Shown here in pieces: positions 1 to 64,000 of a stretch of 64,000 nucleotides of DNA. The notes beneath the pieces are model-generated. The model had not been told where the DNA came from and did not search any database. It was given only the letters and a program-made list of their open reading frames with translations. The position numbers and the translations under genes are program-made. Numbering within the stretch: the stretch's first letter is position 1; each line of letters starts with the position of its first letter. The stretch covers positions 3,830,633 to 3,894,632 of the forward strand of contig NZ_LT984884.1 of the NCBI RefSeq assembly GCF_900258515.1, read 5' to 3'. The DNA comes from Lentibacillus sp. Marseille-P4043 (GTDB lineage: Bacteria; Bacillota; Bacilli; Bacillales; Amphibacillaceae).

Positions 1-77
1 AGGGTGGTGGGCTTCAGCAAACCTTAAGACTTGGAAAAAAAGTGGCCGTTAAAGCGTCGGGGAGATTAGACTTTTAG
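1..77 (+). CDS. C-terminal end of a gene entering from the left (possible)
   Basis: Reading from base 3, 24 codons stay open and end at TAG (75-77). The encoded tail is Gly-rich, then basic (GGGLQQTLRLGKKVAVKASG). It is too short to assign a family. Codon use is plausible for a real gene, but the same stretch could be non-coding. Confidence 0.3.
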   Translation, partial: GGGLQQTLRLGKKVAVKASGRLDF

Positions 78-484
78 GAAGGAGACTTTATCTTAAAAAA
101 TCGATTTTTGTGTCTTGACAAGTGGGCACATTACACTTCTCTTACTATACAGTTTGGTTTACACACCCGATTTTTTTAAACTCTATTTAGGAAAGATACT
201 ATTATTTAATCATTTATAATTTATGTTTTAAATGATGATAAAGATCATCACCATTTAGTGAAATATTACTATCTTTTTATCCCTTTTACCTTAACGAGTT
301 CTGAATCGTCTTTTTTTCAGTGAAACTTCCCTTCACCATCTCATTTTATACATCATTAAAATTTAAATTATCATAGACCAATTTGATTGGTAAACATACT
401 CACAAATATCTTATTAAATAACTTCACATATTCCATAACTTAAATACTTTCCGATCGAATGTAAATATAATAAAACAAATAGAA
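78..484. other. AT-rich intergenic stretch
   Basis: About 400 bases without a convincing ORF, ribosome binding site or repeat. It separates a possible plus-strand gene end from the minus-strand tauE-like gene. I see nothing functional beyond the terminator at its right edge. Confidence 0.5.
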
Positions 485-510
485 GACCTTCGCTCTATCA
501 AGCGAAAGTC
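485..510 (-). terminator. Rho-independent terminator after the tauE-like gene
   Basis: A 10-base stem (485-494 with 501-510, one A-C mismatch) closes a 6-base loop. On the minus strand it is followed by a T-rich tail. It lies just downstream of the gene ending at 569. Confidence 0.7.
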
Positions 511-568
511 TTTACTATCCACAAATCTTTTTATTATCTTAGTCAGTGTTCGTTTGATTTTATAAGTT

Positions 569-1408
569 TTATGCACTTAAAAACATCTTTATGCCAACAC
601 CTATAAGTACAATTGAAAGCATCTGAATAAGTAGCTTATTTGATATTTTAGTTGATAAATACACTCCTAATTGAGCACCGGCCAAAACGCCCATCCCGCT
701 CCAAAAAACGATGGTCCAATTTATATTCCCATGAAATAGATGGATTCCAACACCTACTGCGGAGTATATACTAAGGGAAAAAACTGAGGTCGCCGTAGCA
801 CTATGAGGCGATTCATGTAAAATATAAATAAGTATTGGAACCATTAACCAGCCCCCACCAATACCGAAGAAACTAGATACCGTTCCTAAAAGAATACCAA
901 TCAATAATAGTAGTAACATTTTGCTTTTTCTCGGTAAAAATTGGTTTGACTCTACCTGAAGTAGAGCCCTACTACTATCCGCAGCAATTTCAACCTTAGA
1001 TGTAGAAACATCCTCCAAATTATTGTACGGATTAGTTTTAGGTTTTCTTTTGACCAGTAAAAAAATCCCCAACGCAACAAGTACAAATCCAAATACCCAT
1101 TTAAATGATTGAGGGGGGATCACTTGAGTTAGCCACACACCAATAAATGTTCCTGGGATTGCCCCCAATGTTAGGTTAACACCCAGCTGGTAATTGATAC
1201 GCTGCTGCTTAATATAACCATATGCACCCGACACTGCATTTATTAGCACAACAGCAAGCCCCGTACCTGCTGCAACTTGTGGAGATAGGTTAAACATTAG
1301 CAATAAAACTGGTACTAAAATAAAACCACCACCAGCGCCAACCATCATTCCATAGGTTCCCGCCGCCAAACCTATTAAGAGAAGGCATAATCCCGTACTT
1401 ATCGCCAT
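569..1408 (-). CDS. TauE/SafE-family membrane transporter (probable anion/sulfite exporter)
   Basis: A 279-residue polytopic membrane protein with the TauE/SafE (DUF81) pattern: two homologous halves of about four hydrophobic helices, each opening with a Gly-rich segment (GMMVGAGGGFILVP near residues 20-33 and GTVSSFFGIGGGWLMVP near 175-191), joined by a polar loop with KRK around residues 115-160. Family members export sulfite, sulfoacetate or related anions, or move sulfur compounds. The ATG has a good GGAGG ribosome site. It sits at the end of a minus-strand run that includes two alkylsulfatase-like hydrolases, so export of the sulfur anion released there is an attractive inference. Substrate is not shown by sequence. 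Confidence 0.85.
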   Translation of the reverse strand: MAISTGLCLLLIGLAAGTYGMMVGAGGGFILVPVLLLMFNLSPQVAAGTGLAVVLINAVSGAYGYIKQQRINYQLGVNLTLGAIPGTFIGVWLTQVIPPQSFKWVFGFVLVALGIFLLVKRKPKTNPYNNLEDVSTSKVEIAADSSRALLQVESNQFLPRKSKMLLLLLIGILLGTVSSFFGIGGGWLMVPILIYILHESPHSATATSVFSLSIYSAVGVGIHLFHGNINWTIVFWSGMGVLAGAQLGVYLSTKISNKLLIQMLSIVLIGVGIKMFLSA

Positions 1409-1468
1409 AAGATTCCTCCAACCAAATGAAGCACGTTAAGATAAAAATAGAAACGAATACCTTGTTGC

Positions 1469-2671
1469 TTACTGATATTGTCTATAAATATTGCGCATAA
1501 TAAAGTTATCATTTTCTTCAGCGTATTTTTTAACTGCTTCATTTTTTAATTGTTTCGCTTCTTCTATATCCTTCGATACAATCAGTATATCAAGAAGATG
1601 CATAGCCATTTGATATTCTTCTCTTTCAATTAACTCACGACACCTTGTAAGGATAACACTATCGTTTTGTATGAGAGATAGTAATTCAGCAGCAATCTCT
1701 TTTGACTTGCTAGGATTTAAATTAGTAGGGTTACCATCAAACCATCCGGTATATCTACGATAAACTCCTTTAATAGAAAAGTTCAGGCATCCGTAAGTTT
1801 GTTGTACATAAGGACTATTTCTCAAATGTTCTGGAAGCTGAATGGATTCAACCATGTACTCAAGAGGGGTTCCTTTATTTATGTGTAGAATTACCTCTTC
1901 ATGAATAAAGTACAGTGTATCAATCACATCTTGGAGAGCGGTTTGAATCGTTTCTTTTTCTTTTAGTGCACTCCCATGTCCTGGTACTAGTATTTCGGGA
2001 TGCAATTCTTTGATTTTTTCTAATGTTTCATACCATTCTCGTTCATAGCGTATGACCTTTAAAGGATTTCCGATATTAGGAAAAGACCAAATAAAAAAGT
2101 CCCCACTGTATACAATGTTATCCCCTTTAACATATATAAAACAGTGATCATCAGTCTCCCCTTTGCCGTGGACAATTTGAATATCCTTTCCTCCGAGTGA
2201 AAATTCATAGTTATTGTGAAAAGTAACATCCGGAGGGCAAAATTCAAAGGATTGCAGTCCTAGTTTGTTTTGAAATTGCAATGAATTAATTCTTAAATGA
2301 TATTCTTCCAATTTCTTGTACTTTAAGAATCTCTCATTTATATTTTCGTGACCAATCACTTTAGTTCCCGGTTCTTTAAAAACATCAGTTGAATGGACAT
2401 GATCTAAATGTCCGTGTGTATAAATAATATATTTTATAGGAAGATTGGTTTTTTCCCGGATTTTACTGTAAATATCGTTTGCATGACTTTTACTTACAGA
2501 TGTATCTATGACTACAACTCCTTCTGAAGTAAAAATAACGCCTACATTCGCAAACCCCTTCACAAAATAATGATCCTCTTTTAATTTTATAAGTTTAACC
2601 TCTTTTTTAGAGTTTCCTGAGGTTTGATCCATGACTTTATCAATACTTCGAAGTTTATGATTAGAATTCAT
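1469..2671 (-). CDS. Alkylsulfatase-like metallo-beta-lactamase-fold hydrolase (copy 1)
   Basis: Metallo-beta-lactamase fold with metal motif THGHLDH (His86, His88, Asp90, His91 counted from the ATG), then a GETDDH segment, SGDFF and VPGHGSAL, the usual order of metal ligands. The signature GWFDGNPTNL (about residues 309-318) is typical of alkyl sulfatases of the SdsA1/BDS1 type, just before their dimerization domain; the C-terminus here is shorter than in those enzymes (about 650 residues). A GTG 12 bases upstream is possible, but the AAGGGAG site suits the ATG at 2671. Paralogous to the product of 4851-6092, with the acyl-CoA synthetase gene between them. Likely role: hydrolysis of a sulfate ester or other ester; substrate unknown. 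Confidence 0.8.
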   Translation of the reverse strand: MNSNHKLRSIDKVMDQTSGNSKKEVKLIKLKEDHYFVKGFANVGVIFTSEGVVVIDTSVSKSHANDIYSKIREKTNLPIKYIIYTHGHLDHVHSTDVFKEPGTKVIGHENINERFLKYKKLEEYHLRINSLQFQNKLGLQSFEFCPPDVTFHNNYEFSLGGKDIQIVHGKGETDDHCFIYVKGDNIVYSGDFFIWSFPNIGNPLKVIRYEREWYETLEKIKELHPEILVPGHGSALKEKETIQTALQDVIDTLYFIHEEVILHINKGTPLEYMVESIQLPEHLRNSPYVQQTYGCLNFSIKGVYRRYTGWFDGNPTNLNPSKSKEIAAELLSLIQNDSVILTRCRELIEREEYQMAMHLLDILIVSKDIEEAKQLKNEAVKKYAEENDNFIMRNIYRQYQ

Positions 2672-2690
2672 TATTTTCTTCACTCCCTTT

Positions 2691-4793
2691 CTAGACGTTT
2701 GATACTAATGATTTCCCCACAATTAACGTATCTAGTGCTGATACTCCCTCACCCTCTTTATGAACAACTAAAGGATTAATATCCAATTCTTGCAAAGAAT
2801 CTCTATGATCCCAGCAAAAAAAAGAGAGATTAATTAATGCAGTTACAAGTGCATCTATATCTGAAGGATCTTCCTTTCTTACTCCTTCTAAAATTTTATA
2901 TCCTTTAATACTTCTAACCATTTCTTCGGCATCTCTACGAGTTAACGGTGCTTTCTTTACAGCTACGTCTGATAACACCTCTACATAAATCCCTCCTAAT
3001 CCGAACATCATACAAGGTCCGAACAAAGGGTCTTGAAAACAGCCAATAAAAACTTCCTTTCCTTCATCACACATCTCTTCGACCAATATGCCATCCAGTT
3101 TCACTTCGGAAGAACCATTTAAACAATTTGAGACAATTTTATTGTACGAATGAAGTATTTCATCTTGTGAAACAAGACCTGTTATCACTGCTCCCATCTC
3201 ACTTTTATGCGTAATGTCTTTTGAATTTGCTTTTAAAACAATGGGATAACCGATTTCTTCAGCAATTTGGACTGCCTCATCTGCCGAACTAGCTACCCTC
3301 CCCCTAGGAATAGGAATGCCATATTTAGAAATGATTTGTTTTCCAAGATGTTCTGTCAAAATACCTTCAAATGCTGTAGTACTTTCTGGTTCTCGCAAAT
3401 AATTTGCTTTGTTTCCAACAATCGTTTCCTTATTTTTATAATAATTCATTAGATTGTTAACTGCTGTTACAGCTCGGGTTGGAGTGGGTAGCCAGCAAAC
3501 ATCCCCAGATATTAGTGCTTCCCTAGTCTCTTTCGAAGCACCACTCCAGCACACAATAAACGTCTTGTTTGTTTGTTTAGATACTTCAATTAGTTTCGGA
3601 ACTAAATATGGGGATAAAGAATGACCGATTTGCATATAAAAAACTACAGCTTCAATATTTTCATCTCCTAATAAAACCTCTAGGGACTCTTGAAGATTAT
3701 CTAAATACTGAATTGCCTGTGCAGTAACATCAACAGGATTTGTCACTGCTGCAAAAGGTGGTAATAATTCTTTTAATCTAGCAGTAGTTTCAGGCATAAG
3801 TTTAGCAATCTCTACACCGTACTCTTCACATTTATCAGCCATTACAATACCCGTTCCTCCAGAAATTGTTACAATCCCAAGTCCTCCTCGTTTTGGAGAG
3901 ACTTTTACTTTATTAAACACGGTTAACGTATCTATCAATTCTTCTTCATTCGATACCTGAACAACATTATTTTGTTTAAAGAAACTTTTATAAACTGATT
4001 GATTTCCAGCCAATGAGGAAGTATGTGAAGTGGCTGCTTCAGCACCCTTTCTTGAATTTCCTACTTTCATCAATACAAGTGGTTTGTTATTTTTATGGGC
4101 AGTATTTATTGCTTTCGTCATTTTGGTAACATCCCTGGCTCCTTCAATATAACCACCAATAACTTTAATTGTTTCAACCTTAGCAAAGTATTCAACAAAG
4201 TCGAAGAAATCAACGTTTGCTTCATTACCTGTCGATACAGAATAGTCATAGCCCAGACCTAGTTCTTTTGCTAGTTCATAAGTAAAAGACCCAAAAGCCC
4301 CACTTTGGGTAACGAATGCAACTGGTTCATGCTGTGTAAATCCATGCGCGGCAAATGTTGCAAGCATACCCTTATTCCTGTTATAAAGCCCTAATGAATT
4401 GGGCCCGCATACTGGAATCTTGGACCGTTCACAAAAAGAGGCTAATTTTTCTTGTAGTACCTTCCCTTTGCTGCCCGCTTCAGAAAATCCCGAACTAAAC
4501 ACAACTGCACTTTTAATTTCCCGCTGAGCCAAACGTTCCAAAATAGGTAATACATAATCTGCACCAACTGAAACTATTGCCAAATCAATTTCTTTCGGTA
4601 AGCTCTCTATCTCCTTAAAACATTTATAACCAGCTATTTCTTTATACTTTGGATTAACCGGGTAAACCTTTCCTTGATAGCCATTAGCTTTTAAATTGTG
4701 CAAAGGGATCGCACTTAGTTTTCCCTCCCCTCCAGATGCTCCAATGATAGTGATAGACTTCGGATCAAACATTGGATTTAAATCTAAATTCAA
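2691..4793 (-). CDS. ADP-forming acyl-CoA synthetase (acetate-CoA ligase type)
   Basis: About 700 residues with fused subunits as in NDP-forming acyl-CoA synthetases: N-terminal CoA-binding Rossmann domain (IIGASGGEGKL near residue 16), succinyl-CoA-ligase-like domains with the phosphorylated His in ATSHTSSLAG, and a C-terminal ATP-grasp domain (EEIGYPIVLKANS and MFGLGGIYVE segments). It makes acyl-CoA from a free acid, ATP and CoA, giving ADP and phosphate. The start is a TTG preceded at good spacing by GGGGGTG; the nearest upstream ATG leads straight into a stop. It lies between two alkylsulfatase-like genes, suggesting activation of an acid derived from the imported compound. A second member of the family is encoded at 28908-31082. 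Confidence 0.88.
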   Translation of the reverse strand: MNLDLNPMFDPKSITIIGASGGEGKLSAIPLHNLKANGYQGKVYPVNPKYKEIAGYKCFKEIESLPKEIDLAIVSVGADYVLPILERLAQREIKSAVVFSSGFSEAGSKGKVLQEKLASFCERSKIPVCGPNSLGLYNRNKGMLATFAAHGFTQHEPVAFVTQSGAFGSFTYELAKELGLGYDYSVSTGNEANVDFFDFVEYFAKVETIKVIGGYIEGARDVTKMTKAINTAHKNNKPLVLMKVGNSRKGAEAATSHTSSLAGNQSVYKSFFKQNNVVQVSNEEELIDTLTVFNKVKVSPKRGGLGIVTISGGTGIVMADKCEEYGVEIAKLMPETTARLKELLPPFAAVTNPVDVTAQAIQYLDNLQESLEVLLGDENIEAVVFYMQIGHSLSPYLVPKLIEVSKQTNKTFIVCWSGASKETREALISGDVCWLPTPTRAVTAVNNLMNYYKNKETIVGNKANYLREPESTTAFEGILTEHLGKQIISKYGIPIPRGRVASSADEAVQIAEEIGYPIVLKANSKDITHKSEMGAVITGLVSQDEILHSYNKIVSNCLNGSSEVKLDGILVEEMCDEGKEVFIGCFQDPLFGPCMMFGLGGIYVEVLSDVAVKKAPLTRRDAEEMVRSIKGYKILEGVRKEDPSDIDALVTALINLSFFCWDHRDSLQELDINPLVVHKEGEGVSALDTLIVGKSLVSNV

Positions 4794-4850
4794 CTTTACA
4801 CCCCCATTTTTAATTAAAAGAAAAAAGAAATTATATACCTTCTATATTCA

Positions 4851-6092
4851 TCAACTGTTTCCTACCTCTATTTCTTTTTCCGCATTTACCGAGTAAAAAT
4901 TTCTAAAAAACAGATTATTTGAATTAGAGGACATTTCTTTCAGCACATTAGCTTTTAATAAGTGCATTTCTTTATCTTCGGGGTCCTCTATTAATATCAA
5001 ATCGATAAGGTGCAATGAAAGCTGATTTTTGCCTTTAGCGTGATAATCTTTTGCTTTTCTTATGATCTTTTCTTTACTGCCAATTAAATCAAAAATAACC
5101 CTATTCACTTCTTTTACTGGGGATGAAGATAAACTTGTCGGGTTGCCATCGTACCATCCTGTATACCTTCGATGGATTCCCCTAATAACAAATTCCCTGC
5201 AACCATATAGCTCTTTAATATAAGGACTGTTGGCCAGCTTTTCAGGCACTTTAATTTCGCTAAGCATTTTATCTAAAGAAGACATTTTGTTAATATGCTT
5301 CACGCATTCTTCATGTAAATACTTCAAAACGTTGGACGTATCACCCAGACAATCTTCTATCTCTTGCCTGCCTATTAAACTTCTTCCGTGTCCTACTCCA
5401 ATTGCTTTTGGTCTTAAGGAAAGAATTCGATCCAACATTTCATACCATTCTCTTTCATATCTAATTACCTTATTAGGGTTTCCTATATTCGGAAATGCCC
5501 AAATAATAAAATCCCCTATAAAACAAATTCGATTTTCCGGAATATAAATTACGGTGGCATCATCAGTCTCGCCTTTTCCATGTATTAATCTAAACGTTTT
5601 CCCGCCTAACTCAAATGTATACTCCTGATCGTAAGTAATGTCTGGATAGACATACTTCCTAACTTTTGAAGTTAACTTCTTTTTGAATTGAAGGCTGTTT
5701 ATAGCTAAGTGATGCTCGTTAAGTTTTGTGTAACGATCAAATCTTTTGTTAACGTTACGATGTCCAATAACCGTAGCCCCTTCCTCCTTGAAAACAGAAG
5801 CACCACCGACATGATCCCCATGGCCATGAGTATAAATAAGATACTTAATGGGTTTATTAGTTAATTTTCGAATTTCTTTTATTACGGCCCTGGCTCCTGA
5901 ACGTGAAATGGTTGAATCTATTACAACAACTCCCTCCTCAGTGATAACGAAACCAACATTGCCAAAACCAAAATTAATACCACTGTAAAACCCTTCGCTG
6001 AGTTTTTCTAATCTAGAATCAGAACCATATTCCCAGTTAACGTTTCCTTCAGATACTCTATTTTGAAATTCATCCGTCTTCACATAGTCCAT
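4851..6092 (-). CDS. Alkylsulfatase-like metallo-beta-lactamase-fold hydrolase (copy 2)
   Basis: 413 residues, closely similar throughout to the product of 1469-2671. Metal motif THGHGDH (His89, His91, Asp93, His94), then GETDDATVIY, IGDFIIWAFPNIGNP and VGHGRSL, followed by the alkylsulfatase-type GWYDGNPTSL. In the GETDD segment copy 1 continues with His while this copy has Ala, so one potential ligand differs and the two enzymes may not be equivalent. The ATG follows AGAGGAG at good spacing. Tandem paralogs around one CoA ligase suggest two steps or two substrates of the same pathway (inference). Confidence 0.8.
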   Translation of the reverse strand: MDYVKTDEFQNRVSEGNVNWEYGSDSRLEKLSEGFYSGINFGFGNVGFVITEEGVVVIDSTISRSGARAVIKEIRKLTNKPIKYLIYTHGHGDHVGGASVFKEEGATVIGHRNVNKRFDRYTKLNEHHLAINSLQFKKKLTSKVRKYVYPDITYDQEYTFELGGKTFRLIHGKGETDDATVIYIPENRICFIGDFIIWAFPNIGNPNKVIRYEREWYEMLDRILSLRPKAIGVGHGRSLIGRQEIEDCLGDTSNVLKYLHEECVKHINKMSSLDKMLSEIKVPEKLANSPYIKELYGCREFVIRGIHRRYTGWYDGNPTSLSSSPVKEVNRVIFDLIGSKEKIIRKAKDYHAKGKNQLSLHLIDLILIEDPEDKEMHLLKANVLKEMSSNSNNLFFRNFYSVNAEKEIEVGNS

Positions 6093-6162
6093 TTTATCTC
6101 TCCTCTAATAATTTTAGAATTACATCACGTTTGACGCCTTAATCTTGCAAATTAAAGAGTAG

Positions 6163-7163
6163 TTATTTCATTTCTGAAGGTATTCTCTCATCAGGAATTT
6201 CAATACCTTGTTCCTCGTAATACTTAATCGCACCTGGATGTAACGGTATCGCTATTGGTTGAATTGCATTTTCAAGTGTAATCCCTTCGGCTGAAGGATG
6301 ATATTTTGTCAGTTCTTGTGCGTTTTCGATGAGGAATTTAGTGAATTCGTAGATAGTCTCATCATCTACATCCTTACTGGTTATATAATATCTGGTTGAT
6401 TGGGAAGTGAGTGCTTCTTCTTCTTGCCCACTGTAAACACCCTTTGGAATTGTATAGAGTTCAGCACCTGGATCAAATTCCTTTTGAACTTCCTTCAAAA
6501 TTTCTTCCTCTATCGGTAATATCTTAATGCTTGTTGTCTGATCCAAACTTTCATATCCTGGTGAGGGAACTGTTGACCAAGTAACAAGCGCATCGATCTT
6601 TCCATCTTTCAACGCATCGATCTGCTCTGTGCCTGGAAGTGTTTGAAGATCGTAATCAGCACCTATTTTTTTCCAGCATTTTCCATTATAAATTCCACTA
6701 CCATATGAGCTGTTCCTTGAAAGGTAGCTATCATGTCATTGTCTTTAAAATCAGCTATAGAATCAATTCCTGAATCATCTCTTACAATAAACTGTATAAT
6801 TGGGGGTGGGACTGCAACAACACCACGGATCCCTTCATATTGCTCCCCTTCAAATGTATGGGTACCATTATAGGCAAACTTCCCATTTGAACCCACAATG
6901 TTTGTCAATTCTCCTTTACCTTTCATTACCTTCCGAATAGCACCCATATTGCCTGCTGCATCTGAAATTGTATAGCTTATTTCTTCATCTTGCTCCTTGG
7001 CCATTTGCGCCATACCCGAAGCAATTAGATAATCGTTGCCAGATGGGACCATGAAAATCCGTACTTGGTTAGAATCTACTTTTTGCCCTCCAGCCTCACC
7101 ACTACTGCACCCAGACATAATGACGAGTACTACCAAAATAATGAGAAAAAAAATCTTTTTCAT
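6163..7163 (-). pseudogene. TAXI-type TRAP solute-binding protein, frameshifted in an A7 run
   Basis: The 5' part (7163 to about 6660) encodes a lipoprotein signal (MKKIFFLIILVVLVIMSGCS) and a TAXI-family binding domain (FMVPSGNDYLIASGMAQ). It ends GGA-AAA-AAA-TAG within seven adenines of the coding strand. Shifted by one base, the reading continues as KIGADYDLQTLPGTEQIDALKDGKIDALV to a stop at 6163, so the two halves belong to one protein. One extra A would give 333 residues, the usual family length. Upstream lies the partner TRAP membrane gene. Explanations are a true mutation, a sequencing error in a homopolymer, or slippage on A7. The function would be high-affinity capture of an organic anion. 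Confidence 0.8.
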
Positions 7164-7282
7164 TTTTCCTTTCCCTCCTAAATTTTTATTTTATATAAAG
7201 CAAATTCAAATCCCGAACTATGCATTAATCCCACCCTTCTTTCAAAAATAAGTTGACTATTTATCGGTGATTAACCTCACTT

Positions 7283-9241
7283 CTAACCAGCATTGTGCCC
7301 TAATTTATCTTTTACCTCCATTTTTTTTGTTTTGATTTTATACTCATTAAAAGTAATCACTGCGAAAATAAAGTAACTTACTAAGTCTGTATAAATATTG
7401 GATTGTACAAGAAATATCCCAGAAATCAGCAACAGCAAACGCTTCCATAATTGAAGTTGTTGAAATATATAACCTTGAGCAGCCATAGAAATAGCTATGA
7501 CACCAACTACAGCAGATAAAAGAGCCAGGATTAGACTAAGGCCAGCTCCCTGTAAAAGAAGTTCAGGATTATACACAAACATAAATGGCAAAATAAATGA
7601 ACAAATCGCCAACCTGCTAGATGTTATACCTGTTTTCATCACATTCGATCCCGCAAGCGCAGCCCCTGCATATGCTGCAAAAGCAATCGGCGGCGTAACA
7701 TAAGAAACTACTCCAAAAAACAACACAAACATGTGAGCAGCTATGGGGAGAACTCCCATCTCAATAAGCGTTGGTGCAACTAAAACTGATAACACCATAT
7801 AGGAGACAATCGTCGGTAACGCCATCCCCATGATAATAGACGCAATCATGGTGAAAATTAATAATAGAAACATACTTCCTTGGGACAACTCCAATAAGAT
7901 GGATGATAGTCTTGGGCCTAAGCCTGTTAATGAAAAACTTCCAATAATAATCCCAGCACATGCACAAGCAATTGCTATTTCCATTGTCCCTGTTGCACCT
8001 TGTTCCAGTACCTTAAAAAACTGCTTCAAAGTTAACCGATTTTTTTTATTAAATAGATTTATAATGACTAGTAGAGCTATTGAATAAAAGGCAGATAATG
8101 CAGGCGAATAGTCCAATATGAGCAAAAGATATAATAGAAGGAGCAAAGGAAGACCTTGAAACCAACCTTTTTTCACAACCTTCTTTAATGAAGGCAGTTC
8201 TTTTTTAGGAATGCCTTTCAAATTATTCTTAGATGCCTCAAGATCTACCATAATGAGCAATGCAAGATAATATAGAATAGCTGGTACAATTGCAGCAATA
8301 ACTACATCACTATACGGAATCCCTAATGTATCAGCCATAATAAAAGCTGTGGCCCCCATAATCGGAGGCATAAATTGCCCACCAGTTGAAGCTGCGGCCT
8401 CAACTGCTCCCGAAAAATGCGGTTTATAACCTAAGCGCTTCATAAGTGGGATAGTAATTGTTCCTGTACTCACTACATTAGCGGTAGGACTCCCTGTAAT
8501 GCTTCCAAAAAAGCCACTACTAATAACAGACATTTTTGCGGGGCCTCCTCGAACCCAACCGATAAGAGAATTTGAAATATCCATGAAAAATTCTCCTGCT
8601 CCCGTGGCCATCAAGAAATAGGCTAATAAAATAAAAACGACTAATAATGTTGCTGAGACTCCAAGAGCTACACCATAAATACCATCTAGTGATAAAAATA
8701 GATAACTAGTTATATCAGCAAGATCATTACCCGGGTGGGCAAAGGCCTGAGGCCAGTGATCACCCGTTAAAGCATAAATAAGTAAACATATTGCTACTAT
8801 CGGAAGGGCTACTCCCAATACCCGTCTTGTTGCTTCAAGGACTAATAATAAAGCAATAAATCCAAAAATATAGTCTGAAACTATTGGTAAACCAACCCTT
8901 GTGTATAGAACATCAGCATTACTATATATATAAACACCGACTGCCAGACTTGCTAAAGCCATCATAACGTCGATAACTAAAAATAATTTACTGCTTTTTA
9001 CCTTTACTGATGGTGGTACCAATATAAAAATTAAGGTAAGTGCAAAAGTTAAATGAATAGAACGGTGAATGATTGCGTCAGGTGGGCCAAAATAAACTGT
9101 ATACAGTTGATAGGCAGACCATATAATTGCTATAAATGAAACGATAACTGCTATTGGTTTATCAAATTGTCGCCGTTTCCCTTGAGTAAATGATAATTGT
9201 TGATCCTTGTTCTCATTACTTGGTAGCTTTTCTGAACTCAT
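7283..9241 (-). CDS. TRAP transporter, fused 4TM/12TM membrane subunit
   Basis: 652 residues, almost wholly hydrophobic: a 4-helix small-subunit region followed by a DctM-like large subunit, the architecture that pairs with TAXI binding proteins. Conserved segments include SGSFFGSITGSPTANVVSTG-type text (GFFGSITGSPTANVV) and GAVEAAASTGGQFMPPIMG. It imports an organic anion using the sodium or proton gradient. A TTG at 9256 lies in frame, but its codon overlaps the GGGAGGAG ribosome site, so the ATG at 9241 is the start. The binding-protein gene follows 119 bases downstream. A divergent LysR gene and a cre site lie upstream, so control by inducer and carbon catabolite repression is likely. Confidence 0.9.
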   Translation of the reverse strand: MSSEKLPSNENKDQQLSFTQGKRRQFDKPIAVIVSFIAIIWSAYQLYTVYFGPPDAIIHRSIHLTFALTLIFILVPPSVKVKSSKLFLVIDVMMALASLAVGVYIYSNADVLYTRVGLPIVSDYIFGFIALLLVLEATRRVLGVALPIVAICLLIYALTGDHWPQAFAHPGNDLADITSYLFLSLDGIYGVALGVSATLLVVFILLAYFLMATGAGEFFMDISNSLIGWVRGGPAKMSVISSGFFGSITGSPTANVVSTGTITIPLMKRLGYKPHFSGAVEAAASTGGQFMPPIMGATAFIMADTLGIPYSDVVIAAIVPAILYYLALLIMVDLEASKNNLKGIPKKELPSLKKVVKKGWFQGLPLLLLLYLLLILDYSPALSAFYSIALLVIINLFNKKNRLTLKQFFKVLEQGATGTMEIAIACACAGIIIGSFSLTGLGPRLSSILLELSQGSMFLLLIFTMIASIIMGMALPTIVSYMVLSVLVAPTLIEMGVLPIAAHMFVLFFGVVSYVTPPIAFAAYAGAALAGSNVMKTGITSSRLAICSFILPFMFVYNPELLLQGAGLSLILALLSAVVGVIAISMAAQGYIFQQLQLWKRLLLLISGIFLVQSNIYTDLVSYFIFAVITFNEYKIKTKKMEVKDKLGHNAG

Positions 9242-9325
9242 TTTATCTCCTCCCAATTATTAATGAATTTAAAATACTTATCATAATAAGGTCTTATTTT
9301 TACAAAAAAGAAGTAATCAAATTTT

Positions 9326-9339
9326 TGAAAGCGCTATCT
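9326..9339. promoter_or_regulatory. Putative cre (CcpA) site in the TRAP/LysR intergenic region
   Basis: TGAAAGCGCTATCT fits the CcpA operator consensus TGNAANCGNTNNCW. It lies about 85 bases upstream of the TRAP gene start, beside a TTGACG that could be its -35 box, so it would repress the catabolic cluster when preferred sugars are present. Confidence 0.55.
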
Positions 9340-9482
9340 TTTAAAACGTCAATGTATTTGACAGAACATTTTAAACTATTTAAAATTTATTATATATATA
9401 ACCTCTTTTCAAGTAAAGCAACGATTTGTTATATAATCTTAACCAATAGTTATATTGATGAATATAAACAGGAGGTGGAGCA

Positions 9483-10391
9483 ATGAATTTTGAACAGTTG
9501 GTCTATATAGTTGAAATCGCAAAAACTGGATCAATCGTTTCCGCTGCAAATAAATTGCATGTTTCTCAAGCTGGAATTAGTAAAGCACTTAGCAATCTGG
9601 AGGCGGAACTGAAAATAAAACTATTTAAACGGTCTAGGAACGGTACCTTTCCAACCGAAGAAGGAAAAGATCTTATTAAAAAGGCTCACGAAATAGTAAT
9701 CAAATTGGAAGCATTTAAGGAGGAAGCAAAGATACAAACCTCCCTAATTAACGATGAGTTAAAAGTATCAACGACCCCTGGACTTTTTGTGCCAATTATA
9801 AAAACCCTACCATTGTTCAAGAAGGCCTTTCCAAATGTTAATATCGAAATTATAGAAGGAACCGCAGGAAATGTTGTACAAAATGTTAAAAAAAATAATA
9901 TTAATCTTGGATTGGTTTTTCTTAATGATCACATCTATCAGGACGAAAATTTGGAGTATGAAAAAATGTTTGATGCACAGTTGGTAGTATCGGTCAACAA
10001 AAATTCACCCTTAGCTCACAGAAAAACCTTAACCCCCCACGATTTAGGGGAACAATCTCTTGTGATATACAATGGTGAAAACATGATTATATTTGTCCAG
10101 GAACTTTTTAAAAAATATAATACTCCAATGCACATTTTATTCAAATCAAATGATGTTGAAGGGATAATTAGAACAGTTGTAGAAGATTTGGCAATTGGCT
10201 TTAAACTAGATTATGGGCTTAGAAATGAGCCCTACTTCCAAAGCGACAATATTGTTCATATTCCGTTATACGATGATGGTCCTATCATTGCATCCTTTGG
10301 TTGGATACGATCTAAAAACCAGCTTTTTTCAATTTCAGCAAAAGAATTTCTTAAATATTTTAAATATAACGTTTCGAATATAAATTGGTGA
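9483..10391 (+). CDS. LysR-family transcriptional regulator
   Basis: 302 residues with the N-terminal LysR winged helix (SIVSAANKLHVSQAGISKALSNLE, about residues 17-40) and a C-terminal periplasmic-binding-like effector domain starting at LKVSTTPGLF near residue 97. The ATG has an excellent AGGAGGTGG site. It is divergent from the TRAP/alkylsulfatase cluster with 241 bases between, the classic place for a pathway-specific activator that senses the substrate or an intermediate. A TATAAT at 9432-9437 probably serves this gene; its -35 is weak, consistent with autoregulation. Which ligand it binds cannot be read from the sequence. Confidence 0.9.
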   Translation: MNFEQLVYIVEIAKTGSIVSAANKLHVSQAGISKALSNLEAELKIKLFKRSRNGTFPTEEGKDLIKKAHEIVIKLEAFKEEAKIQTSLINDELKVSTTPGLFVPIIKTLPLFKKAFPNVNIEIIEGTAGNVVQNVKKNNINLGLVFLNDHIYQDENLEYEKMFDAQLVVSVNKNSPLAHRKTLTPHDLGEQSLVIYNGENMIIFVQELFKKYNTPMHILFKSNDVEGIIRTVVEDLAIGFKLDYGLRNEPYFQSDNIVHIPLYDDGPIIASFGWIRSKNQLFSISAKEFLKYFKYNVSNINW

Positions 10392-10630
10392 GTAGACCAT
10401 TTAGAGAACAGCAATATTTTAATGAAGCATTTTAGATAACATTGTTCTAGGTAAATACGCACCAATATACTTAATTACTCCAAAATTCAATATGTCCTGC
10501 AAATAGTCTTTTATTTTGTTCTGGTGAGTGCCTTTCAATTTTCAAATATCAAACCAACCCTTTGTATCCCCAAAAACCAAAAGTGGTACAATAAGAAAGA
10601 ACCATAAATAACAACTCACATGGAGGTAAC

Positions 10631-11095
10631 ATGCTTACATTTGAAGAAAAGCTAGCAATTATTGAATCATTTCCTGAATTAGAGCGTCATGACGTATCCC
10701 TTGGTCGTGTTAATTTTCACTTTGAAGAAAGTGTCATGGATAAAAAAATCGTGGTGTATCGTCTGCATCCAAATGGAAATGGATTTGTGTATGCTGAACT
10801 AATCGATGCTGACTATCCTACCGATTCTAAAGGGATGGTAAACATACGTGATTTTACGGAGCAAGAACTTCGTGAAATCATAACACAATCTATGGCATCG
10901 CTATCTGAACAGGAACCTTTTGAAGAAACATGGATAAATGTAGAGAATCAAACACTGAAATTAATTAACGAATATGACACATGGAATATTTATGCGGGAG
11001 ACATGTTGGACGGATCCTACGCAACACTAAATGGCGCGATTGACTATCTTCAACAGGAAGGTTTTAGACGCATGCAGGAAGAAGATCATGAATAG
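10631..11095 (+). CDS. Conserved hypothetical protein, 154 aa
   Basis: An acidic cytoplasmic protein without signal peptide or membrane segment. It starts at an ATG after GGAGG with 6-base spacing and ends just before a terminator, so it is a single-gene unit. The sequence looks like a compact alpha/beta domain (NFHFEESVMDKKIVVYRLHP, then an acidic helix DFTEQELREIITQSMAS). I do not recognise a family or a catalytic motif. Its position between the LysR gene and acetoacetyl-CoA synthetase gives no functional hint. It looks like a real, conserved Bacillaceae gene rather than a shadow ORF because of its ribosome site, codon use and terminator. Confidence 0.75.
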   Translation: MLTFEEKLAIIESFPELERHDVSLGRVNFHFEESVMDKKIVVYRLHPNGNGFVYAELIDADYPTDSKGMVNIRDFTEQELREIITQSMASLSEQEPFEETWINVENQTLKLINEYDTWNIYAGDMLDGSYATLNGAIDYLQQEGFRRMQEEDHE

Positions 11096-11101
11096 AATAT
11101 T

Positions 11102-11136
11102 AAAAGAACCTTTCCTTTGTTGGAGGTTCTTTTTTT
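11102..11136 (+). terminator. Terminator after the 154-aa gene
   Basis: AAAAGAACCT pairs with AGGTTCTTTT around a 12-base loop and is followed by a T run. Confidence 0.85.
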
Positions 11137-11242
11137 GTATACTGAATAGTTAAGCTCACGCATCCTCGGCCAAATTCCAATTCACCATAATCATAATCAG
11201 CAGATATATGGAAAAGTTTATTTTTTAATAGACAGAATATTA

Positions 11243-11271
11243 TTGACGTATTTTCAAATAAATCCTAAGAT
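11243..11271 (+). promoter_or_regulatory. SigA-type promoter of acetoacetyl-CoA synthetase
   Basis: TTGACG (11243-11248), a 17-base spacer, then TAAGAT (11266-11271). It is the best promoter match in the gap before the gene starting at 11397. Confidence 0.6.
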
Positions 11272-11303
11272 AACTAATAGGACTAATATTCTATAAGTTA
11301 TAT

Positions 11304-11317
11304 TGAAAGCGAATTCA
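11304..11317. promoter_or_regulatory. Putative cre site downstream of the promoter
   Basis: TGAAAGCGAATTCA matches the CcpA site consensus with one deviation. It lies about 33 bases after the -10 box, where bound CcpA would block elongation. Confidence 0.5.
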
Positions 11318-11396
11318 CTCTAGGAAATTTTTCTCAACAAGAATCAATTTTTTAAAGCCTCACTTATCTATGTTTCAAATACAAGGGGGAACTAGG

Positions 11397-13409
11397 ATGG
11401 TAGTAGAAGGAGAAGTGTTATGGAAACCAAGTGCGTCCTATAAGAAAAAGGCGAATATTACGAAATACATGAAATGGCTTAAGGACACGAAGGAATTGGA
11501 ATTCAATGATTATAATGCACTCTGGCACTGGTCTGTAAACGAACTAGAGGCGTTTTGGGAATCTATTTGGGAATATTTCCAGGTGGAGTCTGCCACACCT
11601 TACCAATGTGTGTTGGAAAACAAAGAAATGCCTGGTGCAAAGTGGTTTCCTGGTTCGACATTGAACTATGTAGAACACATTATGCGACAAGGTGAGCCGG
11701 ATAAGGTTGCAATTTTCCATGAATCAGAAATTCGTCCACTTGATGAAATGACGTGGGGTACATTCAAGAAACAAGTATTGATCCTTGCAAATGAATTAAG
11801 GAAAATGGGTGTGAAACGAGGAGATCGTGTTGCGGCATATCTTCCAAATATACCGGAAACCGTTGTTGCGATGATGGCCTCAATGAGTATTGGTGCTGTA
11901 TGGTCTAGTTGTTCGCCAGACTTTGGAAGCAAAAGTGTGCTAGATCGTTTGCAACAAATTGAACCCAAAGTATTATTCACCATCGACGGCTACAAATATG
12001 CTGGTAAAACCTTTGACCGTAGAGAAGAAGTTCGTAACATTGTGTGTGACTTGCCAAGTGTGGAGCATATTGTGCATGTTCCATATCTATTTGAAAATGA
12101 TCGAAAGGCTCCTAGTGAAAATGCTGTTGTCTGGAGTGATTTACTGAATCAACCAGAAATCCCCTTTTCGCAGTTTGAATTTGAAAAGGTTCCATTTGAT
12201 CATCCACTACAAATCATGTATTCATCTGGAACAACAGGTGTACCAAAGGCCATCGTACATAGCCACGGCGGAATTTTACTAGAATCTTATAAAATCTTAA
12301 CATTACACGCCAACCTTGGCCCGGAAAGTCGTTTACTCTTTTACACCACAACCGGATGGATGATGTTTAATATTTTGACGAGTGGATTACTAACAGGATC
12401 TGCGCTAGTTTTATACGACGGGAATCCTGGATATCCGCATATAGGCAGGCTTTGGGAAATCGCAGAAAAAACGAAGACAACTTCATTTGGGGCAAGTCCA
12501 ATGTATGTGAACTTAATGAAAAAGGCTGGCCTATCTCCAATGGAAACATACGATTTATCGAATTTGGAGTCGATCGTGTTAAGTGGTGCACCAGCAAGTC
12601 CCGAAGTGTTTGAGTGGATCTATGAGAATGTGAAGAAAGATCTGTGGCTTTCCTCGCAAAGTGGTGGTACAGACATTTGCTCAGGATTTGTTACCGGTGT
12701 CCCGACTGAACCTGTCTATGCCGGTGAAATGCAGGTTCGTGGCCTTGGTGTAGATGTGCATTCCTATACAGATGATGGCAAATCGATTAAAGACGATGTT
12801 GGTGAGTTAGTCGTCCTGCAACCAATGCCATCCATGCCGATTTACTTCTGGAATGATGAGAGTAACAAACGACTAATTGACAGCTATTATGACATGTATC
12901 CAGGAATTTGGCGGCAAGGGGATAATTTAAAAATAACTTCACGAGGAACCTGTATCATTTACGGACGTTCAGATTCTACACTGAATCGAAATGGCGTACG
13001 AATGGGAACGAGCGAGATCTATGCTGCAGTTGAATCACTAGATGAAATTCAGGATAGCATTATCATAAACTTAGACCTGCCAAACAGCCGCTCATTTATG
13101 CCATTATTTGTTGTCGTGAAACAGGGAATTGCATTTGATGAAGCATTAAAGAACAAGATTAATACGAAGATCCGTACCTTATTTTCACCTAAACATGTAC
13201 CAGACGAAATCTACCAAATCCAGCAAGTGCCATATACACTTACTGGCAAGAAAATGGAAGTTCCAATCCGGAAAATCATCACGGGAGTACCAGAGACGCA
13301 AGCTGCGAAACGAGATGCAATGGCTAACCCTACTTCCCTCGATTATTTTGCCAGCTTTGCAAAGAATGAATTTCCTAGTATTCAAGGGCAGAAACAAACG
13401 AATGGATAA
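11397..13409 (+). CDS. Acetoacetate-CoA ligase (acetoacetyl-CoA synthetase)
   Basis: A 670-residue acyl-adenylate enzyme of the acetoacetyl-CoA synthetase group: N-terminal ACS-type cap (WKPSASYKKKANITKYMKWL), AMP-binding loop YSSGTTGVPKAIVHSHGG, the TTTGWMMFN segment, GRSDSTLNRNGVRMG in the hinge, and the catalytic Lys region TGKKMEVPIRK near the C-terminus. It activates acetoacetate with ATP and CoA to AMP, PPi and acetoacetyl-CoA, feeding ketone bodies or leucine/fatty-acid breakdown products to thiolase. The track-style ATG at 11370 lacks a ribosome site; AAGGGGG lies seven bases before the ATG at 11397. It is a single-gene unit with its own promoter, cre site and terminator. Confidence 0.9.
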   Translation: MVVEGEVLWKPSASYKKKANITKYMKWLKDTKELEFNDYNALWHWSVNELEAFWESIWEYFQVESATPYQCVLENKEMPGAKWFPGSTLNYVEHIMRQGEPDKVAIFHESEIRPLDEMTWGTFKKQVLILANELRKMGVKRGDRVAAYLPNIPETVVAMMASMSIGAVWSSCSPDFGSKSVLDRLQQIEPKVLFTIDGYKYAGKTFDRREEVRNIVCDLPSVEHIVHVPYLFENDRKAPSENAVVWSDLLNQPEIPFSQFEFEKVPFDHPLQIMYSSGTTGVPKAIVHSHGGILLESYKILTLHANLGPESRLLFYTTTGWMMFNILTSGLLTGSALVLYDGNPGYPHIGRLWEIAEKTKTTSFGASPMYVNLMKKAGLSPMETYDLSNLESIVLSGAPASPEVFEWIYENVKKDLWLSSQSGGTDICSGFVTGVPTEPVYAGEMQVRGLGVDVHSYTDDGKSIKDDVGELVVLQPMPSMPIYFWNDESNKRLIDSYYDMYPGIWRQGDNLKITSRGTCIIYGRSDSTLNRNGVRMGTSEIYAAVESLDEIQDSIIINLDLPNSRSFMPLFVVVKQGIAFDEALKNKINTKIRTLFSPKHVPDEIYQIQQVPYTLTGKKMEVPIRKIITGVPETQAAKRDAMANPTSLDYFASFAKNEFPSIQGQKQTNG

Positions 13410-13420
13410 ATGAATGAAAT

Positions 13421-13452
13421 GAGTCATCTTCCATTAGAAAGATGACTCTTTT
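13421..13452 (+). terminator. Terminator after acetoacetyl-CoA synthetase
   Basis: GAGTCATCTT pairs with AAGATGACTC around an 8-base loop, followed by TTTT. It may also serve the convergent gene ending at 13480. Confidence 0.85.
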
Positions 13453-13479
13453 GAATATCCGTTATGTGATTGCTAACCG

Positions 13480-14616
13480 TTATTTCTCTTTCAACTGCTC
13501 GAATAAATTTTCCACAGTCCCAATCCCAACATTCTTATACTTCGCCAATATTACAAGCTCTTGTGGTAGCTGGCCGACCTGATGAATACCATCTTCATTT
13601 AACTGGCGTAAAAGACTTGGGATGCCTGTAAATTTTTCTTTCGTAAGCCAAATTTGCGACAACTCTTCTGTAACGACAATGTAATCCTTTTTATAAAAGA
13701 AAAACAGCTCCCCAGGCCTTTCTAGTATTAATTTTCGACGACTTTTTTCCTCTTCTATATACACTTGCAATTCCTCAAACAATGCTTTGTCATTCGACTC
13801 ATTGTAACGCTTCACGTGTTTATGGATCCCTTCTAAATCTGCAGGAAGTTCACTCATGATCCGTGCCTGTTCCTCAGCCCCAAGCCGGACAAGAAACCGC
13901 TCCGATTTGGCAAACCGTTGTGGCAGCAAAAAAGCATCTCTTAAAAAATATGGTATCTCAACTGCATCGCCTTGGTAGGTAATTTCCCTGATCGTCGTTA
14001 AACCTGGTGCTCGTTTTCCCGTCTCATTTTGGGTCGTGTCTAATTGATCAGCCTCCAAGCTAGTAGCTGCAATCTCAGCCTCATCATCTGTTTGCTCATT
14101 GGAATGTAAATTTTGAATGGACGTTGTAAGCAGCCGCTCCAAGTTGCCAAGCCGCACTTGCAATTCGGCCATATCATATGCTTCCTCTTGTTTTGGTTGC
14201 GGATCCCTGTAAGCAGGTACTTTCATCTCAATTGGGCCATACACTTCAATATACCATTTCACGATCGTGTATATTGCCTCCCAAGAAAGCAACGCCTCCG
14301 AATAGCGAAATTGCCGGACGTCGTGTGCTGCCTTATTGCCATTCATCCTTACTACATGCAAAGCATCTCGGACTTCGGGTTTGATAATACCGTGATCATC
14401 CAATAACTCAAGCTGATCGACTAGTGCTGTTTGTATTTCTTTATTTAGCTTTTCTGTGATTAATACCTTTTTTATGATTGCTTCTGTAAAAGTCCGGGCA
14501 TGTGTCAACATTGTACGTGGACTGGTAAATATACTATTCTCTAATTCACGTGCCACATAGGCTAGCTCCTTTGAATAGTGTTCAAGAAAACTATAATAGT
14601 AGGTTTGTTCTGTCAT
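13480..14616 (-). CDS. Uncharacterised DUF4145-like protein with C-terminal helix-hairpin-like region
   Basis: 378 residues, soluble. The N-terminal 130 residues (arginine-containing helices ending in RMNGNKAAHDVRQF) resemble the DUF4145/HEPN-like helical domain found in restriction-associated and RNA-linked proteins; HEPN catalytic motifs of the Rx4-6H type are suggested by NGNKAAHD but I cannot confirm them. A central acidic linker (about residues 165-215) is followed by a domain ending in LNEDGIHQVGQLPQELVILAKYKNVGIGTVENLF, which has the spacing of a helix-hairpin-helix like that of the RNA polymerase alpha C-terminal domain. No neighbours share its direction. Function unknown; nucleic-acid binding is inference. 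Confidence 0.6.
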   Translation of the reverse strand: MTEQTYYYSFLEHYSKELAYVARELENSIFTSPRTMLTHARTFTEAIIKKVLITEKLNKEIQTALVDQLELLDDHGIIKPEVRDALHVVRMNGNKAAHDVRQFRYSEALLSWEAIYTIVKWYIEVYGPIEMKVPAYRDPQPKQEEAYDMAELQVRLGNLERLLTTSIQNLHSNEQTDDEAEIAATSLEADQLDTTQNETGKRAPGLTTIREITYQGDAVEIPYFLRDAFLLPQRFAKSERFLVRLGAEEQARIMSELPADLEGIHKHVKRYNESNDKALFEELQVYIEEEKSRRKLILERPGELFFFYKKDYIVVTEELSQIWLTKEKFTGIPSLLRQLNEDGIHQVGQLPQELVILAKYKNVGIGTVENLFEQLKEK

Positions 14617-14821
14617 CGTTGTATCCTCTTGTTTCTCTTTTTTTAAAAGTGCTTATTCATAAGACTAAGTTTCTATTATAACAAATTTTTTTCGGGTACC
14701 ATATGGGGATTGAAAGGAATCTCCTTAAATATACACTCTTAAAGCACGAAAACTTTCAAGCTGGAATGGTCTTTACCAGCTTGATCCCAATTCGGACCAT
14801 GTTCCTTCTGTCTCCATAACA

Positions 14822-14850
14822 AAAGCTCACGCAGTTGCGTGAGCTTTCAT
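14822..14850 (-). terminator. Terminator of the mannitol operon
   Basis: A 12-base perfect stem (AAAGCTCACGCA with TGCGTGAGCTTT, 14822-14847) lies directly after mtlD on the minus strand and is followed by TTTTG. Confidence 0.85.
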
Positions 14851-14861
14851 TTTATTAAAAC

Positions 14862-16022
14862 TTATCCTTTTAACGCCTTAATTTCCTCCAGTTGCTTCAA
14901 AACAACTGAAGTTAATGGATGATTCGAATCCAGCCCGGAAACGGATTGCAACGTTTGTTGATAGCCATTTTCCGCAATCATTTGCTGCAATTTAACTGCT
15001 TCTTCATCATTTTCATTTTTATATTCCAAGGCAGCTGCTATTGTTTTGGCAAGATAGAACGGCGGGTTTTCTGTTGCGTCCATATACATGCTTGCCGGAC
15101 GAATTAAGCGATCTTGTGGTCCTAATTTACGGATTGGACCTCTTCCTACTCTCGTAACTTCATCGGAAATATACGTGTTCATAAAACGCTCAATAATCCG
15201 GTTAATATACGCTTGGTGTTGTTCCCTGTCAAATTGATACGTTTGGACAAGCGCTTCCCCTGATTCTGTTAAAGCACCCTTGATGATTTCCTGAACGATT
15301 TGATCATTCATCGCTTCATTAATTGTTGTATAACCCATGTAGTGACCTATATATGCAGGCACCGCATGACCGGTATTGACGGTAAATAACTTGCGTTCAA
15401 TATATGGTGTTAAATCGTGTACATACGTAATCCCATCAATCGCTGGTTTTTCCCCTTTGACAGCCGTTTCATCCACAACCCACTCATAATAAGGTTCAAC
15501 AGAAACTTCCAAGCGATCGTGATTACTCTGATTGGGGACGATTCTGTCAACAGCCGCATTTGGGAATCCGTACATTGCATCAAAAGATGTGCGTTCTTCT
15601 TCCGTGATATGCTCCATGACTTTTTCTCTTAACAGCGAGCTCCCGCCAATCATGTTTTCACAAGCAATAATGTTTAATTCTTTGTTGCTGGATTTCAACC
15701 GCTTACGTAAACCTTTCGCAATAAGTTCTGAAATTATTGCTAAAATATTAGGTCCGACAGCCGTTGTGACAATGTCTGCTTTGGTAATAGCCTCGATAAC
15801 TTTATCAGGATCATTGATACTATTAATCCCTGATACATTTTTTACCGTTAATGTTTCACTATTTTCGGCAGCTAATCGGACATTGTATTGTTGCTTTTCG
15901 TTTAATTCCTGAATAACCTCGTCATTTACATCGACAAAAGTTGTATGATAATTTGCTTGATAAAGGAGGGAACCAATAAAACCCCGACCAATATTTCCTG
16001 CGCCAAAATGTACTGCTTCCAT
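14862..16022 (-). CDS. mtlD: Mannitol-1-phosphate 5-dehydrogenase
   Basis: 386 residues, full family length. The N-terminal NAD-binding fold begins VHFGAGNIGRGFIG (residues 4-17), and the mannitol dehydrogenase C-terminal domain contains KLFTVNTGHAVPAYIGHYMG with the conserved Lys and Asn-x-x-His of the polyol dehydrogenase active site. It oxidises mannitol 1-phosphate to fructose 6-phosphate with NAD. It is the last gene of mtlA-mtlR-mtlF-mtlD, one base after mtlF, so translation is probably coupled. A strong terminator follows. Confidence 0.97.
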   Translation of the reverse strand: MEAVHFGAGNIGRGFIGSLLYQANYHTTFVDVNDEVIQELNEKQQYNVRLAAENSETLTVKNVSGINSINDPDKVIEAITKADIVTTAVGPNILAIISELIAKGLRKRLKSSNKELNIIACENMIGGSSLLREKVMEHITEEERTSFDAMYGFPNAAVDRIVPNQSNHDRLEVSVEPYYEWVVDETAVKGEKPAIDGITYVHDLTPYIERKLFTVNTGHAVPAYIGHYMGYTTINEAMNDQIVQEIIKGALTESGEALVQTYQFDREQHQAYINRIIERFMNTYISDEVTRVGRGPIRKLGPQDRLIRPASMYMDATENPPFYLAKTIAAALEYKNENDEEAVKLQQMIAENGYQQTLQSVSGLDSNHPLTSVVLKQLEEIKALKG

Positions 16023-16023
16023 T

Positions 16024-16461
16024 TTAGTTCACCTCATCAAAAAGGCTTATGATTTCTTCTTTTGATTTTGCTTCCACTATTTTTTGGATATTCTCTTCCT
16101 CTGAACATACGATCGCAATTTTGGAAAGAACGTCTAAATGTTCATCCCCTTTTCCTGCGATACCAATCAGTACTTTGACAATATTTCCTCCACCAAAATC
16201 AACACCATCAGGTACAGTTACCACACTAAGGCCTGTTTCCTTAACAGCATCCTTCGCATCTTCTGTACCATGTGGTATCGCAACATTGTTCCCCATAAAA
16301 GTTGAAGTCAATTCTTCTCTTTCTAACATTTTTTCCACATAGGCTGCTTCTGTATATCCATTATTCACCAGTATCTCTCCGGTATAACGAATTGCCTCTT
16401 CCTTATTACGAAACGCTACATTTAAATGAATATTATCTGTTGATAGAATTTCTTTTGTCAT
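16024..16461 (-). CDS. mtlF: Mannitol-specific PTS enzyme IIA
   Basis: 145 residues of the EIIA(Mtl/Fru) family, with the phosphorylated His in NVAIPHGTED. It passes phosphate from HPr to the EIIB domain of MtlA. A GTG at 16473 is in frame but overlaps the AAGGAG site; the ATG at 16461 gives the length usual for Bacillus MtlF. The separate gene explains why MtlA here lacks an A domain. Spacing to mtlR (15 bases) and mtlD (1 base) indicates one transcript. Confidence 0.95.
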   Translation of the reverse strand: MTKEILSTDNIHLNVAFRNKEEAIRYTGEILVNNGYTEAAYVEKMLEREELTSTFMGNNVAIPHGTEDAKDAVKETGLSVVTVPDGVDFGGGNIVKVLIGIAGKGDEHLDVLSKIAIVCSEEENIQKIVEAKSKEEIISLFDEVN

Positions 16462-16476
16462 GTCATGTTGCACTCC

Positions 16477-18585
16477 TTACCATAAATTTTTTTCCTGTAA
16501 AAAAGTCTGAAATTGCTTCGACAGAAATTGTTTGATTTGTGTTTCATCGCCCGTTTCGAACAATTTCACACTTTCTTGATCTTGAATTAGTATGCCACTT
16601 AGAAAACTAAGGACTTCTAATACTTCCTGTTGTGTAGTTTCTGGCGCAAGCATCAATAATAGTCTATCCATCTCCATTCTTTTTCCGTCCATGCCCTGAA
16701 CGGATAATGGATGCTGTAGTGGATAGATTGTGAAGCTTGGATACGTTACATTGTTTGAACGAGTATGAAAAAGCGCAAGCGAACTATCTGGAATTCCTAG
16801 TCCGCTTAGCTGTTCTCGCTGCAATAACTTCCTTACAATCTCCTCTTCATTTTCTACCCACTGCTTTTCAGCCAAATCCTTGCAAATCAAACGTAAAATA
16901 CTGGGCAATGATCTTTTTTCCATAATTTGCTTTACATAAAATGAAGTAAGTAAATATAAAATGATTTTCGAATAACTTTGGATAGCTTCCAGTTTTAAAA
17001 TAAAATCAGAAGCCTGCTTATCCTCCGGTCCCGTTTCTGCTTGTAACCTGCTGCCTTTCGCTTTAAGAACAAGCTTTTTCTGTTGAATTACCTTTTTTAT
17101 GCGATGAAGCTCTGCTTGTGACAAAATTGGTGATGTTAAAATATAGTCACCTGCGAAATCCTTTAAAGGGATCGTTGACACCACGATATCATAAATTTCA
17201 GGATTAAGATGATTCAAATCGAAAAGGGATTTATTTTCCACATGTTTAATTTCCGGAAATTGCTGGGTTAATTTTGTGGCAAGTATTTTTGCTGTTCCAA
17301 TCCCACTCGAACAAATAATTAATGCCCGTAAGTCCACTTCCTCTTCCTTATCCAATAATGCAGCAGCAAAGTGCAGAACGAGATAGCCAATTTCGTCATC
17401 TTGGAATGTCACGTCTGCAAATGCCTTATTAACTCCCTCCTGTATGTCACGGAAAAGCTCAGGGTAGTTTTTTCTAATTTCGTTAATTAGCGGATTCGTT
17501 ATATTCATTCCTTGTTTAAGTCGATAAATCGCTGGTTTCAAATGTGCGACTAATCCATTCAACAACGAATCATTTTCTACTAAATCGACTTTTAGAAGTG
17601 AACTGACATACTGGATCAATTCTTTTGCTTTAAAGGCAATTTTCAAACTGGAGTCTTCAATTTCATAGTTGTTGTCAACCCGCAATTTAGCTCCCATTAA
17701 ATGCATTGTAATATAGCCAATTTCATCATCCGGAATGTCCATGGAAAGGGATACTTCTAGATCTTGAATTATCTTTTTGGCGATCTCATATTCCTTTGTT
17801 CCTTCGATTTGCCTCATAAATACCTGATCAAACGCAATCTTATCTCCCTTGTTCAGGCGTTCAATTGCTAGTGCAAGATGAACAACTAAACCAATATAAG
17901 CATTATCAGCTAGTTCATGCGGCAATTCATCCCTTACTTGTTCTACTTTTTCTTCAATTTTATTTAATGTTTCCAAATTAACTAAACCTAACAACCGATT
18001 GGAAATCGAATTTAATTGGTGTATCGATTTCTTTTGGATGTTTTCTTTTAAAAGCGAAATATATTCAAAGGGATCCACATACTTGGTAATTAACTTACTA
18101 ATGGCAGCACGTTTATCCGCTTCATTTCCCTCGACTTTTACCCCATATCCTCTTTTTCTTACGATGTCGAGGTGAAAGTTGGCTAACTCATCCGCTATTT
18201 GATCCAAATCATTGCTTATCGTAGCATTAGTCACTTTCAATTCATTTGCAAGAGTGAACAGTTTTATTGGTTCCTTTGTTCCAAGAAGTGTTGATAAAAT
18301 AATTGCCTGCCGTTCTTCAGAAGTAAAGTCAGATGGCGCAGCACTGGAAAGCCTTCGTTCCAATTGCTGCTTGTTATTTTCATCGCCAATTATACGTAGA
18401 CCAATACCTGATTTCTTTCTTAGCTCCAGGTTGTGATCAAAAGCTATTTTTTCAATATTTTTCAAGTCCCGGTGAATCGTTCGTTCACTGACTTCAAGAT
18501 TGCTGGCAATTTCTTTAACGGTAACTTCTTCTTCTGCATGTAACAAAAGCTCGATAATCTTTCGTTCACGTCCGGAAATATACAA
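16477..18585 (-). CDS. mtlR: Mannitol operon transcriptional activator MtlR
   Basis: About 702 residues: N-terminal DeoR-type helix-turn-helix (TVKEIASNLEVSERTIHRDLK), a second HTH near residue 110, two PTS-regulation domains (PRD1 and PRD2, with conserved His in VVHLALAIERL, TMHLMGAKL, AHLKPAIYRL and LHFAAALL), an EIIB-Gat-like domain with Cys in IICSSGIGTAK, and a C-terminal EIIA-like domain (LGIPDSSLALFHTRS). Such proteins activate mtl transcription according to their phosphorylation by HPr and the mannitol EII. Two GTG codons at 18597 and 18594 lie inside the AAGGTGGTG ribosome site, so the TTG at 18585, giving MYISGRERK as in Bacillus MtlR, is the better start. In B. subtilis mtlR is unlinked; here it is inside the operon, as in Geobacillus. 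Confidence 0.93.
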   Translation of the reverse strand: MYISGRERKIIELLLHAEEEVTVKEIASNLEVSERTIHRDLKNIEKIAFDHNLELRKKSGIGLRIIGDENNKQQLERRLSSAAPSDFTSEERQAIILSTLLGTKEPIKLFTLANELKVTNATISNDLDQIADELANFHLDIVRKRGYGVKVEGNEADKRAAISKLITKYVDPFEYISLLKENIQKKSIHQLNSISNRLLGLVNLETLNKIEEKVEQVRDELPHELADNAYIGLVVHLALAIERLNKGDKIAFDQVFMRQIEGTKEYEIAKKIIQDLEVSLSMDIPDDEIGYITMHLMGAKLRVDNNYEIEDSSLKIAFKAKELIQYVSSLLKVDLVENDSLLNGLVAHLKPAIYRLKQGMNITNPLINEIRKNYPELFRDIQEGVNKAFADVTFQDDEIGYLVLHFAAALLDKEEEVDLRALIICSSGIGTAKILATKLTQQFPEIKHVENKSLFDLNHLNPEIYDIVVSTIPLKDFAGDYILTSPILSQAELHRIKKVIQQKKLVLKAKGSRLQAETGPEDKQASDFILKLEAIQSYSKIILYLLTSFYVKQIMEKRSLPSILRLICKDLAEKQWVENEEEIVRKLLQREQLSGLGIPDSSLALFHTRSNNVTYPSFTIYPLQHPLSVQGMDGKRMEMDRLLLMLAPETTQQEVLEVLSFLSGILIQDQESVKLFETGDETQIKQFLSKQFQTFLQEKNLW

Positions 18586-18614
18586 GCTGTTCACCACCTT
18601 GCCATATGGACTTT

Positions 18615-20039
18615 TTATTTCAAACGATCTACTAACTCATCGTATTTAGGACTGTTCAAGAAATTTTCCACTGAAATATGTTCAGCTTGTGGAAGTTTAA
18701 CTTTAGCACGATCAGTCAAGTCTTTATGGGTGATAACAATATCTGCATCATCAGGCAAATTATTTATTGCTGTATTTGTCACAAACACATCAATATCAGC
18801 TTTTTTAAACTTGTTCTTTAATAACGATGCGCCCATTGCACTTGAACCCATACCTGCATCACAGGCAAAAATCACTTTATTAATTTCATCTTGACTTTTA
18901 CTTTCAACTTCTTGTTCGTTGTCTACTTCCTCATTCTGGTTTAGTGTTCCTGCTACAGAACTTTTCTTTCCTTTCATTTCTTCCATTTTATCAGTAGCAG
19001 TTGATAAATCCTCATCTTCCGCCTTACTTGTTTTCAAAATGAATGATGCAATAAGGAATGTAACAACAGTAGCAACAAGTACACCTAAAATCACACCAAT
19101 ATAATTTCCCTGCGGTGTCATAGCCAGCACAGCAAAAATACTACCCGGTGATGCCGGTGCTACCAATCCTGCGTCAAATAATGTCAGCGTAAATACCCCA
19201 CTTACACCACCGGCAATAACGGCCAAAAGTAAGGCAGGTTTCATTAGCACATACGGGAAGTAAATCTCATGAATACCGCCAAGAAAATGAATAATCGCCG
19301 CACCAGGTGCAGAGCTTTTCGATACTCCTTTTCCAAAAATAGAAAATGCAAGCAAGATACCCAATCCAGGACCAGGGTTTGCTTCCAACAAGAATAGAAT
19401 AGATTTGCCTGCTTCCGCTACTTGCTCCACACCAATTGGACTTAGTATTCCATGGTTAATTGCGTTATTTAAAAATAAAATCTTCGCTGGTTCTATAATA
19501 ATATTTGCCAACGGTAGTAATCCTGCGTTAATGATTACCTCTACCCCTGAAGCCAATATATTATTCAGAGCTTCAACAACAGGACCTATCAGACTTACAG
19601 CAATACCTGCCAAAATTGCACCTAAAATACCAGCTGAGAAATTGTTGTAAAGCATTTCAAATCCGGATTTAACTTTATCCTGAAATACGTCATCGATCTT
19701 TTTCATACAATACCCAGCTAGTGGACCCATTATCATGGCCCCTAGGAACATAGGGATGTCTGCACCAACGATAACCCCCATCGTTGCAATCGCACCAACT
19801 ACTCCGCCTCGTGATTCATGAACCATTCGTCCACCCGTAAACCCGATTAAAAGTGGCAACAAGTAATTAATCATAGGGTCTACTAATGTTGCCAAATTCT
19901 CATTTGGGATCCACCCATCTGGGATAAACAAAGCCGTGATAATACCCCAGGCGATAAATGCCCCTATATTCGGCATAATCATACCGCTTAAATAGCTACC
20001 AAAGCGCTGAACCTTAGCACGAAAGCCCTTATTAGCCAT
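18615..20039 (-). CDS. mtlA: Mannitol-specific PTS enzyme IICB
   Basis: 474 residues: an IIC membrane domain of about six to eight helices (residues 15-345, with GGIHEIYFPYVL as the substrate-loop signature), a charged linker, and a C-terminal IIB domain with the phosphorylated Cys in IFACDAGMGSSAMGASLL. It imports mannitol and phosphorylates it to mannitol 1-phosphate. It has no A domain; that is encoded by mtlF in the same operon. The ATG follows AGAGGAA. A cre site and an inverted repeat suited to MtlR lie upstream. Confidence 0.96.
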   Translation of the reverse strand: MANKGFRAKVQRFGSYLSGMIMPNIGAFIAWGIITALFIPDGWIPNENLATLVDPMINYLLPLLIGFTGGRMVHESRGGVVGAIATMGVIVGADIPMFLGAMIMGPLAGYCMKKIDDVFQDKVKSGFEMLYNNFSAGILGAILAGIAVSLIGPVVEALNNILASGVEVIINAGLLPLANIIIEPAKILFLNNAINHGILSPIGVEQVAEAGKSILFLLEANPGPGLGILLAFSIFGKGVSKSSAPGAAIIHFLGGIHEIYFPYVLMKPALLLAVIAGGVSGVFTLTLFDAGLVAPASPGSIFAVLAMTPQGNYIGVILGVLVATVVTFLIASFILKTSKAEDEDLSTATDKMEEMKGKKSSVAGTLNQNEEVDNEQEVESKSQDEINKVIFACDAGMGSSAMGASLLKNKFKKADIDVFVTNTAINNLPDDADIVITHKDLTDRAKVKLPQAEHISVENFLNSPKYDELVDRLK

Positions 20040-20099
20040 ATAAATTCCTCTTTTCCTTTATGATTTTCAAAATAAAAATTCCGATTCCGTAATTTAATT

Positions 20100-20113
20100 T
20101 TACAGCGCTTACA
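20100..20113. promoter_or_regulatory. Putative cre site upstream of mtlA
   Basis: On the minus strand TGTAAGCGCTGTAA fits the CcpA site with one mismatch. It lies 60 bases before the mtlA start, consistent with glucose repression of mannitol use. Confidence 0.6.
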
Positions 20114-20145
20114 CAATCACGATCAATCTAATCTTAAGACTAATT

Positions 20146-20165
20146 TGTCAAAGACATTGTTGACA
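20146..20165. promoter_or_regulatory. Candidate MtlR operator
   Basis: TGTCAA and TTGACA form an inverted repeat with 8 bases between them. The TTGACA-like half could also be a -35 element. Position upstream of mtlA and the half-site resemblance to known MtlR sites support the call; it is inference. Confidence 0.4.
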
Positions 20166-20255
20166 TTATTTAAGTGGGACCTGGGGGGCAGGTTCATGTC
20201 AAGAAAAGCGCAAACAATCACACTTATTTTGTGTTTTTTCGTGTTACAATAAACG

Positions 20256-20356
20256 TAGAAATAAGAAAAAGGCATAACTAATAAAGACCGAAGAATACGC
20301 CAATATCTTCGGTCAGCAATGGGTCACTCCCTAAATTGAAGGGTGATCTATTTTTA
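20256..20356 (+). ncRNA. Candidate structured small RNA, copy 1 (short form)
   Basis: A TACAAT -10-like box (20245-20250) is followed by AATAAAGACCGAAGA, a hairpin GACCGAAGA/TCTTCGGTC, the shared block AGCAATGGGTCACTCCC, and a terminator-like hairpin ending in TTTTTATGG. The same arrangement recurs at 34145-34280 and 49868-50016. No protein is encoded. This copy lacks the middle part containing CTGGTAAACT seen in the other two. It is divergent from mtlA. I cannot match it to a named RNA family. Confidence 0.5.
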
Positions 20357-20404
20357 TGGTCAAATCTTCACAACAAGTGTGCAAATGCATTTTTTGAACC
20401 AGTG

Positions 20405-20633
20405 CTTATTCTAAGGTTATTCATAATAGTCAACAAAGGTTGCATTTTCCTATATAAGGGTCAAAAACCTTAGAAGAAAGAGTTTAAGAAAATAGCATGA
20501 ATAGTAGTCAAACCATATTTTCTTTATTTAAAAGATGAATAATGGGTGTAGAGATGATTGCACCTAAATCAAAATAAGTCGAAACTTTACCCAACGTTTT
20601 TATACAATTTCCGGCAATCAAGTAAATCCTCAC
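20405..20633 (-). pseudogene. Decayed copy of the 100-aa membrane protein gene at 46284-46586
   Basis: Nucleotide similarity to the intact gene runs from its GTG start region (CCTCACAATA, 20629-20638) to its 3' end (TTCTAAGGTTATTC, near 20410-20423), with several small indels that break the reading frame. It lies between the candidate RNA and the MFS gene. Confidence 0.7.
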
Positions 20634-20852
20634 AATAGTTGATTAAATAGGTCATTATTTGCTAGCAAAATAGGAGAAACTTATCTGTTTGGTAGTGTTT
20701 TCTTGTCAAATTTACTATATCAAAATAGTCAGTGTCCTCTCATTTATATTTATGAATGACTTTGCATAGAGGGCTATTTAAACAGCCTTAATATCAATAC
20801 CATCCATAGATAAGTATCTATTTTCACTCTGCGAAAACTACTTTTATTATAA

Positions 20853-22292
20853 TTATTGTACCTTCCTATCCGCATCTATTTTCAAATTATTTGTCGGTGT
20901 TCCACTAACATTGTGAATTCCTTCTATTTTATTAGGGATTAATCCTAATAAAAAGAAAGCTATCAATGCAAATCCCGCATAGATCAATGTTGTATTGGAT
21001 AAAGCACTTGCTTTATCGCCAATAGAAGCAAACAGAGCTACTGCCACTAAAGAAAATGAAGCGCCTATACGTTGTGCAGTATTTTCGATTACAGTATTCG
21101 TGAAAGTAATAACATTGATACGATCAGATTTTGCCGTTGAAACTATAACAGCCTTCATTATAGGCTGTGTAAAACTCATTCCAAAACCTACTAGAAGCAG
21201 AGAAAAACCAATGTAAACTGAAGAGGTATCTATGTTAGTCATCGCTAGCAATACTAGACCTATAAGGAAAAGGCCAAGTCCTACACCAGTCATTACCCGA
21301 GCCGTAAATCTCTTTATAATTTTCCCACTTAATAGAGCCCCACCTGCTGATCCAAGAAAGATCAACATTTGCAATATCCCCACAACTGTAGCAGATTTAC
21401 CTTGTGCACCTTGCACAAAGAACGTTAATAAATACATGACACCAGAATATCCAATACCCACCAAAACTATTGTTAGAGTAGGTACCCAAAAATTCCTATG
21501 TTTTGTATAATTAATATCTAGTAATGGATCCTTTTTCTTTTTTTCAACCACGATTAATACCAGTAGTGCGATAGCGAAAACAGCAAGGGATGGTAGCCAT
21601 GCACCAGACGAAAATCCATAATTGTTAATAAAAGTTGGTATGGTTAAAAGACCTCCCAATACGATTAATGTTAAGATGATACCTGAAAGATCCAAGGAAC
21701 CTCGTTTTTTACTTTTAACTGCAGGTACACCAAAAAGAAACAACAAAAATGCCACAACCCCAAAAATCCCTGTAAGTACAAAGGTAAAAGCCCACCCCAT
21801 AGAATCAACAACGATACCACTTACAAATGGTCCAAATAAAGCTCCCAAAACAGAAAAGGCATAAAAAGCACCCAATGCTTTACCACGTAATTCGCCAACG
21901 TAAAATTTGCCGGCATAAGAGACACCTGCAGGAGCCGTAGCAGCACCTGCCATTCCTTGTAAAAAGAGTCCTACAATTAATAGCCAATAGGATATTTGGA
22001 TTGCTGCTAAAAGTGACCCTAGTATCATACACGTTGCTCCAATAAGAAGAGTAACCTTTAATCCGCGCTCATCCCCCAACCAACCTAATAAAGGTTGAAA
22101 ACCAGTTAGCCCCAGGGCAAGCCCTAATTGCATCCACACTGCATATCCCGCATTCAACCCAAACTCTTCCAATATATGGGGATAAGCTGGTAAATGTGTA
22201 GCTAAACTAAACATGACAAAAAAAGTACCAATACATAGAAAGTAAAATTCTTTAGAAAGTGACTTTCTCTCTCCTGGCAATTTCTCTTCCAT
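20853..22292 (-). CDS. MFS transporter of the catabolic operon
   Basis: 479 residues with 12-14 predicted membrane helices. The MFS loop signature is visible as GWLGDERGLKVTLL near residue 70, with a second-half counterpart SGKIIKRFTARVMTG. The N-terminus EEKLPGERKSLSKEF is cytoplasmic, and the C-terminus is polar. The ATG follows AAAGGAGG. It is the last gene of the minus-strand run starting at 31082, but 168 bases separate it from the aldehyde dehydrogenase gene, so it might have its own promoter. Most likely it imports the acid degraded by the operon; drug export, common in this superfamily, is the alternative. Confidence 0.8.
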   Translation of the reverse strand: MEEKLPGERKSLSKEFYFLCIGTFFVMFSLATHLPAYPHILEEFGLNAGYAVWMQLGLALGLTGFQPLLGWLGDERGLKVTLLIGATCMILGSLLAAIQISYWLLIVGLFLQGMAGAATAPAGVSYAGKFYVGELRGKALGAFYAFSVLGALFGPFVSGIVVDSMGWAFTFVLTGIFGVVAFLLFLFGVPAVKSKKRGSLDLSGIILTLIVLGGLLTIPTFINNYGFSSGAWLPSLAVFAIALLVLIVVEKKKKDPLLDINYTKHRNFWVPTLTIVLVGIGYSGVMYLLTFFVQGAQGKSATVVGILQMLIFLGSAGGALLSGKIIKRFTARVMTGVGLGLFLIGLVLLAMTNIDTSSVYIGFSLLLVGFGMSFTQPIMKAVIVSTAKSDRINVITFTNTVIENTAQRIGASFSLVAVALFASIGDKASALSNTTLIYAGFALIAFFLLGLIPNKIEGIHNVSGTPTNNLKIDADRKVQ

Positions 22293-22460
22293 TTTCTGTT
22301 CCTCCTTTAGTCTAATAGAAAAACCGTAATATATAATTTTTTCACAAAAATGAGGCTAAAATGAAAGTATCATGATTAATCATTTAAAAATAACCGTAAA
22401 TTATATTTTAAAAAAGATTCTTGAGTATAAATGGGCAGCCTCATAACTGCCCACTTGTAT

Positions 22461-23939
22461 TTAGCCTAAGCCAATAACACATGTTTTTTCATACGTATAT
22501 TCTAGAACCGTATCCGTACCATACCCGCTACCTTTCGTACCACCAAATGGCAAATCAGCACCTACTATACCATACGTATTAACCCATACATTACCTGCAT
22601 CTATCTTTTCTACCATACGGTGAGCTTTGCGTAAATCACTCGTCCATACTCCTGCTGCAAGCCCATATTCAGTGTCGTTCGCAATCTGTATCGCTTCTTC
22701 CTCGGTATCAAACGGTATAGCTACTGCGACTGGACCAAATATCTCCTCTTGGCAAATAGTCAATTCGTTGCTTTCGGCTTTAAACAAGGTTGGTTCTATC
22801 CAATACCCGCCAGAAAATTCAGGTTTATCTGCTAAAAGAACGTCTCCACCGAATCTTCCTCCAAAAACAATTTCTCCTCCTTCATCAAGACCTTTATCAA
22901 TATAAGAGCGAACTTTATGATACTGTGGTAAGTTAGCAATTGGCCCCATTGAATTTTCCGGGTCTAAGGTGTCACCGTATTTCACTGTTTGTGGATCCGC
23001 CATTTTTTCTTTTATCTTGGAGATTGTTTCATCAAATATTGATCGCTGAATAAGAATCCTCGATCCCGCAGCACATATTTGACCTGCATTACGAGTGTAT
23101 ATACCGTTTATTACTCCATTAGATGCATTATCCAGATTTGCATCTTCAAAGACAATATTTGGTGATTTCCCACCCAATTCAAAAATTAAAGATTTAGGAA
23201 TTTTAGCAGAAGCTCGAGTAATCGCTTCAGCCGTTTTTATTGATCCTGTCAAACTAACCTTATTAACTTGCTTATGGCCTACTAATGGGTCCCCAATTTC
23301 ACTTCCTAGTCCCGAAATCACATTGATTACTCCAGGTGGGAGAATTTCAGAGAGTATTTCTCCATAACGTAAAGATGCAGCTGTTGCTAGTTCCGATGGT
23401 TTAATGATTACTGTGTTTCCAGCAGCAAGTGCATATGCTGCTTTAATTGTGAACGTAAATAATGGTGCATTCCACGGTAGAATCCCCAATACGACGCCAT
23501 ATGGTTTTCTTAACGTATAACCAAAGTTTCCTTCTCCCATTTGCACTGTTTTGCCTTGCCCACCTACGAGAGGAGCGGCACCCGCGGCATCATACCAAAG
23601 CTGTTTTAGCACAATGGTGAGATACTGATACTGATCAAGGACCCACCCATTATTTTTTGTCTCAAGTTTTAATAACTCTTCTCCATGTTCGGAAAGCGCA
23701 TCACCAACACGTCGCAAATAGTCGCTTCGTTCTCGAGCTGAAATGGCTGACCAACTTGGAAATGCATTACTGGCTGCAGTCACAACATCCTCAACATCCT
23801 CTTTTGTACTTAGGGGAATTTGTGCCCAAGCCTTACCTGTTGAAGGATCAATACTATCCATTGTTTCCCCATTGGAAGAAGGAATTTGCTTTCCACCTAT
23901 AATATTATGAAACTGTTTCATACTTTTAATAGTTTCCAA
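22461..23939 (-). CDS. NAD(P)-dependent aldehyde dehydrogenase of the acyl side-chain operon
   Basis: About 492 residues of the ALDH superfamily: GILPWNAPLFTFTIKAAYAL (N-terminal cofactor region), SLTGSIKTAEAI, the catalytic Glu in FELGGKSPN and catalytic Cys in RNAGQICAAGSR, and EEIFGPVAVAIPFDTEEEA. It oxidises an aldehyde to the acid. The ATG at 23957 has no ribosome site; AAGGGTGG lies six bases before a TTG at 23939, which I take as the start (METIKSMKQ). It follows the second acyl-CoA dehydrogenase closely. In an aldolytic side-chain pathway it would remove the aldehyde released by the Ltp2-like enzyme, as Sad does in bacterial cholate degradation (inference by analogy). Confidence 0.88.
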   Translation of the reverse strand: METIKSMKQFHNIIGGKQIPSSNGETMDSIDPSTGKAWAQIPLSTKEDVEDVVTAASNAFPSWSAISARERSDYLRRVGDALSEHGEELLKLETKNNGWVLDQYQYLTIVLKQLWYDAAGAAPLVGGQGKTVQMGEGNFGYTLRKPYGVVLGILPWNAPLFTFTIKAAYALAAGNTVIIKPSELATAASLRYGEILSEILPPGVINVISGLGSEIGDPLVGHKQVNKVSLTGSIKTAEAITRASAKIPKSLIFELGGKSPNIVFEDANLDNASNGVINGIYTRNAGQICAAGSRILIQRSIFDETISKIKEKMADPQTVKYGDTLDPENSMGPIANLPQYHKVRSYIDKGLDEGGEIVFGGRFGGDVLLADKPEFSGGYWIEPTLFKAESNELTICQEEIFGPVAVAIPFDTEEEAIQIANDTEYGLAAGVWTSDLRKAHRMVEKIDAGNVWVNTYGIVGADLPFGGTKGSGYGTDTVLEYTYEKTCVIGLG

Positions 23940-23962
23940 AGTAAGTCCACCCTTCATTCTTT

Positions 23963-25123
23963 TTATTTAACAAAAGCATATTTTTCACCAATCCAGTGGA
24001 GTGCTTTAGCAATTTCTTCATTATAATGTGTAATGGAACCAAGGTAATTTTCAAAATAGCGTGCTCGCTTGAGGTATAAATGGCAATCCATTTCCTCTGT
24101 AAAACCGACACCACCGTGGATTTGAATATTATCTGATGCAGCACGAATATAAGCCTCCGTTGCAAAAGTACGCGCGCTATATATGGATGCTTCCCGGTCT
24201 TCTTCCTCATTTTCAAGTGACCAACTTGCATAGTAGCTTAAAGATCGAGCCGTTTCTAGTTCAAGTTTCATATCGACAATTGTATGTTTTACAGCCTGAA
24301 AACGCCCGATAGGCTGACCAAATTGCTCACGAATTTTTGCATATTCAGTCGACATTTCAACCACTTTTTCCATTCCGCCAACAATCATGGAACTGAGCGC
24401 AGCATTGAGGTACAACAACCCTTCCTGTAAAATAGGCCAGCCTTGATGAATTGGGCCAAGGAGCTGCTGTTTTGAAACATTCACATCATCAAATGTTATT
24501 TCAGACAGGTGTTGGGTTTCATCCACACATTTTTGCATACGAATTTCCATCTCTTTCGTTTGATCGACAAGTACTAATGAAATTCCTTCCCCTTCAATAG
24601 AATCAGAAGTTCGTACAACCAATAAATATGTGTCAGCCGAACCTCCATGCGGTACAAGCTCCTTCACTCCATTTATAACAAATGAATCTCCTTCTTGATT
24701 TGTTGAACATGAAATTTCATCAGGTTTGTAACCCTTTTGTGGCTCTAACCAAGCAAGTGTAAAACTTCTTTCACCTGATGCTATTTCCGGTAAATATTTT
24801 TCTTTTTGTTCCTTTGTGCCATACTTCTCAAGTAATGGCACAACTAAAGCCATAGTCTCCAAATGAATACCAGGCAATAGTGACCGCCCGATTTCTTCAA
24901 AAACAGGTACTAAGTCTACTGATCCGAGCCCCAGACCTCCATATTCTTCAGAAATATTAATAGCAGTTGCACCAAGCTCTGCTAGGCCTGTTCTTGTTTT
25001 GTCTAATTTCTTTGTATTGCCTTGAATAAATTCACGTGCAATATCGGTTTGTCCAGCATCATCTAAATACTTGCGCAAATATCCACGAAACATTTCCTGT
25101 TCCTCATTTAAAGCAAAATCCAT
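23963..25123 (-). CDS. Acyl-CoA dehydrogenase, probable non-catalytic subunit of a heteromer
   Basis: 386 residues with the three-domain acyl-CoA dehydrogenase fold. FAD-binding REQFGQPIGRFQAVKH (residues 265-280) is present, but neither known catalytic-base position carries Glu: the C-terminal loop reads YLGSITHYNE instead of YEGT, and the helix aligned with HERTGIG of the neighbour reads YLNAALS. In mycobacterial ChsE1-ChsE2 and ChsE4-ChsE5 complexes one subunit similarly gives FAD contacts and the other the base, forming alpha2beta2 enzymes with half the usual active sites. It begins 22 bases after the other dehydrogenase gene. Confidence 0.88.
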   Translation of the reverse strand: MDFALNEEQEMFRGYLRKYLDDAGQTDIAREFIQGNTKKLDKTRTGLAELGATAINISEEYGGLGLGSVDLVPVFEEIGRSLLPGIHLETMALVVPLLEKYGTKEQKEKYLPEIASGERSFTLAWLEPQKGYKPDEISCSTNQEGDSFVINGVKELVPHGGSADTYLLVVRTSDSIEGEGISLVLVDQTKEMEIRMQKCVDETQHLSEITFDDVNVSKQQLLGPIHQGWPILQEGLLYLNAALSSMIVGGMEKVVEMSTEYAKIREQFGQPIGRFQAVKHTIVDMKLELETARSLSYYASWSLENEEEDREASIYSARTFATEAYIRAASDNIQIHGGVGFTEEMDCHLYLKRARYFENYLGSITHYNEEIAKALHWIGEKYAFVK

Positions 25124-25145
25124 TTATCTTACACCTCCATTTCAG

Positions 25146-26342
25146 TTAACGTCCCATATCTTTTGGTAAACCTAATACACGTTCGCCTATTGTATTTCGC
25201 TGTACTTCACTTGTACCGCCGCCAATTGTCTGGCCAAATGATGCTAGAAAATGATCTTGCCAAACCGTATCAACAGGTGCATCTTCTTTCCATAAAACTC
25301 CTCTGTGACCTTGTATTGACACCATAAAGCCGGCCATTTCTTTCGTGAGTTCACTAACCATTAATTTGTCAATAGAGCTTTCTGGACCTGGTTGCCCCTT
25401 TTTCAGTGTTGTCGTTAAATTTCGGTAGTAATTTAACAGTGATCCTCGAAACCGGGCGTAAAAACTAGCCATCTTTTGCCTCACAAATGGATCCTCAATT
25501 AACGGTTTACCATTTGCCTTGTATTCTTTTGTAAGCGCAACCATATCATTGAAACGTTTTTCAAGTGTAAACAATTCAGCGCCAATACCTGTTCGTTCAT
25601 GCAGCATTAATGCAATCATGACTCTCCAACCTTTATCAACCTCACCTACGATATCAGCATCATACGCAACAGCATCCGTTAGGTACACTTCATTAAACTC
25701 CTGCTGGCCATCCATTTGCGTAATAGGTCTTGTTTCGACACCTGGCTGGTGCATGTCTAGTAAAAACGCTGTAATCCCTCGATGCTTTTTTTCCTGATTA
25801 TTACTTGTTCGGGCCAGTAAAAAGCATTTATCGGCTAAATGACCAAAACTAGTCCAAACTTTCTGACCATTAATAATCCACTTATCCCCTTGTTTAACTG
25901 CGCTTGTTTTAATTGCTGACAAATCAGATCCTGCATTCGGTTCTGAATACCCCTGACACCATACCTCTTCACCTGTAACTATTTTCTTAATATACTTCTC
26001 TTTTTGTTCTTCAGTTCCAGACTGTATCAGTGTCGGCCCAACCATATGAATACCTATATAGTTTACTAGTGGCGGCGCTTCTACCCGAACCATCTCCTGA
26101 TGATAGATGATTTCTTCCATTAACGTGGCATCCCGGCCGCCATACTCTTTAGGCCATGCAACTGCGGCCCATCCACCTTCATATAACGTTTTCTGCCAAT
26201 CCCGTAAAAACGTTGAATACGCCTCTTTATCCTTGGGCAATTCCCTATTCCCCTCAAGCCAACCTTGAGGGAGATTTTCCTCCAGCCATGATCGTAATTC
26301 ATGGCGAAATGATTCTTCTTGTTTTGAAATAGAAAAATCCAT
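25146..26342 (-). CDS. Acyl-CoA dehydrogenase, probable catalytic subunit
   Basis: 398 residues. CQGYSEPNAGSDLSAIKTSA and WTSFGHLADKCFLLARTS are the usual mid-domain segments; IGGGTSEVQRNTIGERVLGLP is the C-terminal signature with Gly where medium-chain enzymes have Glu. Glu249 in LMLHERTGIGAE sits where isovaleryl-CoA and FadE26-type enzymes keep the catalytic base. The FAD arginine motif REQFG is replaced by KANGKPLIEDPFVRQK, again like FadE26-type partners. It oxidises an acyl-CoA to the 2,3-enoyl-CoA, probably with the product of 23963-25123. The ATG is preceded by an AGAGGAGG-like site. Confidence 0.88.
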   Translation of the reverse strand: MDFSISKQEESFRHELRSWLEENLPQGWLEGNRELPKDKEAYSTFLRDWQKTLYEGGWAAVAWPKEYGGRDATLMEEIIYHQEMVRVEAPPLVNYIGIHMVGPTLIQSGTEEQKEKYIKKIVTGEEVWCQGYSEPNAGSDLSAIKTSAVKQGDKWIINGQKVWTSFGHLADKCFLLARTSNNQEKKHRGITAFLLDMHQPGVETRPITQMDGQQEFNEVYLTDAVAYDADIVGEVDKGWRVMIALMLHERTGIGAELFTLEKRFNDMVALTKEYKANGKPLIEDPFVRQKMASFYARFRGSLLNYYRNLTTTLKKGQPGPESSIDKLMVSELTKEMAGFMVSIQGHRGVLWKEDAPVDTVWQDHFLASFGQTIGGGTSEVQRNTIGERVLGLPKDMGR

Positions 26343-26385
26343 TTTGTACCGTCCTCCTCTTATCCGAATGATTACATTTTCTGTT

Positions 26386-26808
26386 TCAATCCACTACTGG
26401 AACCCATTGAGGAAGTGCTCTATCTTCAGTGATATCCTGCCAGGCCATCTCTACAGGCATACCAATGTAAACATTATCAGCCTTACAATCTATCACATTA
26501 CACATAATCTTCACTTCTGGAACTTTTTCTAATTCAGCCTGCGCAATAATCAATGGCAAATCATCCTGAAAACCTGGTAAAAAAGGCCGATAGGAAATGA
26601 CATAGGAATAGATTTTGGCCTTCACATCTCCACCCAGTTCTTCCCATATAATGTCCTGACTTCCGCACTTTGCACAACTTGGTCCAGATGGGTGTGCATA
26701 ATGACCACAACTATTGCACTTTTGTAAAGCTAGTTCATGTCGATCGGCCGCATCCCAATACGGATGATTATCCTGCGTTTTGAGTGGAATTGGTTTTTGA
26801 TATTCCAT
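26386..26808 (-). CDS. DUF35 zinc-ribbon/OB-fold protein (ChsH2 C-terminal-domain-like)
   Basis: 140 residues: a rubredoxin-like zinc ribbon with Cys31, Cys34, Cys45 and Cys48 (CNSCGHYAHPSGPSCAKCGS), then an OB fold. Proteins of this type bind thiolase-fold partners: the DUF35 domain of ChsH2 forms the retro-aldolase with Ltp2 in actinobacterial steroid side-chain degradation. Here it is a separate gene, 11 bases downstream of the Ltp2-like gene, so a complex of the two products is very likely. In ChsH2 the same module is fused to a MaoC domain, which here is encoded separately at 28457-28903. Confidence 0.85.
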   Translation of the reverse strand: MEYQKPIPLKTQDNHPYWDAADRHELALQKCNSCGHYAHPSGPSCAKCGSQDIIWEELGGDVKAKIYSYVISYRPFLPGFQDDLPLIIAQAELEKVPEVKIMCNVIDCKADNVYIGMPVEMAWQDITEDRALPQWVPVVD

Positions 26809-26819
26809 GATTAACCCTC

Positions 26820-27980
26820 CTAATTTCTAAGAATCATTGCACCAGCGATGTCTGGTCCTGCCCAGCCAGTACATATGCCAATTTCACAACTTTCGACTTG
26901 ACGATCTGTTCCTTCATATTGATGGCGTAACTGCCTAACAATTTCAAGTACATTGTTCATTCCGTGCGTATAACCTTCTGACAGCATGCCACCAGCCGTA
27001 TTTGTCGGCAGTTTACCACCTAAACGGAGATTGCCTTCTGCCACGAACTCTCCAACTTCTCCACGTGGGGCAAATCCATAAGCCTCCAGTTGACGCAATA
27101 CGACCCAGCTAAAGCAATCATAAATGGAAGCTACGTCAATATCTTCCGGTTTCACACCTGCCGATTTATATAATCCTGGAGCTACATAATCGGAAGCTAC
27201 TTGAGTTATATCGGACCAATAATGTGCATGTGGGTGACACTGTCTAGATTCCATCCCCATAATGTAGACAGGTTTTGATTTACAGTCTTTGGCTCGTTCT
27301 GCTGATGTAACAATGATTGCATTTGCTTCATCCAATTCAACACAGGAGTCGTGTATATTAAATGGATAACTGATATCAGGTGTATCCAGATATTTTTCCA
27401 TTGTTAAAGGTTTTCCATGTAAAAATGCTTTCGGATTTCGCTGCGCATGTTCGTAAAAACTTACACACAAATGACCAAGATGTTCTTTTGTAATTCCTGT
27501 TTCGTGCATATGACGGGTGGCAAACATTCCAAACCATTGCGAGGGGCTTGCTGATCCGTATGGAATAATATAACTTCCACCAGGCAGCGCTGATTGTAAC
27601 ATGTTAGGGTCGTACCCTCTGCCTACCCGCTGTCCAGAACTACCATTCATGGAGCGGAAAATTAAAACGGTATTTAATTCCCCTGCCTCAATTAGTGCAA
27701 TTGCATCGCTAATTAGCATTTCTGTACTACTTCCGCCACCATGTATATCTTTTACATACTTTGGACGGACACCTAGGTATGTTGCCAGCTGATGTGAGGT
27801 ACAAGAGTCATTTTCGTTATAATTCATGAATCCATCGATATCCTGAGCGTCTAGACCAGCATCGTTAATCGCAGCCCTAGCTGCATCTAACGCCATATGC
27901 AATGGAGTTGTTCCAGAATTTCTAGAACGTTCACTTTCTCCTACGCCTACGATTGCGTAACGGTCTGTAATAGTTCCCAT
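26820..27980 (-). CDS. Ltp2-like thiolase-fold protein, probable acyl-CoA retro-aldolase
   Basis: 386 residues of the SCP2-thiolase/lipid-transfer group. The nucleophile loop reads HGGGSSTEM (residues 80-88), with no Cys where thiolases carry one, so thiolysis is unlikely. Tyr287 in SIYDCFSW and Tyr337 in GGMLSEGYTHGMN lie 50 residues apart, at motifs that in Ltp2 hold tyrosines implicated in C-C cleavage. Together with the DUF35 protein it should split a 3-hydroxyacyl-CoA into a shorter acyl-CoA (acetyl- or propionyl-CoA) and an aldehyde or ketone. The neighbouring aldehyde dehydrogenase suits an aldehyde product. A classical beta-ketothiolase role is the alternative, argued against by the missing Cys. 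Confidence 0.85.
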   Translation of the reverse strand: MGTITDRYAIVGVGESERSRNSGTTPLHMALDAARAAINDAGLDAQDIDGFMNYNENDSCTSHQLATYLGVRPKYVKDIHGGGSSTEMLISDAIALIEAGELNTVLIFRSMNGSSGQRVGRGYDPNMLQSALPGGSYIIPYGSASPSQWFGMFATRHMHETGITKEHLGHLCVSFYEHAQRNPKAFLHGKPLTMEKYLDTPDISYPFNIHDSCVELDEANAIIVTSAERAKDCKSKPVYIMGMESRQCHPHAHYWSDITQVASDYVAPGLYKSAGVKPEDIDVASIYDCFSWVVLRQLEAYGFAPRGEVGEFVAEGNLRLGGKLPTNTAGGMLSEGYTHGMNNVLEIVRQLRHQYEGTDRQVESCEIGICTGWAGPDIAGAMILRN

Positions 27981-28010
27981 CTTTTAAACCTCCTTCTATA
28001 ATTGCAATGT

Positions 28011-28442
28011 TTATCCAAAACATAATACAGCTTTACCAGATCCAACTACTTCTCCAGGTGATTTCTCTGCTTTGAGGTCTAAACCCACATAGTTCTTACC
28101 TCTTTCTTCATAAATCTTTTCTACAGTTGCCGAACAAGTAATTTCATCGCCTGGTCTAGTCATAGCCCCAAAACGCATACGAAACCGGGAAAGCTCTGCC
28201 GTGTTTCCAGCAAGCTCTTGCACATATTGGCCTAAAAATCCCATAACTAACATTCCATGAGCAATCACACCATTCATGCCAAGCTTTTGTGCAAATTCAT
28301 CATCTGTATGCAATGGATTAAAATCACCAGAGGCTCCAGCATATTTTACTAATTGAACTTTCGTAACAGGTGGCTTGGTAAGGGGCTCAAGCTGCTGACC
28401 TACTTTTAATGACTCGTATTGCAATTCCGTTTTCAATAGCAT
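28011..28442 (-). CDS. MaoC-family enoyl-CoA hydratase, catalytic subunit
   Basis: 143 residues, single hot-dog domain. The hydratase-2 motif is intact: GDFNPLHTD, with Asp and His five residues apart, followed by GVIAHGMLVMGF. It adds water to a 2-enoyl-CoA. A GTG at 28460 overlaps the preceding gene and contains the ribosome site; GGAGGG before the ATG at 28442 decides the start. It pairs with the degenerate MaoC-like product of 28457-28903, matching the ChsH1/ChsH2 division of labour. Confidence 0.88.
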   Translation of the reverse strand: MLLKTELQYESLKVGQQLEPLTKPPVTKVQLVKYAGASGDFNPLHTDDEFAQKLGMNGVIAHGMLVMGFLGQYVQELAGNTAELSRFRMRFGAMTRPGDEITCSATVEKIYEERGKNYVGLDLKAEKSPGEVVGSGKAVLCFG

Positions 28443-28456
28443 GTAATACCCTCCAT

Positions 28457-28903
28457 TCACGAAGTAGTAAGTTTGCGGTAAATAATATTTGTACGACTAA
28501 TTACCACTAACTCGCCTGCATCATCTTTCATTTCTGTATCAAGAATCAAAAACTGCATGCTGCCACTTTTACCTTCACGTTCGTACAAGTCAGCAACCTT
28601 CATTTGGCAATGCAGCCGATCCCCTGGGTGAATCGATTGATAATAGATAAATTCTTGTTCGCCATGTAGCATTCTTCTAGTATCCAATTCAAGTGGAAAC
28701 CCAGCTCCTTCTGAACCTACAGCCATTGGAAAAGTCGGCGGAGCAATTGGTTCACCATATGGTGTTTGTGAGGCATAATCCTCATCCGTGTATAATGGAT
28801 TGGTATCACCAATTGCTTCAGCAAATTTTCGAACATGTCCTTTTTCAACTTCAAAAATATACTTTTCACCAGTTAAACCAATAACACTTTTATCTAACTC
28901 CAT
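28457..28903 (-). CDS. MaoC/FAS1-type dehydratase-like protein, probable non-catalytic partner
   Basis: 148 residues with the N-terminal MaoC (FAS1-like dehydratase) fold. The motif region reads GDTNPLYTD: the catalytic His of the hydratase dyad is Tyr, so the domain is probably inactive by itself. In ChsH1-ChsH2 the MaoC half of ChsH2 has lost its dyad and binds the acyl chain while ChsH1 is catalytic. The ATG at 28903 follows GGGAGG at 7 bases; an in-frame upstream ATG at 28945 lies within the preceding gene and lacks a site. Four bases separate it from the CoA-ligase gene. Confidence 0.85.
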   Translation of the reverse strand: MELDKSVIGLTGEKYIFEVEKGHVRKFAEAIGDTNPLYTDEDYASQTPYGEPIAPPTFPMAVGSEGAGFPLELDTRRMLHGEQEFIYYQSIHPGDRLHCQMKVADLYEREGKSGSMQFLILDTEMKDDAGELVVISRTNIIYRKLTTS

Positions 28904-28907
28904 ACCG

Positions 28908-31082
28908 TTACCTCCCAACCACTGATGTTTGATTTTTAGATTCATTCACAACAAGCATTGCATCCGCAGCTACAATACCTTTTTCATAAACGATAAGCGG
29001 ATTAATATCTAATTCCTTTATTTCATCTTTATAATCAGATACGAGTTTAGAAACGCGTAGCAATACATCTGCAATCGCGTCAATATCAACAGGTGGTTTT
29101 CCACGTGCCCCTTTTAGGATTTTATAGCCCTTAATTTCTTCAATCATTTCAATAGCATCATTCTTTGTAATTGGCGCAACTCTGAATGAAATATCCTGAA
29201 AAATTTCTACAAAAACGCCACCAAGACCAAACATGATAACTGGTCCAAAAGCAGGGTCATTCGTAACGCCAACAATCACTTCAACCCCTTCAGGAAGCAT
29301 TTGCTGGACAGAAACACCATTGATTTTTGCATTTGGTTTATAGTTTTTTGCATTTTGCATAATTTCTTTAAAGGCAACGCTTACCTCTAGATCATTTTTC
29401 AGATTTAGCTTAATAGCATTTGCCTCAGACTTATGTGGAATATCAGGTGAATCTATTTTTAAGGCAACAGGATATCCAATTTTATCCGCATGGCTAACAG
29501 CATTATCCTCTGAACTAGCCACCGCTCTCTTCGTTGTTGGAATTCCATATGATGCTAAAACATCACTTGCTTGTGATTCACTTAGCGTAGTTCCAGGCTG
29601 TAATAAACTTGATATATCTTCCTTTTTGTCCCATTCAGTCATTAACTCATCATCCGCTAGTTTCATTTTGTGATATTTTTCACTATAGTTTACTAGCTTT
29701 GCTAACGCACTGATTGGATTTAAGTTCCCTGGTATTACTGGAATACCATTTTTTTCAAGCGCTGCAGCCGAATTGGGAATGGACATCCCCTCTAAAGGAA
29801 ACGTTGTCACAAACACTAACTTATCCGTGTTTTTGCATATCTCTATAAACGCTTTAACATGAGGATCATCCGCTTTCCAAGCCATCGGGAATTCGGTGAA
29901 AATAATAATATCCGTGTCTGGATCCTCAACAAGAGCCTTCAATGGCGCAAGAAATAACTCAGGGTTTGTAACGGCGGCTTCAGCAGTCAAGTCAATCGGA
30001 TTTGAAGCGCTTCCATAAGACGGGATGTTTTGTTTGATTTTATCTTTTGTTTCTTCACTTAACCTATTGATTTTTAGCCCATAAGATTCGCAACGATCGG
30101 CTTCATTTATTCCTCGTCCACCTGAGCTGGTAATAAGGACAGTATTTCTACCAGTTGGAAGTTTCTTAGAAAGGAACAATTTCGAAAAGGAAATTATATC
30201 TTCATAGTCATCCGCCCTGATAATACCTGTCTGTTGGAAAAATCCATCATAGATTTTATCCGAGCCTGCCAATGATCCAGTGTGTGACGCTGCTGCCCTG
30301 CTACCTGCTGAACTCCTCCCAGATTTCATAACGATAATTGGTTTATTTTTAACTAGAGCCTGATCTGCAAGTTGCCGCAATTTATTTGGATTTTTCTCTC
30401 CCTCCAAATATCCGCTTATGACACTTGTATCTGAATCATGAATCATATACTCCATGATATCGGAAAATTCCGTTTCCACTTCATTACCTACACTTACAAA
30501 GTAATTGAAGGTTAATCCATTTTGGGCAGCCGCTATATAGGTCAGCACGCCAAATGCTCCACTTTGTGTAATAAATCCGACTTCCCTTTTGTCACTTAAT
30601 GGAAGTTGGGTAAGACCTGGCGAAAAAGTTCCTACTAAACCGTTAGTAGTGTTCACTAATCCAACACAATTAGGTCCAATAATTCGGATACCATTTTCTC
30701 GGGCTATCTGTTTCATACGCTGCTGCGCTTTCATTCCTTCTTCTCCAATTTCAGAAAAACCGGAAGCGAAAATTATTGCTGCCTTCACATTATTTTGACC
30801 GCATTCTTCAAGGCAATCCTCCACTTTGTCAGCGCTTACACAAAAGATCGCCAAATCTACATTCTTAGGTGTTTCACTTAAGGACGGAAAGCAACGTAAC
30901 CCTGTAATCATCTCCGATTTAGGATTGATGGGATAAATATCCCCTTGGAATCCGCCATCCAATAAAGCTTTCACCTGTAAATAGCCTAGTTTACTTTTTT
31001 TTGCAGATGCTCCTAGGACTGCTACAGTTTTTGGCTTTAACAATGGTTCAATGGTCAAATAAGATGCTTGTTCATCAGCCAT
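28908..31082 (-). CDS. ADP-forming acyl-CoA synthetase of the side-chain operon
   Basis: About 724 residues, fused alpha-beta architecture: CoA-binding domain (AVLGASAKKSKLGY), catalytic His in AASHTGSLAGS, ATP-grasp domain with KIGYPVALKIDSPDIPHKSEA and MFGLGGVFVEIFQD. It activates the substrate acid to its CoA ester. A GTG at 31091 is part of the GAGGTG ribosome site, so the ATG at 31082 is the start. It is the first gene of a tightly packed run (spacings of 4, 14, 30, 11, 43, 22 and 23 bases) reaching the aldehyde dehydrogenase. It is related to the product of 2691-4793 but clearly diverged. Confidence 0.9.
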   Translation of the reverse strand: MADEQASYLTIEPLLKPKTVAVLGASAKKSKLGYLQVKALLDGGFQGDIYPINPKSEMITGLRCFPSLSETPKNVDLAIFCVSADKVEDCLEECGQNNVKAAIIFASGFSEIGEEGMKAQQRMKQIARENGIRIIGPNCVGLVNTTNGLVGTFSPGLTQLPLSDKREVGFITQSGAFGVLTYIAAAQNGLTFNYFVSVGNEVETEFSDIMEYMIHDSDTSVISGYLEGEKNPNKLRQLADQALVKNKPIIVMKSGRSSAGSRAAASHTGSLAGSDKIYDGFFQQTGIIRADDYEDIISFSKLFLSKKLPTGRNTVLITSSGGRGINEADRCESYGLKINRLSEETKDKIKQNIPSYGSASNPIDLTAEAAVTNPELFLAPLKALVEDPDTDIIIFTEFPMAWKADDPHVKAFIEICKNTDKLVFVTTFPLEGMSIPNSAAALEKNGIPVIPGNLNPISALAKLVNYSEKYHKMKLADDELMTEWDKKEDISSLLQPGTTLSESQASDVLASYGIPTTKRAVASSEDNAVSHADKIGYPVALKIDSPDIPHKSEANAIKLNLKNDLEVSVAFKEIMQNAKNYKPNAKINGVSVQQMLPEGVEVIVGVTNDPAFGPVIMFGLGGVFVEIFQDISFRVAPITKNDAIEMIEEIKGYKILKGARGKPPVDIDAIADVLLRVSKLVSDYKDEIKELDINPLIVYEKGIVAADAMLVVNESKNQTSVVGR

Positions 31083-31167
31083 TTTAATCACCTCATCTTT
31101 TTATTCTTTTATTATTTATAACTTGGGAATAATTTTACAATATACATTTGAATTTTCTAAAAAAATA

Positions 31168-31186
31168 ATTTACTTTAAGTAATTTG
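31168..31186. promoter_or_regulatory. Dyad upstream of the side-chain operon, candidate operator
   Basis: AATTTACTTTAAGTAATTT is a near-perfect inverted repeat (TACTT/AAGTA core) about 85 bases upstream of the first gene. No regulator gene adjoins the operon, so its binder is unknown. Confidence 0.35.
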
Positions 31187-31330
31187 ATTATTAGGTTGTA
31201 AATTTTTATAAAAAGTCCCATAAACTCCTGTATATAAGGCAATTAAAAACATCAAAATTAATTTATGAACGGAATAAACACGACTATGGTACACGACAAC
31301 CTCGACTTATGATGTGGATAATCTCCAAAT

Positions 31331-31375
31331 AAAAAAACCCGGCATGCGCCTTGTCCTATATAGCGAATGCCGAAG
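31331..31375 (-). terminator. Terminator after the Rep-like gene
   Basis: CTTCGGCAT pairs imperfectly with ATGCCGGG around a long loop, with a GC extension (GCG/CGC), and is followed by seven T on the minus strand. Confidence 0.75.
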
Positions 31376-31464
31376 TTTTCTTATACTGTACTCCTTAAAA
31401 TTTTCAGACTTTCCTAATAAAAAAACTCATGCAATCTGTGAAATGACACGAGGTTTTTTATATT

Positions 31465-33540
31465 TTATAGAGAGTCTTCATAACGCTGCAGCCAATTTAT
31501 TATCCGGTTATTAATTTTATTTGACGGTGTTTTAATGTCTCTCTCAATATTACTTAAATATGAAACAGATACTTCCAAATCATCAGCTACTTGCAGTAAA
31601 GTGAGTCCAAATCTTTTTCGTATAGCTTTCATTTGCTTCCCTAATTTGTCCTTTTTTTCTTCCCCACTATGATTTCCAATGTATCCTGTAGTGGTACTTC
31701 TAACACTTTTGGCTCTTGTAATGGCACTGTATTTTTCCTTGATTACCTTAGGAGGATCAATAAGAATAGTTGAATTGGCCCATATGCGAGCCCAACCATT
31801 AGACGAAACGATAGATTCATCCCATTTCTCATACTGCCACGAAGCAATTAGGCCAGCTTCCGTTAAGCTGTCAAGCGCATGTTCTAATCTATCTCTTGTA
31901 CGGGACGGTGTACGTATATTCATTTTCTTACCAATTGCATCTAGCAAACTGCTTATTTTATGTGGCTGTAGATAATCTCCCTTCCTAGCCTGTGTCCTCC
32001 ATCTCCAACTTAAGTATCTGATAAGCTTTTTTTTCCACACTTCTTGATATGGGTTGTATTGCAATGCTTGTACTGGAAGCATTGCAACTTGTCTCCCCGA
32101 ACCATTTAGATATTTAGCAAAGACTTCATCTACAGTAAATCTGAATAATTTTTCCAGTGGTTGTTTACTTATATCATATTCTTTGTAATCTTGATTAAAA
32201 AAAACAAACGTGCGTCCTTTAAGCGTTTTTTGCATTGGTTTCCCTTTTTCATATACAACAGCCTTTTCCAAGTCAATCCACAAATTCTGTATCCTTGATA
32301 ACGCTTTCAAAATTTGGCTACGTTGCTCATTTTCATATCCCCCTCGGCGGCCACTCCCACTAAGCTTTGGTTTTAAGCCACGAATGGATAATAAATCATC
32401 AAGATATATTTCTACAATATCTTGGTGGTGTGTTGAATTTGCTAGATAAAAACTGCAAAGCGCATCCAATACGTCTGCGTCTAATTCTGACATTTCCTTT
32501 GCCTGTCGCCAGGATTCACTAATTCCTGTCTCATCAACCGTTAAATCGTGTTTGTCGAGACTGTATGGTTTAATTTGTACTATTCCTTCAATGGTATTTT
32601 TGCTTATTTGTGCTGTGGGAAATGGGCTATGACTTGATCTATCAAAACGTTTGTTGGAAATTGTCTCTCTTACCGACTGATAGGCTACGTTACTCATCAC
32701 AAGTAAATTCCCCTTGTCAATTAGTGTAAATGTTATATCGTTTTTTACCGACTTGGCATTGTTAATCGGTAGAGAACTATTATTAAGGTCCAAAAAATTG
32801 TTGATCTCGCTTATTGTGAGATTTTCTACGTCAAGATTGGATATAATTTTTTTAATCCAATTCTGGACACGATATTCAACAACCTTTCTAAAGTTAACCA
32901 TAAATTGACCATTAGCTTTTAAGTGTTTTGTAAGGTAGTTATAAAATAACTCATTTAGCTTGGTCGGATCTAATTTTACTAGTTTTGTATAGCCCGTCTT
33001 TTTCACCATATCATCAAGCACCCAATCGGTTAGGTATGATTTAAACCAGCCACAAAAATTTTCCCATACTGTATCATCAGCCAGAAACGTTTCATTCCTT
33101 AACAGCAATTCTATTTTTTTTATCGCCTTATCTAATAAGGTCTTATCTTTTAACTTAGGATGACGATACATAGAAATCCCAATTATATTCTTATATTCCT
33201 CTAAGAAATCAGCTACAATTATAGTTGCTATCCGAATAATAAGGTTATCCCTTGCCACAAATCTTAGTTTAAGAAACAGATCCTTATTTTCTTGATAGGA
33301 TTGCTCCCAAATAATAAATGTATCGGTTTCTGTTCTATCCCTAAATATTGGTATATTAGCCTTTTGTCCCCTTACTATATCTTTGGAAAAAACTTTTAGA
33401 ATATTTCTGCTATCGTGTGTTTCTTTAGTGTTATTAATATAAAGCACATGAAAATTACAGATCTTTTCTACAAGATAGCCGAATGAACCCACAATATTAT
33501 CATCAGAAATGACACCCTTTGCTATATCAGTATTATTCAA
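31465..33540 (-). CDS. Large Rep-like winged-helix protein with C-terminal HTH
   Basis: 691 residues. The last 60 contain an XRE-type helix-turn-helix (LTLLQVADDLEVSVSYLSNIER). The middle (about residues 360-560) reads like a replication-initiator winged helix: DVLDALCSFYLAN, YLDDLLSIRGLKPK, GRRGGYENEQRSQILKALSRI and LPVQALQYNPYQEVWKK. The N-terminal 200 residues are helical and unfamiliar. The start is a TTG seven bases after GGAGGTG; the open frame extends upstream through that site. No partition or transfer genes adjoin it. It could be a plasmid/ICE-derived initiator stranded in the chromosome or a large transcription factor; I cannot decide. Confidence 0.6.
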   Translation of the reverse strand: MNNTDIAKGVISDDNIVGSFGYLVEKICNFHVLYINNTKETHDSRNILKVFSKDIVRGQKANIPIFRDRTETDTFIIWEQSYQENKDLFLKLRFVARDNLIIRIATIIVADFLEEYKNIIGISMYRHPKLKDKTLLDKAIKKIELLLRNETFLADDTVWENFCGWFKSYLTDWVLDDMVKKTGYTKLVKLDPTKLNELFYNYLTKHLKANGQFMVNFRKVVEYRVQNWIKKIISNLDVENLTISEINNFLDLNNSSLPINNAKSVKNDITFTLIDKGNLLVMSNVAYQSVRETISNKRFDRSSHSPFPTAQISKNTIEGIVQIKPYSLDKHDLTVDETGISESWRQAKEMSELDADVLDALCSFYLANSTHHQDIVEIYLDDLLSIRGLKPKLSGSGRRGGYENEQRSQILKALSRIQNLWIDLEKAVVYEKGKPMQKTLKGRTFVFFNQDYKEYDISKQPLEKLFRFTVDEVFAKYLNGSGRQVAMLPVQALQYNPYQEVWKKKLIRYLSWRWRTQARKGDYLQPHKISSLLDAIGKKMNIRTPSRTRDRLEHALDSLTEAGLIASWQYEKWDESIVSSNGWARIWANSTILIDPPKVIKEKYSAITRAKSVRSTTTGYIGNHSGEEKKDKLGKQMKAIRKRFGLTLLQVADDLEVSVSYLSNIERDIKTPSNKINNRIINWLQRYEDSL

Positions 33541-33837
33541 TGTAAACACCTCCAAATGGATAACTTATGCATATATCGTATCATACCTCTTGTTAAGATT
33601 CTATATTTTCTGAATTTATATTTGACGAATTCTGAGTTATTAATTAAAACCTTTTCACTTAGAATAAAGATATAATTTAAGCGATACTAGCGTTACATAC
33701 ATAGATGTAGTCAATGTATTCTGTAAACATCATTCCTGTAATTTTAGCCAAAAAGGAAAAGTTTAATCAAAGGTGGTTCCATCATTTGTTGGGTTTCCAA
33801 ACCGACCCACCTATATTTTATCTGCAAACCATTTCTT

Positions 33838-33869
33838 CGTGTTACAATAAATATAAAAAAAGAAAAAGA
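33838..33869 (+). ncRNA. Promoter-side fragment of candidate RNA copy 2
   Basis: CGTGTTACAATAAATATAAA matches the -10 region and start of copies 1 (20241) and 3 (49853). The rest of the copy resumes at 34145 after a 275-base element, so the copy is split. Confidence 0.5.
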
Positions 33870-34144
33870 TGTATTTTGCAATTTAAATTTGAGCCACTTG
33901 AAATTAGAGGAATTCACAAACTTAGATAATATATTTTATAACTGCGTACGATTGACTTGGAGCCTCTAAGGGCATGATTACATTGCGAAAGCGTGCGGTG
34001 GAAAAGATTTCGCACCCATAATCAGGGTATCATGCCCGCCTCTCCATATAAATCCAATTAAGTTTTGCGGTAAATAAAATTCACAAACTTATAGTGGCTC
34101 AATATTGAGTTGTCATGTGGCTCATTTTTCGATTGCCATATACA
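33870..34144 (+). mobile_element. Short IS21-end-like element with structured core, copy 1
   Basis: 275 bases with imperfect terminal inverted repeats: left TGTATTTTGCAAT...TGAGCCAC, right (reverse complement) TGTAATGGCAAT...TGAGCCAC. TGAGCCAC recurs twice at the right end, as in the multiple terminal repeats of IS21-family ends. No transposase is encoded. The core (33959-34047) folds into nested stems: TGGAG/CTCCA, GGGCATGAT/ATCATGCCC and TGCGAAA/TTTCGCA. It interrupts the candidate RNA copy 2. A relative lies at 45438-45652. Confidence 0.55.
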
Positions 34145-34280
34145 AAAGGCATAACTAATAAAGACCGAAGATACGCCAATATCTTCGTCAGCAATGGGTC
34201 ACTCCCTTTCTAGAAGAGGAAACGCTGGCAAGAATAGACTTTATCAGGCTGGTAAACTAAGAATGGTCCATTTTTTATGG
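34145..34280 (+). ncRNA. Candidate structured small RNA, copy 2 (body)
   Basis: GGCATAACTAATAAAGACCG, a hairpin GAAGATA/TATCTTC, AGCAATGGGTCACTCCC, then CTGGTAAACT and a T-rich end. It matches copies 1 and 3 but is cut off from its promoter by the 275-base element. Its terminator stem is weaker than in copy 3, which agrees with decay. Confidence 0.5.
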
Positions 34281-34399
34281 GAAAAGTATAATGGCTAGAA
34301 TTCTTACAATGTCTATGTCTACCGCATGCCACGTTCAGATCTTGAAGCTCTAATCCCCCCCGACATAAAATTCGCACCATCCCTGCAGGAGGACTAACA

Positions 34400-34984
34400 A
34401 TGATTAAAAACCTTATCTTAGCATCATCATCACCAAGAAGGCAGGAAATTTTAAATCAGGTTAAAATTCCCTTTACTATTCAAAAACCAAACGTAGATGA
34501 ATCCCAAATCAAAAGCCGTGATCCTTTAGAAAAAGTGAAACAGTTGGCATTACGAAAAGGTCAAAACGTTCCTATTGAACACAAGGGTGAAGTTATCCTT
34601 TCTGCTGACACCGTTGTTTCCTTCGAGCAAAATATATTCGAGAAACCGAAGAGCAAGGTTGACGCCTTACAAATGATAACTACATTAAGCGGCAACGTAC
34701 ATGAGGTTTTTACCGGTGTCATGATTCGCTCTTTTGATCATGAGATTATATTCGTAGAAAAAACAAAGGTGGAATTTTGGCAGCTATCAAAAGATGAAAT
34801 AGATTGGTATATATCTACGGATGAACCGTACGATAAAGCAGGCGCATATGGAATTCAAAGTCTTGGGTCTATGTTTGTAAAACAAATTATTGGCGATTAC
34901 TACACTGTCATGGGATTGCCAATTTCGCGGGTGGTTAGAGAGTTGAGGAAGTTTCATGTGTATCCGAAAATAGATAACGAATAA
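34400..34984 (+). CDS. maf: Maf/Ham1-fold nucleotide pyrophosphatase
   Basis: 194 residues of the Maf family: N-terminal ASSSPRRQEIL (residues 7-17), the ADTVVS segment, and YDKAGAYGIQ with the catalytic region. These enzymes hydrolyse dTTP, UTP or modified pyrimidine nucleotides and are linked to septum formation in B. subtilis. The ATG follows CAGGAGG at good spacing. It stands alone rather than beside mreBCD or radC, and decayed copies of the same gene lie on the far side of the rRNA operon (42340-42610, 43600-43770), so it may be an extra, horizontally moved copy rather than the housekeeping maf. Confidence 0.88.
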   Translation: MIKNLILASSSPRRQEILNQVKIPFTIQKPNVDESQIKSRDPLEKVKQLALRKGQNVPIEHKGEVILSADTVVSFEQNIFEKPKSKVDALQMITTLSGNVHEVFTGVMIRSFDHEIIFVEKTKVEFWQLSKDEIDWYISTDEPYDKAGAYGIQSLGSMFVKQIIGDYYTVMGLPISRVVRELRKFHVYPKIDNE

Positions 34985-35137
34985 GAACCAAAAAGTTTCT
35001 TCCCTGATACATCGATATTACTGGTGCTTGATAGCGGTAAAGTTAAACGGGGTATAAAACAATGAACAAGAAATCTACACAAATGAACTAGATTTTTTAA
35101 GAAGCTGCTGCTTTTAAGTTTATATTATAAAAGGAAC

Positions 35138-35176
35138 AAAAAAAGATTACAATATACTATATTGTAATCTTTTTTT
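35138..35176 (-). terminator. Terminator of the rRNA-tRNA operon
   Basis: A long perfect stem (AAAAAAAGATTACAATA with its complement) after the last tRNA gene. It has a T run in both directions, so it may also stop maf transcription. Confidence 0.9.
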
Positions 35177-35250
35177 CAGAGCCTTTGCTAAACGAAGGCT
35201 TTTATATTATATTTAACAAACTAAAAATCTGATAAAACATCTCGCAGTAA

Positions 35251-35324
<74 letters not shown>

Positions 35325-35335
35325 ATATATGGTAA

Positions 35336-35409
35336 TGGAGCGGGTGAAGGGAATTGAACCCTCGACATCAGCTTGGAAGGCTGAGGTTTTACCACTAAAC
35401 TACACCCGC
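35336..35409 (-). tRNA. tRNA-Gly (TCC)
   Basis: 74 bases including encoded CCA; anticodon TCC in CTTCCAAG. A partial copy of its 5' half lies upstream at 35536-35566. Confidence 0.97.
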
Positions 35410-35535
35410 ATATAATAAATTGCGTTTAAAAATGATGACTCTCGCGAAAGGCATGCCTCTACATCTGCTAGCGTACTCAGGGATGTATATGCTTCGAGGC
35501 AACTCGTAGCTTATTCGGTAGAAGTAACGCTCGTG
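35410..35535. repeat. Insert between tRNA-Gly and its partial copy
   Basis: About 125 bases. The part next to the tRNA fragment (AGCTTATTCGGTAGAAG) is shared with the insert near tRNA-Thr (AGCTTATTCGGCAGAAG), so the two belong to one family. Confidence 0.5.
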
Positions 35536-35566
35536 GCTGAGGTTTTACCACTAAACTACACCCGCA
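35536..35566 (-). pseudogene. tRNA-Gly 5'-half fragment
   Basis: Identical to the first ~31 bases of the tRNA-Gly gene (acceptor 5' strand, D arm, start of anticodon stem), stopping before the anticodon. No T arm follows. Confidence 0.85.
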
Positions 35567-35601
35567 ATTAATTTGTCATGTGAGTAATCTAATTAATCTG
35601 A

Positions 35602-35684
35602 TGGAGGGAGTAGGACTCGAACCTACGAACCCAATGGGAGCGGATTTACAGTCCGCCGCGTTTGGCCAACTTCGCTATCCCTCC
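35602..35684 (-). tRNA. tRNA-Tyr (GTA)
   Basis: 83 bases with a long variable arm and anticodon GTA in CTGTAAAT. CCA is not encoded (ATCA). Confidence 0.97.
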
Positions 35685-35698
35685 ACTATTTTAAAGAA

Positions 35699-35774
<76 letters not shown>

Positions 35775-35873
35775 ATGTAAGTTTTTAAAAGTAGTATTGT
35801 TCTCGTATTTCATGTTGGTTTCGAAGCATATTCTAGGATATGTTTCGAAAATTTTATTTCCTGATATTATGTA

Positions 35874-35966
35874 TGGAGGAGGTAGAGGGATTCGAACCCC
35901 CGCGCGGTTTGACCCGCCTGTCGGTTTTCAAGACCGATCCCTTCAGCCAGACTTGGGTATACCTCC
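35874..35966 (-). tRNA. tRNA-Ser (TGA)
   Basis: 93 bases, long variable arm, anticodon TGA in CTTGAAAA, encoded CCA. Confidence 0.97.
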
Positions 35967-35979
35967 GTACGTAATTAAA

Positions 35980-36055
35980 TGGTGGAGCCTAGCGGGATCG
36001 AACCGCTGACCTCCTGCGTGCAAGGCAGGCGCTCTCCCAGCTGAGCTAAGGCCCC
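35980..36055 (-). tRNA. tRNA-Ala (TGC)
   Basis: 76 bases with encoded CCA; anticodon TGC in CTTGCACG. Confidence 0.97.
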
Positions 36056-36112
36056 ATGTAATGTTTGAGAAAACAGAATTTGTACTGCGACCCCATAGTC
36101 CCCTTCTATGAA

Positions 36113-36197
36113 TGGTGCGGGTGAAGGGAGTCGAACCCCCACATCCGAAGATACTAGATCCTAAGTCTAGCGCGTCTGCCAATTCCGCCACACCCGC
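36113..36197 (-). tRNA. tRNA-Leu (TAG)
   Basis: 85 bases, long variable arm, anticodon TAG in CTTAGGAT, encoded CCA. Confidence 0.97.
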
Positions 36198-36235
36198 ATG
36201 ATGGGTCTTTTGATAAATTCATTGATAAAAGTCAG

Positions 36236-36308
<73 letters not shown>

Positions 36309-36432
36309 ATATTAATTTTAGGCTTTTTTATCTTACATGTATGTTCATCAAGTGTGCTCGTCATGTTGCAAGTTTATTCGCAGATGTCAATGCATCGGGG
36401 TTACTCGCAGCTTATTCGGCAGAAGAATTGCT
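36309..36432. repeat. Insert between tRNA-Thr and its partial copy
   Basis: About 120 bases containing GCTCGTCATGTTGCAAG and AGCTTATTCGGCAGAAG. The first is shared with the insert near tRNA-fMet, the second with the insert near tRNA-Gly. Confidence 0.5.
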
Positions 36433-36462
36433 CGTTGCTCTACCAATTGAGCTAAACCGGCA
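36433..36462 (-). pseudogene. tRNA-Thr 5' fragment
   Basis: About 30 bases matching the start of the tRNA-Thr gene with two to three changes (acceptor strand and D arm), ending before the anticodon. Confidence 0.8.
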
Positions 36463-36467
36463 TTTGA

Positions 36468-36544
36468 TGGCGGTCTGGACGGGACTCGAACCCGCGACCT
36501 CCTGCGTGACAGGCAGGCATTCTAACCAGCTGAACTACCAGACC
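36468..36544 (-). tRNA. tRNA-Asp (GTC)
   Basis: 77 bases with encoded CCA; anticodon GTC in CTGTCACG. Confidence 0.97.
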
Positions 36545-36548
36545 ATTT

Positions 36549-36625
36549 TGGTTGCGGGGGCAGGATTTGAACCTACGACCTCTGGGTTATGAGCCCAACG
36601 AGCTACCAGACTGCTCCACCCCGCG
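36549..36625 (-). tRNA. Initiator tRNA-fMet (CAT)
   Basis: 77 bases with encoded CCA; anticodon CAT. Initiator features are visible: first base C unpaired with A at the end of the acceptor stem, and three G-C pairs in the anticodon stem (GGG/CCC). Confidence 0.97.
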
Positions 36626-36754
36626 ATATAATTAAAATATTAAAATTTCCCCTGCTCTTTAAATAACTTCCACCGTGAATGCTCGTCGTGTTGCAAGCTG
36701 TTTCGGTGATGTTGCACTCCTCGCAAGCCTGCACATAGCAGCTTAATCAAAGAT
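36626..36754. repeat. Insert between tRNA-fMet and its partial copy
   Basis: About 130 bases with GCTCGTCGTGTTGCAAG, shared with the insert near tRNA-Thr, and TAGCAGCTTAAT, resembling the AGCTTATTC motif of the other two. Confidence 0.45.
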
Positions 36755-36776
36755 GCTAACGGCTTGCTCCGCCCCG
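36755..36776 (-). pseudogene. tRNA-fMet 5' fragment
   Basis: About 22 bases resembling the fMet gene start (CGCGGGGCGGAGCA versus CGCGGGGTGGAGCA), then diverging. Confidence 0.6.
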
Positions 36777-36805
36777 CGATATAAGGATATTTATTTTTAA
36801 TTTAA

Positions 36806-36881
36806 TGGTGGAGGATGCAGGGCTCGAACCTGCGACCCCCTGCTTGTAAGGCAGGTGCTCTCCCAGCTGAGCTAATCCTCC
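36806..36881 (-). tRNA. tRNA-Val (TAC)
   Basis: 76 bases with encoded CCA; anticodon TAC in CTTACAAG. Confidence 0.97.
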
Positions 36882-36887
36882 ATTTAG

Positions 36888-36962
36888 TGGTGACCCGTAC
36901 GGGATTCGAACCCGTGTTACCGCCGTGAAAGGGCGGTGTCTTAACCACTTGACCAACGGGCC
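36888..36962 (-). tRNA. tRNA-Glu (TTC)
   Basis: 75 bases with encoded CCA; anticodon TTC in CTTTCACG. First tRNA after the 5S gene. Confidence 0.97.
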
Positions 36963-37075
36963 AATTGATTTTTCACAAATAAATAGCTCCACAGATAGAC
37001 TCCGTGTCTATGACCGCTAATAGCCAAATGTTTGGCCATCAAGGTACTGTGGAGCGATTTAAAATTAAATTGATT

Positions 37076-37192
37076 GCCTAGCGGCGTCCTACTCTTGCAG
37101 GGGCAATGCCCCAACTACCATCGGCGTTGGAGAGCTTAACTGCTGTGTTCGGCATGGAAACAGGTGTGACCTCTCCGCTATTGCTACTAGGC
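37076..37192 (-). rRNA. rrf: 5S ribosomal RNA
   Basis: About 117 bases. GCCTAG at one end pairs with CTAGGC at the other, and the inside contains GAACACAGCAGTTAAGCTC and GAGTAGGACGCCGC, typical of Bacillus 5S RNA. It lies 66 bases after the 23S end. Confidence 0.95.
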
Positions 37193-37257
37193 CTTTATGA
37201 GGTAACCTATGTACCTTCAAAACTAGATAAGATTTACCTAAGACATAAACATAATTG

Positions 37258-40180
<2,923 letters not shown>

Positions 40181-40351
40181 TTATATTAAGATTAAGAACT
40201 TAAATTTGATGTCGTTGAATGTCTTACTCTTATTTAGTTTTCAAGGTACAAAGCGAGAGATTCACTCTCTCAAAACTGAACCAAACAACCAAGTACGCCC
40301 TTACCGAGGAGATCATCTGAAATGACCTCACTCCGCGTTCCTTCTAATAAT

Positions 40352-41926
<1,575 letters not shown>

Positions 41927-42034
41927 ATGAGCTTTCTTGCTCTAAACTTGACTAGCATTTCGTTCTTGACATAATGATTGTTTTGTTCAGTTTTCAAAGA
42001 TCAAGTCATCGCCGTCTTTCAGCGACAGTTATTT

Positions 42035-42063
42035 ATTATAGCAAACTATTTCGTCTGCGTCAA
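42035..42063 (-). promoter_or_regulatory. rRNA promoter P2
   Basis: TTGACG, a 17-base spacer and TATAAT on the minus strand, 109 bases before the 16S gene. Confidence 0.85.
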
Positions 42064-42119
42064 TAACTTTTTTACTGATTTATTTTCGATCAAAATCACT
42101 TCTTTAAGCGACAAGAAAT

Positions 42120-42149
42120 ATCTTACCACGTTATTGAACTTAAAGTCAA
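42120..42149 (-). promoter_or_regulatory. rRNA promoter P1
   Basis: TTGACT, an 18-base spacer and TAAGAT, upstream of P2. Tandem promoters are usual for Bacillus rRNA operons. Confidence 0.6.
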
Positions 42150-42339
42150 CCATTTTTTAAATTCCCTAGATTTCCTTCAGTCAGTTGTTTGCGGTAGATA
42201 TATAATTTAGCACAAAGTAGATAAATAATGCAATACCATAACGCTACCAATTATTTCCTTATATTTGATATTTATAATTAACATCGACGTATTTTACATT
42301 AGAAAGCAGGAAAAGGAAATCCCCGTGTTCATTTTTAAT

Positions 42340-42610
42340 TTCTAAATCAACCGTAGATGAGTTACAGATTATGCAACCGGATCCATTAAAAAAGGTAAAT
42401 CAACTAGCCTAACGAAAAAGCCAAAACGTCTCTATTGAACATAAGGATGAAGAAATCTTATCTGCTGATATCGCTGTTTCCGACAAGCAAACAGTATTAA
42501 TAACTTAAGATTAAAGAAGATACTGCGCAAATAACTGTTATATTAACGACAACATCAACAAGGTTTTTATCGGCAGCATGATTCACTCCCTTTGATAATG
42601 AGAATGAACG
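42340..42610 (+). pseudogene. Decayed maf copy, N-terminal and middle part
   Basis: Nucleotide similarity to the intact maf gene at 34400: GATCCATTAAAAAAGGTAAA matches the DPLEKVK region, and AAAACGTCTCTATTGAACAT matches QNVPIEH; ATCTTATCTGCTGATA matches the SADTV region. Stops and indels break every frame. It lies upstream of the rRNA promoters, on the opposite strand. Confidence 0.8.
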
Positions 42611-42824
42611 AACGGAGATTGAATTTTAAATCGTTAGCTGAGCGCTTTTGTTCTTCTTCGTGATCAACTGTAAAACTGAATGATTTTTCAATGTTCAACA
42701 ATGCAGCGTTTGCTTTGTGCGTTCTGTTAACAGAGGGTGGGCTTTCACAAACTTTTGAGAAGTATTACGTCGATTGTATCTTGATAACGTTTATCTAAGG
42801 GTCATCTCACCTTTCGTATATAAT

Positions 42825-42859
42825 AAAAAAGACACCCGTTAGGATGCCTTGAGTGTTTA
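42825..42859 (-). terminator. Terminator after the small lipoprotein gene
   Basis: ACACTC pairs with GGGTGT around an inner AGG/CCT stem, followed by six T on the minus strand. Confidence 0.75.
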
Positions 42860-42861
42860 AT

Positions 42862-43197
42862 CTATTTTTTCTTGTATGAGACCATGTAAGAACCTAATGC
42901 GCTTTTAACACTTTCCACCTCAACGATGATCTCATCACCTGCTTTTACATCTGGGTTGTCACTTGATATGAAGTTCAAATGTTCACCCGCTTGTATGTTG
43001 TAACCAAAAGCGCTGTCTGGCACAAATTTATTAACCTTTACAGAGACAATCTTTCCTTCTAGGTTCTCGCCCTCGTTTAAAGCAGCTTCAAATTCCTCGG
43101 CTGTGTAATCCGGTTCTACTTTTGTGTCGCCACAACCAGCCAATGTAACCACTAACACAACCAAAAACATAATCCCAACACCTAATATTCGTTTCAT
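42862..43197 (-). CDS. Small secreted lipoprotein of unknown function
   Basis: 111 residues: signal peptide with lipobox LAGC (MKRILGVGIMFLVVLVVTLAGC), then a small beta-rich domain (GKIVSVKVNKFVPDSAFGYNI, GDEIIVEVESVKSALGSYMVSY) reminiscent of OB-like tRNA_anti-type lipoproteins. Two in-frame ATGs at 43215 and 43212 precede the GGAGAG ribosome site; 43197 or the adjacent 43200 is right for spacing. It is anchored outside the cell membrane. It has its own terminator; the 40-residue zinc-ribbon gene lies 65 bases upstream (43262-43384) in the same direction. Confidence 0.75.
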   Translation of the reverse strand: MKRILGVGIMFLVVLVVTLAGCGDTKVEPDYTAEEFEAALNEGENLEGKIVSVKVNKFVPDSAFGYNIQAGEHLNFISSDNPDVKAGDEIIVEVESVKSALGSYMVSYKKK

Positions 43198-43261
43198 CAT
43201 TGCACTCTCCATCATATGTATTTAATATAAGTATACGATAAAGGATGGATAAAGTTTCAAG

Positions 43262-43384
43262 TTATTTGTATTCTTTATTAGAAACATATCTAACCGGTCC
43301 CCTGCACCTATCACAAACTAACTTATCCTGTTTCCTGTGTAGTGTTCCTGTATATTCTTTGCATTGTTGACATTTAAATATCAT
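43262..43384 (-). CDS. 40-aa zinc-ribbon protein
   Basis: A very short gene: ATG at 43384, TAA at 43262, AGGTGG nine bases upstream. The product holds two Cys-x-x-Cys knuckles (CQQC and CDRC) 17 residues apart, enough to bind one zinc ion, and is otherwise basic and hydrophilic. Function unknown; such mini-ribbons occur in RNA- or DNA-associated proteins and phage genes. It is below usual gene-calling size, but the paired knuckles argue it is real. Confidence 0.55.
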   Translation of the reverse strand: MIFKCQQCKEYTGTLHRKQDKLVCDRCRGPVRYVSNKEYK

Positions 43385-43599
43385 CACAGTCCCCACCTAC
43401 ATGCAATATTCCCGCAAACGCTATCCAAATAATAAAACACCCACACGATCCGTAGTGAGTGCCTTTCAAGAGAGGATAAAGTTTCTATACTACTAGAATA
43501 AACGATTTTAGGACATCAAAAGTGACATGATAGTGACATGTTTTAATCCATTATTTTTATCAACATTGATTGTCTGAATTCCTCTTTCCGTTATCAAAT

Positions 43600-43770
43600 G
43601 GAAAACTATCCCCACAACTGACCGTGCGACAAGACACGTATTTTTATGGAAGTTTAACTCTGGGCTCGTTTGTAAACAATTATCGGGATTATTACACTGT
43701 CATGAGATGGGCTATTTCACATATTAGGGAACTAAGGAAGTCTTCTGTATACCCGGATGAAAATAATTGG
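43600..43770 (+). pseudogene. Decayed maf copy, C-terminal part
   Basis: The translated text GSFVNNYRDYYTVMRWAIS and RELRKSSVYPDENN matches the Maf C-terminus (GSMFVKQIIGDYYTVMGLPIS, RELRKFHVYPKIDN). The open frame here (43570-43833) begins with unrelated sequence, so it is a remnant, not a gene. It is separated from the other remnant by the lipoprotein and zinc-ribbon genes. Confidence 0.85.
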
Positions 43771-43838
43771 GGCGAAAAAAGGATCGTGTTCCTATTATTC
43801 AATCACTTTAGCGTAATTGGAACCAACACCTGATTCCA

Positions 43839-44777
43839 TCAATTCATCAATAAATTCACAACAAAATAAAGGAATGGAATGGTAAAGATACATAACAATG
43901 TAGTTAATAGTACGCCTAACGATGCAAAGAGTGTATCAGCTCCATATTTTTGTGAATAAAGTGAGATCGTTGGAGCGGAAGGCATTCCAGAAACTATAAC
44001 GGCAATTACAAGGATTGGAAATGATACAGGCAAAGCAACAAATGGGAGAAATAATAGAGGAATTAGAATCAGCCTTACTATTGCTAATTTCCAAAGGTAC
44101 GTATTTTTGAACAATAAAAAGAGATCTTTATATTTTACGTCCGCTATTAAACATCCTATCAGCATCATTGACAGAGGGATGGTCATTTTTCCAATGCTTT
44201 CAAGTCCTTCTGAAATCATGTCCGGCAAGCTTATCGGAAGCAGAAAAATGACCAAGCCAGTTAATGTGGAAAGGATTCCTGGATTCAATAAAATAATTTT
44301 CCAATTAATTGTATCCATATCCCTGCTAAAAAGGTAAATTCCATAAGTCCATATTAGAATCAGGTAACACAAATTAAACATGGTTAAATAGACAATTCCT
44401 TGTTCCCCTAAAAGAATAAAACTTACCGCGTAACCAATAAATCCCTGGTTACCAAAAATAATCAATCCTTCATATACACTTTTTTGTTTTTTTGGAAGTT
44501 GTGATCCTCTTTTCATCCATATAGCTAAAAAAATGGAAGCTATGAGCACATAAACAGACATGGAGACGAGCCATATAAACTCTTTTACCATGGCACTAGA
44601 AAAAGAAATGTCCAATGAAAATAAAATAAGTGCAGGTAACGTAATATACAGTATAAGTTGGGTTAGAACATCGTTGGCATTCTCCTTTAAAACCCCTATT
44701 TTCCTCACGACAAATCCCAGCAATGCAATGCCGTATAGAACCAACATTTCCTGAAAAAATGCACTTGCAGAACCCAT
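43839..44777 (-). CDS. AEC-family (auxin efflux carrier-type) permease
   Basis: 312 residues, about ten membrane helices in two halves, with family text VRKIGVLKENANDVLTQLILYITLPALI near the N-terminus and GMPSAPTISLYSQKYGAD in helix 9. Bacterial members move organic acids such as malate or malonate, though substrates are poorly known. The ATG follows GAGGGGGG. It is a single-gene unit. A small amino acid or carboxylate is a likely substrate (inference). Confidence 0.88.
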   Translation of the reverse strand: MGSASAFFQEMLVLYGIALLGFVVRKIGVLKENANDVLTQLILYITLPALILFSLDISFSSAMVKEFIWLVSMSVYVLIASIFLAIWMKRGSQLPKKQKSVYEGLIIFGNQGFIGYAVSFILLGEQGIVYLTMFNLCYLILIWTYGIYLFSRDMDTINWKIILLNPGILSTLTGLVIFLLPISLPDMISEGLESIGKMTIPLSMMLIGCLIADVKYKDLFLLFKNTYLWKLAIVRLILIPLLFLPFVALPVSFPILVIAVIVSGMPSAPTISLYSQKYGADTLFASLGVLLTTLLCIFTIPFLYFVVNLLMN

Positions 44778-44919
44778 GATTATCCCCCCTCAGTTACGAT
44801 ATGAAACCGTCGCTTGGATGGTTAATTCTTTTAACGGGCTGTCTTCGTAAACTTTGTTGCTTTTTAACTTCGTATATGAAGGATTATGTGCAATAACTAG
44901 AAATCAAGTTCGGAGCTTT

Positions 44920-45100
44920 GACAACCGCTACGGGAAAACACTACGCTTTCCGCGGGCACGGCTTCAGCCTCCGAAGCGGAAAACCGCCGCTTCGAGGTCT
45001 TCAGACACGTGCTGGGGCTGCGCTAACTCGCCCCACCGAAAACCATTGTTCCCGCAGGAGTCTACGTGTTTTCCCTTCGCTAGTAGGTGCTATTACTTGA
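44920..45100 (+). repeat. Dispersed ~190-bp repeat, left copy
   Basis: GC-richer than its surroundings. Blocks CGCTTTCCGCGGGCACGGC, TCAGCCTCC and GGAGTCTACGTGTTTTC recur in reverse orientation in the next repeat. Short open frames in it are rich in Arg, Pro and Ser and look spurious. Confidence 0.75.
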
Positions 45101-45124
45101 TATACATGCTATATCTACACAAAA

Positions 45125-45325
45125 ATTAGGGAACTTCTACTAGCGGAGTCAGAATACGTAGACTCCTTGAAAATACAGTTCGATTTTCTGCGTGCGATGT
45201 AACGCTGCCGAAGCATCCCTTGTCCTATGGGAACAGCACGAGTCCGAAGACCCCGCAGGAAGCGCTCTTTGCTTCCGAGGAGGCTGAGGCCGTGCCCATG
45301 GAAAGCGAAGTATTCTGACGGAGCG
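45125..45325 (-). repeat. Dispersed ~190-bp repeat, right copy (inverted)
   Basis: Reverse complement carries CGCTTTCCATGGGCACGGC, TCAGCCTCC, GGGGTCTTCGGACTCGTGCT and GGAGTCTACGTATTCTG, matching the left copy. The pair meets tail to tail and could form a long imperfect hairpin. Confidence 0.75.
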
Positions 45326-45437
45326 AATCCAAGCACTCATATACCATTGGAACGGGAAGAAAGTGTCACCAAAGAGAGCTTCATTACTGCGCATTATATA
45401 GCTTATGTGTCATAAACAACAAATGTTTTCGGTGGGA

Positions 45438-45652
45438 TGTATTTTGCAATGCGAGTTCTTAGAAAATTGCAATCACAAATCGAGAATGTTGCAACTTGAC
45501 ACGGAGCCTCTGTGAGCATGAGTGATTAGCCAAGAAGCCAGCTGTAATAAGGCTTGGCTAAGTTGATCATGGTATCATACTCACTTCTCCGTATAAAGTC
45601 GCAACGGCTTAACCCCCTTGCAATACTCTCGACTTTTACTTTGCACTAAACA
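45438..45652 (+). mobile_element. Short element with structured core, copy 2
   Basis: 215 bases. It starts TGTATTTTGCAAT like copy 1 and ends with TTGCACTAAACA, giving an imperfect terminal inverted repeat, but subterminal repeats (GCGAGTTCT, CGAGAGT, TTGCAA) differ from copy 1. The core TTGACACGGAGCCTCT folds into stems ACGGAG/CTCCGT, GTGAGCATGA/TCATACTCAC (one mismatch) and TTAGCCAAG/CTTGGCTAA. The stems differ from copy 1 in sequence yet keep pairing. No protein is encoded. Confidence 0.5.
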
Positions 45653-45654
45653 TG

Positions 45655-45690
45655 GGACGAGTAATCGCAGTCCCAATCCTTTAGAAAACA
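45655..45690 (+). pseudogene. Possible third maf fragment
   Basis: ATCGCAGTCCCAATCCTTTA and following AGAAAACAG resemble the maf stretch around DESQIKSRDPLEKVK. Too short to be certain. Confidence 0.35.
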
Positions 45691-45701
45691 GCCTAACAAA
45701 T

Positions 45702-45734
45702 AAAAAAAGCCATACAAGCTGTATGGCTTTTTTT
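45702..45734 (-). terminator. Terminator after the DUF378 gene
   Basis: AAAAAAAGCCATACA pairs perfectly with TGTATGGCTTTTTTT around AGC. It is bidirectional. Confidence 0.9.
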
Positions 45735-45738
45735 CTGT

Positions 45739-46047
45739 TCATTCCTTATTTCTTGGGTCATCTTCATTTGAGAAGTTTCTCTCTTCACCAAACTCAGTAC
45801 CATAATTTATTCTGTTTGTCTGGATAGAGCTACCTCTAATTGTACTTTCATTTTCAACTGGATTAAACAATAAGCCTATACAAAATAAACCACTTATGCC
45901 AACAAGTGCATAGACAACCCTTGATAAAGGAGCAGCCTGACCACCAAAAATTGCGGCAACCAAATCAAATTGAAAAAAACCAATTAGCCCCCAATTAATT
46001 GCACCAATGATTACTAAGGCTAGCGCGATTCGCTTTAAGACATCCAT
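45739..46047 (-). CDS. DUF378-family membrane protein
   Basis: 102 residues: two membrane helices with the family text LALVIIGAINWGLIGFF (residues 8-24) and VVYALVGISGLFCIGLL (45-61), then a polar C-terminal tail of about 40 residues (longer than usual for the ~65-70-residue family). The ATG follows a GGAGGTG site. Related to YuzA of B. subtilis; function unknown, often considered a stress or envelope protein. A strong terminator follows. Confidence 0.85.
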   Translation of the reverse strand: MDVLKRIALALVIIGAINWGLIGFFQFDLVAAIFGGQAAPLSRVVYALVGISGLFCIGLLFNPVENESTIRGSSIQTNRINYGTEFGEERNFSNEDDPRNKE

Positions 46048-46283
46048 ATTTTTTCACCTCCAAACCCTTTTAAGGGACCTATCCCACTTCTGGAGTTACA
46101 GGATAGAGTCAATCTTATCTTTTGCTATTGCTAATTTATTAATACTGATGATGGAAATATAATTTGGGGGTTCATGAAATGTTTAAAAAGGCAAGGCCAG
46201 AACGCTCTAGTATTTACCTTCACATGAAGTGATTTAACAGCAAATAACTAAATAAAACAACACGTAAATGGATATATAAAATA

Positions 46284-46586
46284 CTAAAGATCTACACCCG
46301 TTGATTCTTCTAAGGTTATTCGTAACAGTCGATAAAGGATATATATTCCTATATAAGAACCAGTAATTAGAAAAAAGGGATTTAAGAAAATAGCGTGAAT
46401 GGTAGTCATAAAAACCATATTATCTTTAATGATTTGATGAATGGATAGAGAGGCAATATTTCCAAATATAAGCGCAGATATGATTGCAGCTAAATTAAAA
46501 ACGAATCGAAACTTTATCCAGCGCTTTTGTAAATAGAACATAATAATAGGTGTTGCAATACTTCCGGCAACCAATAAAACCCTCAC
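46284..46586 (-). CDS. Small three-helix membrane protein
   Basis: 100 residues with three hydrophobic segments (about residues 3-19, 28-50 and 63-88) and a basic loop QKRWIKFRF. It starts at GTG seven bases after GGGGAG. I do not recognise a named family. A decayed copy of the whole gene lies 26 kb away at 20405-20633, so the gene has been duplicated. Confidence 0.7.
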   Translation of the reverse strand: MRVLLVAGSIATPIIMFYLQKRWIKFRFVFNLAAIISALIFGNIASLSIHQIIKDNMVFMTTIHAIFLNPFFLITGSYIGIYILYRLLRITLEESTGVDL

Positions 46587-46716
46587 AATATCACTCCCCT
46601 TCAGGAACTAGTATGAACATCATGTGAAAATCCAATCTTGTTCATTGATGGAAATATCTTGGTATTTTATTGATTGATAAGTAAATAATACCAATAACCA
46701 TAGTTAAAAGGAGTGA

Positions 46717-47139
46717 ATGTTGTTGATCGAATTACAAACAGAACTTGAAGGAAAGAAAACCTATTACCGTAACGTGCTGAAGCATTCGAAACGTCTTGAT
46801 TATACTTTAGGTGGGTGCTGGGATTACCATAAGGGATGCTTAGATTCGATTTTGTGGCGTGAAGCGGGAGAAACAATTTATCTAAGACTCCCTTTTAAAG
46901 TATTAGAAGGAGAATTGGATCGCCCTAATGCCTTAATTGAATTTGAAAAACCGTATGTCATCAAGCATGTAGTCAATACCGGATTAGATAAGGATGTCAA
47001 CGCTTTGGCTACCGTTTCCGGGTTTAGCCAATTTCAAGATCCATTGGACCAAGACGGACGTATAAAAGATAAAAATGAATGGGAAGAAAATGGTGAACAA
47101 GCTGTAGATCAAATAGTGGATCAGGTTAGTTTTTTGTAA
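46717..47139 (+). CDS. YugN-like family protein
   Basis: 140 residues matching the YugN family of Bacillales: LGGCWDYHKGCLDSILW in the N-terminal third and YLRLPFKVLEGELDRPNALIEFEKPYVIKH in the middle. Soluble, acidic, no catalytic motif that I can see; function unknown. The ATG at 46717 is only three bases after GGAG; the next codons are TTG TTG (46720, 46723), which have better spacing, so the true start may be one to two codons in. Confidence 0.8.
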   Translation: MLLIELQTELEGKKTYYRNVLKHSKRLDYTLGGCWDYHKGCLDSILWREAGETIYLRLPFKVLEGELDRPNALIEFEKPYVIKHVVNTGLDKDVNALATVSGFSQFQDPLDQDGRIKDKNEWEENGEQAVDQIVDQVSFL

Positions 47140-47185
47140 GAATAAATATTTTTCATTTTAAGCAAAAAAAGATATATAAATGAAG

Positions 47186-47215
47186 AAGGGATGAAGCAAA
47201 AAAGCGACATCCCTT
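47186..47215 (-). terminator. Terminator between yugN-like and ymfJ-like genes
   Basis: AAGGGATG pairs with CATCCCTT around a 14-base loop, placed at the ends of two convergent genes. Confidence 0.75.
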
Positions 47216-47221
47216 CCTGTG

Positions 47222-47473
47222 TTATTTGGAATTTTTGACTAAGTTTATCATTGTACTTGCCAAAGCTTGCTTTTGATTTTCATCAGCTGAATTCCAAAGA
47301 TCACTCAATAATCGTTGCTCATCATTTTTTGGATCAACATTAGCTGCCAAATAGTCTCCAACCTCAGTAGCAATACTATTCATCGATTCTCCATCCATGC
47401 CTTTATTTTGTGCGTCTTGAAGGCGGCTACCAAGAAATTCCTTCCATCCGTCAAAATTGTCTAATACTGACAT
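47222..47473 (-). CDS. ymfJ: DUF3243 family protein (YmfJ-like)
   Basis: 83 residues, matching B. subtilis YmfJ nearly end to end: MSVLDNFDGWKEFLGSRLQ, the conserved GDYLAANVDPKNDEQRLLSDLW and a C-terminal helix. Small helical cytoplasmic protein of unknown function; the family is widespread in Bacillales. In B. subtilis it lies in the ymf cluster; here it stands alone. Confidence 0.85.
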   Translation of the reverse strand: MSVLDNFDGWKEFLGSRLQDAQNKGMDGESMNSIATEVGDYLAANVDPKNDEQRLLSDLWNSADENQKQALASTMINLVKNSK

Positions 47474-47777
47474 AGCTATCCCTCCATAAATTTATTTACG
47501 GGTTTCCATCTTACCAACAATTTAGACCTCTCAAGAAAAGGGAATTTGAAATCCTCCCCTTGCGTTTTTATTATGTAAGTAATTTAAATATATATACAGG
47601 TGAGATCTAATAAAAATATGTCAATAAAAGTGTTAAAAGATTAATGATCATTTCACAACTAAGCACCGGAATATGGTGAAATTTGTTATTGCGTAATCCG
47701 CATTTATCTACAAGAGGAAGGAAATAATATGATAGATGTCGGTATAGCGGCATAACAATAAAATTGGAGGTATTAGC
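47474..47777. other. Intergenic stretch
   Basis: About 300 bases between divergently placed small genes. A GGAGG at 47766-47770 belongs to the next gene. The open frame on the minus strand here crosses that gene's start and I see no ribosome site for it. Confidence 0.5.
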
Positions 47778-47936
47778 ATGGATTTCTCTAATAACAAACA
47801 ACAAAACAAACAATCCATTTCGGCTAAAAGCAATCAAGCCTTTTTAAATTCTTTAGATGATGCAGAAAAAGCATTGGCTGGAGATCCTTTACAAGAAGCT
47901 GTCAGAAAGAAAAAAAGCGGGCAACAATATAAATAA
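47778..47936 (+). CDS. 52-aa hydrophilic protein
   Basis: ATG eight bases after TTGGAGG and a terminator eight bases after the stop mark a genuine short gene. The product is rich in Asn, Gln and Lys, with a central helix FLNSLDDAEKALAGDPLQEAV and a basic end RKKKSGQQYK. No Cys, no membrane segment. It has the look of small spore- or DNA-associated Bacillus proteins, but I do not recognise it. Confidence 0.65.
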   Translation: MDFSNNKQQNKQSISAKSNQAFLNSLDDAEKALAGDPLQEAVRKKKSGQQYK

Positions 47937-47943
47937 TCGAAAT

Positions 47944-47973
47944 AAGGAGCTCAGAATTTGAGCTCCTTATAAT
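47944..47973 (+). terminator. Terminator after the 52-aa gene
   Basis: AAGGAGCTCA pairs with TGAGCTCCTT around a 5-base loop, followed by an AT-rich tail. Confidence 0.8.
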
Positions 47974-48109
47974 TTTGAGAATTGTGTCCTTAACTTATTC
48001 CAAATGTTTCCGACCCTTTTGCTAAAAAACACTAGACATCCACCAAAAATATTGTTAACCTATTAAAGTTACCCAAGATAACTGTTACCTATGATAACTA
48101 TTTTAGGAG

Positions 48110-48538
48110 GTGTTTCTCATAAAGTCTACGCAACAGTTTTTCCATCAACTGATCATGTTGTATCGCCCTTTTGAAAATCGACTTAATGTGCAACTAAGCA
48201 AACATAACCTGCATCGGGCACAGTGGACCATCTTGTACTACTTACACAATTATGGCCCTGCAACACATGTAGAGATTTCCCATTACCAAGGTGTAGAGAA
48301 GCCCACCATAACTAGGACCTTTACTCGTTTAGAAGAATTAGGTTATGTCGAAAAATCACCAAGTAAGGATAGGCGCGAAAAACGAATGCGGCTTACAGAA
48401 CATGGTAAAACCGTTTATGAGAATGTCCGTGTTACCATCGATCAATTTGAACAAGAAATTTTGGAAGGAATATCAGAAGAGGAACAATTAGAGATTATCC
48501 GGATTATGGAAGAAATCAGAAATAATATTATGAAGTAA
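48110..48538 (+). CDS. MarR-family transcriptional regulator
   Basis: 142 residues with a winged helix: HRAQWTILYYLHNYGPATHVEISHYQGVEKPTITRTFTRLEELGY, and wing SPSKDRREKRMRLTEHG. The frame's only nearby standard start is GTG at 48110, whose G is the last base of AGGAGG, leaving no spacing. The codon with ideal spacing is ATA at 48119 (Ile-Lys-Ser-Thr...). So the start is either an unusual ATA, a GTG overlapping its own site, or a lost ATG. Thirteen bases separate it from the MFS gene; it probably represses that pair. Confidence 0.85.
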   Translation: MFLIKSTQQFFHQLIMLYRPFENRLNVQLSKHNLHRAQWTILYYLHNYGPATHVEISHYQGVEKPTITRTFTRLEELGYVEKSPSKDRREKRMRLTEHGKTVYENVRVTIDQFEQEILEGISEEEQLEIIRIMEEIRNNIMK

Positions 48539-48550
48539 GGAGCTAGTTTC

Positions 48551-49762
48551 GTGAATCAAGCAAAATCTAAATTATGGACAAAAGACTTTATCATCGTCTC
48601 ATCTGCAAATTTTTTCTTATACTTAGTTTTTTATTTGTTATTAGTAACCATGGCTGTCTACGCGGTAGAAGAATTTAATGTTTCCGAAAGCCAAGCTGGG
48701 CTTGTAACCGGGATTTTTATTATTGGAACGTTAATCGGACGGCTTTTTATTGGACGGATGATTACATCAGTCGGTAATAAGAAAATGTTATACTTTGGCC
48801 TAATCTTTTTTATTTTAACTTCGCTTTTGTATTTTATAAATGGCGGAATCACTTTTCTACTTATTACCCGCTTACTACATGGAATTGCCTTAGGTATGGC
48901 AAGTACAGCAACAGGAACCATTATTGCCGAAGTTATACCTGAAGAACGAAAAGGTGAAGGAATCGGTTTTTACAGCATGAGCATTACACTGGCAACCGCA
49001 ATTGGTCCTTTCATTGGATTATATATGAGTCAACAGACCAGTTATCAAGCAATTTTCATTTTTTGTCTAGCACTCGGAATCATTAGTTTCATCATCTCCA
49101 TTTTTGCAAAAATACCAGTAATGGAAAAGCCAGCAAAAAGCGATAAACCAAATAAGTTGAAGCTTTCTGACTTTATTGAACCAAAAGCATTGCCAATCGC
49201 AATCGTTGTCCTTATCATATCCCTAGGTTACTCTAGCGTCCTATCATTTATTAATTTCTATGCCATTGAAATTGATCTAGTCGATGTGGCAAGTCTATTC
49301 TTCGTTGTCTATGCAGTGGCAATATTGGTATCACGCCCGTTCACAGGTCGCTTAATGGACATGAAGGGCGCAAACTCGGTCATGTATCCTGCATTTGTTC
49401 TATTTACAGCGGGGTTACTGCTTTTAAGTACAGCAGAAAATAGTATAGTCCTATTATTAGCTGGTGTTCTGATTGGTTTTGGCTTTGGTAATATGCAATC
49501 AACCACCCAAGCAATTGCGGTTAAGGTCACACCACCGCAGCGAATTGGACTTGCAACGTCAACATACTATATCGCACTCGATGCTGGACTTGGATTCGGG
49601 CCATATGTTCTCGGCTTCATCATCCCATTAACTGGATACCGTAATTTATATATCATAATGGGAGTGGTAGTACTCGTAACAACTATCCTTTATTACTTTA
49701 TGCATGGAAAAAAGGAAAGCTCCGTTACAACCATTGATTCCATGGCATCAAAAGCAAATTAA
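48551..49762 (+). CDS. MFS transporter linked to a MarR regulator
   Basis: 403 residues, 12 predicted helices. The MFS loop 2-3 motif is GRLFIGRMITSVGNKKM and motif C-like text AIGPFIGLYMSQQ lies in helix 5. It starts at GTG after AAGGAGC. The close MarR partner and 12-helix architecture point to drug or toxic-compound efflux; the ligand is unknown. Confidence 0.88.
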   Translation: MNQAKSKLWTKDFIIVSSANFFLYLVFYLLLVTMAVYAVEEFNVSESQAGLVTGIFIIGTLIGRLFIGRMITSVGNKKMLYFGLIFFILTSLLYFINGGITFLLITRLLHGIALGMASTATGTIIAEVIPEERKGEGIGFYSMSITLATAIGPFIGLYMSQQTSYQAIFIFCLALGIISFIISIFAKIPVMEKPAKSDKPNKLKLSDFIEPKALPIAIVVLIISLGYSSVLSFINFYAIEIDLVDVASLFFVVYAVAILVSRPFTGRLMDMKGANSVMYPAFVLFTAGLLLLSTAENSIVLLLAGVLIGFGFGNMQSTTQAIAVKVTPPQRIGLATSTYYIALDAGLGFGPYVLGFIIPLTGYRNLYIIMGVVVLVTTILYYFMHGKKESSVTTIDSMASKAN

Positions 49763-49763
49763 A

Positions 49764-49793
49764 GTGGGACATGGGGCGTCCCTTGTCCCACCT
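49764..49793 (+). terminator. GTGGGACA hairpin after the MFS gene
   Basis: GTGGGACA pairs with TGTCCCAC, with inner GGGGC/GTCCC partial pairing. It is directly after the stop. Related GTGGGAC text precedes the candidate RNA at 20175, so it may be part of that dispersed unit. Confidence 0.5.
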
Positions 49794-49867
49794 CATGATA
49801 CGGGAAAGCTTACAAAAAATTTCATCTATTTTTTGTTTGCAAACTGTCTTTCGTGTTATAATAAACA

Positions 49868-50016
49868 TAGAGACAAGAAATTAGTCATAAACTAATAAAG
49901 ACCGAAGATACGCTAATATCCCCGGTCAGCAATGAATCGCTCCCCTTCAAGAGGGGTCAGCACGAGTAAGGAATAGACCTCACTAGCCTGGTAAACTCAG
50001 GGAGGTCTATTTTTTA
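49868..50016 (+). ncRNA. Candidate structured small RNA, copy 3 (complete)
   Basis: TATAAT at 49857-49862 (TTGTTT 18 bases before) would start transcription near 49869. Then AACTAATAAAGACCGAAGAT, a hairpin closing GACCG/CGGTC, a second hairpin CCCCTT/AAGGGG-like (CCCC...GGGG), and a terminator ATAGACCTC...GAGGTCTAT with loop CTGGTAAACTCAG and five T. This is the best-preserved of three copies. The terminator hairpin can also serve the convergent gene ending at 50036. Confidence 0.55.
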
Positions 50017-50035
50017 TGGTCTACTATGAAAATCC

Positions 50036-50728
50036 CTATACCAAGAACGCATTTATAACCGGTGTCAGGATTAATGCCCAAACAACTGTAATGATAGCAG
50101 TCAAAATATAGGATACACTCGAGGCGGTCCCCTCTAACTCCCCTGTTTTAAAAGCTTTTGCGGTTCCAAGTGCCTGTGCACCTAAGCCGTACATCATGCC
50201 AATAGATAATGGATGCTTAATCGAAAAGCGTTTGATAATGTGTGGCCCCAGGAACACGCCAACAAAACATGTCATCATACTAAAGAGGACCGTTATGGTA
50301 GGAATGCCGCCAATTGATTCGGACAAACTGACAGCAACCGGGATAGTCACGATGCGCGGGATGATACTGATAACATAATCTTGCCCCATTTCTAGCCAAT
50401 AAGTAGTTAAAACACCAGAAACAACCGCAATCAATGAACCAGCTGAAAGACTAAATAAAATAACACGCCAATTCTTAGCAATAAAAGACCAATTGCGATA
50501 TAACGGAATAGCCAACGCAACCGTAACAACATCTAACAATTCATTTAGCGGAAATGTGCCATTCGCATAGTCTTCATAAGGCAAATCCAACACTAAAAGG
50601 AGAACAATCAACATGACAGGAGTGAGGATAATTGGTGAAAATAACAAGCCTGGCTTCTTCCGGTTGATTTTTTTCGCTAAAAAGTAAAAAAGAACGGTGA
50701 TGATTAAATAAAATATCTTGGGAACCAT
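50036..50728 (-). CDS. LrgB/CidB-family membrane protein
   Basis: 230 residues with about six to seven helices and family text SESIGGIPTITVLFSMMTCFVGVFLGP and YGLGAQALGTAKAF (residues near 135-190). Partner of the LrgA/CidA-type protein encoded just upstream, whose gene overlaps it by 25 bases. Such pairs are holin-like, affecting autolysis, and in several bacteria move pyruvate or by-products of overflow metabolism. Confidence 0.9.
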   Translation of the reverse strand: MVPKIFYLIITVLFYFLAKKINRKKPGLLFSPIILTPVMLIVLLLVLDLPYEDYANGTFPLNELLDVVTVALAIPLYRNWSFIAKNWRVILFSLSAGSLIAVVSGVLTTYWLEMGQDYVISIIPRIVTIPVAVSLSESIGGIPTITVLFSMMTCFVGVFLGPHIIKRFSIKHPLSIGMMYGLGAQALGTAKAFKTGELEGTASSVSYILTAIITVVWALILTPVINAFLV

Positions 50729-51099
50729 CGTCTTACTTCACCGCTCTTTCTTGCTAGTATCTTTTCTGAGATAACACCTGTCGATATCATCATAAGAGCC
50801 GTGCCACTAACAACAATAAATAGGATAACGAGCCCTTTGATGCCAAACATCCATGAATATTGCATAAATCCCACTACTGCCGGAATAAAGAATAACAACA
50901 TCTCTGAAATGAGAAGCGCTGCACCTGCTTCAACCCAACTTAGTTTAATCCAGCCTGATTGAAGACCGAAAAATAATAAAACCATACCGATAATGCTTCC
51001 TGGAATAGGGATATGGGTAATTGCTACGATCCCTTTGCCAATCCAGGTAAAAGCAATAATTAAACTGATATTCAGTAAAATCGTTAGCCACTTTTTCAA
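50704..51099 (-). CDS. LrgA/CidA-family holin-like protein
   Basis: 131 residues, four helices, with the family core IPIPGSIIGMVLLFFGLQSGWIKLSWVEAGA (near residues 30-60). The reading frame overlaps the LrgB-type gene, so translation is coupled. The LysR gene just upstream, in the same direction, resembles cidR, which activates cidABC under acetate or pyruvate accumulation. Confidence 0.9.
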   Translation of the reverse strand: MKKWLTILLNISLIIAFTWIGKGIVAITHIPIPGSIIGMVLLFFGLQSGWIKLSWVEAGAALLISEMLLFFIPAVVGFMQYSWMFGIKGLVILFIVVSGTALMMISTGVISEKILARKSGEVRRWFPRYFI

Positions 51100-51206
51100 G
51101 CAGCAACACCTCCGAGATAAATGTATAATATATTCTTCATTTTACTCGGACTATAACGATTCATAAAATACATAAATGTAATCAAAACTATTCCATAAAG
51201 TTATAG

Positions 51207-52085
51207 TTAAGGTTTTTCCTTCTGAACATATGTAATAAACTCCCGGGCCGCAAAAGAAAGATACTTATTCTTTTTGTAAATTAATCCCAGTTCCCAATCA
51301 ATTTGCGGCGAGGTGATGGAAACAACTGAAATTCGATCCTTAAACCGATTGGCGACCGACATCGGAACAACAGATATCCCAAATTGTGCAACTACCATCT
51401 CACCAACGATGTCCCATAAAGAACTTTTATAGACCACATTTGGTTCAAATCCGGATTGCATACAGGCCTGCTTGACCACATCATGAAGAACATAATCTTC
51501 AGTAAAAATGATAAAAGATTCCTTCTTTAAATCGGATAATGGCACAGATTTTCTTCCTGACAGCCAATGTTCTCTATCTGCAATAACAACGAGTTTTTCC
51601 GATAATAAAGGGATGGAACCAAACAATTCGGAGTGAACCGGCAATACGGTAATCCCCAACTCAACTTCTCCTTGTTCTACCTTCTGTTCTAATAGTTTTC
51701 CACTATATTCGACCATTTGCAGATCAATTTGCGGATAGTTCTTCCTGAAGCCAGCAAGCACATAAGGAAACAACATCACACCCAAAGTCGGCATTAGTCC
51801 CATTTTGATGGTTCCTGTTCGCACATGAACCAGCTCGTTAACAGATGAATGTAAATCCTCTACCATGTCCAAGATCTTCAATGTCCGTGCAAATACCACC
51901 TTCCCAGCATCTGTCAGTTCCACAATTCGTTCTGAACGATCCAACAGCGTTACCTGCAGTTCCTCCTCCAAGCTTTTTATCATTTTGCTGATCGAAGGCT
52001 GAGATACATGCAATACTTGAGATGCCTTCGTAAAATTTTTTTGTTTCGCTACTTCTGCAAAATATGTAAGATGTTGAATATCCAT
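51207..52085 (-). CDS. LysR-family regulator (CidR-like)
   Basis: 292 residues: N-terminal LysR winged helix (NFTKASQVLHVSQPSISKMIKSLEEEL) and an effector-binding domain from about residue 90. It lies 107 bases upstream of the lrgA/lrgB-type pair on the same strand, as cidR does beside cidAB. It probably activates that pair in response to a carboxylic acid (known for CidR, inference here). Confidence 0.88.
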   Translation of the reverse strand: MDIQHLTYFAEVAKQKNFTKASQVLHVSQPSISKMIKSLEEELQVTLLDRSERIVELTDAGKVVFARTLKILDMVEDLHSSVNELVHVRTGTIKMGLMPTLGVMLFPYVLAGFRKNYPQIDLQMVEYSGKLLEQKVEQGEVELGITVLPVHSELFGSIPLLSEKLVVIADREHWLSGRKSVPLSDLKKESFIIFTEDYVLHDVVKQACMQSGFEPNVVYKSSLWDIVGEMVVAQFGISVVPMSVANRFKDRISVVSITSPQIDWELGLIYKKNKYLSFAAREFITYVQKEKP

Positions 52086-52322
52086 TTTTTAACTCCCCAC
52101 AGCTTGATTTATATTTTTTATCAACTGTTATATAAAGTTTACCTAAGATTTGACTGGATAAAAAGCGGTTTGTGAGAATAGCTTACTATTTGATTTTAAT
52201 GCAGTTTGTTAAAGGCTGTTTTCGCTGGTAAAATGGCAGTATTCCAAATTTGAATTCTCCCTTAAAATTCTTTAAAGTAATAGAAGTAAATAAAAATCTT
52301 CAAAAAATAAGGAGTAATGTAT

Positions 52323-53309
52323 ATGAACAATAAGATTAGGCTAGGAATCGTTGGCTACGGAAACTTAGGTAGAGGTGCAGTAGAAGCAATAAAACAAACT
52401 CCTGATCTAGAATTAGTCGCAGTTTTCACTAGGAGAGAGCCTAATACGCTTGATCTAAATGTAACTGGTGTGAAAGCTTTACATATATCAGAGGCAAGTA
52501 ATTATCAAAATGAAATTGATGTTATGTTGCTTTGTGGAGGATCAGCAACAGACTTACCTGAACAAACCCCACACTTTGCCAGCATGTTCAACACGGTAGA
52601 TAGTTACGACACACACGCTAAAATCCCTGAATTTTATCAATCTGTAAATGAAGTAGCAACCAAACACAATACAACTTCTATTATCTCAGTAGGTTGGGAT
52701 CCGGGTTTATTCTCTATCAACCGTGTGATGGCTGATGCGGTTTTACCTAATGGTGAAAACTATACATTCTGGGGCAAAGGCTTAAGCCAAGGACACTCTG
52801 ATGCTGTAAGAAGAGTTAATGGCGTAAAAAATGGGGTTCAATACACAATCCCATCTGAACCGGCAATTGAAAAGGTCCGCAGTGGTGAAAATCCAGAATT
52901 AACAACTTCTGAAAAACATCGTCGCGTATGTTATATTGTTGCAGAAGAAGGGGCAGACCAAGCCGCAATCGAAAATGAAATCAAAACCATGCCAAACTAC
53001 TTCGCTGATTATGAAACAGAAGTGAACTTCATTACAGCAGAAGAATTAGAACGTGATCACTCCAAAGCACCACATGGCGGATTTGTTATACGAGGCGGAA
53101 ATACTGGCGATAACAACAAACAAATTTACGAGTTCTCTCTTAATTTAGACAGCAATCCTGAATTTACTGCTAGTGTTTTAGTCGCATATGCAAGAGCAGC
53201 ACACCGATTAAGTCAAGAAAAGCAGTTCGGTGCAAAAACGGTGTATGATGTCGCACCAGGTCTTATTTCACCGCGTTCACCAGAAGAATTAAGAAAAGAT
53301 CATTTGTAG
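52323..53309 (+). CDS. ddh: meso-Diaminopimelate D-dehydrogenase
   Basis: 328 residues. N-terminal NADP-binding fold (RLGIVGYGNLGRGAVEAI), then the DAP-dehydrogenase signatures VDSYDTHAKIPEFYQSV, SVGWDPGLFSINR, GKGLSQGHSDAVRR and APHGGFVIRGG. It reductively aminates tetrahydrodipicolinate to meso-diaminopimelate in one step, feeding lysine and peptidoglycan. The ATG at 52317 is two bases from the GGAG; the ATG at 52323 has correct spacing. The enzyme is found in only some Bacillaceae (for example Lysinibacillus). Confidence 0.93.
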   Translation: MNNKIRLGIVGYGNLGRGAVEAIKQTPDLELVAVFTRREPNTLDLNVTGVKALHISEASNYQNEIDVMLLCGGSATDLPEQTPHFASMFNTVDSYDTHAKIPEFYQSVNEVATKHNTTSIISVGWDPGLFSINRVMADAVLPNGENYTFWGKGLSQGHSDAVRRVNGVKNGVQYTIPSEPAIEKVRSGENPELTTSEKHRRVCYIVAEEGADQAAIENEIKTMPNYFADYETEVNFITAEELERDHSKAPHGGFVIRGGNTGDNNKQIYEFSLNLDSNPEFTASVLVAYARAAHRLSQEKQFGAKTVYDVAPGLISPRSPEELRKDHL

Positions 53310-53336
53310 GATTTTGTAGGATATTAATGCAATTAG

Positions 53337-53373
53337 AAAAGCACCCCCTTTCGTAGATGAAGGGGGTGCTTTT
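53337..53373 (+). terminator. Terminator after ddh
   Basis: AAAAGCACCCCCTT pairs with AAGGGGGTGCTTTT around TCGTAGATG. It lies between convergent genes and works both ways. Confidence 0.92.
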
Positions 53374-53384
53374 GTTTTATGTAC

Positions 53385-54257
53385 CTAATGAATATTCTGC
53401 TTCCTAAAATTACCGCCCCTCACTTCTGATACATCATATACCGTCACAAAGGCAGTTTCATCAATTTCTTGGATGATTTCTTTTATTTTGCTATCTTCCA
53501 AGCGGTTAATAACACACGTGATTTCTATAAATTTTTCTTCGGAATAACCACCGTAAGCTTCTTTATACGTTGCACTTCTACCTAAGCGATCGCGTATGGT
53601 CTCTACCATTAATAAGGGTTGATCCGTGATAATTTTAAACGTTTTCGAGCCGCTTAAACCTTCTTCAACGATATGAATCACTTTAGATGCAATATAGTAA
53701 GCAATTGCCGAGAGAATTGCCCCTTGAAGGCCGAAAACGGTTGAAACGAAAATAAACACAAATGCGTTTAAAAAAAGAATAAAATCACTTGTCCCAAACG
53801 GTAATTTTCGGGAAAGCAATACGGCTAGCATATCAATTCCATCTAATGCCCCACCATTACGCAAGGCTAACCCCATCCCAAAACCAAGGATAATACCGCC
53901 AACAACGGTAACTAACATGGTATCTCCTTCAACAATCGCCGGGATATGGTGCATGATGCTTGTACCAAAGGCTAGTGAAGCTATGCCGAGAATCGAATAA
54001 ATAGCGAAACTTTTACCAATTTGTTGATATCCTAACCAAATAAAAGGGATGTTAATGACTACAATTAGAACGCCTAATGGTAATCCAAATAATTGTGACC
54101 CAACGATACTAAGTCCCGTCACACCCCCGTCAGACACATTGTTTGGGATTAATACCGCTTCAAGTCCGTAAGCTGCTATAAATCCCCCAATGATAATTAT
54201 TAATCCTCGTAAAATCATTTTCAGTCTATTGGATCTGCGCTTTTTTGTTGTGTTCAT
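53385..54257 (-). CDS. YitT-family membrane protein
   Basis: 290 residues: five to six N-terminal helices (DUF161-type, GLEAVLIPNNVSDGGVTGLSIV and GSFAIYS segments) followed by a cytoplasmic DUF2179 domain (ETAFVTVYDVSEVRGGNF). Paralogs YitT/YqfU/YpjC of Bacillus are of uncertain function. An in-frame ATG at 54290 lacks a ribosome site; GAGG lies six bases before the ATG at 54257. Confidence 0.87.
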   Translation of the reverse strand: MNTTKKRRSNRLKMILRGLIIIIGGFIAAYGLEAVLIPNNVSDGGVTGLSIVGSQLFGLPLGVLIVVINIPFIWLGYQQIGKSFAIYSILGIASLAFGTSIMHHIPAIVEGDTMLVTVVGGIILGFGMGLALRNGGALDGIDMLAVLLSRKLPFGTSDFILFLNAFVFIFVSTVFGLQGAILSAIAYYIASKVIHIVEEGLSGSKTFKIITDQPLLMVETIRDRLGRSATYKEAYGGYSEEKFIEITCVINRLEDSKIKEIIQEIDETAFVTVYDVSEVRGGNFRKQNIH

Positions 54258-54607
54258 ATAATTCCTCGCTCTAAATAATTTATTTCTCATTAAAGCTTAC
54301 CATAAAAATTGTTTTTTTAACCATTACGGCATCTTGGCATACGAATTTTTCACGGCAGATCAACATTAAACGAAAATATATCGGCCTTAGCACAAAAAAG
54401 ATACAAATTCCCTTTTCTATTGCTTGCTTAACAGGCGTCGTTCCAGTGAAATAAGCATACTCAGAACGGTCGCTAAAAACAGAAAATTTTCAACAATAAT
54501 TTTAACTAGCATTAGTAATCAAAAGTAGTACAATGGCAGTAAAGGCTTTCATTATACTAATTATTATTTTTTATTATTCAACATTACATTAAGGGAGAGG
54601 ACCTCTT
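54258..54607. other. Divergent intergenic region before aspA
   Basis: About 350 bases without a gene. A TACAAT at 54529-54534 is a plausible -10 for aspA, about 80 bases upstream of its start. No operator or riboswitch structure is apparent. Confidence 0.5.
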
Positions 54608-56059
54608 ATGAACAACAATGAACACCGTGTAGAAAAGGATTTTTTAGGGGAAAAGGAAATACCAATGAATGCTTATTATGGTATTCAAACAATGCGGGCT
54701 GTTGATAATTTCCCAATAACAGGATATCCAATGGACGAGGCTTTAATTAAAGCGTTTGCCATCGTTAAAAAAAGTGCAGCATTAGCGAACAATGAAGTCG
54801 GACAATTGGATAGAAAAATTGCCGATGTAATTGTAAAAGCATCAGATGAAATTATCGAAGGCAAATTACATGATCAATTCATTGTTGACCCAATTCAAGG
54901 CGGCGCGGGTACATCCATTAATATGAATACAAATGAGGTCATCGCAAACCGTGCATTGGAATTAATCGGTGATCAAAAAGGCAATTATACATTCATAAGT
55001 CCAAACTCACACGTCAATATGGCGCAATCAACCAATGATTCATTTCCAACAGCGATTCATCTTTCCACACTAGCAAAATTAGACCAATTGCTGCTAGTAA
55101 TGGAAGACTTGCATGCAGAGTTTCTTAGAAAAGCAACAGAATTTGACGAAATCATCAAAATGGGTCGCACGCATTTACAGGATGCTGTACCAATTCGATT
55201 AGGTCAGGAATTCAAAGCCTATGCACGTGTGCTTCGCCGTGATATTAACCGCATTAGTAAAACTCGCGAAAATCTATATGAAGTGAACATGGGTGCAACA
55301 GCAGTAGGTACAGGCTTAAATGCCGATCCAGATTATATCGAAAAAGTCGTCGATTACCTTGCACAGTTTAGCGGACAACCAATCAAAGGCGCAGAAAATC
55401 TAGTTGATGGCACACAAAATACAGATTGCTATATGGAAGTATCATCTGCACTGAAAAACTGTATGATGAATATGTCGAAAGTTGCAAATGACTTACGAAT
55501 GATGGCTTCCGGTCCACGTGCTGGCTTAGGAGAAATCAACTTACCTGCAGTTCAACCAGGGTCATCCATCATGCCAGGTAAAGTAAATCCAGTAATGGCA
55601 GAAGTGGTAAACCAAAGTGCCTTCCAAGTAAATGGTAATGATTTAACAATTACTTCAGCTTGTGAAGCAGGACAATTTGAATTAAATGTCATGGAGCCAG
55701 TTATTGTCTTCAACTTACTGCAATCCATTAAAGTTATGACAAACGTATTTAACGTATTCCGCGAATATTGTTTACGTGGCATTACAGCGAATAGTGATCG
55801 AATGCAAGATTATGTGAATAATAGTGTTGGTATTATTACTGCGATTAACCCGCATGTTGGTTATGAAACAGCTGCAGTTATTGCAAGAGATGCCATCCGT
55901 ACGAAACGACCAGTTCGTGAAATCGTATTTGAAAAAGGCATACTAACAGCCGAGGAACTTGATACAATCCTGCAACCAATCGAAATGACACATCCAGGTA
56001 TTGCAGGAAAAGAGCTCTTAGATCAAAAACGTAAGGAAAAAGAATTAGTAACTAATTAA
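54608..56059 (+). CDS. aspA: Aspartate ammonia-lyase (aspartase)
   Basis: 483 residues of the fumarase/aspartase superfamily with the signature GSSIMPGKVNP (near residue 318) and upstream IGRTHLQDAVPIRLGQEF-like text (MGRTHLQDAVPIRLGQEF) and NGNDLTITSACEAGQFELNVMEP. Length and N-terminus (EKDFLGEKEIPMNAYYGIQT) favour aspartase over fumarase C. It deaminates aspartate to fumarate and ammonia. The ATG follows GGGAGAGG. A terminator is close behind. It is not in an ansAB operon here. Confidence 0.92.
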   Translation: MNNNEHRVEKDFLGEKEIPMNAYYGIQTMRAVDNFPITGYPMDEALIKAFAIVKKSAALANNEVGQLDRKIADVIVKASDEIIEGKLHDQFIVDPIQGGAGTSINMNTNEVIANRALELIGDQKGNYTFISPNSHVNMAQSTNDSFPTAIHLSTLAKLDQLLLVMEDLHAEFLRKATEFDEIIKMGRTHLQDAVPIRLGQEFKAYARVLRRDINRISKTRENLYEVNMGATAVGTGLNADPDYIEKVVDYLAQFSGQPIKGAENLVDGTQNTDCYMEVSSALKNCMMNMSKVANDLRMMASGPRAGLGEINLPAVQPGSSIMPGKVNPVMAEVVNQSAFQVNGNDLTITSACEAGQFELNVMEPVIVFNLLQSIKVMTNVFNVFREYCLRGITANSDRMQDYVNNSVGIITAINPHVGYETAAVIARDAIRTKRPVREIVFEKGILTAEELDTILQPIEMTHPGIAGKELLDQKRKEKELVTN

Positions 56060-56105
56060 ATTAGATATGGTGCCAGTCCCCACTGCTGCATTTCTAGAAT
56101 AATGA

Positions 56106-56138
56106 AGAGCAACGCAGATTTATTAACGTTGCTCTTTT
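56106..56138 (+). terminator. Terminator after aspA
   Basis: AGAGCAACG pairs with CGTTGCTCT around a 12-base loop, followed by TTTT. Confidence 0.85.
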
Positions 56139-56178
56139 GAATTTAGCACGCAATAATGTAATAACAAATTGAAGTAGG

Positions 56179-56352
56179 TTAACCTCCCCTAATATTTTCT
56201 CCCATCGAATGATGTTTTCTAGGTTCCGTATCTGTATTAGATGATTTATGTTGGTCAGGATTTGAATTAGCTCTTTTTCTGCGTTTTGAATCTGTGAATG
56301 CACCAATAAGTACCATTGGTAACAAGAAGATACCAATTATTAACCAAAACAT
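56179..56352 (-). CDS. 57-aa single-pass membrane protein
   Basis: ATG at 56352, nine bases after AAAGGA; stop at 56179. The N-terminal 20 residues form one hydrophobic helix (MFWLIIGIFLLPMVLIGAFT), then a basic stretch SKRRKRAN and a hydrophilic tail ending MGENIRGG. The helix plus positive-inside pattern supports a genuine small protein anchored in the cell membrane with its tail inside. Too short for many gene finders. Function unknown. Confidence 0.6.
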   Translation of the reverse strand: MFWLIIGIFLLPMVLIGAFTDSKRRKRANSNPDQHKSSNTDTEPRKHHSMGENIRGG

Positions 56353-56633
56353 ATAATCAATCCTTTTTATTATTATTCATTATGAACAACAAATGTCCCT
56401 AATACTTCTTTATGCTTTTTCCGCTATTCTGCTCTTTTAATGTAGCCAGGTCCAATTATTGATAAATTATGTTTAAGGTGTTGAAACAATCTAGATCTAT
56501 ACCATCTCTTAAGCAGTTCCTAACACTTATAACCACAAAAATTAAACTATAGACAAACGAACCTGTCCTTTTTAGTAACACAAAACCCCATCCCACATAC
56601 AATGCTTCTAGGCAACTGTTTGGAGGTGTTTAT

Positions 56634-57149
56634 ATGGTTGAATACATTAATCAAATCCTAACCAATTGGAAAGGCAAACCTTTAGAGAGCGCAAAAAAGC
56701 TAATTAAAAAGTACGGACATCCCCAAGAAATAACAATGAACAGACTTATTTGGTATCATAATGGGCCATGGAAGCGGACAATCATTTACCGAGAGACGAT
56801 CCCACATAATTTTCCTCACCCGCATCCCGATTTTTTAGAGCAAGTGATTGACTATCGGGTACCACTCCACTTATATGATGATATAGCCGCATTTGATGGA
56901 AGTACTACCATCTATCGCACAAAAGGAGAAATCTCAGCAATGTGCGATATGGAAGCAATGAATCTATTATCGCTGAATGTGCTAAACGATATTGTTATGG
57001 GGCGTTGTGATGTAGAACAAGCAAAAATATTTCTAGCACGCACAGCATATATGTATCTTAAGATGGACGTAGCTTCACCATATACAGAGGGACTCCTTTT
57101 TCAAAAACAACACAATACCGGAGATCCTGGTATTATTTATTTTGAATAA
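56634..57149 (+). CDS. Conserved hypothetical protein, 171 aa
   Basis: Soluble, mixed alpha/beta. Starts at an ATG after TTTGGAGG. A His-rich segment IPHNFPHPHPDFLEQVIDYRVPLHLYDDIAAFDG (near residues 61-95) could bind metal. No catalytic motif is certain and I do not recognise a family. Single-gene unit with its own terminator. Confidence 0.7.
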   Translation: MVEYINQILTNWKGKPLESAKKLIKKYGHPQEITMNRLIWYHNGPWKRTIIYRETIPHNFPHPHPDFLEQVIDYRVPLHLYDDIAAFDGSTTIYRTKGEISAMCDMEAMNLLSLNVLNDIVMGRCDVEQAKIFLARTAYMYLKMDVASPYTEGLLFQKQHNTGDPGIIYFE

Positions 57150-57170
57150 ATTATCCATAGCCAAAAATTT

Positions 57171-57204
57171 AAAAATCACCTTTCCGCTGAAAAAGGTGAT
57201 TTTT
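57171..57204 (+). terminator. Terminator after the 171-aa gene
   Basis: AAAAATCACCTTT pairs with AAAGGTGATTTTT around a short loop. Confidence 0.88.
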
Positions 57205-57301
57205 CATTACCAAACTGTATTAAATGAATATTGTTCTTTCTAAAAAAGGACAATTCACCTCAATTGGCGAATTGCCTTCCATTAAAAAGTTTCTTTTCAG
57301 C

Positions 57302-57952
57302 TTAGATTGAATCAACAGCTTCCTTAATCGGTGTCGCCCCAGTCACAACCTGAAATTCCTTCCCAATCGCTTTCTCATTTTCTAAGCTAGCAACGATAAC
57401 GCTTGCCACGTCTTCTCTAGGAACCTCATCTCTATCCACTTCGACTGCTGCCGTGACTTGACCGGTTCCTTTATTATTTGTTAACAGGCCGGGATGGATA
57501 ATCGTATAATCCAAATTTGCCCGTCGCAACCATTCATCTGCATAATGCTTTGCTGCAACATATGGTGCAAATGATGAAGGTGCAGCCTGAATTGCTTCAC
57601 GTGTGGTGTCAAACGAACTAATCATAATGAACCGCTTCACACCAGCAACCTTGGCAGCCTCAATTGTTTTTACAGCACCATCCAAATCCACCATAATGGT
57701 TTTGTCTTTCCCCGTGTGTCCGCCAGAACCTGCCGTGAATACGATCGCATCGACTCCCTCAGCAGCCTTTGCAATCGGCTCGATGTCCTGTTCCAGATCC
57801 GCCATTACAGTTTCCGCACCTAAATTTTCAAAGAAGGACGCTTGCTCCTGCTTCCGAATCAGTGCCCTCGCTTCCAAGCTATCACTATCCTGAATAAGTG
57901 ATACAAGATGTTTTCCAATTTGGCCATTTGCCCCTACTACGAGAATTTTCAT
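57302..57952 (-). CDS. Atypical SDR, NAD(P)-binding (YhfK-like)
   Basis: 216 residues with an N-terminal Rossmann motif MKILVVGANGQIGKHLVSLI, NAD(P)H-binding family type, and the segment RFIMISSFDTTREA and YVAAKHYADEWLRRANLDYTIIHPG. Tyr and Lys of YVAAKHYAD keep the YxxxK pattern. Resembles Bacillus YhfK and plant-type flavin/NmrA-like SDRs. Substrate unknown; it may be a stress-response reductase or regulator. Confidence 0.82.
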   Translation of the reverse strand: MKILVVGANGQIGKHLVSLIQDSDSLEARALIRKQEQASFFENLGAETVMADLEQDIEPIAKAAEGVDAIVFTAGSGGHTGKDKTIMVDLDGAVKTIEAAKVAGVKRFIMISSFDTTREAIQAAPSSFAPYVAAKHYADEWLRRANLDYTIIHPGLLTNNKGTGQVTAAVEVDRDEVPREDVASVIVASLENEKAIGKEFQVVTGATPIKEAVDSI

Positions 57953-58043
57953 TTTTGCTCCACCCTTTCTAAATATGATCGATTCTTTAGCCTAACTATA
58001 CCTTCTATTGTAGCAATTATTTTCCTAAGCAACCAACCTATTC

Positions 58044-59414
58044 CTACTTCTCCACCTTCTCCAATTCACTCACAAATGCTGGCTTCCGCTGATAGGTTTG
58101 CTTTAGTTCATGAACCATGTCACAAAATTTTGATTCCCCACACGCCTCTTCATATGCTTTCAATTTGCGGCACACGTGACGGTACTCCTTCCTTTCCGAC
58201 GCTTCCTCCGCTTCCCATTTAATATACCCTGTAAACATATCCTCAACCTTATCCTTATAATCGTCCAACAAGTACGGATAAAGTTCTAGAATAGTAGATG
58301 GTGATTGTTCGCAATATTTAAGAATTTTATCGCTCTGATTTTCAGCTTTTGCGATGTATTCATATACATGTGGCAAGTAGCCGGATTTATTTTCAAACTC
58401 AGCAAATATTCCCTCAATGACAGGCTTCCATTCGTCTGGAGAATATAAATCTTTCAACTTACCATATGCTTCATATTGATTATCATAAACAAACTCGATT
58501 AGGACTTCTTTTTGTTTGTCAACATCTTCTAGCGCTTCATATACCTGCAACCGATATTCTTTCCACTTTTTAATGAGGCCAGGGAAGTTGCTGTCGTTTT
58601 CCTCTCCATCCTCACAAATTTTTAATGCAGATGCATAATTTCCATTGGCCATTTCTTTTTCAATCGCCTTTTCCCTAAACTCATCAAAATCCATATTGTC
58701 CCTAATAAGCTGTTCCGCCTTCTCTGACTCGCCATTTCGCTCCAAGATTTTCAATTGCAGTTCTTTAATTGACTGTTGATCGTCATCCGATGACCAAGAT
58801 GAGCTCGTTGAAATTTCCCTTAAAAGCTTATCCAGTGTCTCCTCCAGCTTCTGTCTGGCGGTGGACCGGGCAGAATAAATCGTACACACATCCAGTAGTT
58901 CATAACGCGTATCGTCCCAGCCGTCATATCGCTTGTGTGTTGCTTCCTTTAAGATCAGTTTAAACATATTATCTTGTACACGGTGATTTGTAGATAGAAG
59001 TGCCATAGAAGATGCGTCTTTTAGAAGGGTAATGCTTTGATTAATGATATAACCGATATCCCCACCGGAGTCATCCGCATATTGAAACATGTCAATCGCA
59101 ATAGAAACTACCGCAATGCCCAGACGAATCGCAGTCTCCTCTTCCCCATTGACAAGCTTATCCCGGCCTTTATCAAGCACCATTTCCGCTCCCTGAAGTG
59201 CAGCATGAACATTTCGCCAGGAGATGAACCCTCGTCTCTTATTCTCATTTATGTACTGTCGAATTAATTGTTTACTAGCCTTCACTTCATCGTTAGGGCT
59301 GATTAGTTTAAATTCCACTTTCTTCTCCACATTCTCATCCCCATCGATCAAATCCATGACTAATTCAACCAATTCTGCTTTTGTAAGCTTCGAAACTTTT
59401 TTATGTAAATCCAA
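58044..59414 (-). CDS. Large helical protein of unknown function
   Basis: 456 residues, almost entirely charged helices with acidic runs (GDENVEKKVEF, EKEMANGNYASALKICEDGEENDSNF). Repeated helical pairs in the second half look TPR-like (NGESEKAEQLIRDN, YASALKICEDG, YIAKAENQSDKIL). Resembles the C-terminal part of SWIM zinc-finger-associated Bacillus proteins, but no zinc motif is present here. No signal peptide. Single gene. Confidence 0.6.
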   Translation of the reverse strand: MDLHKKVSKLTKAELVELVMDLIDGDENVEKKVEFKLISPNDEVKASKQLIRQYINENKRRGFISWRNVHAALQGAEMVLDKGRDKLVNGEEETAIRLGIAVVSIAIDMFQYADDSGGDIGYIINQSITLLKDASSMALLSTNHRVQDNMFKLILKEATHKRYDGWDDTRYELLDVCTIYSARSTARQKLEETLDKLLREISTSSSWSSDDDQQSIKELQLKILERNGESEKAEQLIRDNMDFDEFREKAIEKEMANGNYASALKICEDGEENDSNFPGLIKKWKEYRLQVYEALEDVDKQKEVLIEFVYDNQYEAYGKLKDLYSPDEWKPVIEGIFAEFENKSGYLPHVYEYIAKAENQSDKILKYCEQSPSTILELYPYLLDDYKDKVEDMFTGYIKWEAEEASERKEYRHVCRKLKAYEEACGESKFCDMVHELKQTYQRKPAFVSELEKVEK

Positions 59415-59576
59415 ATTACCGGACTCCTCTCCAGAAAAAACGGTTTATTCCTTAGTTTACCATAATATATAGAATGTTTTGAAGGGACAGAGGATGGAAA
59501 GGTTGCCCACGGACTTATAGATGTATAAAACATCTCCAGTGAGGGAAGCTTGAGAAAATAAGTTAGGAGTGATTTT

Positions 59577-59786
59577 GTGGAGGAAAGCAACTCAAATGAA
59601 TTGTTCAACAAAAAGCAAATAGAGCCGAGTGATGATCGAACCGCCTACAACATTTATCAAGGTGAAATGCTGGTTGCAGAGGTTCGAGGAACAGATCCAT
59701 CCAACCAAACCATTATTCCAAAACGTGTGTTATCCGACTATGAGGAATCAAAGCTTTTTGAATATGCTAGCAATATAGGGAGTTAG
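59577..59786 (+). CDS. Small conserved hypothetical, 69 aa
   Basis: Starts at GTG seven bases after AGGAG. Contains AYNIYQGEMLVAEVRGTDPSNQTIIPKRVLSDYEESKLFEYA, a compact acidic protein with no membrane segment. I do not recognise a family. It directly precedes the minisatellite. Confidence 0.6.
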   Translation: MEESNSNELFNKKQIEPSDDRTAYNIYQGEMLVAEVRGTDPSNQTIIPKRVLSDYEESKLFEYASNIGS

Positions 59787-59897
59787 TAAGAAACATGGAC
59801 AAAGTTTTACTTTCTAAAAGATTATTTGTTTTGGCACAAAATCTATAAACTGCGACGTAACTATAGAATCGCTCTCCGCCGAACTCTTGATCAGGTT

Positions 59898-60629
59898 GAT
59901 GTTTCGCGTTTCGGGTTGATGTTCTCGCGTTCGGGACGATGTTTTCTCGCTCGCGCCGATGTTCTCGCGCTCGGGACGATGTTTTCTCGCTCGCGCCGAT
60001 GTTCTCGATCTCGCGCCGATGTTCTCGGATTCGCGCCGATGTTTCGCGTTTCGCGCCGATATTCTCGATCTCGCGCCGATGTTCTCGCGCTCGCGCCGAT
60101 GTTCTCGCTCTCGCGCCGATGTTCTCGCGTTTCGGGCCGATGTTCTCGCTCTCGCGCCGATGTTTTCCCGCTCGCGCCGATGTTCTCGCGTTCGCGCCGA
60201 TGTTTCGCGTTTCGCGCCGATATTCTCGATCTCGGGACGATGTTTTCTCGCTCGCGCCGATGTTCTCGCGCTCGCGCCGATGTTTTCCCGCTCGCGCCGA
60301 TGTTTTCCCGCTCGCGCCGATGTTCTCGCTCGCGCCGATGTTTTCCCGCTCGCGCCGATGTTCTCGCGTTCGCGCCGATGTTTCGCGTTTCGCGCCGATG
60401 TTTTCCCGCTCGCGCCGATGTTTTCCCGCTCGCGCCGATGTTCTCGCGCTCGGGACGATGTTTTCTCGCTCGCGCCGATATTCTCGATTTCGTGCCGATG
60501 TTTTCCCGCTCGCGCCGATGTTCTCGCGCTCGCGCCGATGTTCTCGGATTCGCGCCGATGTTTCGCGCCGATATTCTCGCTCTCGCGCCGATGTTCTCGC
60601 TCTCGCGCCGATGTTTTCTCGCTCGCGCC
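59898..60629. repeat. Minisatellite: 37 tandem units of ~20 bp
   Basis: Units of the type GATGTTCTCGCGCTCGCGCC run end to end; 34 of 37 are exactly 20 bases, the others 21, 18 and 13. Every unit starts GATGTT or GATATT and ends mostly in CGCGCC. Because 20 is not a multiple of 3, all frames stay open through it on several strands; long Arg/Ser-rich ORFs here are artefacts. GC content is far above the surroundings. No spacer, so not CRISPR. Confidence 0.97.
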
Positions 60630-60762
60630 GATGTTGCCTAGCTTGGGTTCAACCACTCAACCCACATTAAAGTGAAAGAAAGCGTCACAACAGGAATTTT
60701 CACTGTGTCGCATTTTTCTATCAACTACGAGGTTAAATAGCGACAAAAATTTACAAGTGACC

Positions 60763-60796
60763 AAAAAAGGCACCTTGTTCAAGGCGCCTTTTTTTA
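60763..60796 (-). terminator. Terminator after the betaine-binding protein gene
   Basis: AAAAAAGGCACCTT pairs with AAGGCGCCTTTTTT around GTTC. It ends seven bases before the stop at 60801 on the minus strand. Confidence 0.9.
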
Positions 60797-60800
60797 GTCT

Positions 60801-61688
60801 TTATTTTTCTAGCCACTCATCAACCAATTCCTGATTTTTCTCCACCCATTTGGCTGCACCATCTGCTGGGTCGTTTGCTTCGTTGACCATACTCATCAGC
60901 TCGCCAATTTGGTCATCATTCAGTTTCCAGTTTTTCAGCCATTTGTCCACCTTAGGAAAATCGTCAGCAAATCCATGGCGGGTAGCATGATAGATCTTTT
61001 CTGCCTCGCCATACGTTTTTTTCGGATCATCCAAATACTTCAAATCCATTTCCGAAAATACGCGGTGCGGACTCCAAAGCGGTGCAACAATAGGCTTGTT
61101 ATTATCTATTGCCTTGCCGATTGACGCAATCATCGCCGATTCAGAACTTTGGATCAATTCAAAGTCAAGATCATACTCATCTATCATTTCACCGGTTACT
61201 ACCATTGTTCCAGCTCCAGGTTCAAATCCTGTTATTTCGCCTTCAAATTCATCCTTATGGGCATTTAAATCCTCAATACTATTAATATCTTCCATGTATT
61301 CAGGCACAACCAAACCGACTTTAGCATTATCATACCAGGATTCTTCAGAGAAGTTGGCTTCATCTTGATAGCGCTCTAAATAACTGGCATCCTGTATTGG
61401 CAACCATACCTCAGGACTGACATCAAGGTCACCATTCGCAACACCTGCCATCTGTGCTCCCATGTCCAATAATTTTAACTCCAAATCGTAGCCTTCATCT
61501 TCTAAAATGACCTTCCACATGTTTGTAACAGCGACATTCTCTGCCCAATTGATTTGTCCCATTTTAATCGTTTGCACTTCATCTGTTTCACTTGAATCCT
61601 TTTCCTCTCCATTACTTGTACTTCCACATGCCGTGAGCACCACTAACAAAATAAACAGAATACCCACGTTCAGCTTTTTAAAAAACAT
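60801..61688 (-). CDS. Glycine betaine/proline betaine-binding lipoprotein
   Basis: About 295 residues. Lipobox signal MFFKKLNVGILFILLVVLTACG, then an OpuAC-type substrate-binding domain: MGQINWAENVAVTNMWKVIL, SPEVWLPIQDASYL, GWLVGLVVPEYM-like (KVGLVVPEYMEDINSIEDL), and SPHRVFSEMDLKYLDDPK. Aromatic residues Trp and Tyr of the binding cage are spread as in this family. No ABC or permease gene adjoins, so it is an orphan component, perhaps using ProW/OpuA subunits elsewhere. ATG at 61688 follows AGAGGT; an in-frame upstream ATG at 61709 lacks a site. Next to gbsR, hence probably osmotically and GbsR-controlled. Confidence 0.88.
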   Translation of the reverse strand: MFFKKLNVGILFILLVVLTACGSTSNGEEKDSSETDEVQTIKMGQINWAENVAVTNMWKVILEDEGYDLELKLLDMGAQMAGVANGDLDVSPEVWLPIQDASYLERYQDEANFSEESWYDNAKVGLVVPEYMEDINSIEDLNAHKDEFEGEITGFEPGAGTMVVTGEMIDEYDLDFELIQSSESAMIASIGKAIDNNKPIVAPLWSPHRVFSEMDLKYLDDPKKTYGEAEKIYHATRHGFADDFPKVDKWLKNWKLNDDQIGELMSMVNEANDPADGAAKWVEKNQELVDEWLEK

Positions 61689-61714
61689 TAAATTCATACC
61701 TCTTTTCATGTTGG

Positions 61715-62287
61715 TTATTTGTCTTCTTTTTCCGGATTTTTCGGTAAAAATTCAAAAATATCCCCTGTACGTATGCTGGACGTTAATCGTTCCAGCCAGC
61801 GATAATACACCTTTGACGATTCAAGCAATTCATAATCCGCTTTTACTTCTTCTCGTATATCTCCTGTAACGGTATCATCGTCCAAAATTTCCTGAAGATC
61901 TGCCTCAGCATGACTGATCGCTTCCATGTTCATATTTACCTCTCGCTCCCACATCTGACAATAGAATGACATAAACGAGCGGAAAAAGTCCTTCTCTGCT
62001 ACGTACGTATGTTTTCTAGAACCCCGCTGAAATGTTTTTTTCACCATCCCATTATCCTGAAGTTTACGGACGCTTGTACTCATGCTTGGTTTACTCATCC
62101 CGAGCTCTTGGCGCATTTCATCCAGATTCATTTGCTCTTTAAAATACATCATCGCATACAATTTCCCAGCGGATGGCGTCACTCCATATAAGTCCATTGT
62201 TTCAGAGATGGCACCAATCACTTGATCTTTTGCTTGTTCAAGTTTTTGTCGTACTTGTTCGTCATGCTCTTCTTGCTCATCCAGCAT
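61715..62287 (-). CDS. gbsR: GbsR, regulator of glycine betaine synthesis
   Basis: 190 residues, MarR-type winged helix of the GbsR family: LYGVTPSAGKLYAMMYFKEQMNLDEMRQELGMSKPSMSTSVRKLQDNGMVKKTFQRGSRK. In B. subtilis GbsR represses gbsAB and opuB and is released by choline. The ATG follows GGGGGTG. Divergent from the betaine aldehyde dehydrogenase gene with paired operator candidates between. The downstream gene is the betaine-binding lipoprotein, 26 bases after. Confidence 0.93.
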   Translation of the reverse strand: MLDEQEEHDEQVRQKLEQAKDQVIGAISETMDLYGVTPSAGKLYAMMYFKEQMNLDEMRQELGMSKPSMSTSVRKLQDNGMVKKTFQRGSRKHTYVAEKDFFRSFMSFYCQMWEREVNMNMEAISHAEADLQEILDDDTVTGDIREEVKADYELLESSKVYYRWLERLTSSIRTGDIFEFLPKNPEKEDK

Positions 62288-62322
62288 TTCTTCACCCCCA
62301 TATCGTTAAATAAATTAAAATT

Positions 62323-62356
62323 GTTAAATTTTTTCTTTACGAACTTAATATTAACG
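62323..62356. promoter_or_regulatory. GbsR operator candidate A
   Basis: GTTAAATTTTTTCTTTAC, followed by GAACTTAATATTAACG, is nearly identical to site B at 62494. It overlaps the -10 region of the gbsR promoter. Confidence 0.55.
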
Positions 62357-62375
62357 TTTTAAAAATTATTGTCAA
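62348..62375 (-). promoter_or_regulatory. gbsR promoter
   Basis: TTGACA (62370-62375), a 16-base spacer and TAATAT (62348-62353) on the minus strand, 61 bases before gbsR. Confidence 0.6.
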
Positions 62376-62448
62376 ATCTTGACCTGCAATAGATACATTC
62401 ACATTCTACGTGATGATAGGATTCAAGAGAATTTTAGGATTTTTCTTT

Positions 62449-62477
62449 TTGACAAATAAAAATTATCATGTTACATT
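62449..62477 (+). promoter_or_regulatory. betB promoter
   Basis: TTGACA (62449-62454), a 17-base spacer and TACATT (62472-62477), upstream of operator B. Confidence 0.65.
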
Positions 62478-62493
62478 TTATTTTGTTCAAAAC

Positions 62494-62525
62494 GTTAAAT
62501 TTTTTCTTAACAAAATTAATATAGA
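62494..62525. promoter_or_regulatory. GbsR operator candidate B
   Basis: GTTAAATTTTTTCTTAAC is an inverted repeat (GTTAA, 8 bases, TTAAC). It lies just downstream of the betB -10 box, where bound GbsR would act as a roadblock, as known for B. subtilis gbsAB. Confidence 0.6.
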
Positions 62526-62543
62526 GATTTAGGAGGGGTTACT

Positions 62544-64000
62544 TTGACCATGAAGCAACAATATATTAATGGTCAATGGGTCGATTCCATCTCAAAAAAA
62601 ACAAGAGAGATTATCAATCCATTTAATCAAGAAGTTATTGCAGTTGCAGCAGAAGGAGATATAGCGGATGCACAAATGGCAATCGCCGCTGCCAGAAAAG
62701 CGTTCGATCTCGGTCCTTGGCCGACAACGCCAGCTACTGAACGTGGCAGGATCGTTGGCAAAATTGCTGATTTCATTGAACGCGATAAAGAGGAATTAGC
62801 AGAGCTCGAGTCCCTAGATACCGGAAAAACAGTCGAGGAAAGCCGTGGGGACATGGAAGATATTGCTGGCGTCTTCCGCTATTATGCCGAAATAGCAGAT
62901 AAAGATGGTGGAGAAATTATTGATTCCCCAATACCGAATTCCGTTAGTAAGGTGGTTAAAGAACCGGTTGGTGTATGCGGACAAATCACACCATGGAATT
63001 ATCCATTACTGCAAGCGTCCTGGAAACTTGCACCAGCACTGGTTACCGGCAACACGTTAGTGATCAAGCCAAGTGAAATCACACCGCTTACCCATGTGAA
63101 AGTGTTTGAATTAATTGAAGAAGCGGGCGTACCAGCAGGCGTTGCAAATCTAGTTCTCGGAGCGGGAAATACAGTTGGTGCCGAACTTTCCAATCATGTT
63201 GATGTCGATCTTATCTCATTCACTGGCGGGATTCAAACCGGGAAAAAGATCATGCAGGCTGCAAGTGTTAATGTGAAAAAACTTGCATTAGAACTTGGCG
63301 GAAAAAATCCCAATGTTGTCTTCGCCGATGCTGATTTGGAAACAGCCATTGACCAAGCAATGAATGCGGTCTTTTTCCACGCCGGGCAAATTTGTTCAGC
63401 TGGCACTCGATTGATTGTGGAAGAAAGCATCCATGATGAATTTGTTCAGCAATTAGTAGAGCGGGTCAAAAACATCAAACTTGGCAATGGTTTTGATGAA
63501 ACAACCCAAATGGGACCGCTTATTTCTCAGGAACATTTAAACAAAGTAACCAATTATGTGGAAGCAGGCATCAAGGAAGGTGCAACTGTTGCCGTTGGTG
63601 CCAAGCGTCCGAATGATCCAGCATTGCAAAATGGCTTTTTCTACTTGCCTACCATTCTAACCAACTGTACAACTGACATGAGCGTTGTTCAGAATGAAGG
63701 GTTTGGTCCTGTCATTACGGTAGAGAAATTTACGACAGAAGATGAAGCTATCAATCTAGCAAATGACTCGATTTACGGGTTGTCCGGCGGGGTTTGGACA
63801 AAAGACATAGCCAAAGCAGAACGCTGTGTGGCCAAGATGCGAATGGGCACGGTCTGGATCAATGATTTTAACCTGTACTTCCCGCATGCACCTTGGGGTG
63901 GTTTTAAACAATCCGGCATTGGCCGCGAATTAGGAAAAACCGGGCTGGAAGAATACCAGGAAACGAAACATGTCTTCCATAATCTGAAACCAGAGCCAAT
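62544..64000 (+). CDS. betB: Betaine aldehyde dehydrogenase (cut by window end)
   Basis: Open to the window end, about 485 codons of an expected ~490. ALDH-family text: PWNYPLLQASWKLAPALVTG, catalytic Glu in LELGGKNPN, catalytic Cys in HAGQICSAGTR, EGFGPVITVEKF and INDFNLYFPHAPWGGFKQSG. Oxidises betaine aldehyde to glycine betaine with NAD. A TTG at 62544 has ideal spacing to GGAGG; the ATG at 62550 is possible. Divergent from gbsR; a choline dehydrogenase partner (gbsB) probably follows beyond the window. Confidence 0.92.
   Translation, partial: MTMKQQYINGQWVDSISKKTREIINPFNQEVIAVAAEGDIADAQMAIAAARKAFDLGPWPTTPATERGRIVGKIADFIERDKEELAELESLDTGKTVEESRGDMEDIAGVFRYYAEIADKDGGEIIDSPIPNSVSKVVKEPVGVCGQITPWNYPLLQASWKLAPALVTGNTLVIKPSEITPLTHVKVFELIEEAGVPAGVANLVLGAGNTVGAELSNHVDVDLISFTGGIQTGKKIMQAASVNVKKLALELGGKNPNVVFADADLETAIDQAMNAVFFHAGQICSAGTRLIVEESIHDEFVQQLVERVKNIKLGNGFDETTQMGPLISQEHLNKVTNYVEAGIKEGATVAVGAKRPNDPALQNGFFYLPTILTNCTTDMSVVQNEGFGPVITVEKFTTEDEAINLANDSIYGLSGGVWTKDIAKAERCVAKMRMGTVWINDFNLYFPHAPWGGFKQSGIGRELGKTGLEEYQETKHVFHNLKPEP

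Follow-up and report, generated by a model that had tools for sequence, protein, structure and literature searches.

Excerpts of two papers (PMC12329534, PMC11321319) describe thiolase-fold retro-aldolases of Actinobacteria and Proteobacteria that act on steroid side chains. The first excerpt gives Tyr302/Cys304 as catalytic residues in CtSal and Tyr344 in TcLtp2 (PMC12329534). The closest systems are the Ltp2-ChsH2(DUF35) aldolase (6ok1) and igr operon of Actinobacteria and the Sal-Shy bile acid aldolase of Proteobacteria (9myr). Ltp2 cleaves the 17-hydroxy C3 side chain from a steroid CoA ester. IpfD and IpfE of ibuprofen degradation, an SCP2-type thiolase-like protein and its DUF35 partner, also remove an acyl-CoA side chain, as we propose here for a Bacillales operon; unlike that operon, they act after ring dioxygenation. 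Among the titles and abstract openings listed in our literature search, none dealt with an Ltp2/Sal-type operon in Bacillales or with a catabolic operon under the control of an initiator-type protein.

We analysed a window of 64,000 nucleotides from Lentibacillus sp. Marseille-P4043 (contig NZ_LT984884.1). Between 20853 and 31091 its minus strand carries genes for a CoA ligase, a MaoC pair, a thiolase-fold protein, a DUF35 protein, two dehydrogenases, an aldehyde dehydrogenase (ALDH) and an MFS transporter, in this order. Intergenic gaps from the ligase to the ALDH gene range from -38 to +43 bp, with 168 bp before the MFS gene. The features, in the direction of transcription, are as follows.

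31465..33555, minus: putative regulator of 696 aa, with an extension at the N-terminus (about 1-135), a core resembling replication initiators (about 279-607) and an XRE HTH at the C-terminus (about 632-695)
31263..31328, minus: iteron-like array of three 22-bp units, the first degenerate; TTGGAGATTATCCACATCATAA / GTCGAGGTTGTCGTGTACCATA / GTCGTGTTTATTCCGTTCATAA
31182..31195, minus: A+T-rich element CCTAATAATCAAAT, lying 67 bp beyond the array; linked to a promoter or resembling an unwinding element
28908..31091, minus: NDP-forming acyl-CoA ligase; start GTG 31091 or ATG 31082
28457..28945, minus: MaoC_A, hydratase partner presumed to be non-catalytic; GDTNPLY, in which Tyr replaces the catalytic His, as in ChsH2
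28011..28460, minus: MaoC_B, hydratase subunit presumed to be catalytic; GDFNPLH, HadB-like
26820..27980, minus: putative thiolase-fold retro-aldolase; Tyr287/Cys289/Tyr337, N-terminal thiolase Cys absent
26386..26808, minus: DUF35 partner (zf-ChsH2 + OB_ChsH2_C); C-x2-C-x10-C-x2-C
25146..26342, minus: acyl-CoA dehydrogenase subunit a; Glu249 presumed to be catalytic
23963..25123, minus: acyl-CoA dehydrogenase subunit b; Leu at the 4l1f YEGT Glu position, R-x-Q-F kept
22461..23957, minus: ALDH; Glu in [FL]ELGGKS, Cys in GQ[ILF]C
20853..22292, minus: MFS transporter, DHA2/EmrB-like; match below the family cut-off

The initial annotation had described an operon with these enzyme parts in order on one strand, the ALDH gene included, and we recovered every one of them. 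Its extent needed revision: the MFS gene belongs to the unit too, and the repeat array and regulator gene lie upstream of the limits it had drawn. As a whole, that interpretation is partly supported.

The block is widespread but patchy in Bacillales. Since 43 loci were fetched by the aldolase alone, the presence of all six core genes together in 43 of 43 argues that the operon is not a chance assembly. In one locus (L056), the MaoC pair is placed after the remaining genes. An MFS homologue occurs at 19 of the 43 loci, and ETF genes lie 3' of the operon in seven.

The thiolase-fold protein and its DUF35 partner

The thiolase nucleophile Cys is lacking in all 44 sequences (the 43 Bacillales loci plus the window), in line with the Ltp2-like protein without thiolase Cys described initially. 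SCP2-type thiolases have two catalytic Cys, and the N-terminal one is absent here. YDC[FY] and EGYTHGM occur in 44/44 sequences; Tyr287 and Cys289 align with Tyr302 and Cys304 of CtSal, and Tyr337 aligns with Tyr344 of TcLtp2. The DUF35 assignment also held, with a free-standing protein carrying the C4 zinc motif in 44/44. Phylogeny joined the thiolase-fold protein with TcLtp2 (SH-aLRT 98). This grouping and the signature kept in 43/43 Bacillales loci point to retro-aldol cleavage of a 3-hydroxyacyl-CoA as the best reading of the protein's role. An observation that counts against an aldolase is the presence of YDCF in Trypanosoma SLP, a protein of unclear function according to the same excerpt (PMC12329534).

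We regard it as very unlikely that the protein acts as a thiolase, decarboxylase or acyltransferase in an operon for ordinary beta-oxidation or condensation. DUF35 partners do also accompany true thiolases and acyltransferases (BbsAB, PhlABC and the HMG-CoA synthase complex), but the missing Cys, a core without a 3-hydroxyacyl-CoA dehydrogenase and a tree in which the protein did not group with BbsB all argue otherwise. The same genome has an ordinary-looking beta-oxidation cluster with an SDR and a Cys thiolase (locus L006, judged by eye).

The operon resembles the igr and cholate routes that had been noted, but the thiolase-fold protein has a signature of its own. The protein shares with Ltp2-ChsH2 a thiolase fold without the thiolase Cys, a DUF35 with a C4 zinc site and the catalytic Tyr positions (294 and 344 in Ltp2). 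In contrast to the YDHF of Ltp2, it has YDC[FY], with Cys instead of His after YD, although the Tyr344 equivalent is present; its DUF35 is also a free protein rather than MaoC-fused. The Bacillales and igr operons have in common a heterodimeric MaoC with Tyr for His and a heteromeric dehydrogenase; the former has an NDP-forming ligase and an ALDH and lacks the P450 that the igr operon of Actinobacteria includes. With Sal-Shy (26% identity over the 9myr structure) it shares the Tyr-Asp-Cys positions and an aldehyde dehydrogenase (Sad). Sal, however, combines YDCY with a Gln, and its Gln352 corresponds to Tyr337 here, the Tyr of EGYTHGM. The DUF35 zinc site is C4 here and C3H1 in Sal-Shy, where the DUF35 is fused to MaoC; here it is free and the predicted hydratase is a separate heterodimer. 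Sequences with a Sal-type FGQAGGM exist separately within the same family.

The other enzymes and the substrate

The CoA ligase named initially is present but is NDP-forming (PF13607, PF13549, PF13380), not AMP-forming; its nearest solved chain is 8wzu, an ADP-forming 4-hydroxybutyrate-CoA ligase. The split MaoC pair was described correctly, and it has one presumably active and one His-to-Tyr member: MaoC_B keeps its His in 44/44 sequences, and MaoC_A has Tyr for His in 43/44 and Phe in one. ChsH2 carries a His-to-Tyr change, as an excerpt of the source states (PMC11321319). The pair thus matches the ChsH1-ChsH2 type, in which one subunit has the Asp/His dyad and its partner Tyr for His, and presumably forms a heterodimer. 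As a mark of aldol chemistry, a split MaoC pair was rejected, since the ordinary-looking cluster L006 in the same genome has one too.

Both dehydrogenases that had been listed are there, but they look like the dissimilar subunits of a single acyl-CoA dehydrogenase. Subunit a keeps the Glu of HER in 44/44 sequences, and in the alignment its Glu249 falls on a catalytic residue of 4x28_A, position 247; subunit b lacks Glu at the YEGT position in 44/44. They fit the heteromeric ChsE4-ChsE5/PimCD type, with the catalytic Glu on one subunit and a degenerate partner, and are predicted to form a complex.

In the route that we propose, the ligase would turn an acid into its acyl-CoA, and the two-subunit dehydrogenase would produce the 2-enoyl-CoA, passing electrons to ETF. 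The MaoC_B/MaoC_A heterodimer would hydrate this product, and the thiolase-fold protein with DUF35 would cleave the 3-hydroxyacyl-CoA to acetyl- or propionyl-CoA plus an aldehyde or ketone, with Tyr287 as candidate base and Cys289 and/or Tyr337 as candidate acid. The ALDH may oxidise an aldehyde product to the acid or act upstream in making the starting acid.

As to the substrate, 16 of 31 operon genomes gave no strong match to the intradiol, extradiol, phenylacetate-epoxidase or gentisate families, in a survey of 31 of the 44 operon genomes at hand, which are drafts of unstated completeness. An aromatic or steroid growth substrate is therefore not supported. As to ring-degradation genes elsewhere in the Lentibacillus genome, suggested as a check, PaaA/C scored over the cut-off and one extradiol-like gene below it, in a search by these four families. 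Filing the operon as a steroid or bile acid pathway was rejected, as the sequences carry neither the complete Ltp2 motif nor the complete Sal motif and ring-cleavage families are no constant partner.

Like its counterparts in Actinobacteria and Proteobacteria, the operon might act on the side chain of a steroid or bile acid and remove only part of it, but we consider this improbable. In its favour, the solved structures nearest to the aldolase and DUF35 are those of the Ltp2-ChsH2 complex, dehydrogenase a comes closest to 4x28 and 6wy8 (both presumably steroid enzymes), and bulky CoA esters would suit enzymes whose MaoC and dehydrogenase are heterodimeric. The 16 genomes without a strong ring-cleavage match speak against a steroid, and so does the MaoC pair of the ordinary cluster. 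Two AMP ligases did match steroid-24-oyl-CoA synthetase, but as one hit among many, and of the hits listed a single one reached the cut-off. All of this is compatible with partial cleavage.

A 3-methyl-branched isoprenoid acid, blocked for thiolysis, seems a rather unlikely substrate. Retro-aldol cleavage would then give a methyl ketone, and the ALDH would work upstream, from isoprenoid aldehyde to acid. Thiolysis is impossible for a tertiary 3-hydroxyl, Tyr337 is the Ltp2-type residue that serves a tertiary alcohol, and no ring-cleavage partner is necessary; in Bacillus testis the ALDH and ligase genes form a separate unit. The gene order argues against it, as the ALDH, matched in 31/43 loci (no match in 12/43), there always lies beyond the dehydrogenase genes. 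On balance, we hold it fairly probable that this is a catabolic operon, probably for a bulky or hindered carboxylic acid, with one aldolytic (not thiolytic) round, controlled by a domesticated plasmid replication initiator.

The putative regulator, the 22-bp repeats and plasmid relatives

The core of the 696-aa regulator is predicted to fold like the plasmid replication initiators RctB, pi and RepE, whose tandem winged-helix fold it may share; the model behind this prediction has middling confidence (pLDDT 75.7, pTM 0.52). No Rep family appeared among the best 25 of 35 Pfam families matched by 25 regulator-family members (E 1). VIA rows cover residues 279-604 and 632-695 and barely the N-terminal 278 residues. 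PHROGs matches are confined to the HTH, and phage records searched at E 0.01 held no relative; the sole viral fold match below E 0.001 had an rmsd of 26.6 and was discarded.

We first noticed the array at a single Oceanobacillus locus and then looked for it at the other loci. Its pattern has a single match in the 3.93-Mb genome (0 mismatches, one allowed), as many as the reversed control pattern. A fixed rule with exact 22-bp spacing found repeats in 24 of 31 regulator-linked loci and, on the operon strand, in 0 of 13 others (0.26 in shuffles), with one reverse-strand match (L052). A weight matrix found the array at 29/31 regulator-linked operons and 0/13 others; most of the loci recovered by the rule and the matrix had also served to build them, and leaving out one group at a time gave 25/25. 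All 42 pairs above 15 bits precede an operon on its strand (1.90 Mb, both strands counted). At two Kurthia loci (L060 and L063) the regulator is present and the matrix finds no array. A general intergenic repeat search gave mostly scattered pairs. The linked arrays are tandem direct repeats in the size range of iterons (about 17-22 bp), to which the regulator would bind. The A+T-rich element, a motif read off the loci in which it was counted, matches at least 10 of 14 letters in 25/30 loci (Markov shuffles: mean 11.3, maximum 17) and lies 66-69 bp past the array in 16/30. Promoter and terminator scans gave no excess over shuffles (43 versus 48.2 and 8 versus 9.7).

Homologues of the regulator occur on plasmids, at one place per record in 33 records. 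Direct repeats lie upstream of four of the five examined and differ from the 22-bp units in length and spacing. Five plasmid homologues gave no Rep family among Pfam matches at E 0.1; the homologues are presumed replication proteins. Like the iteron initiators pi of R6K, RepE of F and RctB, the regulator combines a predicted winged-helix core, 22-bp direct repeats and plasmid-borne relatives; iterons of R6K and pPS10 are likewise 22 bp, according to an excerpt (PMC4980987). It differs from them in lacking a Pfam Rep family among the matches listed and in its added C-terminal XRE domain and N-terminal extension; it is chromosomal, and its repeats precede a catabolic operon.

Might the regulator gene and repeats instead mark the origin of an iteron plasmid that integrated and carried the operon in, so that they replicate, or once replicated, DNA without controlling the operon? 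A Rep gene next to iterons is the usual plasmid layout, relatives of the regulator are plasmid-borne with repeats adjoining most of those examined, and the A+T-rich element after the repeats resembles an unwinding element. We nevertheless judge such an origin to be unlikely. In all 29 repeat-bearing loci, the repeats precede the first operon gene in its direction. They do so even in nine Sporosarcina loci in which the regulator gene lies beyond the operon 3' end, about 10 kb from the repeats, and in B. testis (outside the training set), where they stand before ligase-ALDH with the regulator more than 1 Mb from the aldolase genes. There are merely two or three repeat units, the N-terminal extension is missing from the five aligned plasmid homologues, and among 159 family genomes the regulator occurs in 8/8 with the aldolase clade and 0/151 others.

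Control of the operon by a domesticated initiator is most likely. Binding of the 696-aa protein to the two to three 22-bp repeats before the first gene would switch the operon, as activator or repressor. The enzymes can do without it, since it is absent altogether from 11 of 12 searched operon genomes without an adjacent regulator. Tentatively, initiator logic may be retained: the iterons would be read cooperatively, the A+T-rich element about 67 bp on opened for RNA polymerase, and the added N-terminal domain would sense the substrate or its CoA ester, with Tyr-Cys-Tyr as a third active-site solution among thiolase-fold retro-aldolases.

Implications

The active-site signature peculiar to this Bacillales clade, together with the lack of a constant ring-cleavage partner, hints that thiolase-fold retro-aldolases have a wider chemistry, and the clade supplies enzymes ready for assay. 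Relatives of the regulator on large Bacillaceae plasmids may make up a family of replicons that has gone unrecognised. The control part would be the more surprising; if true, it would mark a route from plasmid replication machinery to gene regulation.

Operon layout and distribution

The initial annotation had described an igr-like aldolytic operon here, from a CoA ligase to an aldehyde dehydrogenase (ALDH); the observation was confirmed and the interpretation supported in part. The claimed gene set lies in the stated order on the minus strand (20853-31091). The genes, in transcription order, are as follows:

28908-31091, minus, acyl-CoA ligase, NDP-forming (first)
28457-28945, minus, MaoC_A
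28011-28460, minus, MaoC_B
26820-27980, minus, thiolase-fold protein (predicted retro-aldolase)
26386-26808, minus, DUF35 protein
25146-26342, minus, acyl-CoA dehydrogenase subunit a
23963-25123, minus, acyl-CoA dehydrogenase subunit b
22461-23957, minus, ALDH
20853-22292, minus, MFS transporter (last)

Intergenic spacing from ligase to ALDH ranges from -38 to +43 bp, and 168 bp separate the ALDH gene from the MFS gene. The nearest solved chain to the ligase is an ADP-forming 4-hydroxybutyrate-CoA ligase. Elsewhere in the window, a second NDP-forming acyl-CoA ligase (2691-4793), flanked by metallo-beta-lactamase-fold genes (1469-2683 and 4851-6092) and near a fused TRAP-type transporter (7283-9256), belongs to what by eye, from translations, is a further small catabolic cluster (1469-9256). 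A minus-strand tRNA cluster and 5S-23S-16S rRNA genes (35251-41922) lie upstream of the regulator gene, and a long repetitive stretch (59814-60675) has several open frames on both strands and GASARTSAR-like repeats.

Scanning named genomes with the thiolase-fold protein gave 221 confirmed places, the best 80 of which were taken further. Among these 80 were 43 Bacillales loci at 70-90% identity (Virgibacillus, Oceanobacillus, Sporosarcina, Neobacillus, Peribacillus, Cytobacillus, Mesobacillus, Viridibacillus, Bhargavaea, Planococcus, Lysinibacillus, Solibacillus, Caryophanon, Kurthia, and Bacillus), one betaproteobacterial MAG (L067) at 57%, and 36 places at 41-45% (Chloroflexota, Rokubacteria, Pseudomonadota, Myxococcota, Actinomadura, and others). 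Within the organism's own family, the aldolase clade occurs in 8 of 159 genomes (at least 83% identity), with distant relatives only in 34 further genomes. All 43 Bacillales loci have both MaoC genes along with the genes for the aldolase, DUF35, and the two dehydrogenase subunits (thresholds, 42% identity and 70% length). The NDP ligase was present in 27 of the 43, ALDH in 31, and MFS in 19; 13 other loci have AMP-forming ligases of two kinds (one example of each identified), and ETF genes follow the operon in 7. In Viridibacillus arvi (L043, 6844-9018), the NDP ligase reads as two separate frames, with repeats and operon core retained. A gyrase A family gene immediately precedes the operon in Sporosarcina (L029-L032, L036, and L085; the L029 copy was identified), which perhaps places the operon near the chromosomal origin. 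L067 carries aldolase, DUF35, and NDP ligase together (6765-11598); no dehydrogenase or MaoC was matched in that locus, and tripartite-transporter-like and dehydratase-like genes were seen by eye. Its substrate may be a 3-hydroxy acid activated without prior steps.

Enzyme residues, related groups, and candidate substrates

Judging from residues and the part list, we infer that these enzymes make up a pathway that shortens its substrate by retro-aldol cleavage. In all 44 sequences (the 43 Bacillales loci plus the window), dehydrogenase a has the Glu of HER aligned to position 247 of 4x28_A, which we take to be ChsE4 and its catalytic residue. Dehydrogenase b has no Glu at the 4l1f YEGT position (44/44) and retains R-x-Q-F. 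The Asp/His dyad of MaoC_B is likewise invariant (44/44); in MaoC_A, Tyr replaces His in 43 sequences and Phe in one. The same Tyr stands for the catalytic His in ChsH2, partner of the steroid aldolase Ltp2, according to section 7 of PMC11321319. The DUF35 zinc pattern is C4, like that of ChsH2, whereas Shy, partner of the bile acid aldolase Sal, has C3H1 according to PMC12329534. A MaoC pair also occurs in another, apparently ordinary cluster of this genome (L006), but there it stands, by eye, with an SDR and with a thiolase that retains its Cys.

Four loci from the organism's own family (L021, L022, L023, and L026) encode proteins that carry YDCY and FGQAGGM, the motifs of the Sal type, next to DUF35; these proteins join Sal (CtSal) in the tree at 92, making them a candidate separate Firmicute aldolase group. 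Another clade (L070-L106, 37 loci, L085 being an exception) has YDAF and EGYTHGM, mostly with adjoining DUF35, in Chloroflexota, Rokubacteria, Reyranella, Actinomadura, and others. By eye, some of these loci have genes resembling luciferase-like monooxygenases nearby. Because Ala occupies the position of Sal's catalytic Cys, the chemistry of this clade may differ.

Ring-cleavage families were searched outside the window, where the annotation had suggested seeking ring-degradation genes: the genome has PaaA/PaaC and an extradiol TIGR03211 match of at least 100 bits. The search covered 31 of the 44 operon genomes (this one and 30 drafts of untold completeness) and four families (intradiol, extradiol, PaaA/PaaC, and gentisate). 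Intradiol enzymes passed the cut-off in 3 genomes and PaaA/PaaC were found in 7, including this one. TIGR03211 matched 29 at E 0.001, mostly weakly, with 5 over the cut-off and 13, including this genome, at 100 bits or more. Gentisate matches exceeded 200 bits in 4 and the cut-off in 0 of 31. By the cut-off or the 100/200-bit limits, at least one family was present in 15 genomes and none in 16, implying that the pathway does not require ring opening by these routes. Hindered, branched, or isoprenoid acids are candidate substrates, and the operon may carry out partial side-chain removal.

Repeats in front of the operon

Upstream of the first operon gene lie repeat units (consensus, GTCGGGGTTATCtTGaACAAAA) in steps of exactly 22 bp. 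Iterons of R6K and pPS10 are also 22 bp long (PMC4980987). A fixed 11-letter rule (positive, at least two units 22 bp apart) detected repeats in 24 of the 31 loci with the regulator gene beside the operon and, on the operon strand, in 0 of the 13 others, with one reverse-strand match (L052). Markov resampling (200 rounds) gave a mean of 0.26 and a maximum of 2; among other spacings of 15-29, spacing 21 gave 4 and each other at most 1. A weight matrix built from 52 units yielded, in 1.90 Mb of sequence counted over both strands (43 loci plus the window), 42 pairs above 15 bits, all ahead of the operon on its strand, and repeats in 29 of the 31 regulator-linked loci (no pair in L060 and L063). 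Since rule and matrix were derived from most of the same loci, we left out seven genus groups in turn: the best pair stayed in place in 25/25 held-out loci, with no pair above 12 bits elsewhere in them. The training set at no point included L043, L057, L064, or L068. Across the whole genome, allowing one mismatch, the pattern occurs once (0 mismatches), as does a reversed control pattern.

When 242 between-genus pairs were aligned with the array as anchor, repeat units were 55-61% identical, versus 25-30% for the DNA lying 44-110 bp upstream; if small shifts were permitted, the values became 56-62% versus 42-48% upstream and 54% in the 22 bp after the array. An A+T-rich element (CCTAATAATTAAAT) after the array matched at 10 or more of 14 letters in 25 of 30 loci (shuffles, mean 11.3, maximum 17) and stood 66-69 bp past it in 16 of 30.

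The proposed initiator-like regulator

In Bacillus testis, the aldolase genes have neither regulator nor repeats beside them; more than 1 Mb away lie the regulator, the NDP ligase and ALDH genes, repeats that score 34 bits and were outside the training set, and an MFS gene (by eye). Twelve operon genomes in which no regulator gene adjoins the operon were searched, and 11 of them have none anywhere. Where the repeats stand in Sporosarcina and B. testis weakens the main rival explanation, an integrated plasmid origin. Our preferred reading of the control unit is a domesticated replication initiator, which would act on chromosomal iterons to control the operon.

Regulator homologues also occur at one place each on plasmids L131, L133 (from Klebsiella), L134, and L135, with direct repeats upstream and an opposite-strand gene before the repeats. 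They possibly represent an unrecognized replicon family of large Bacillaceae plasmids.
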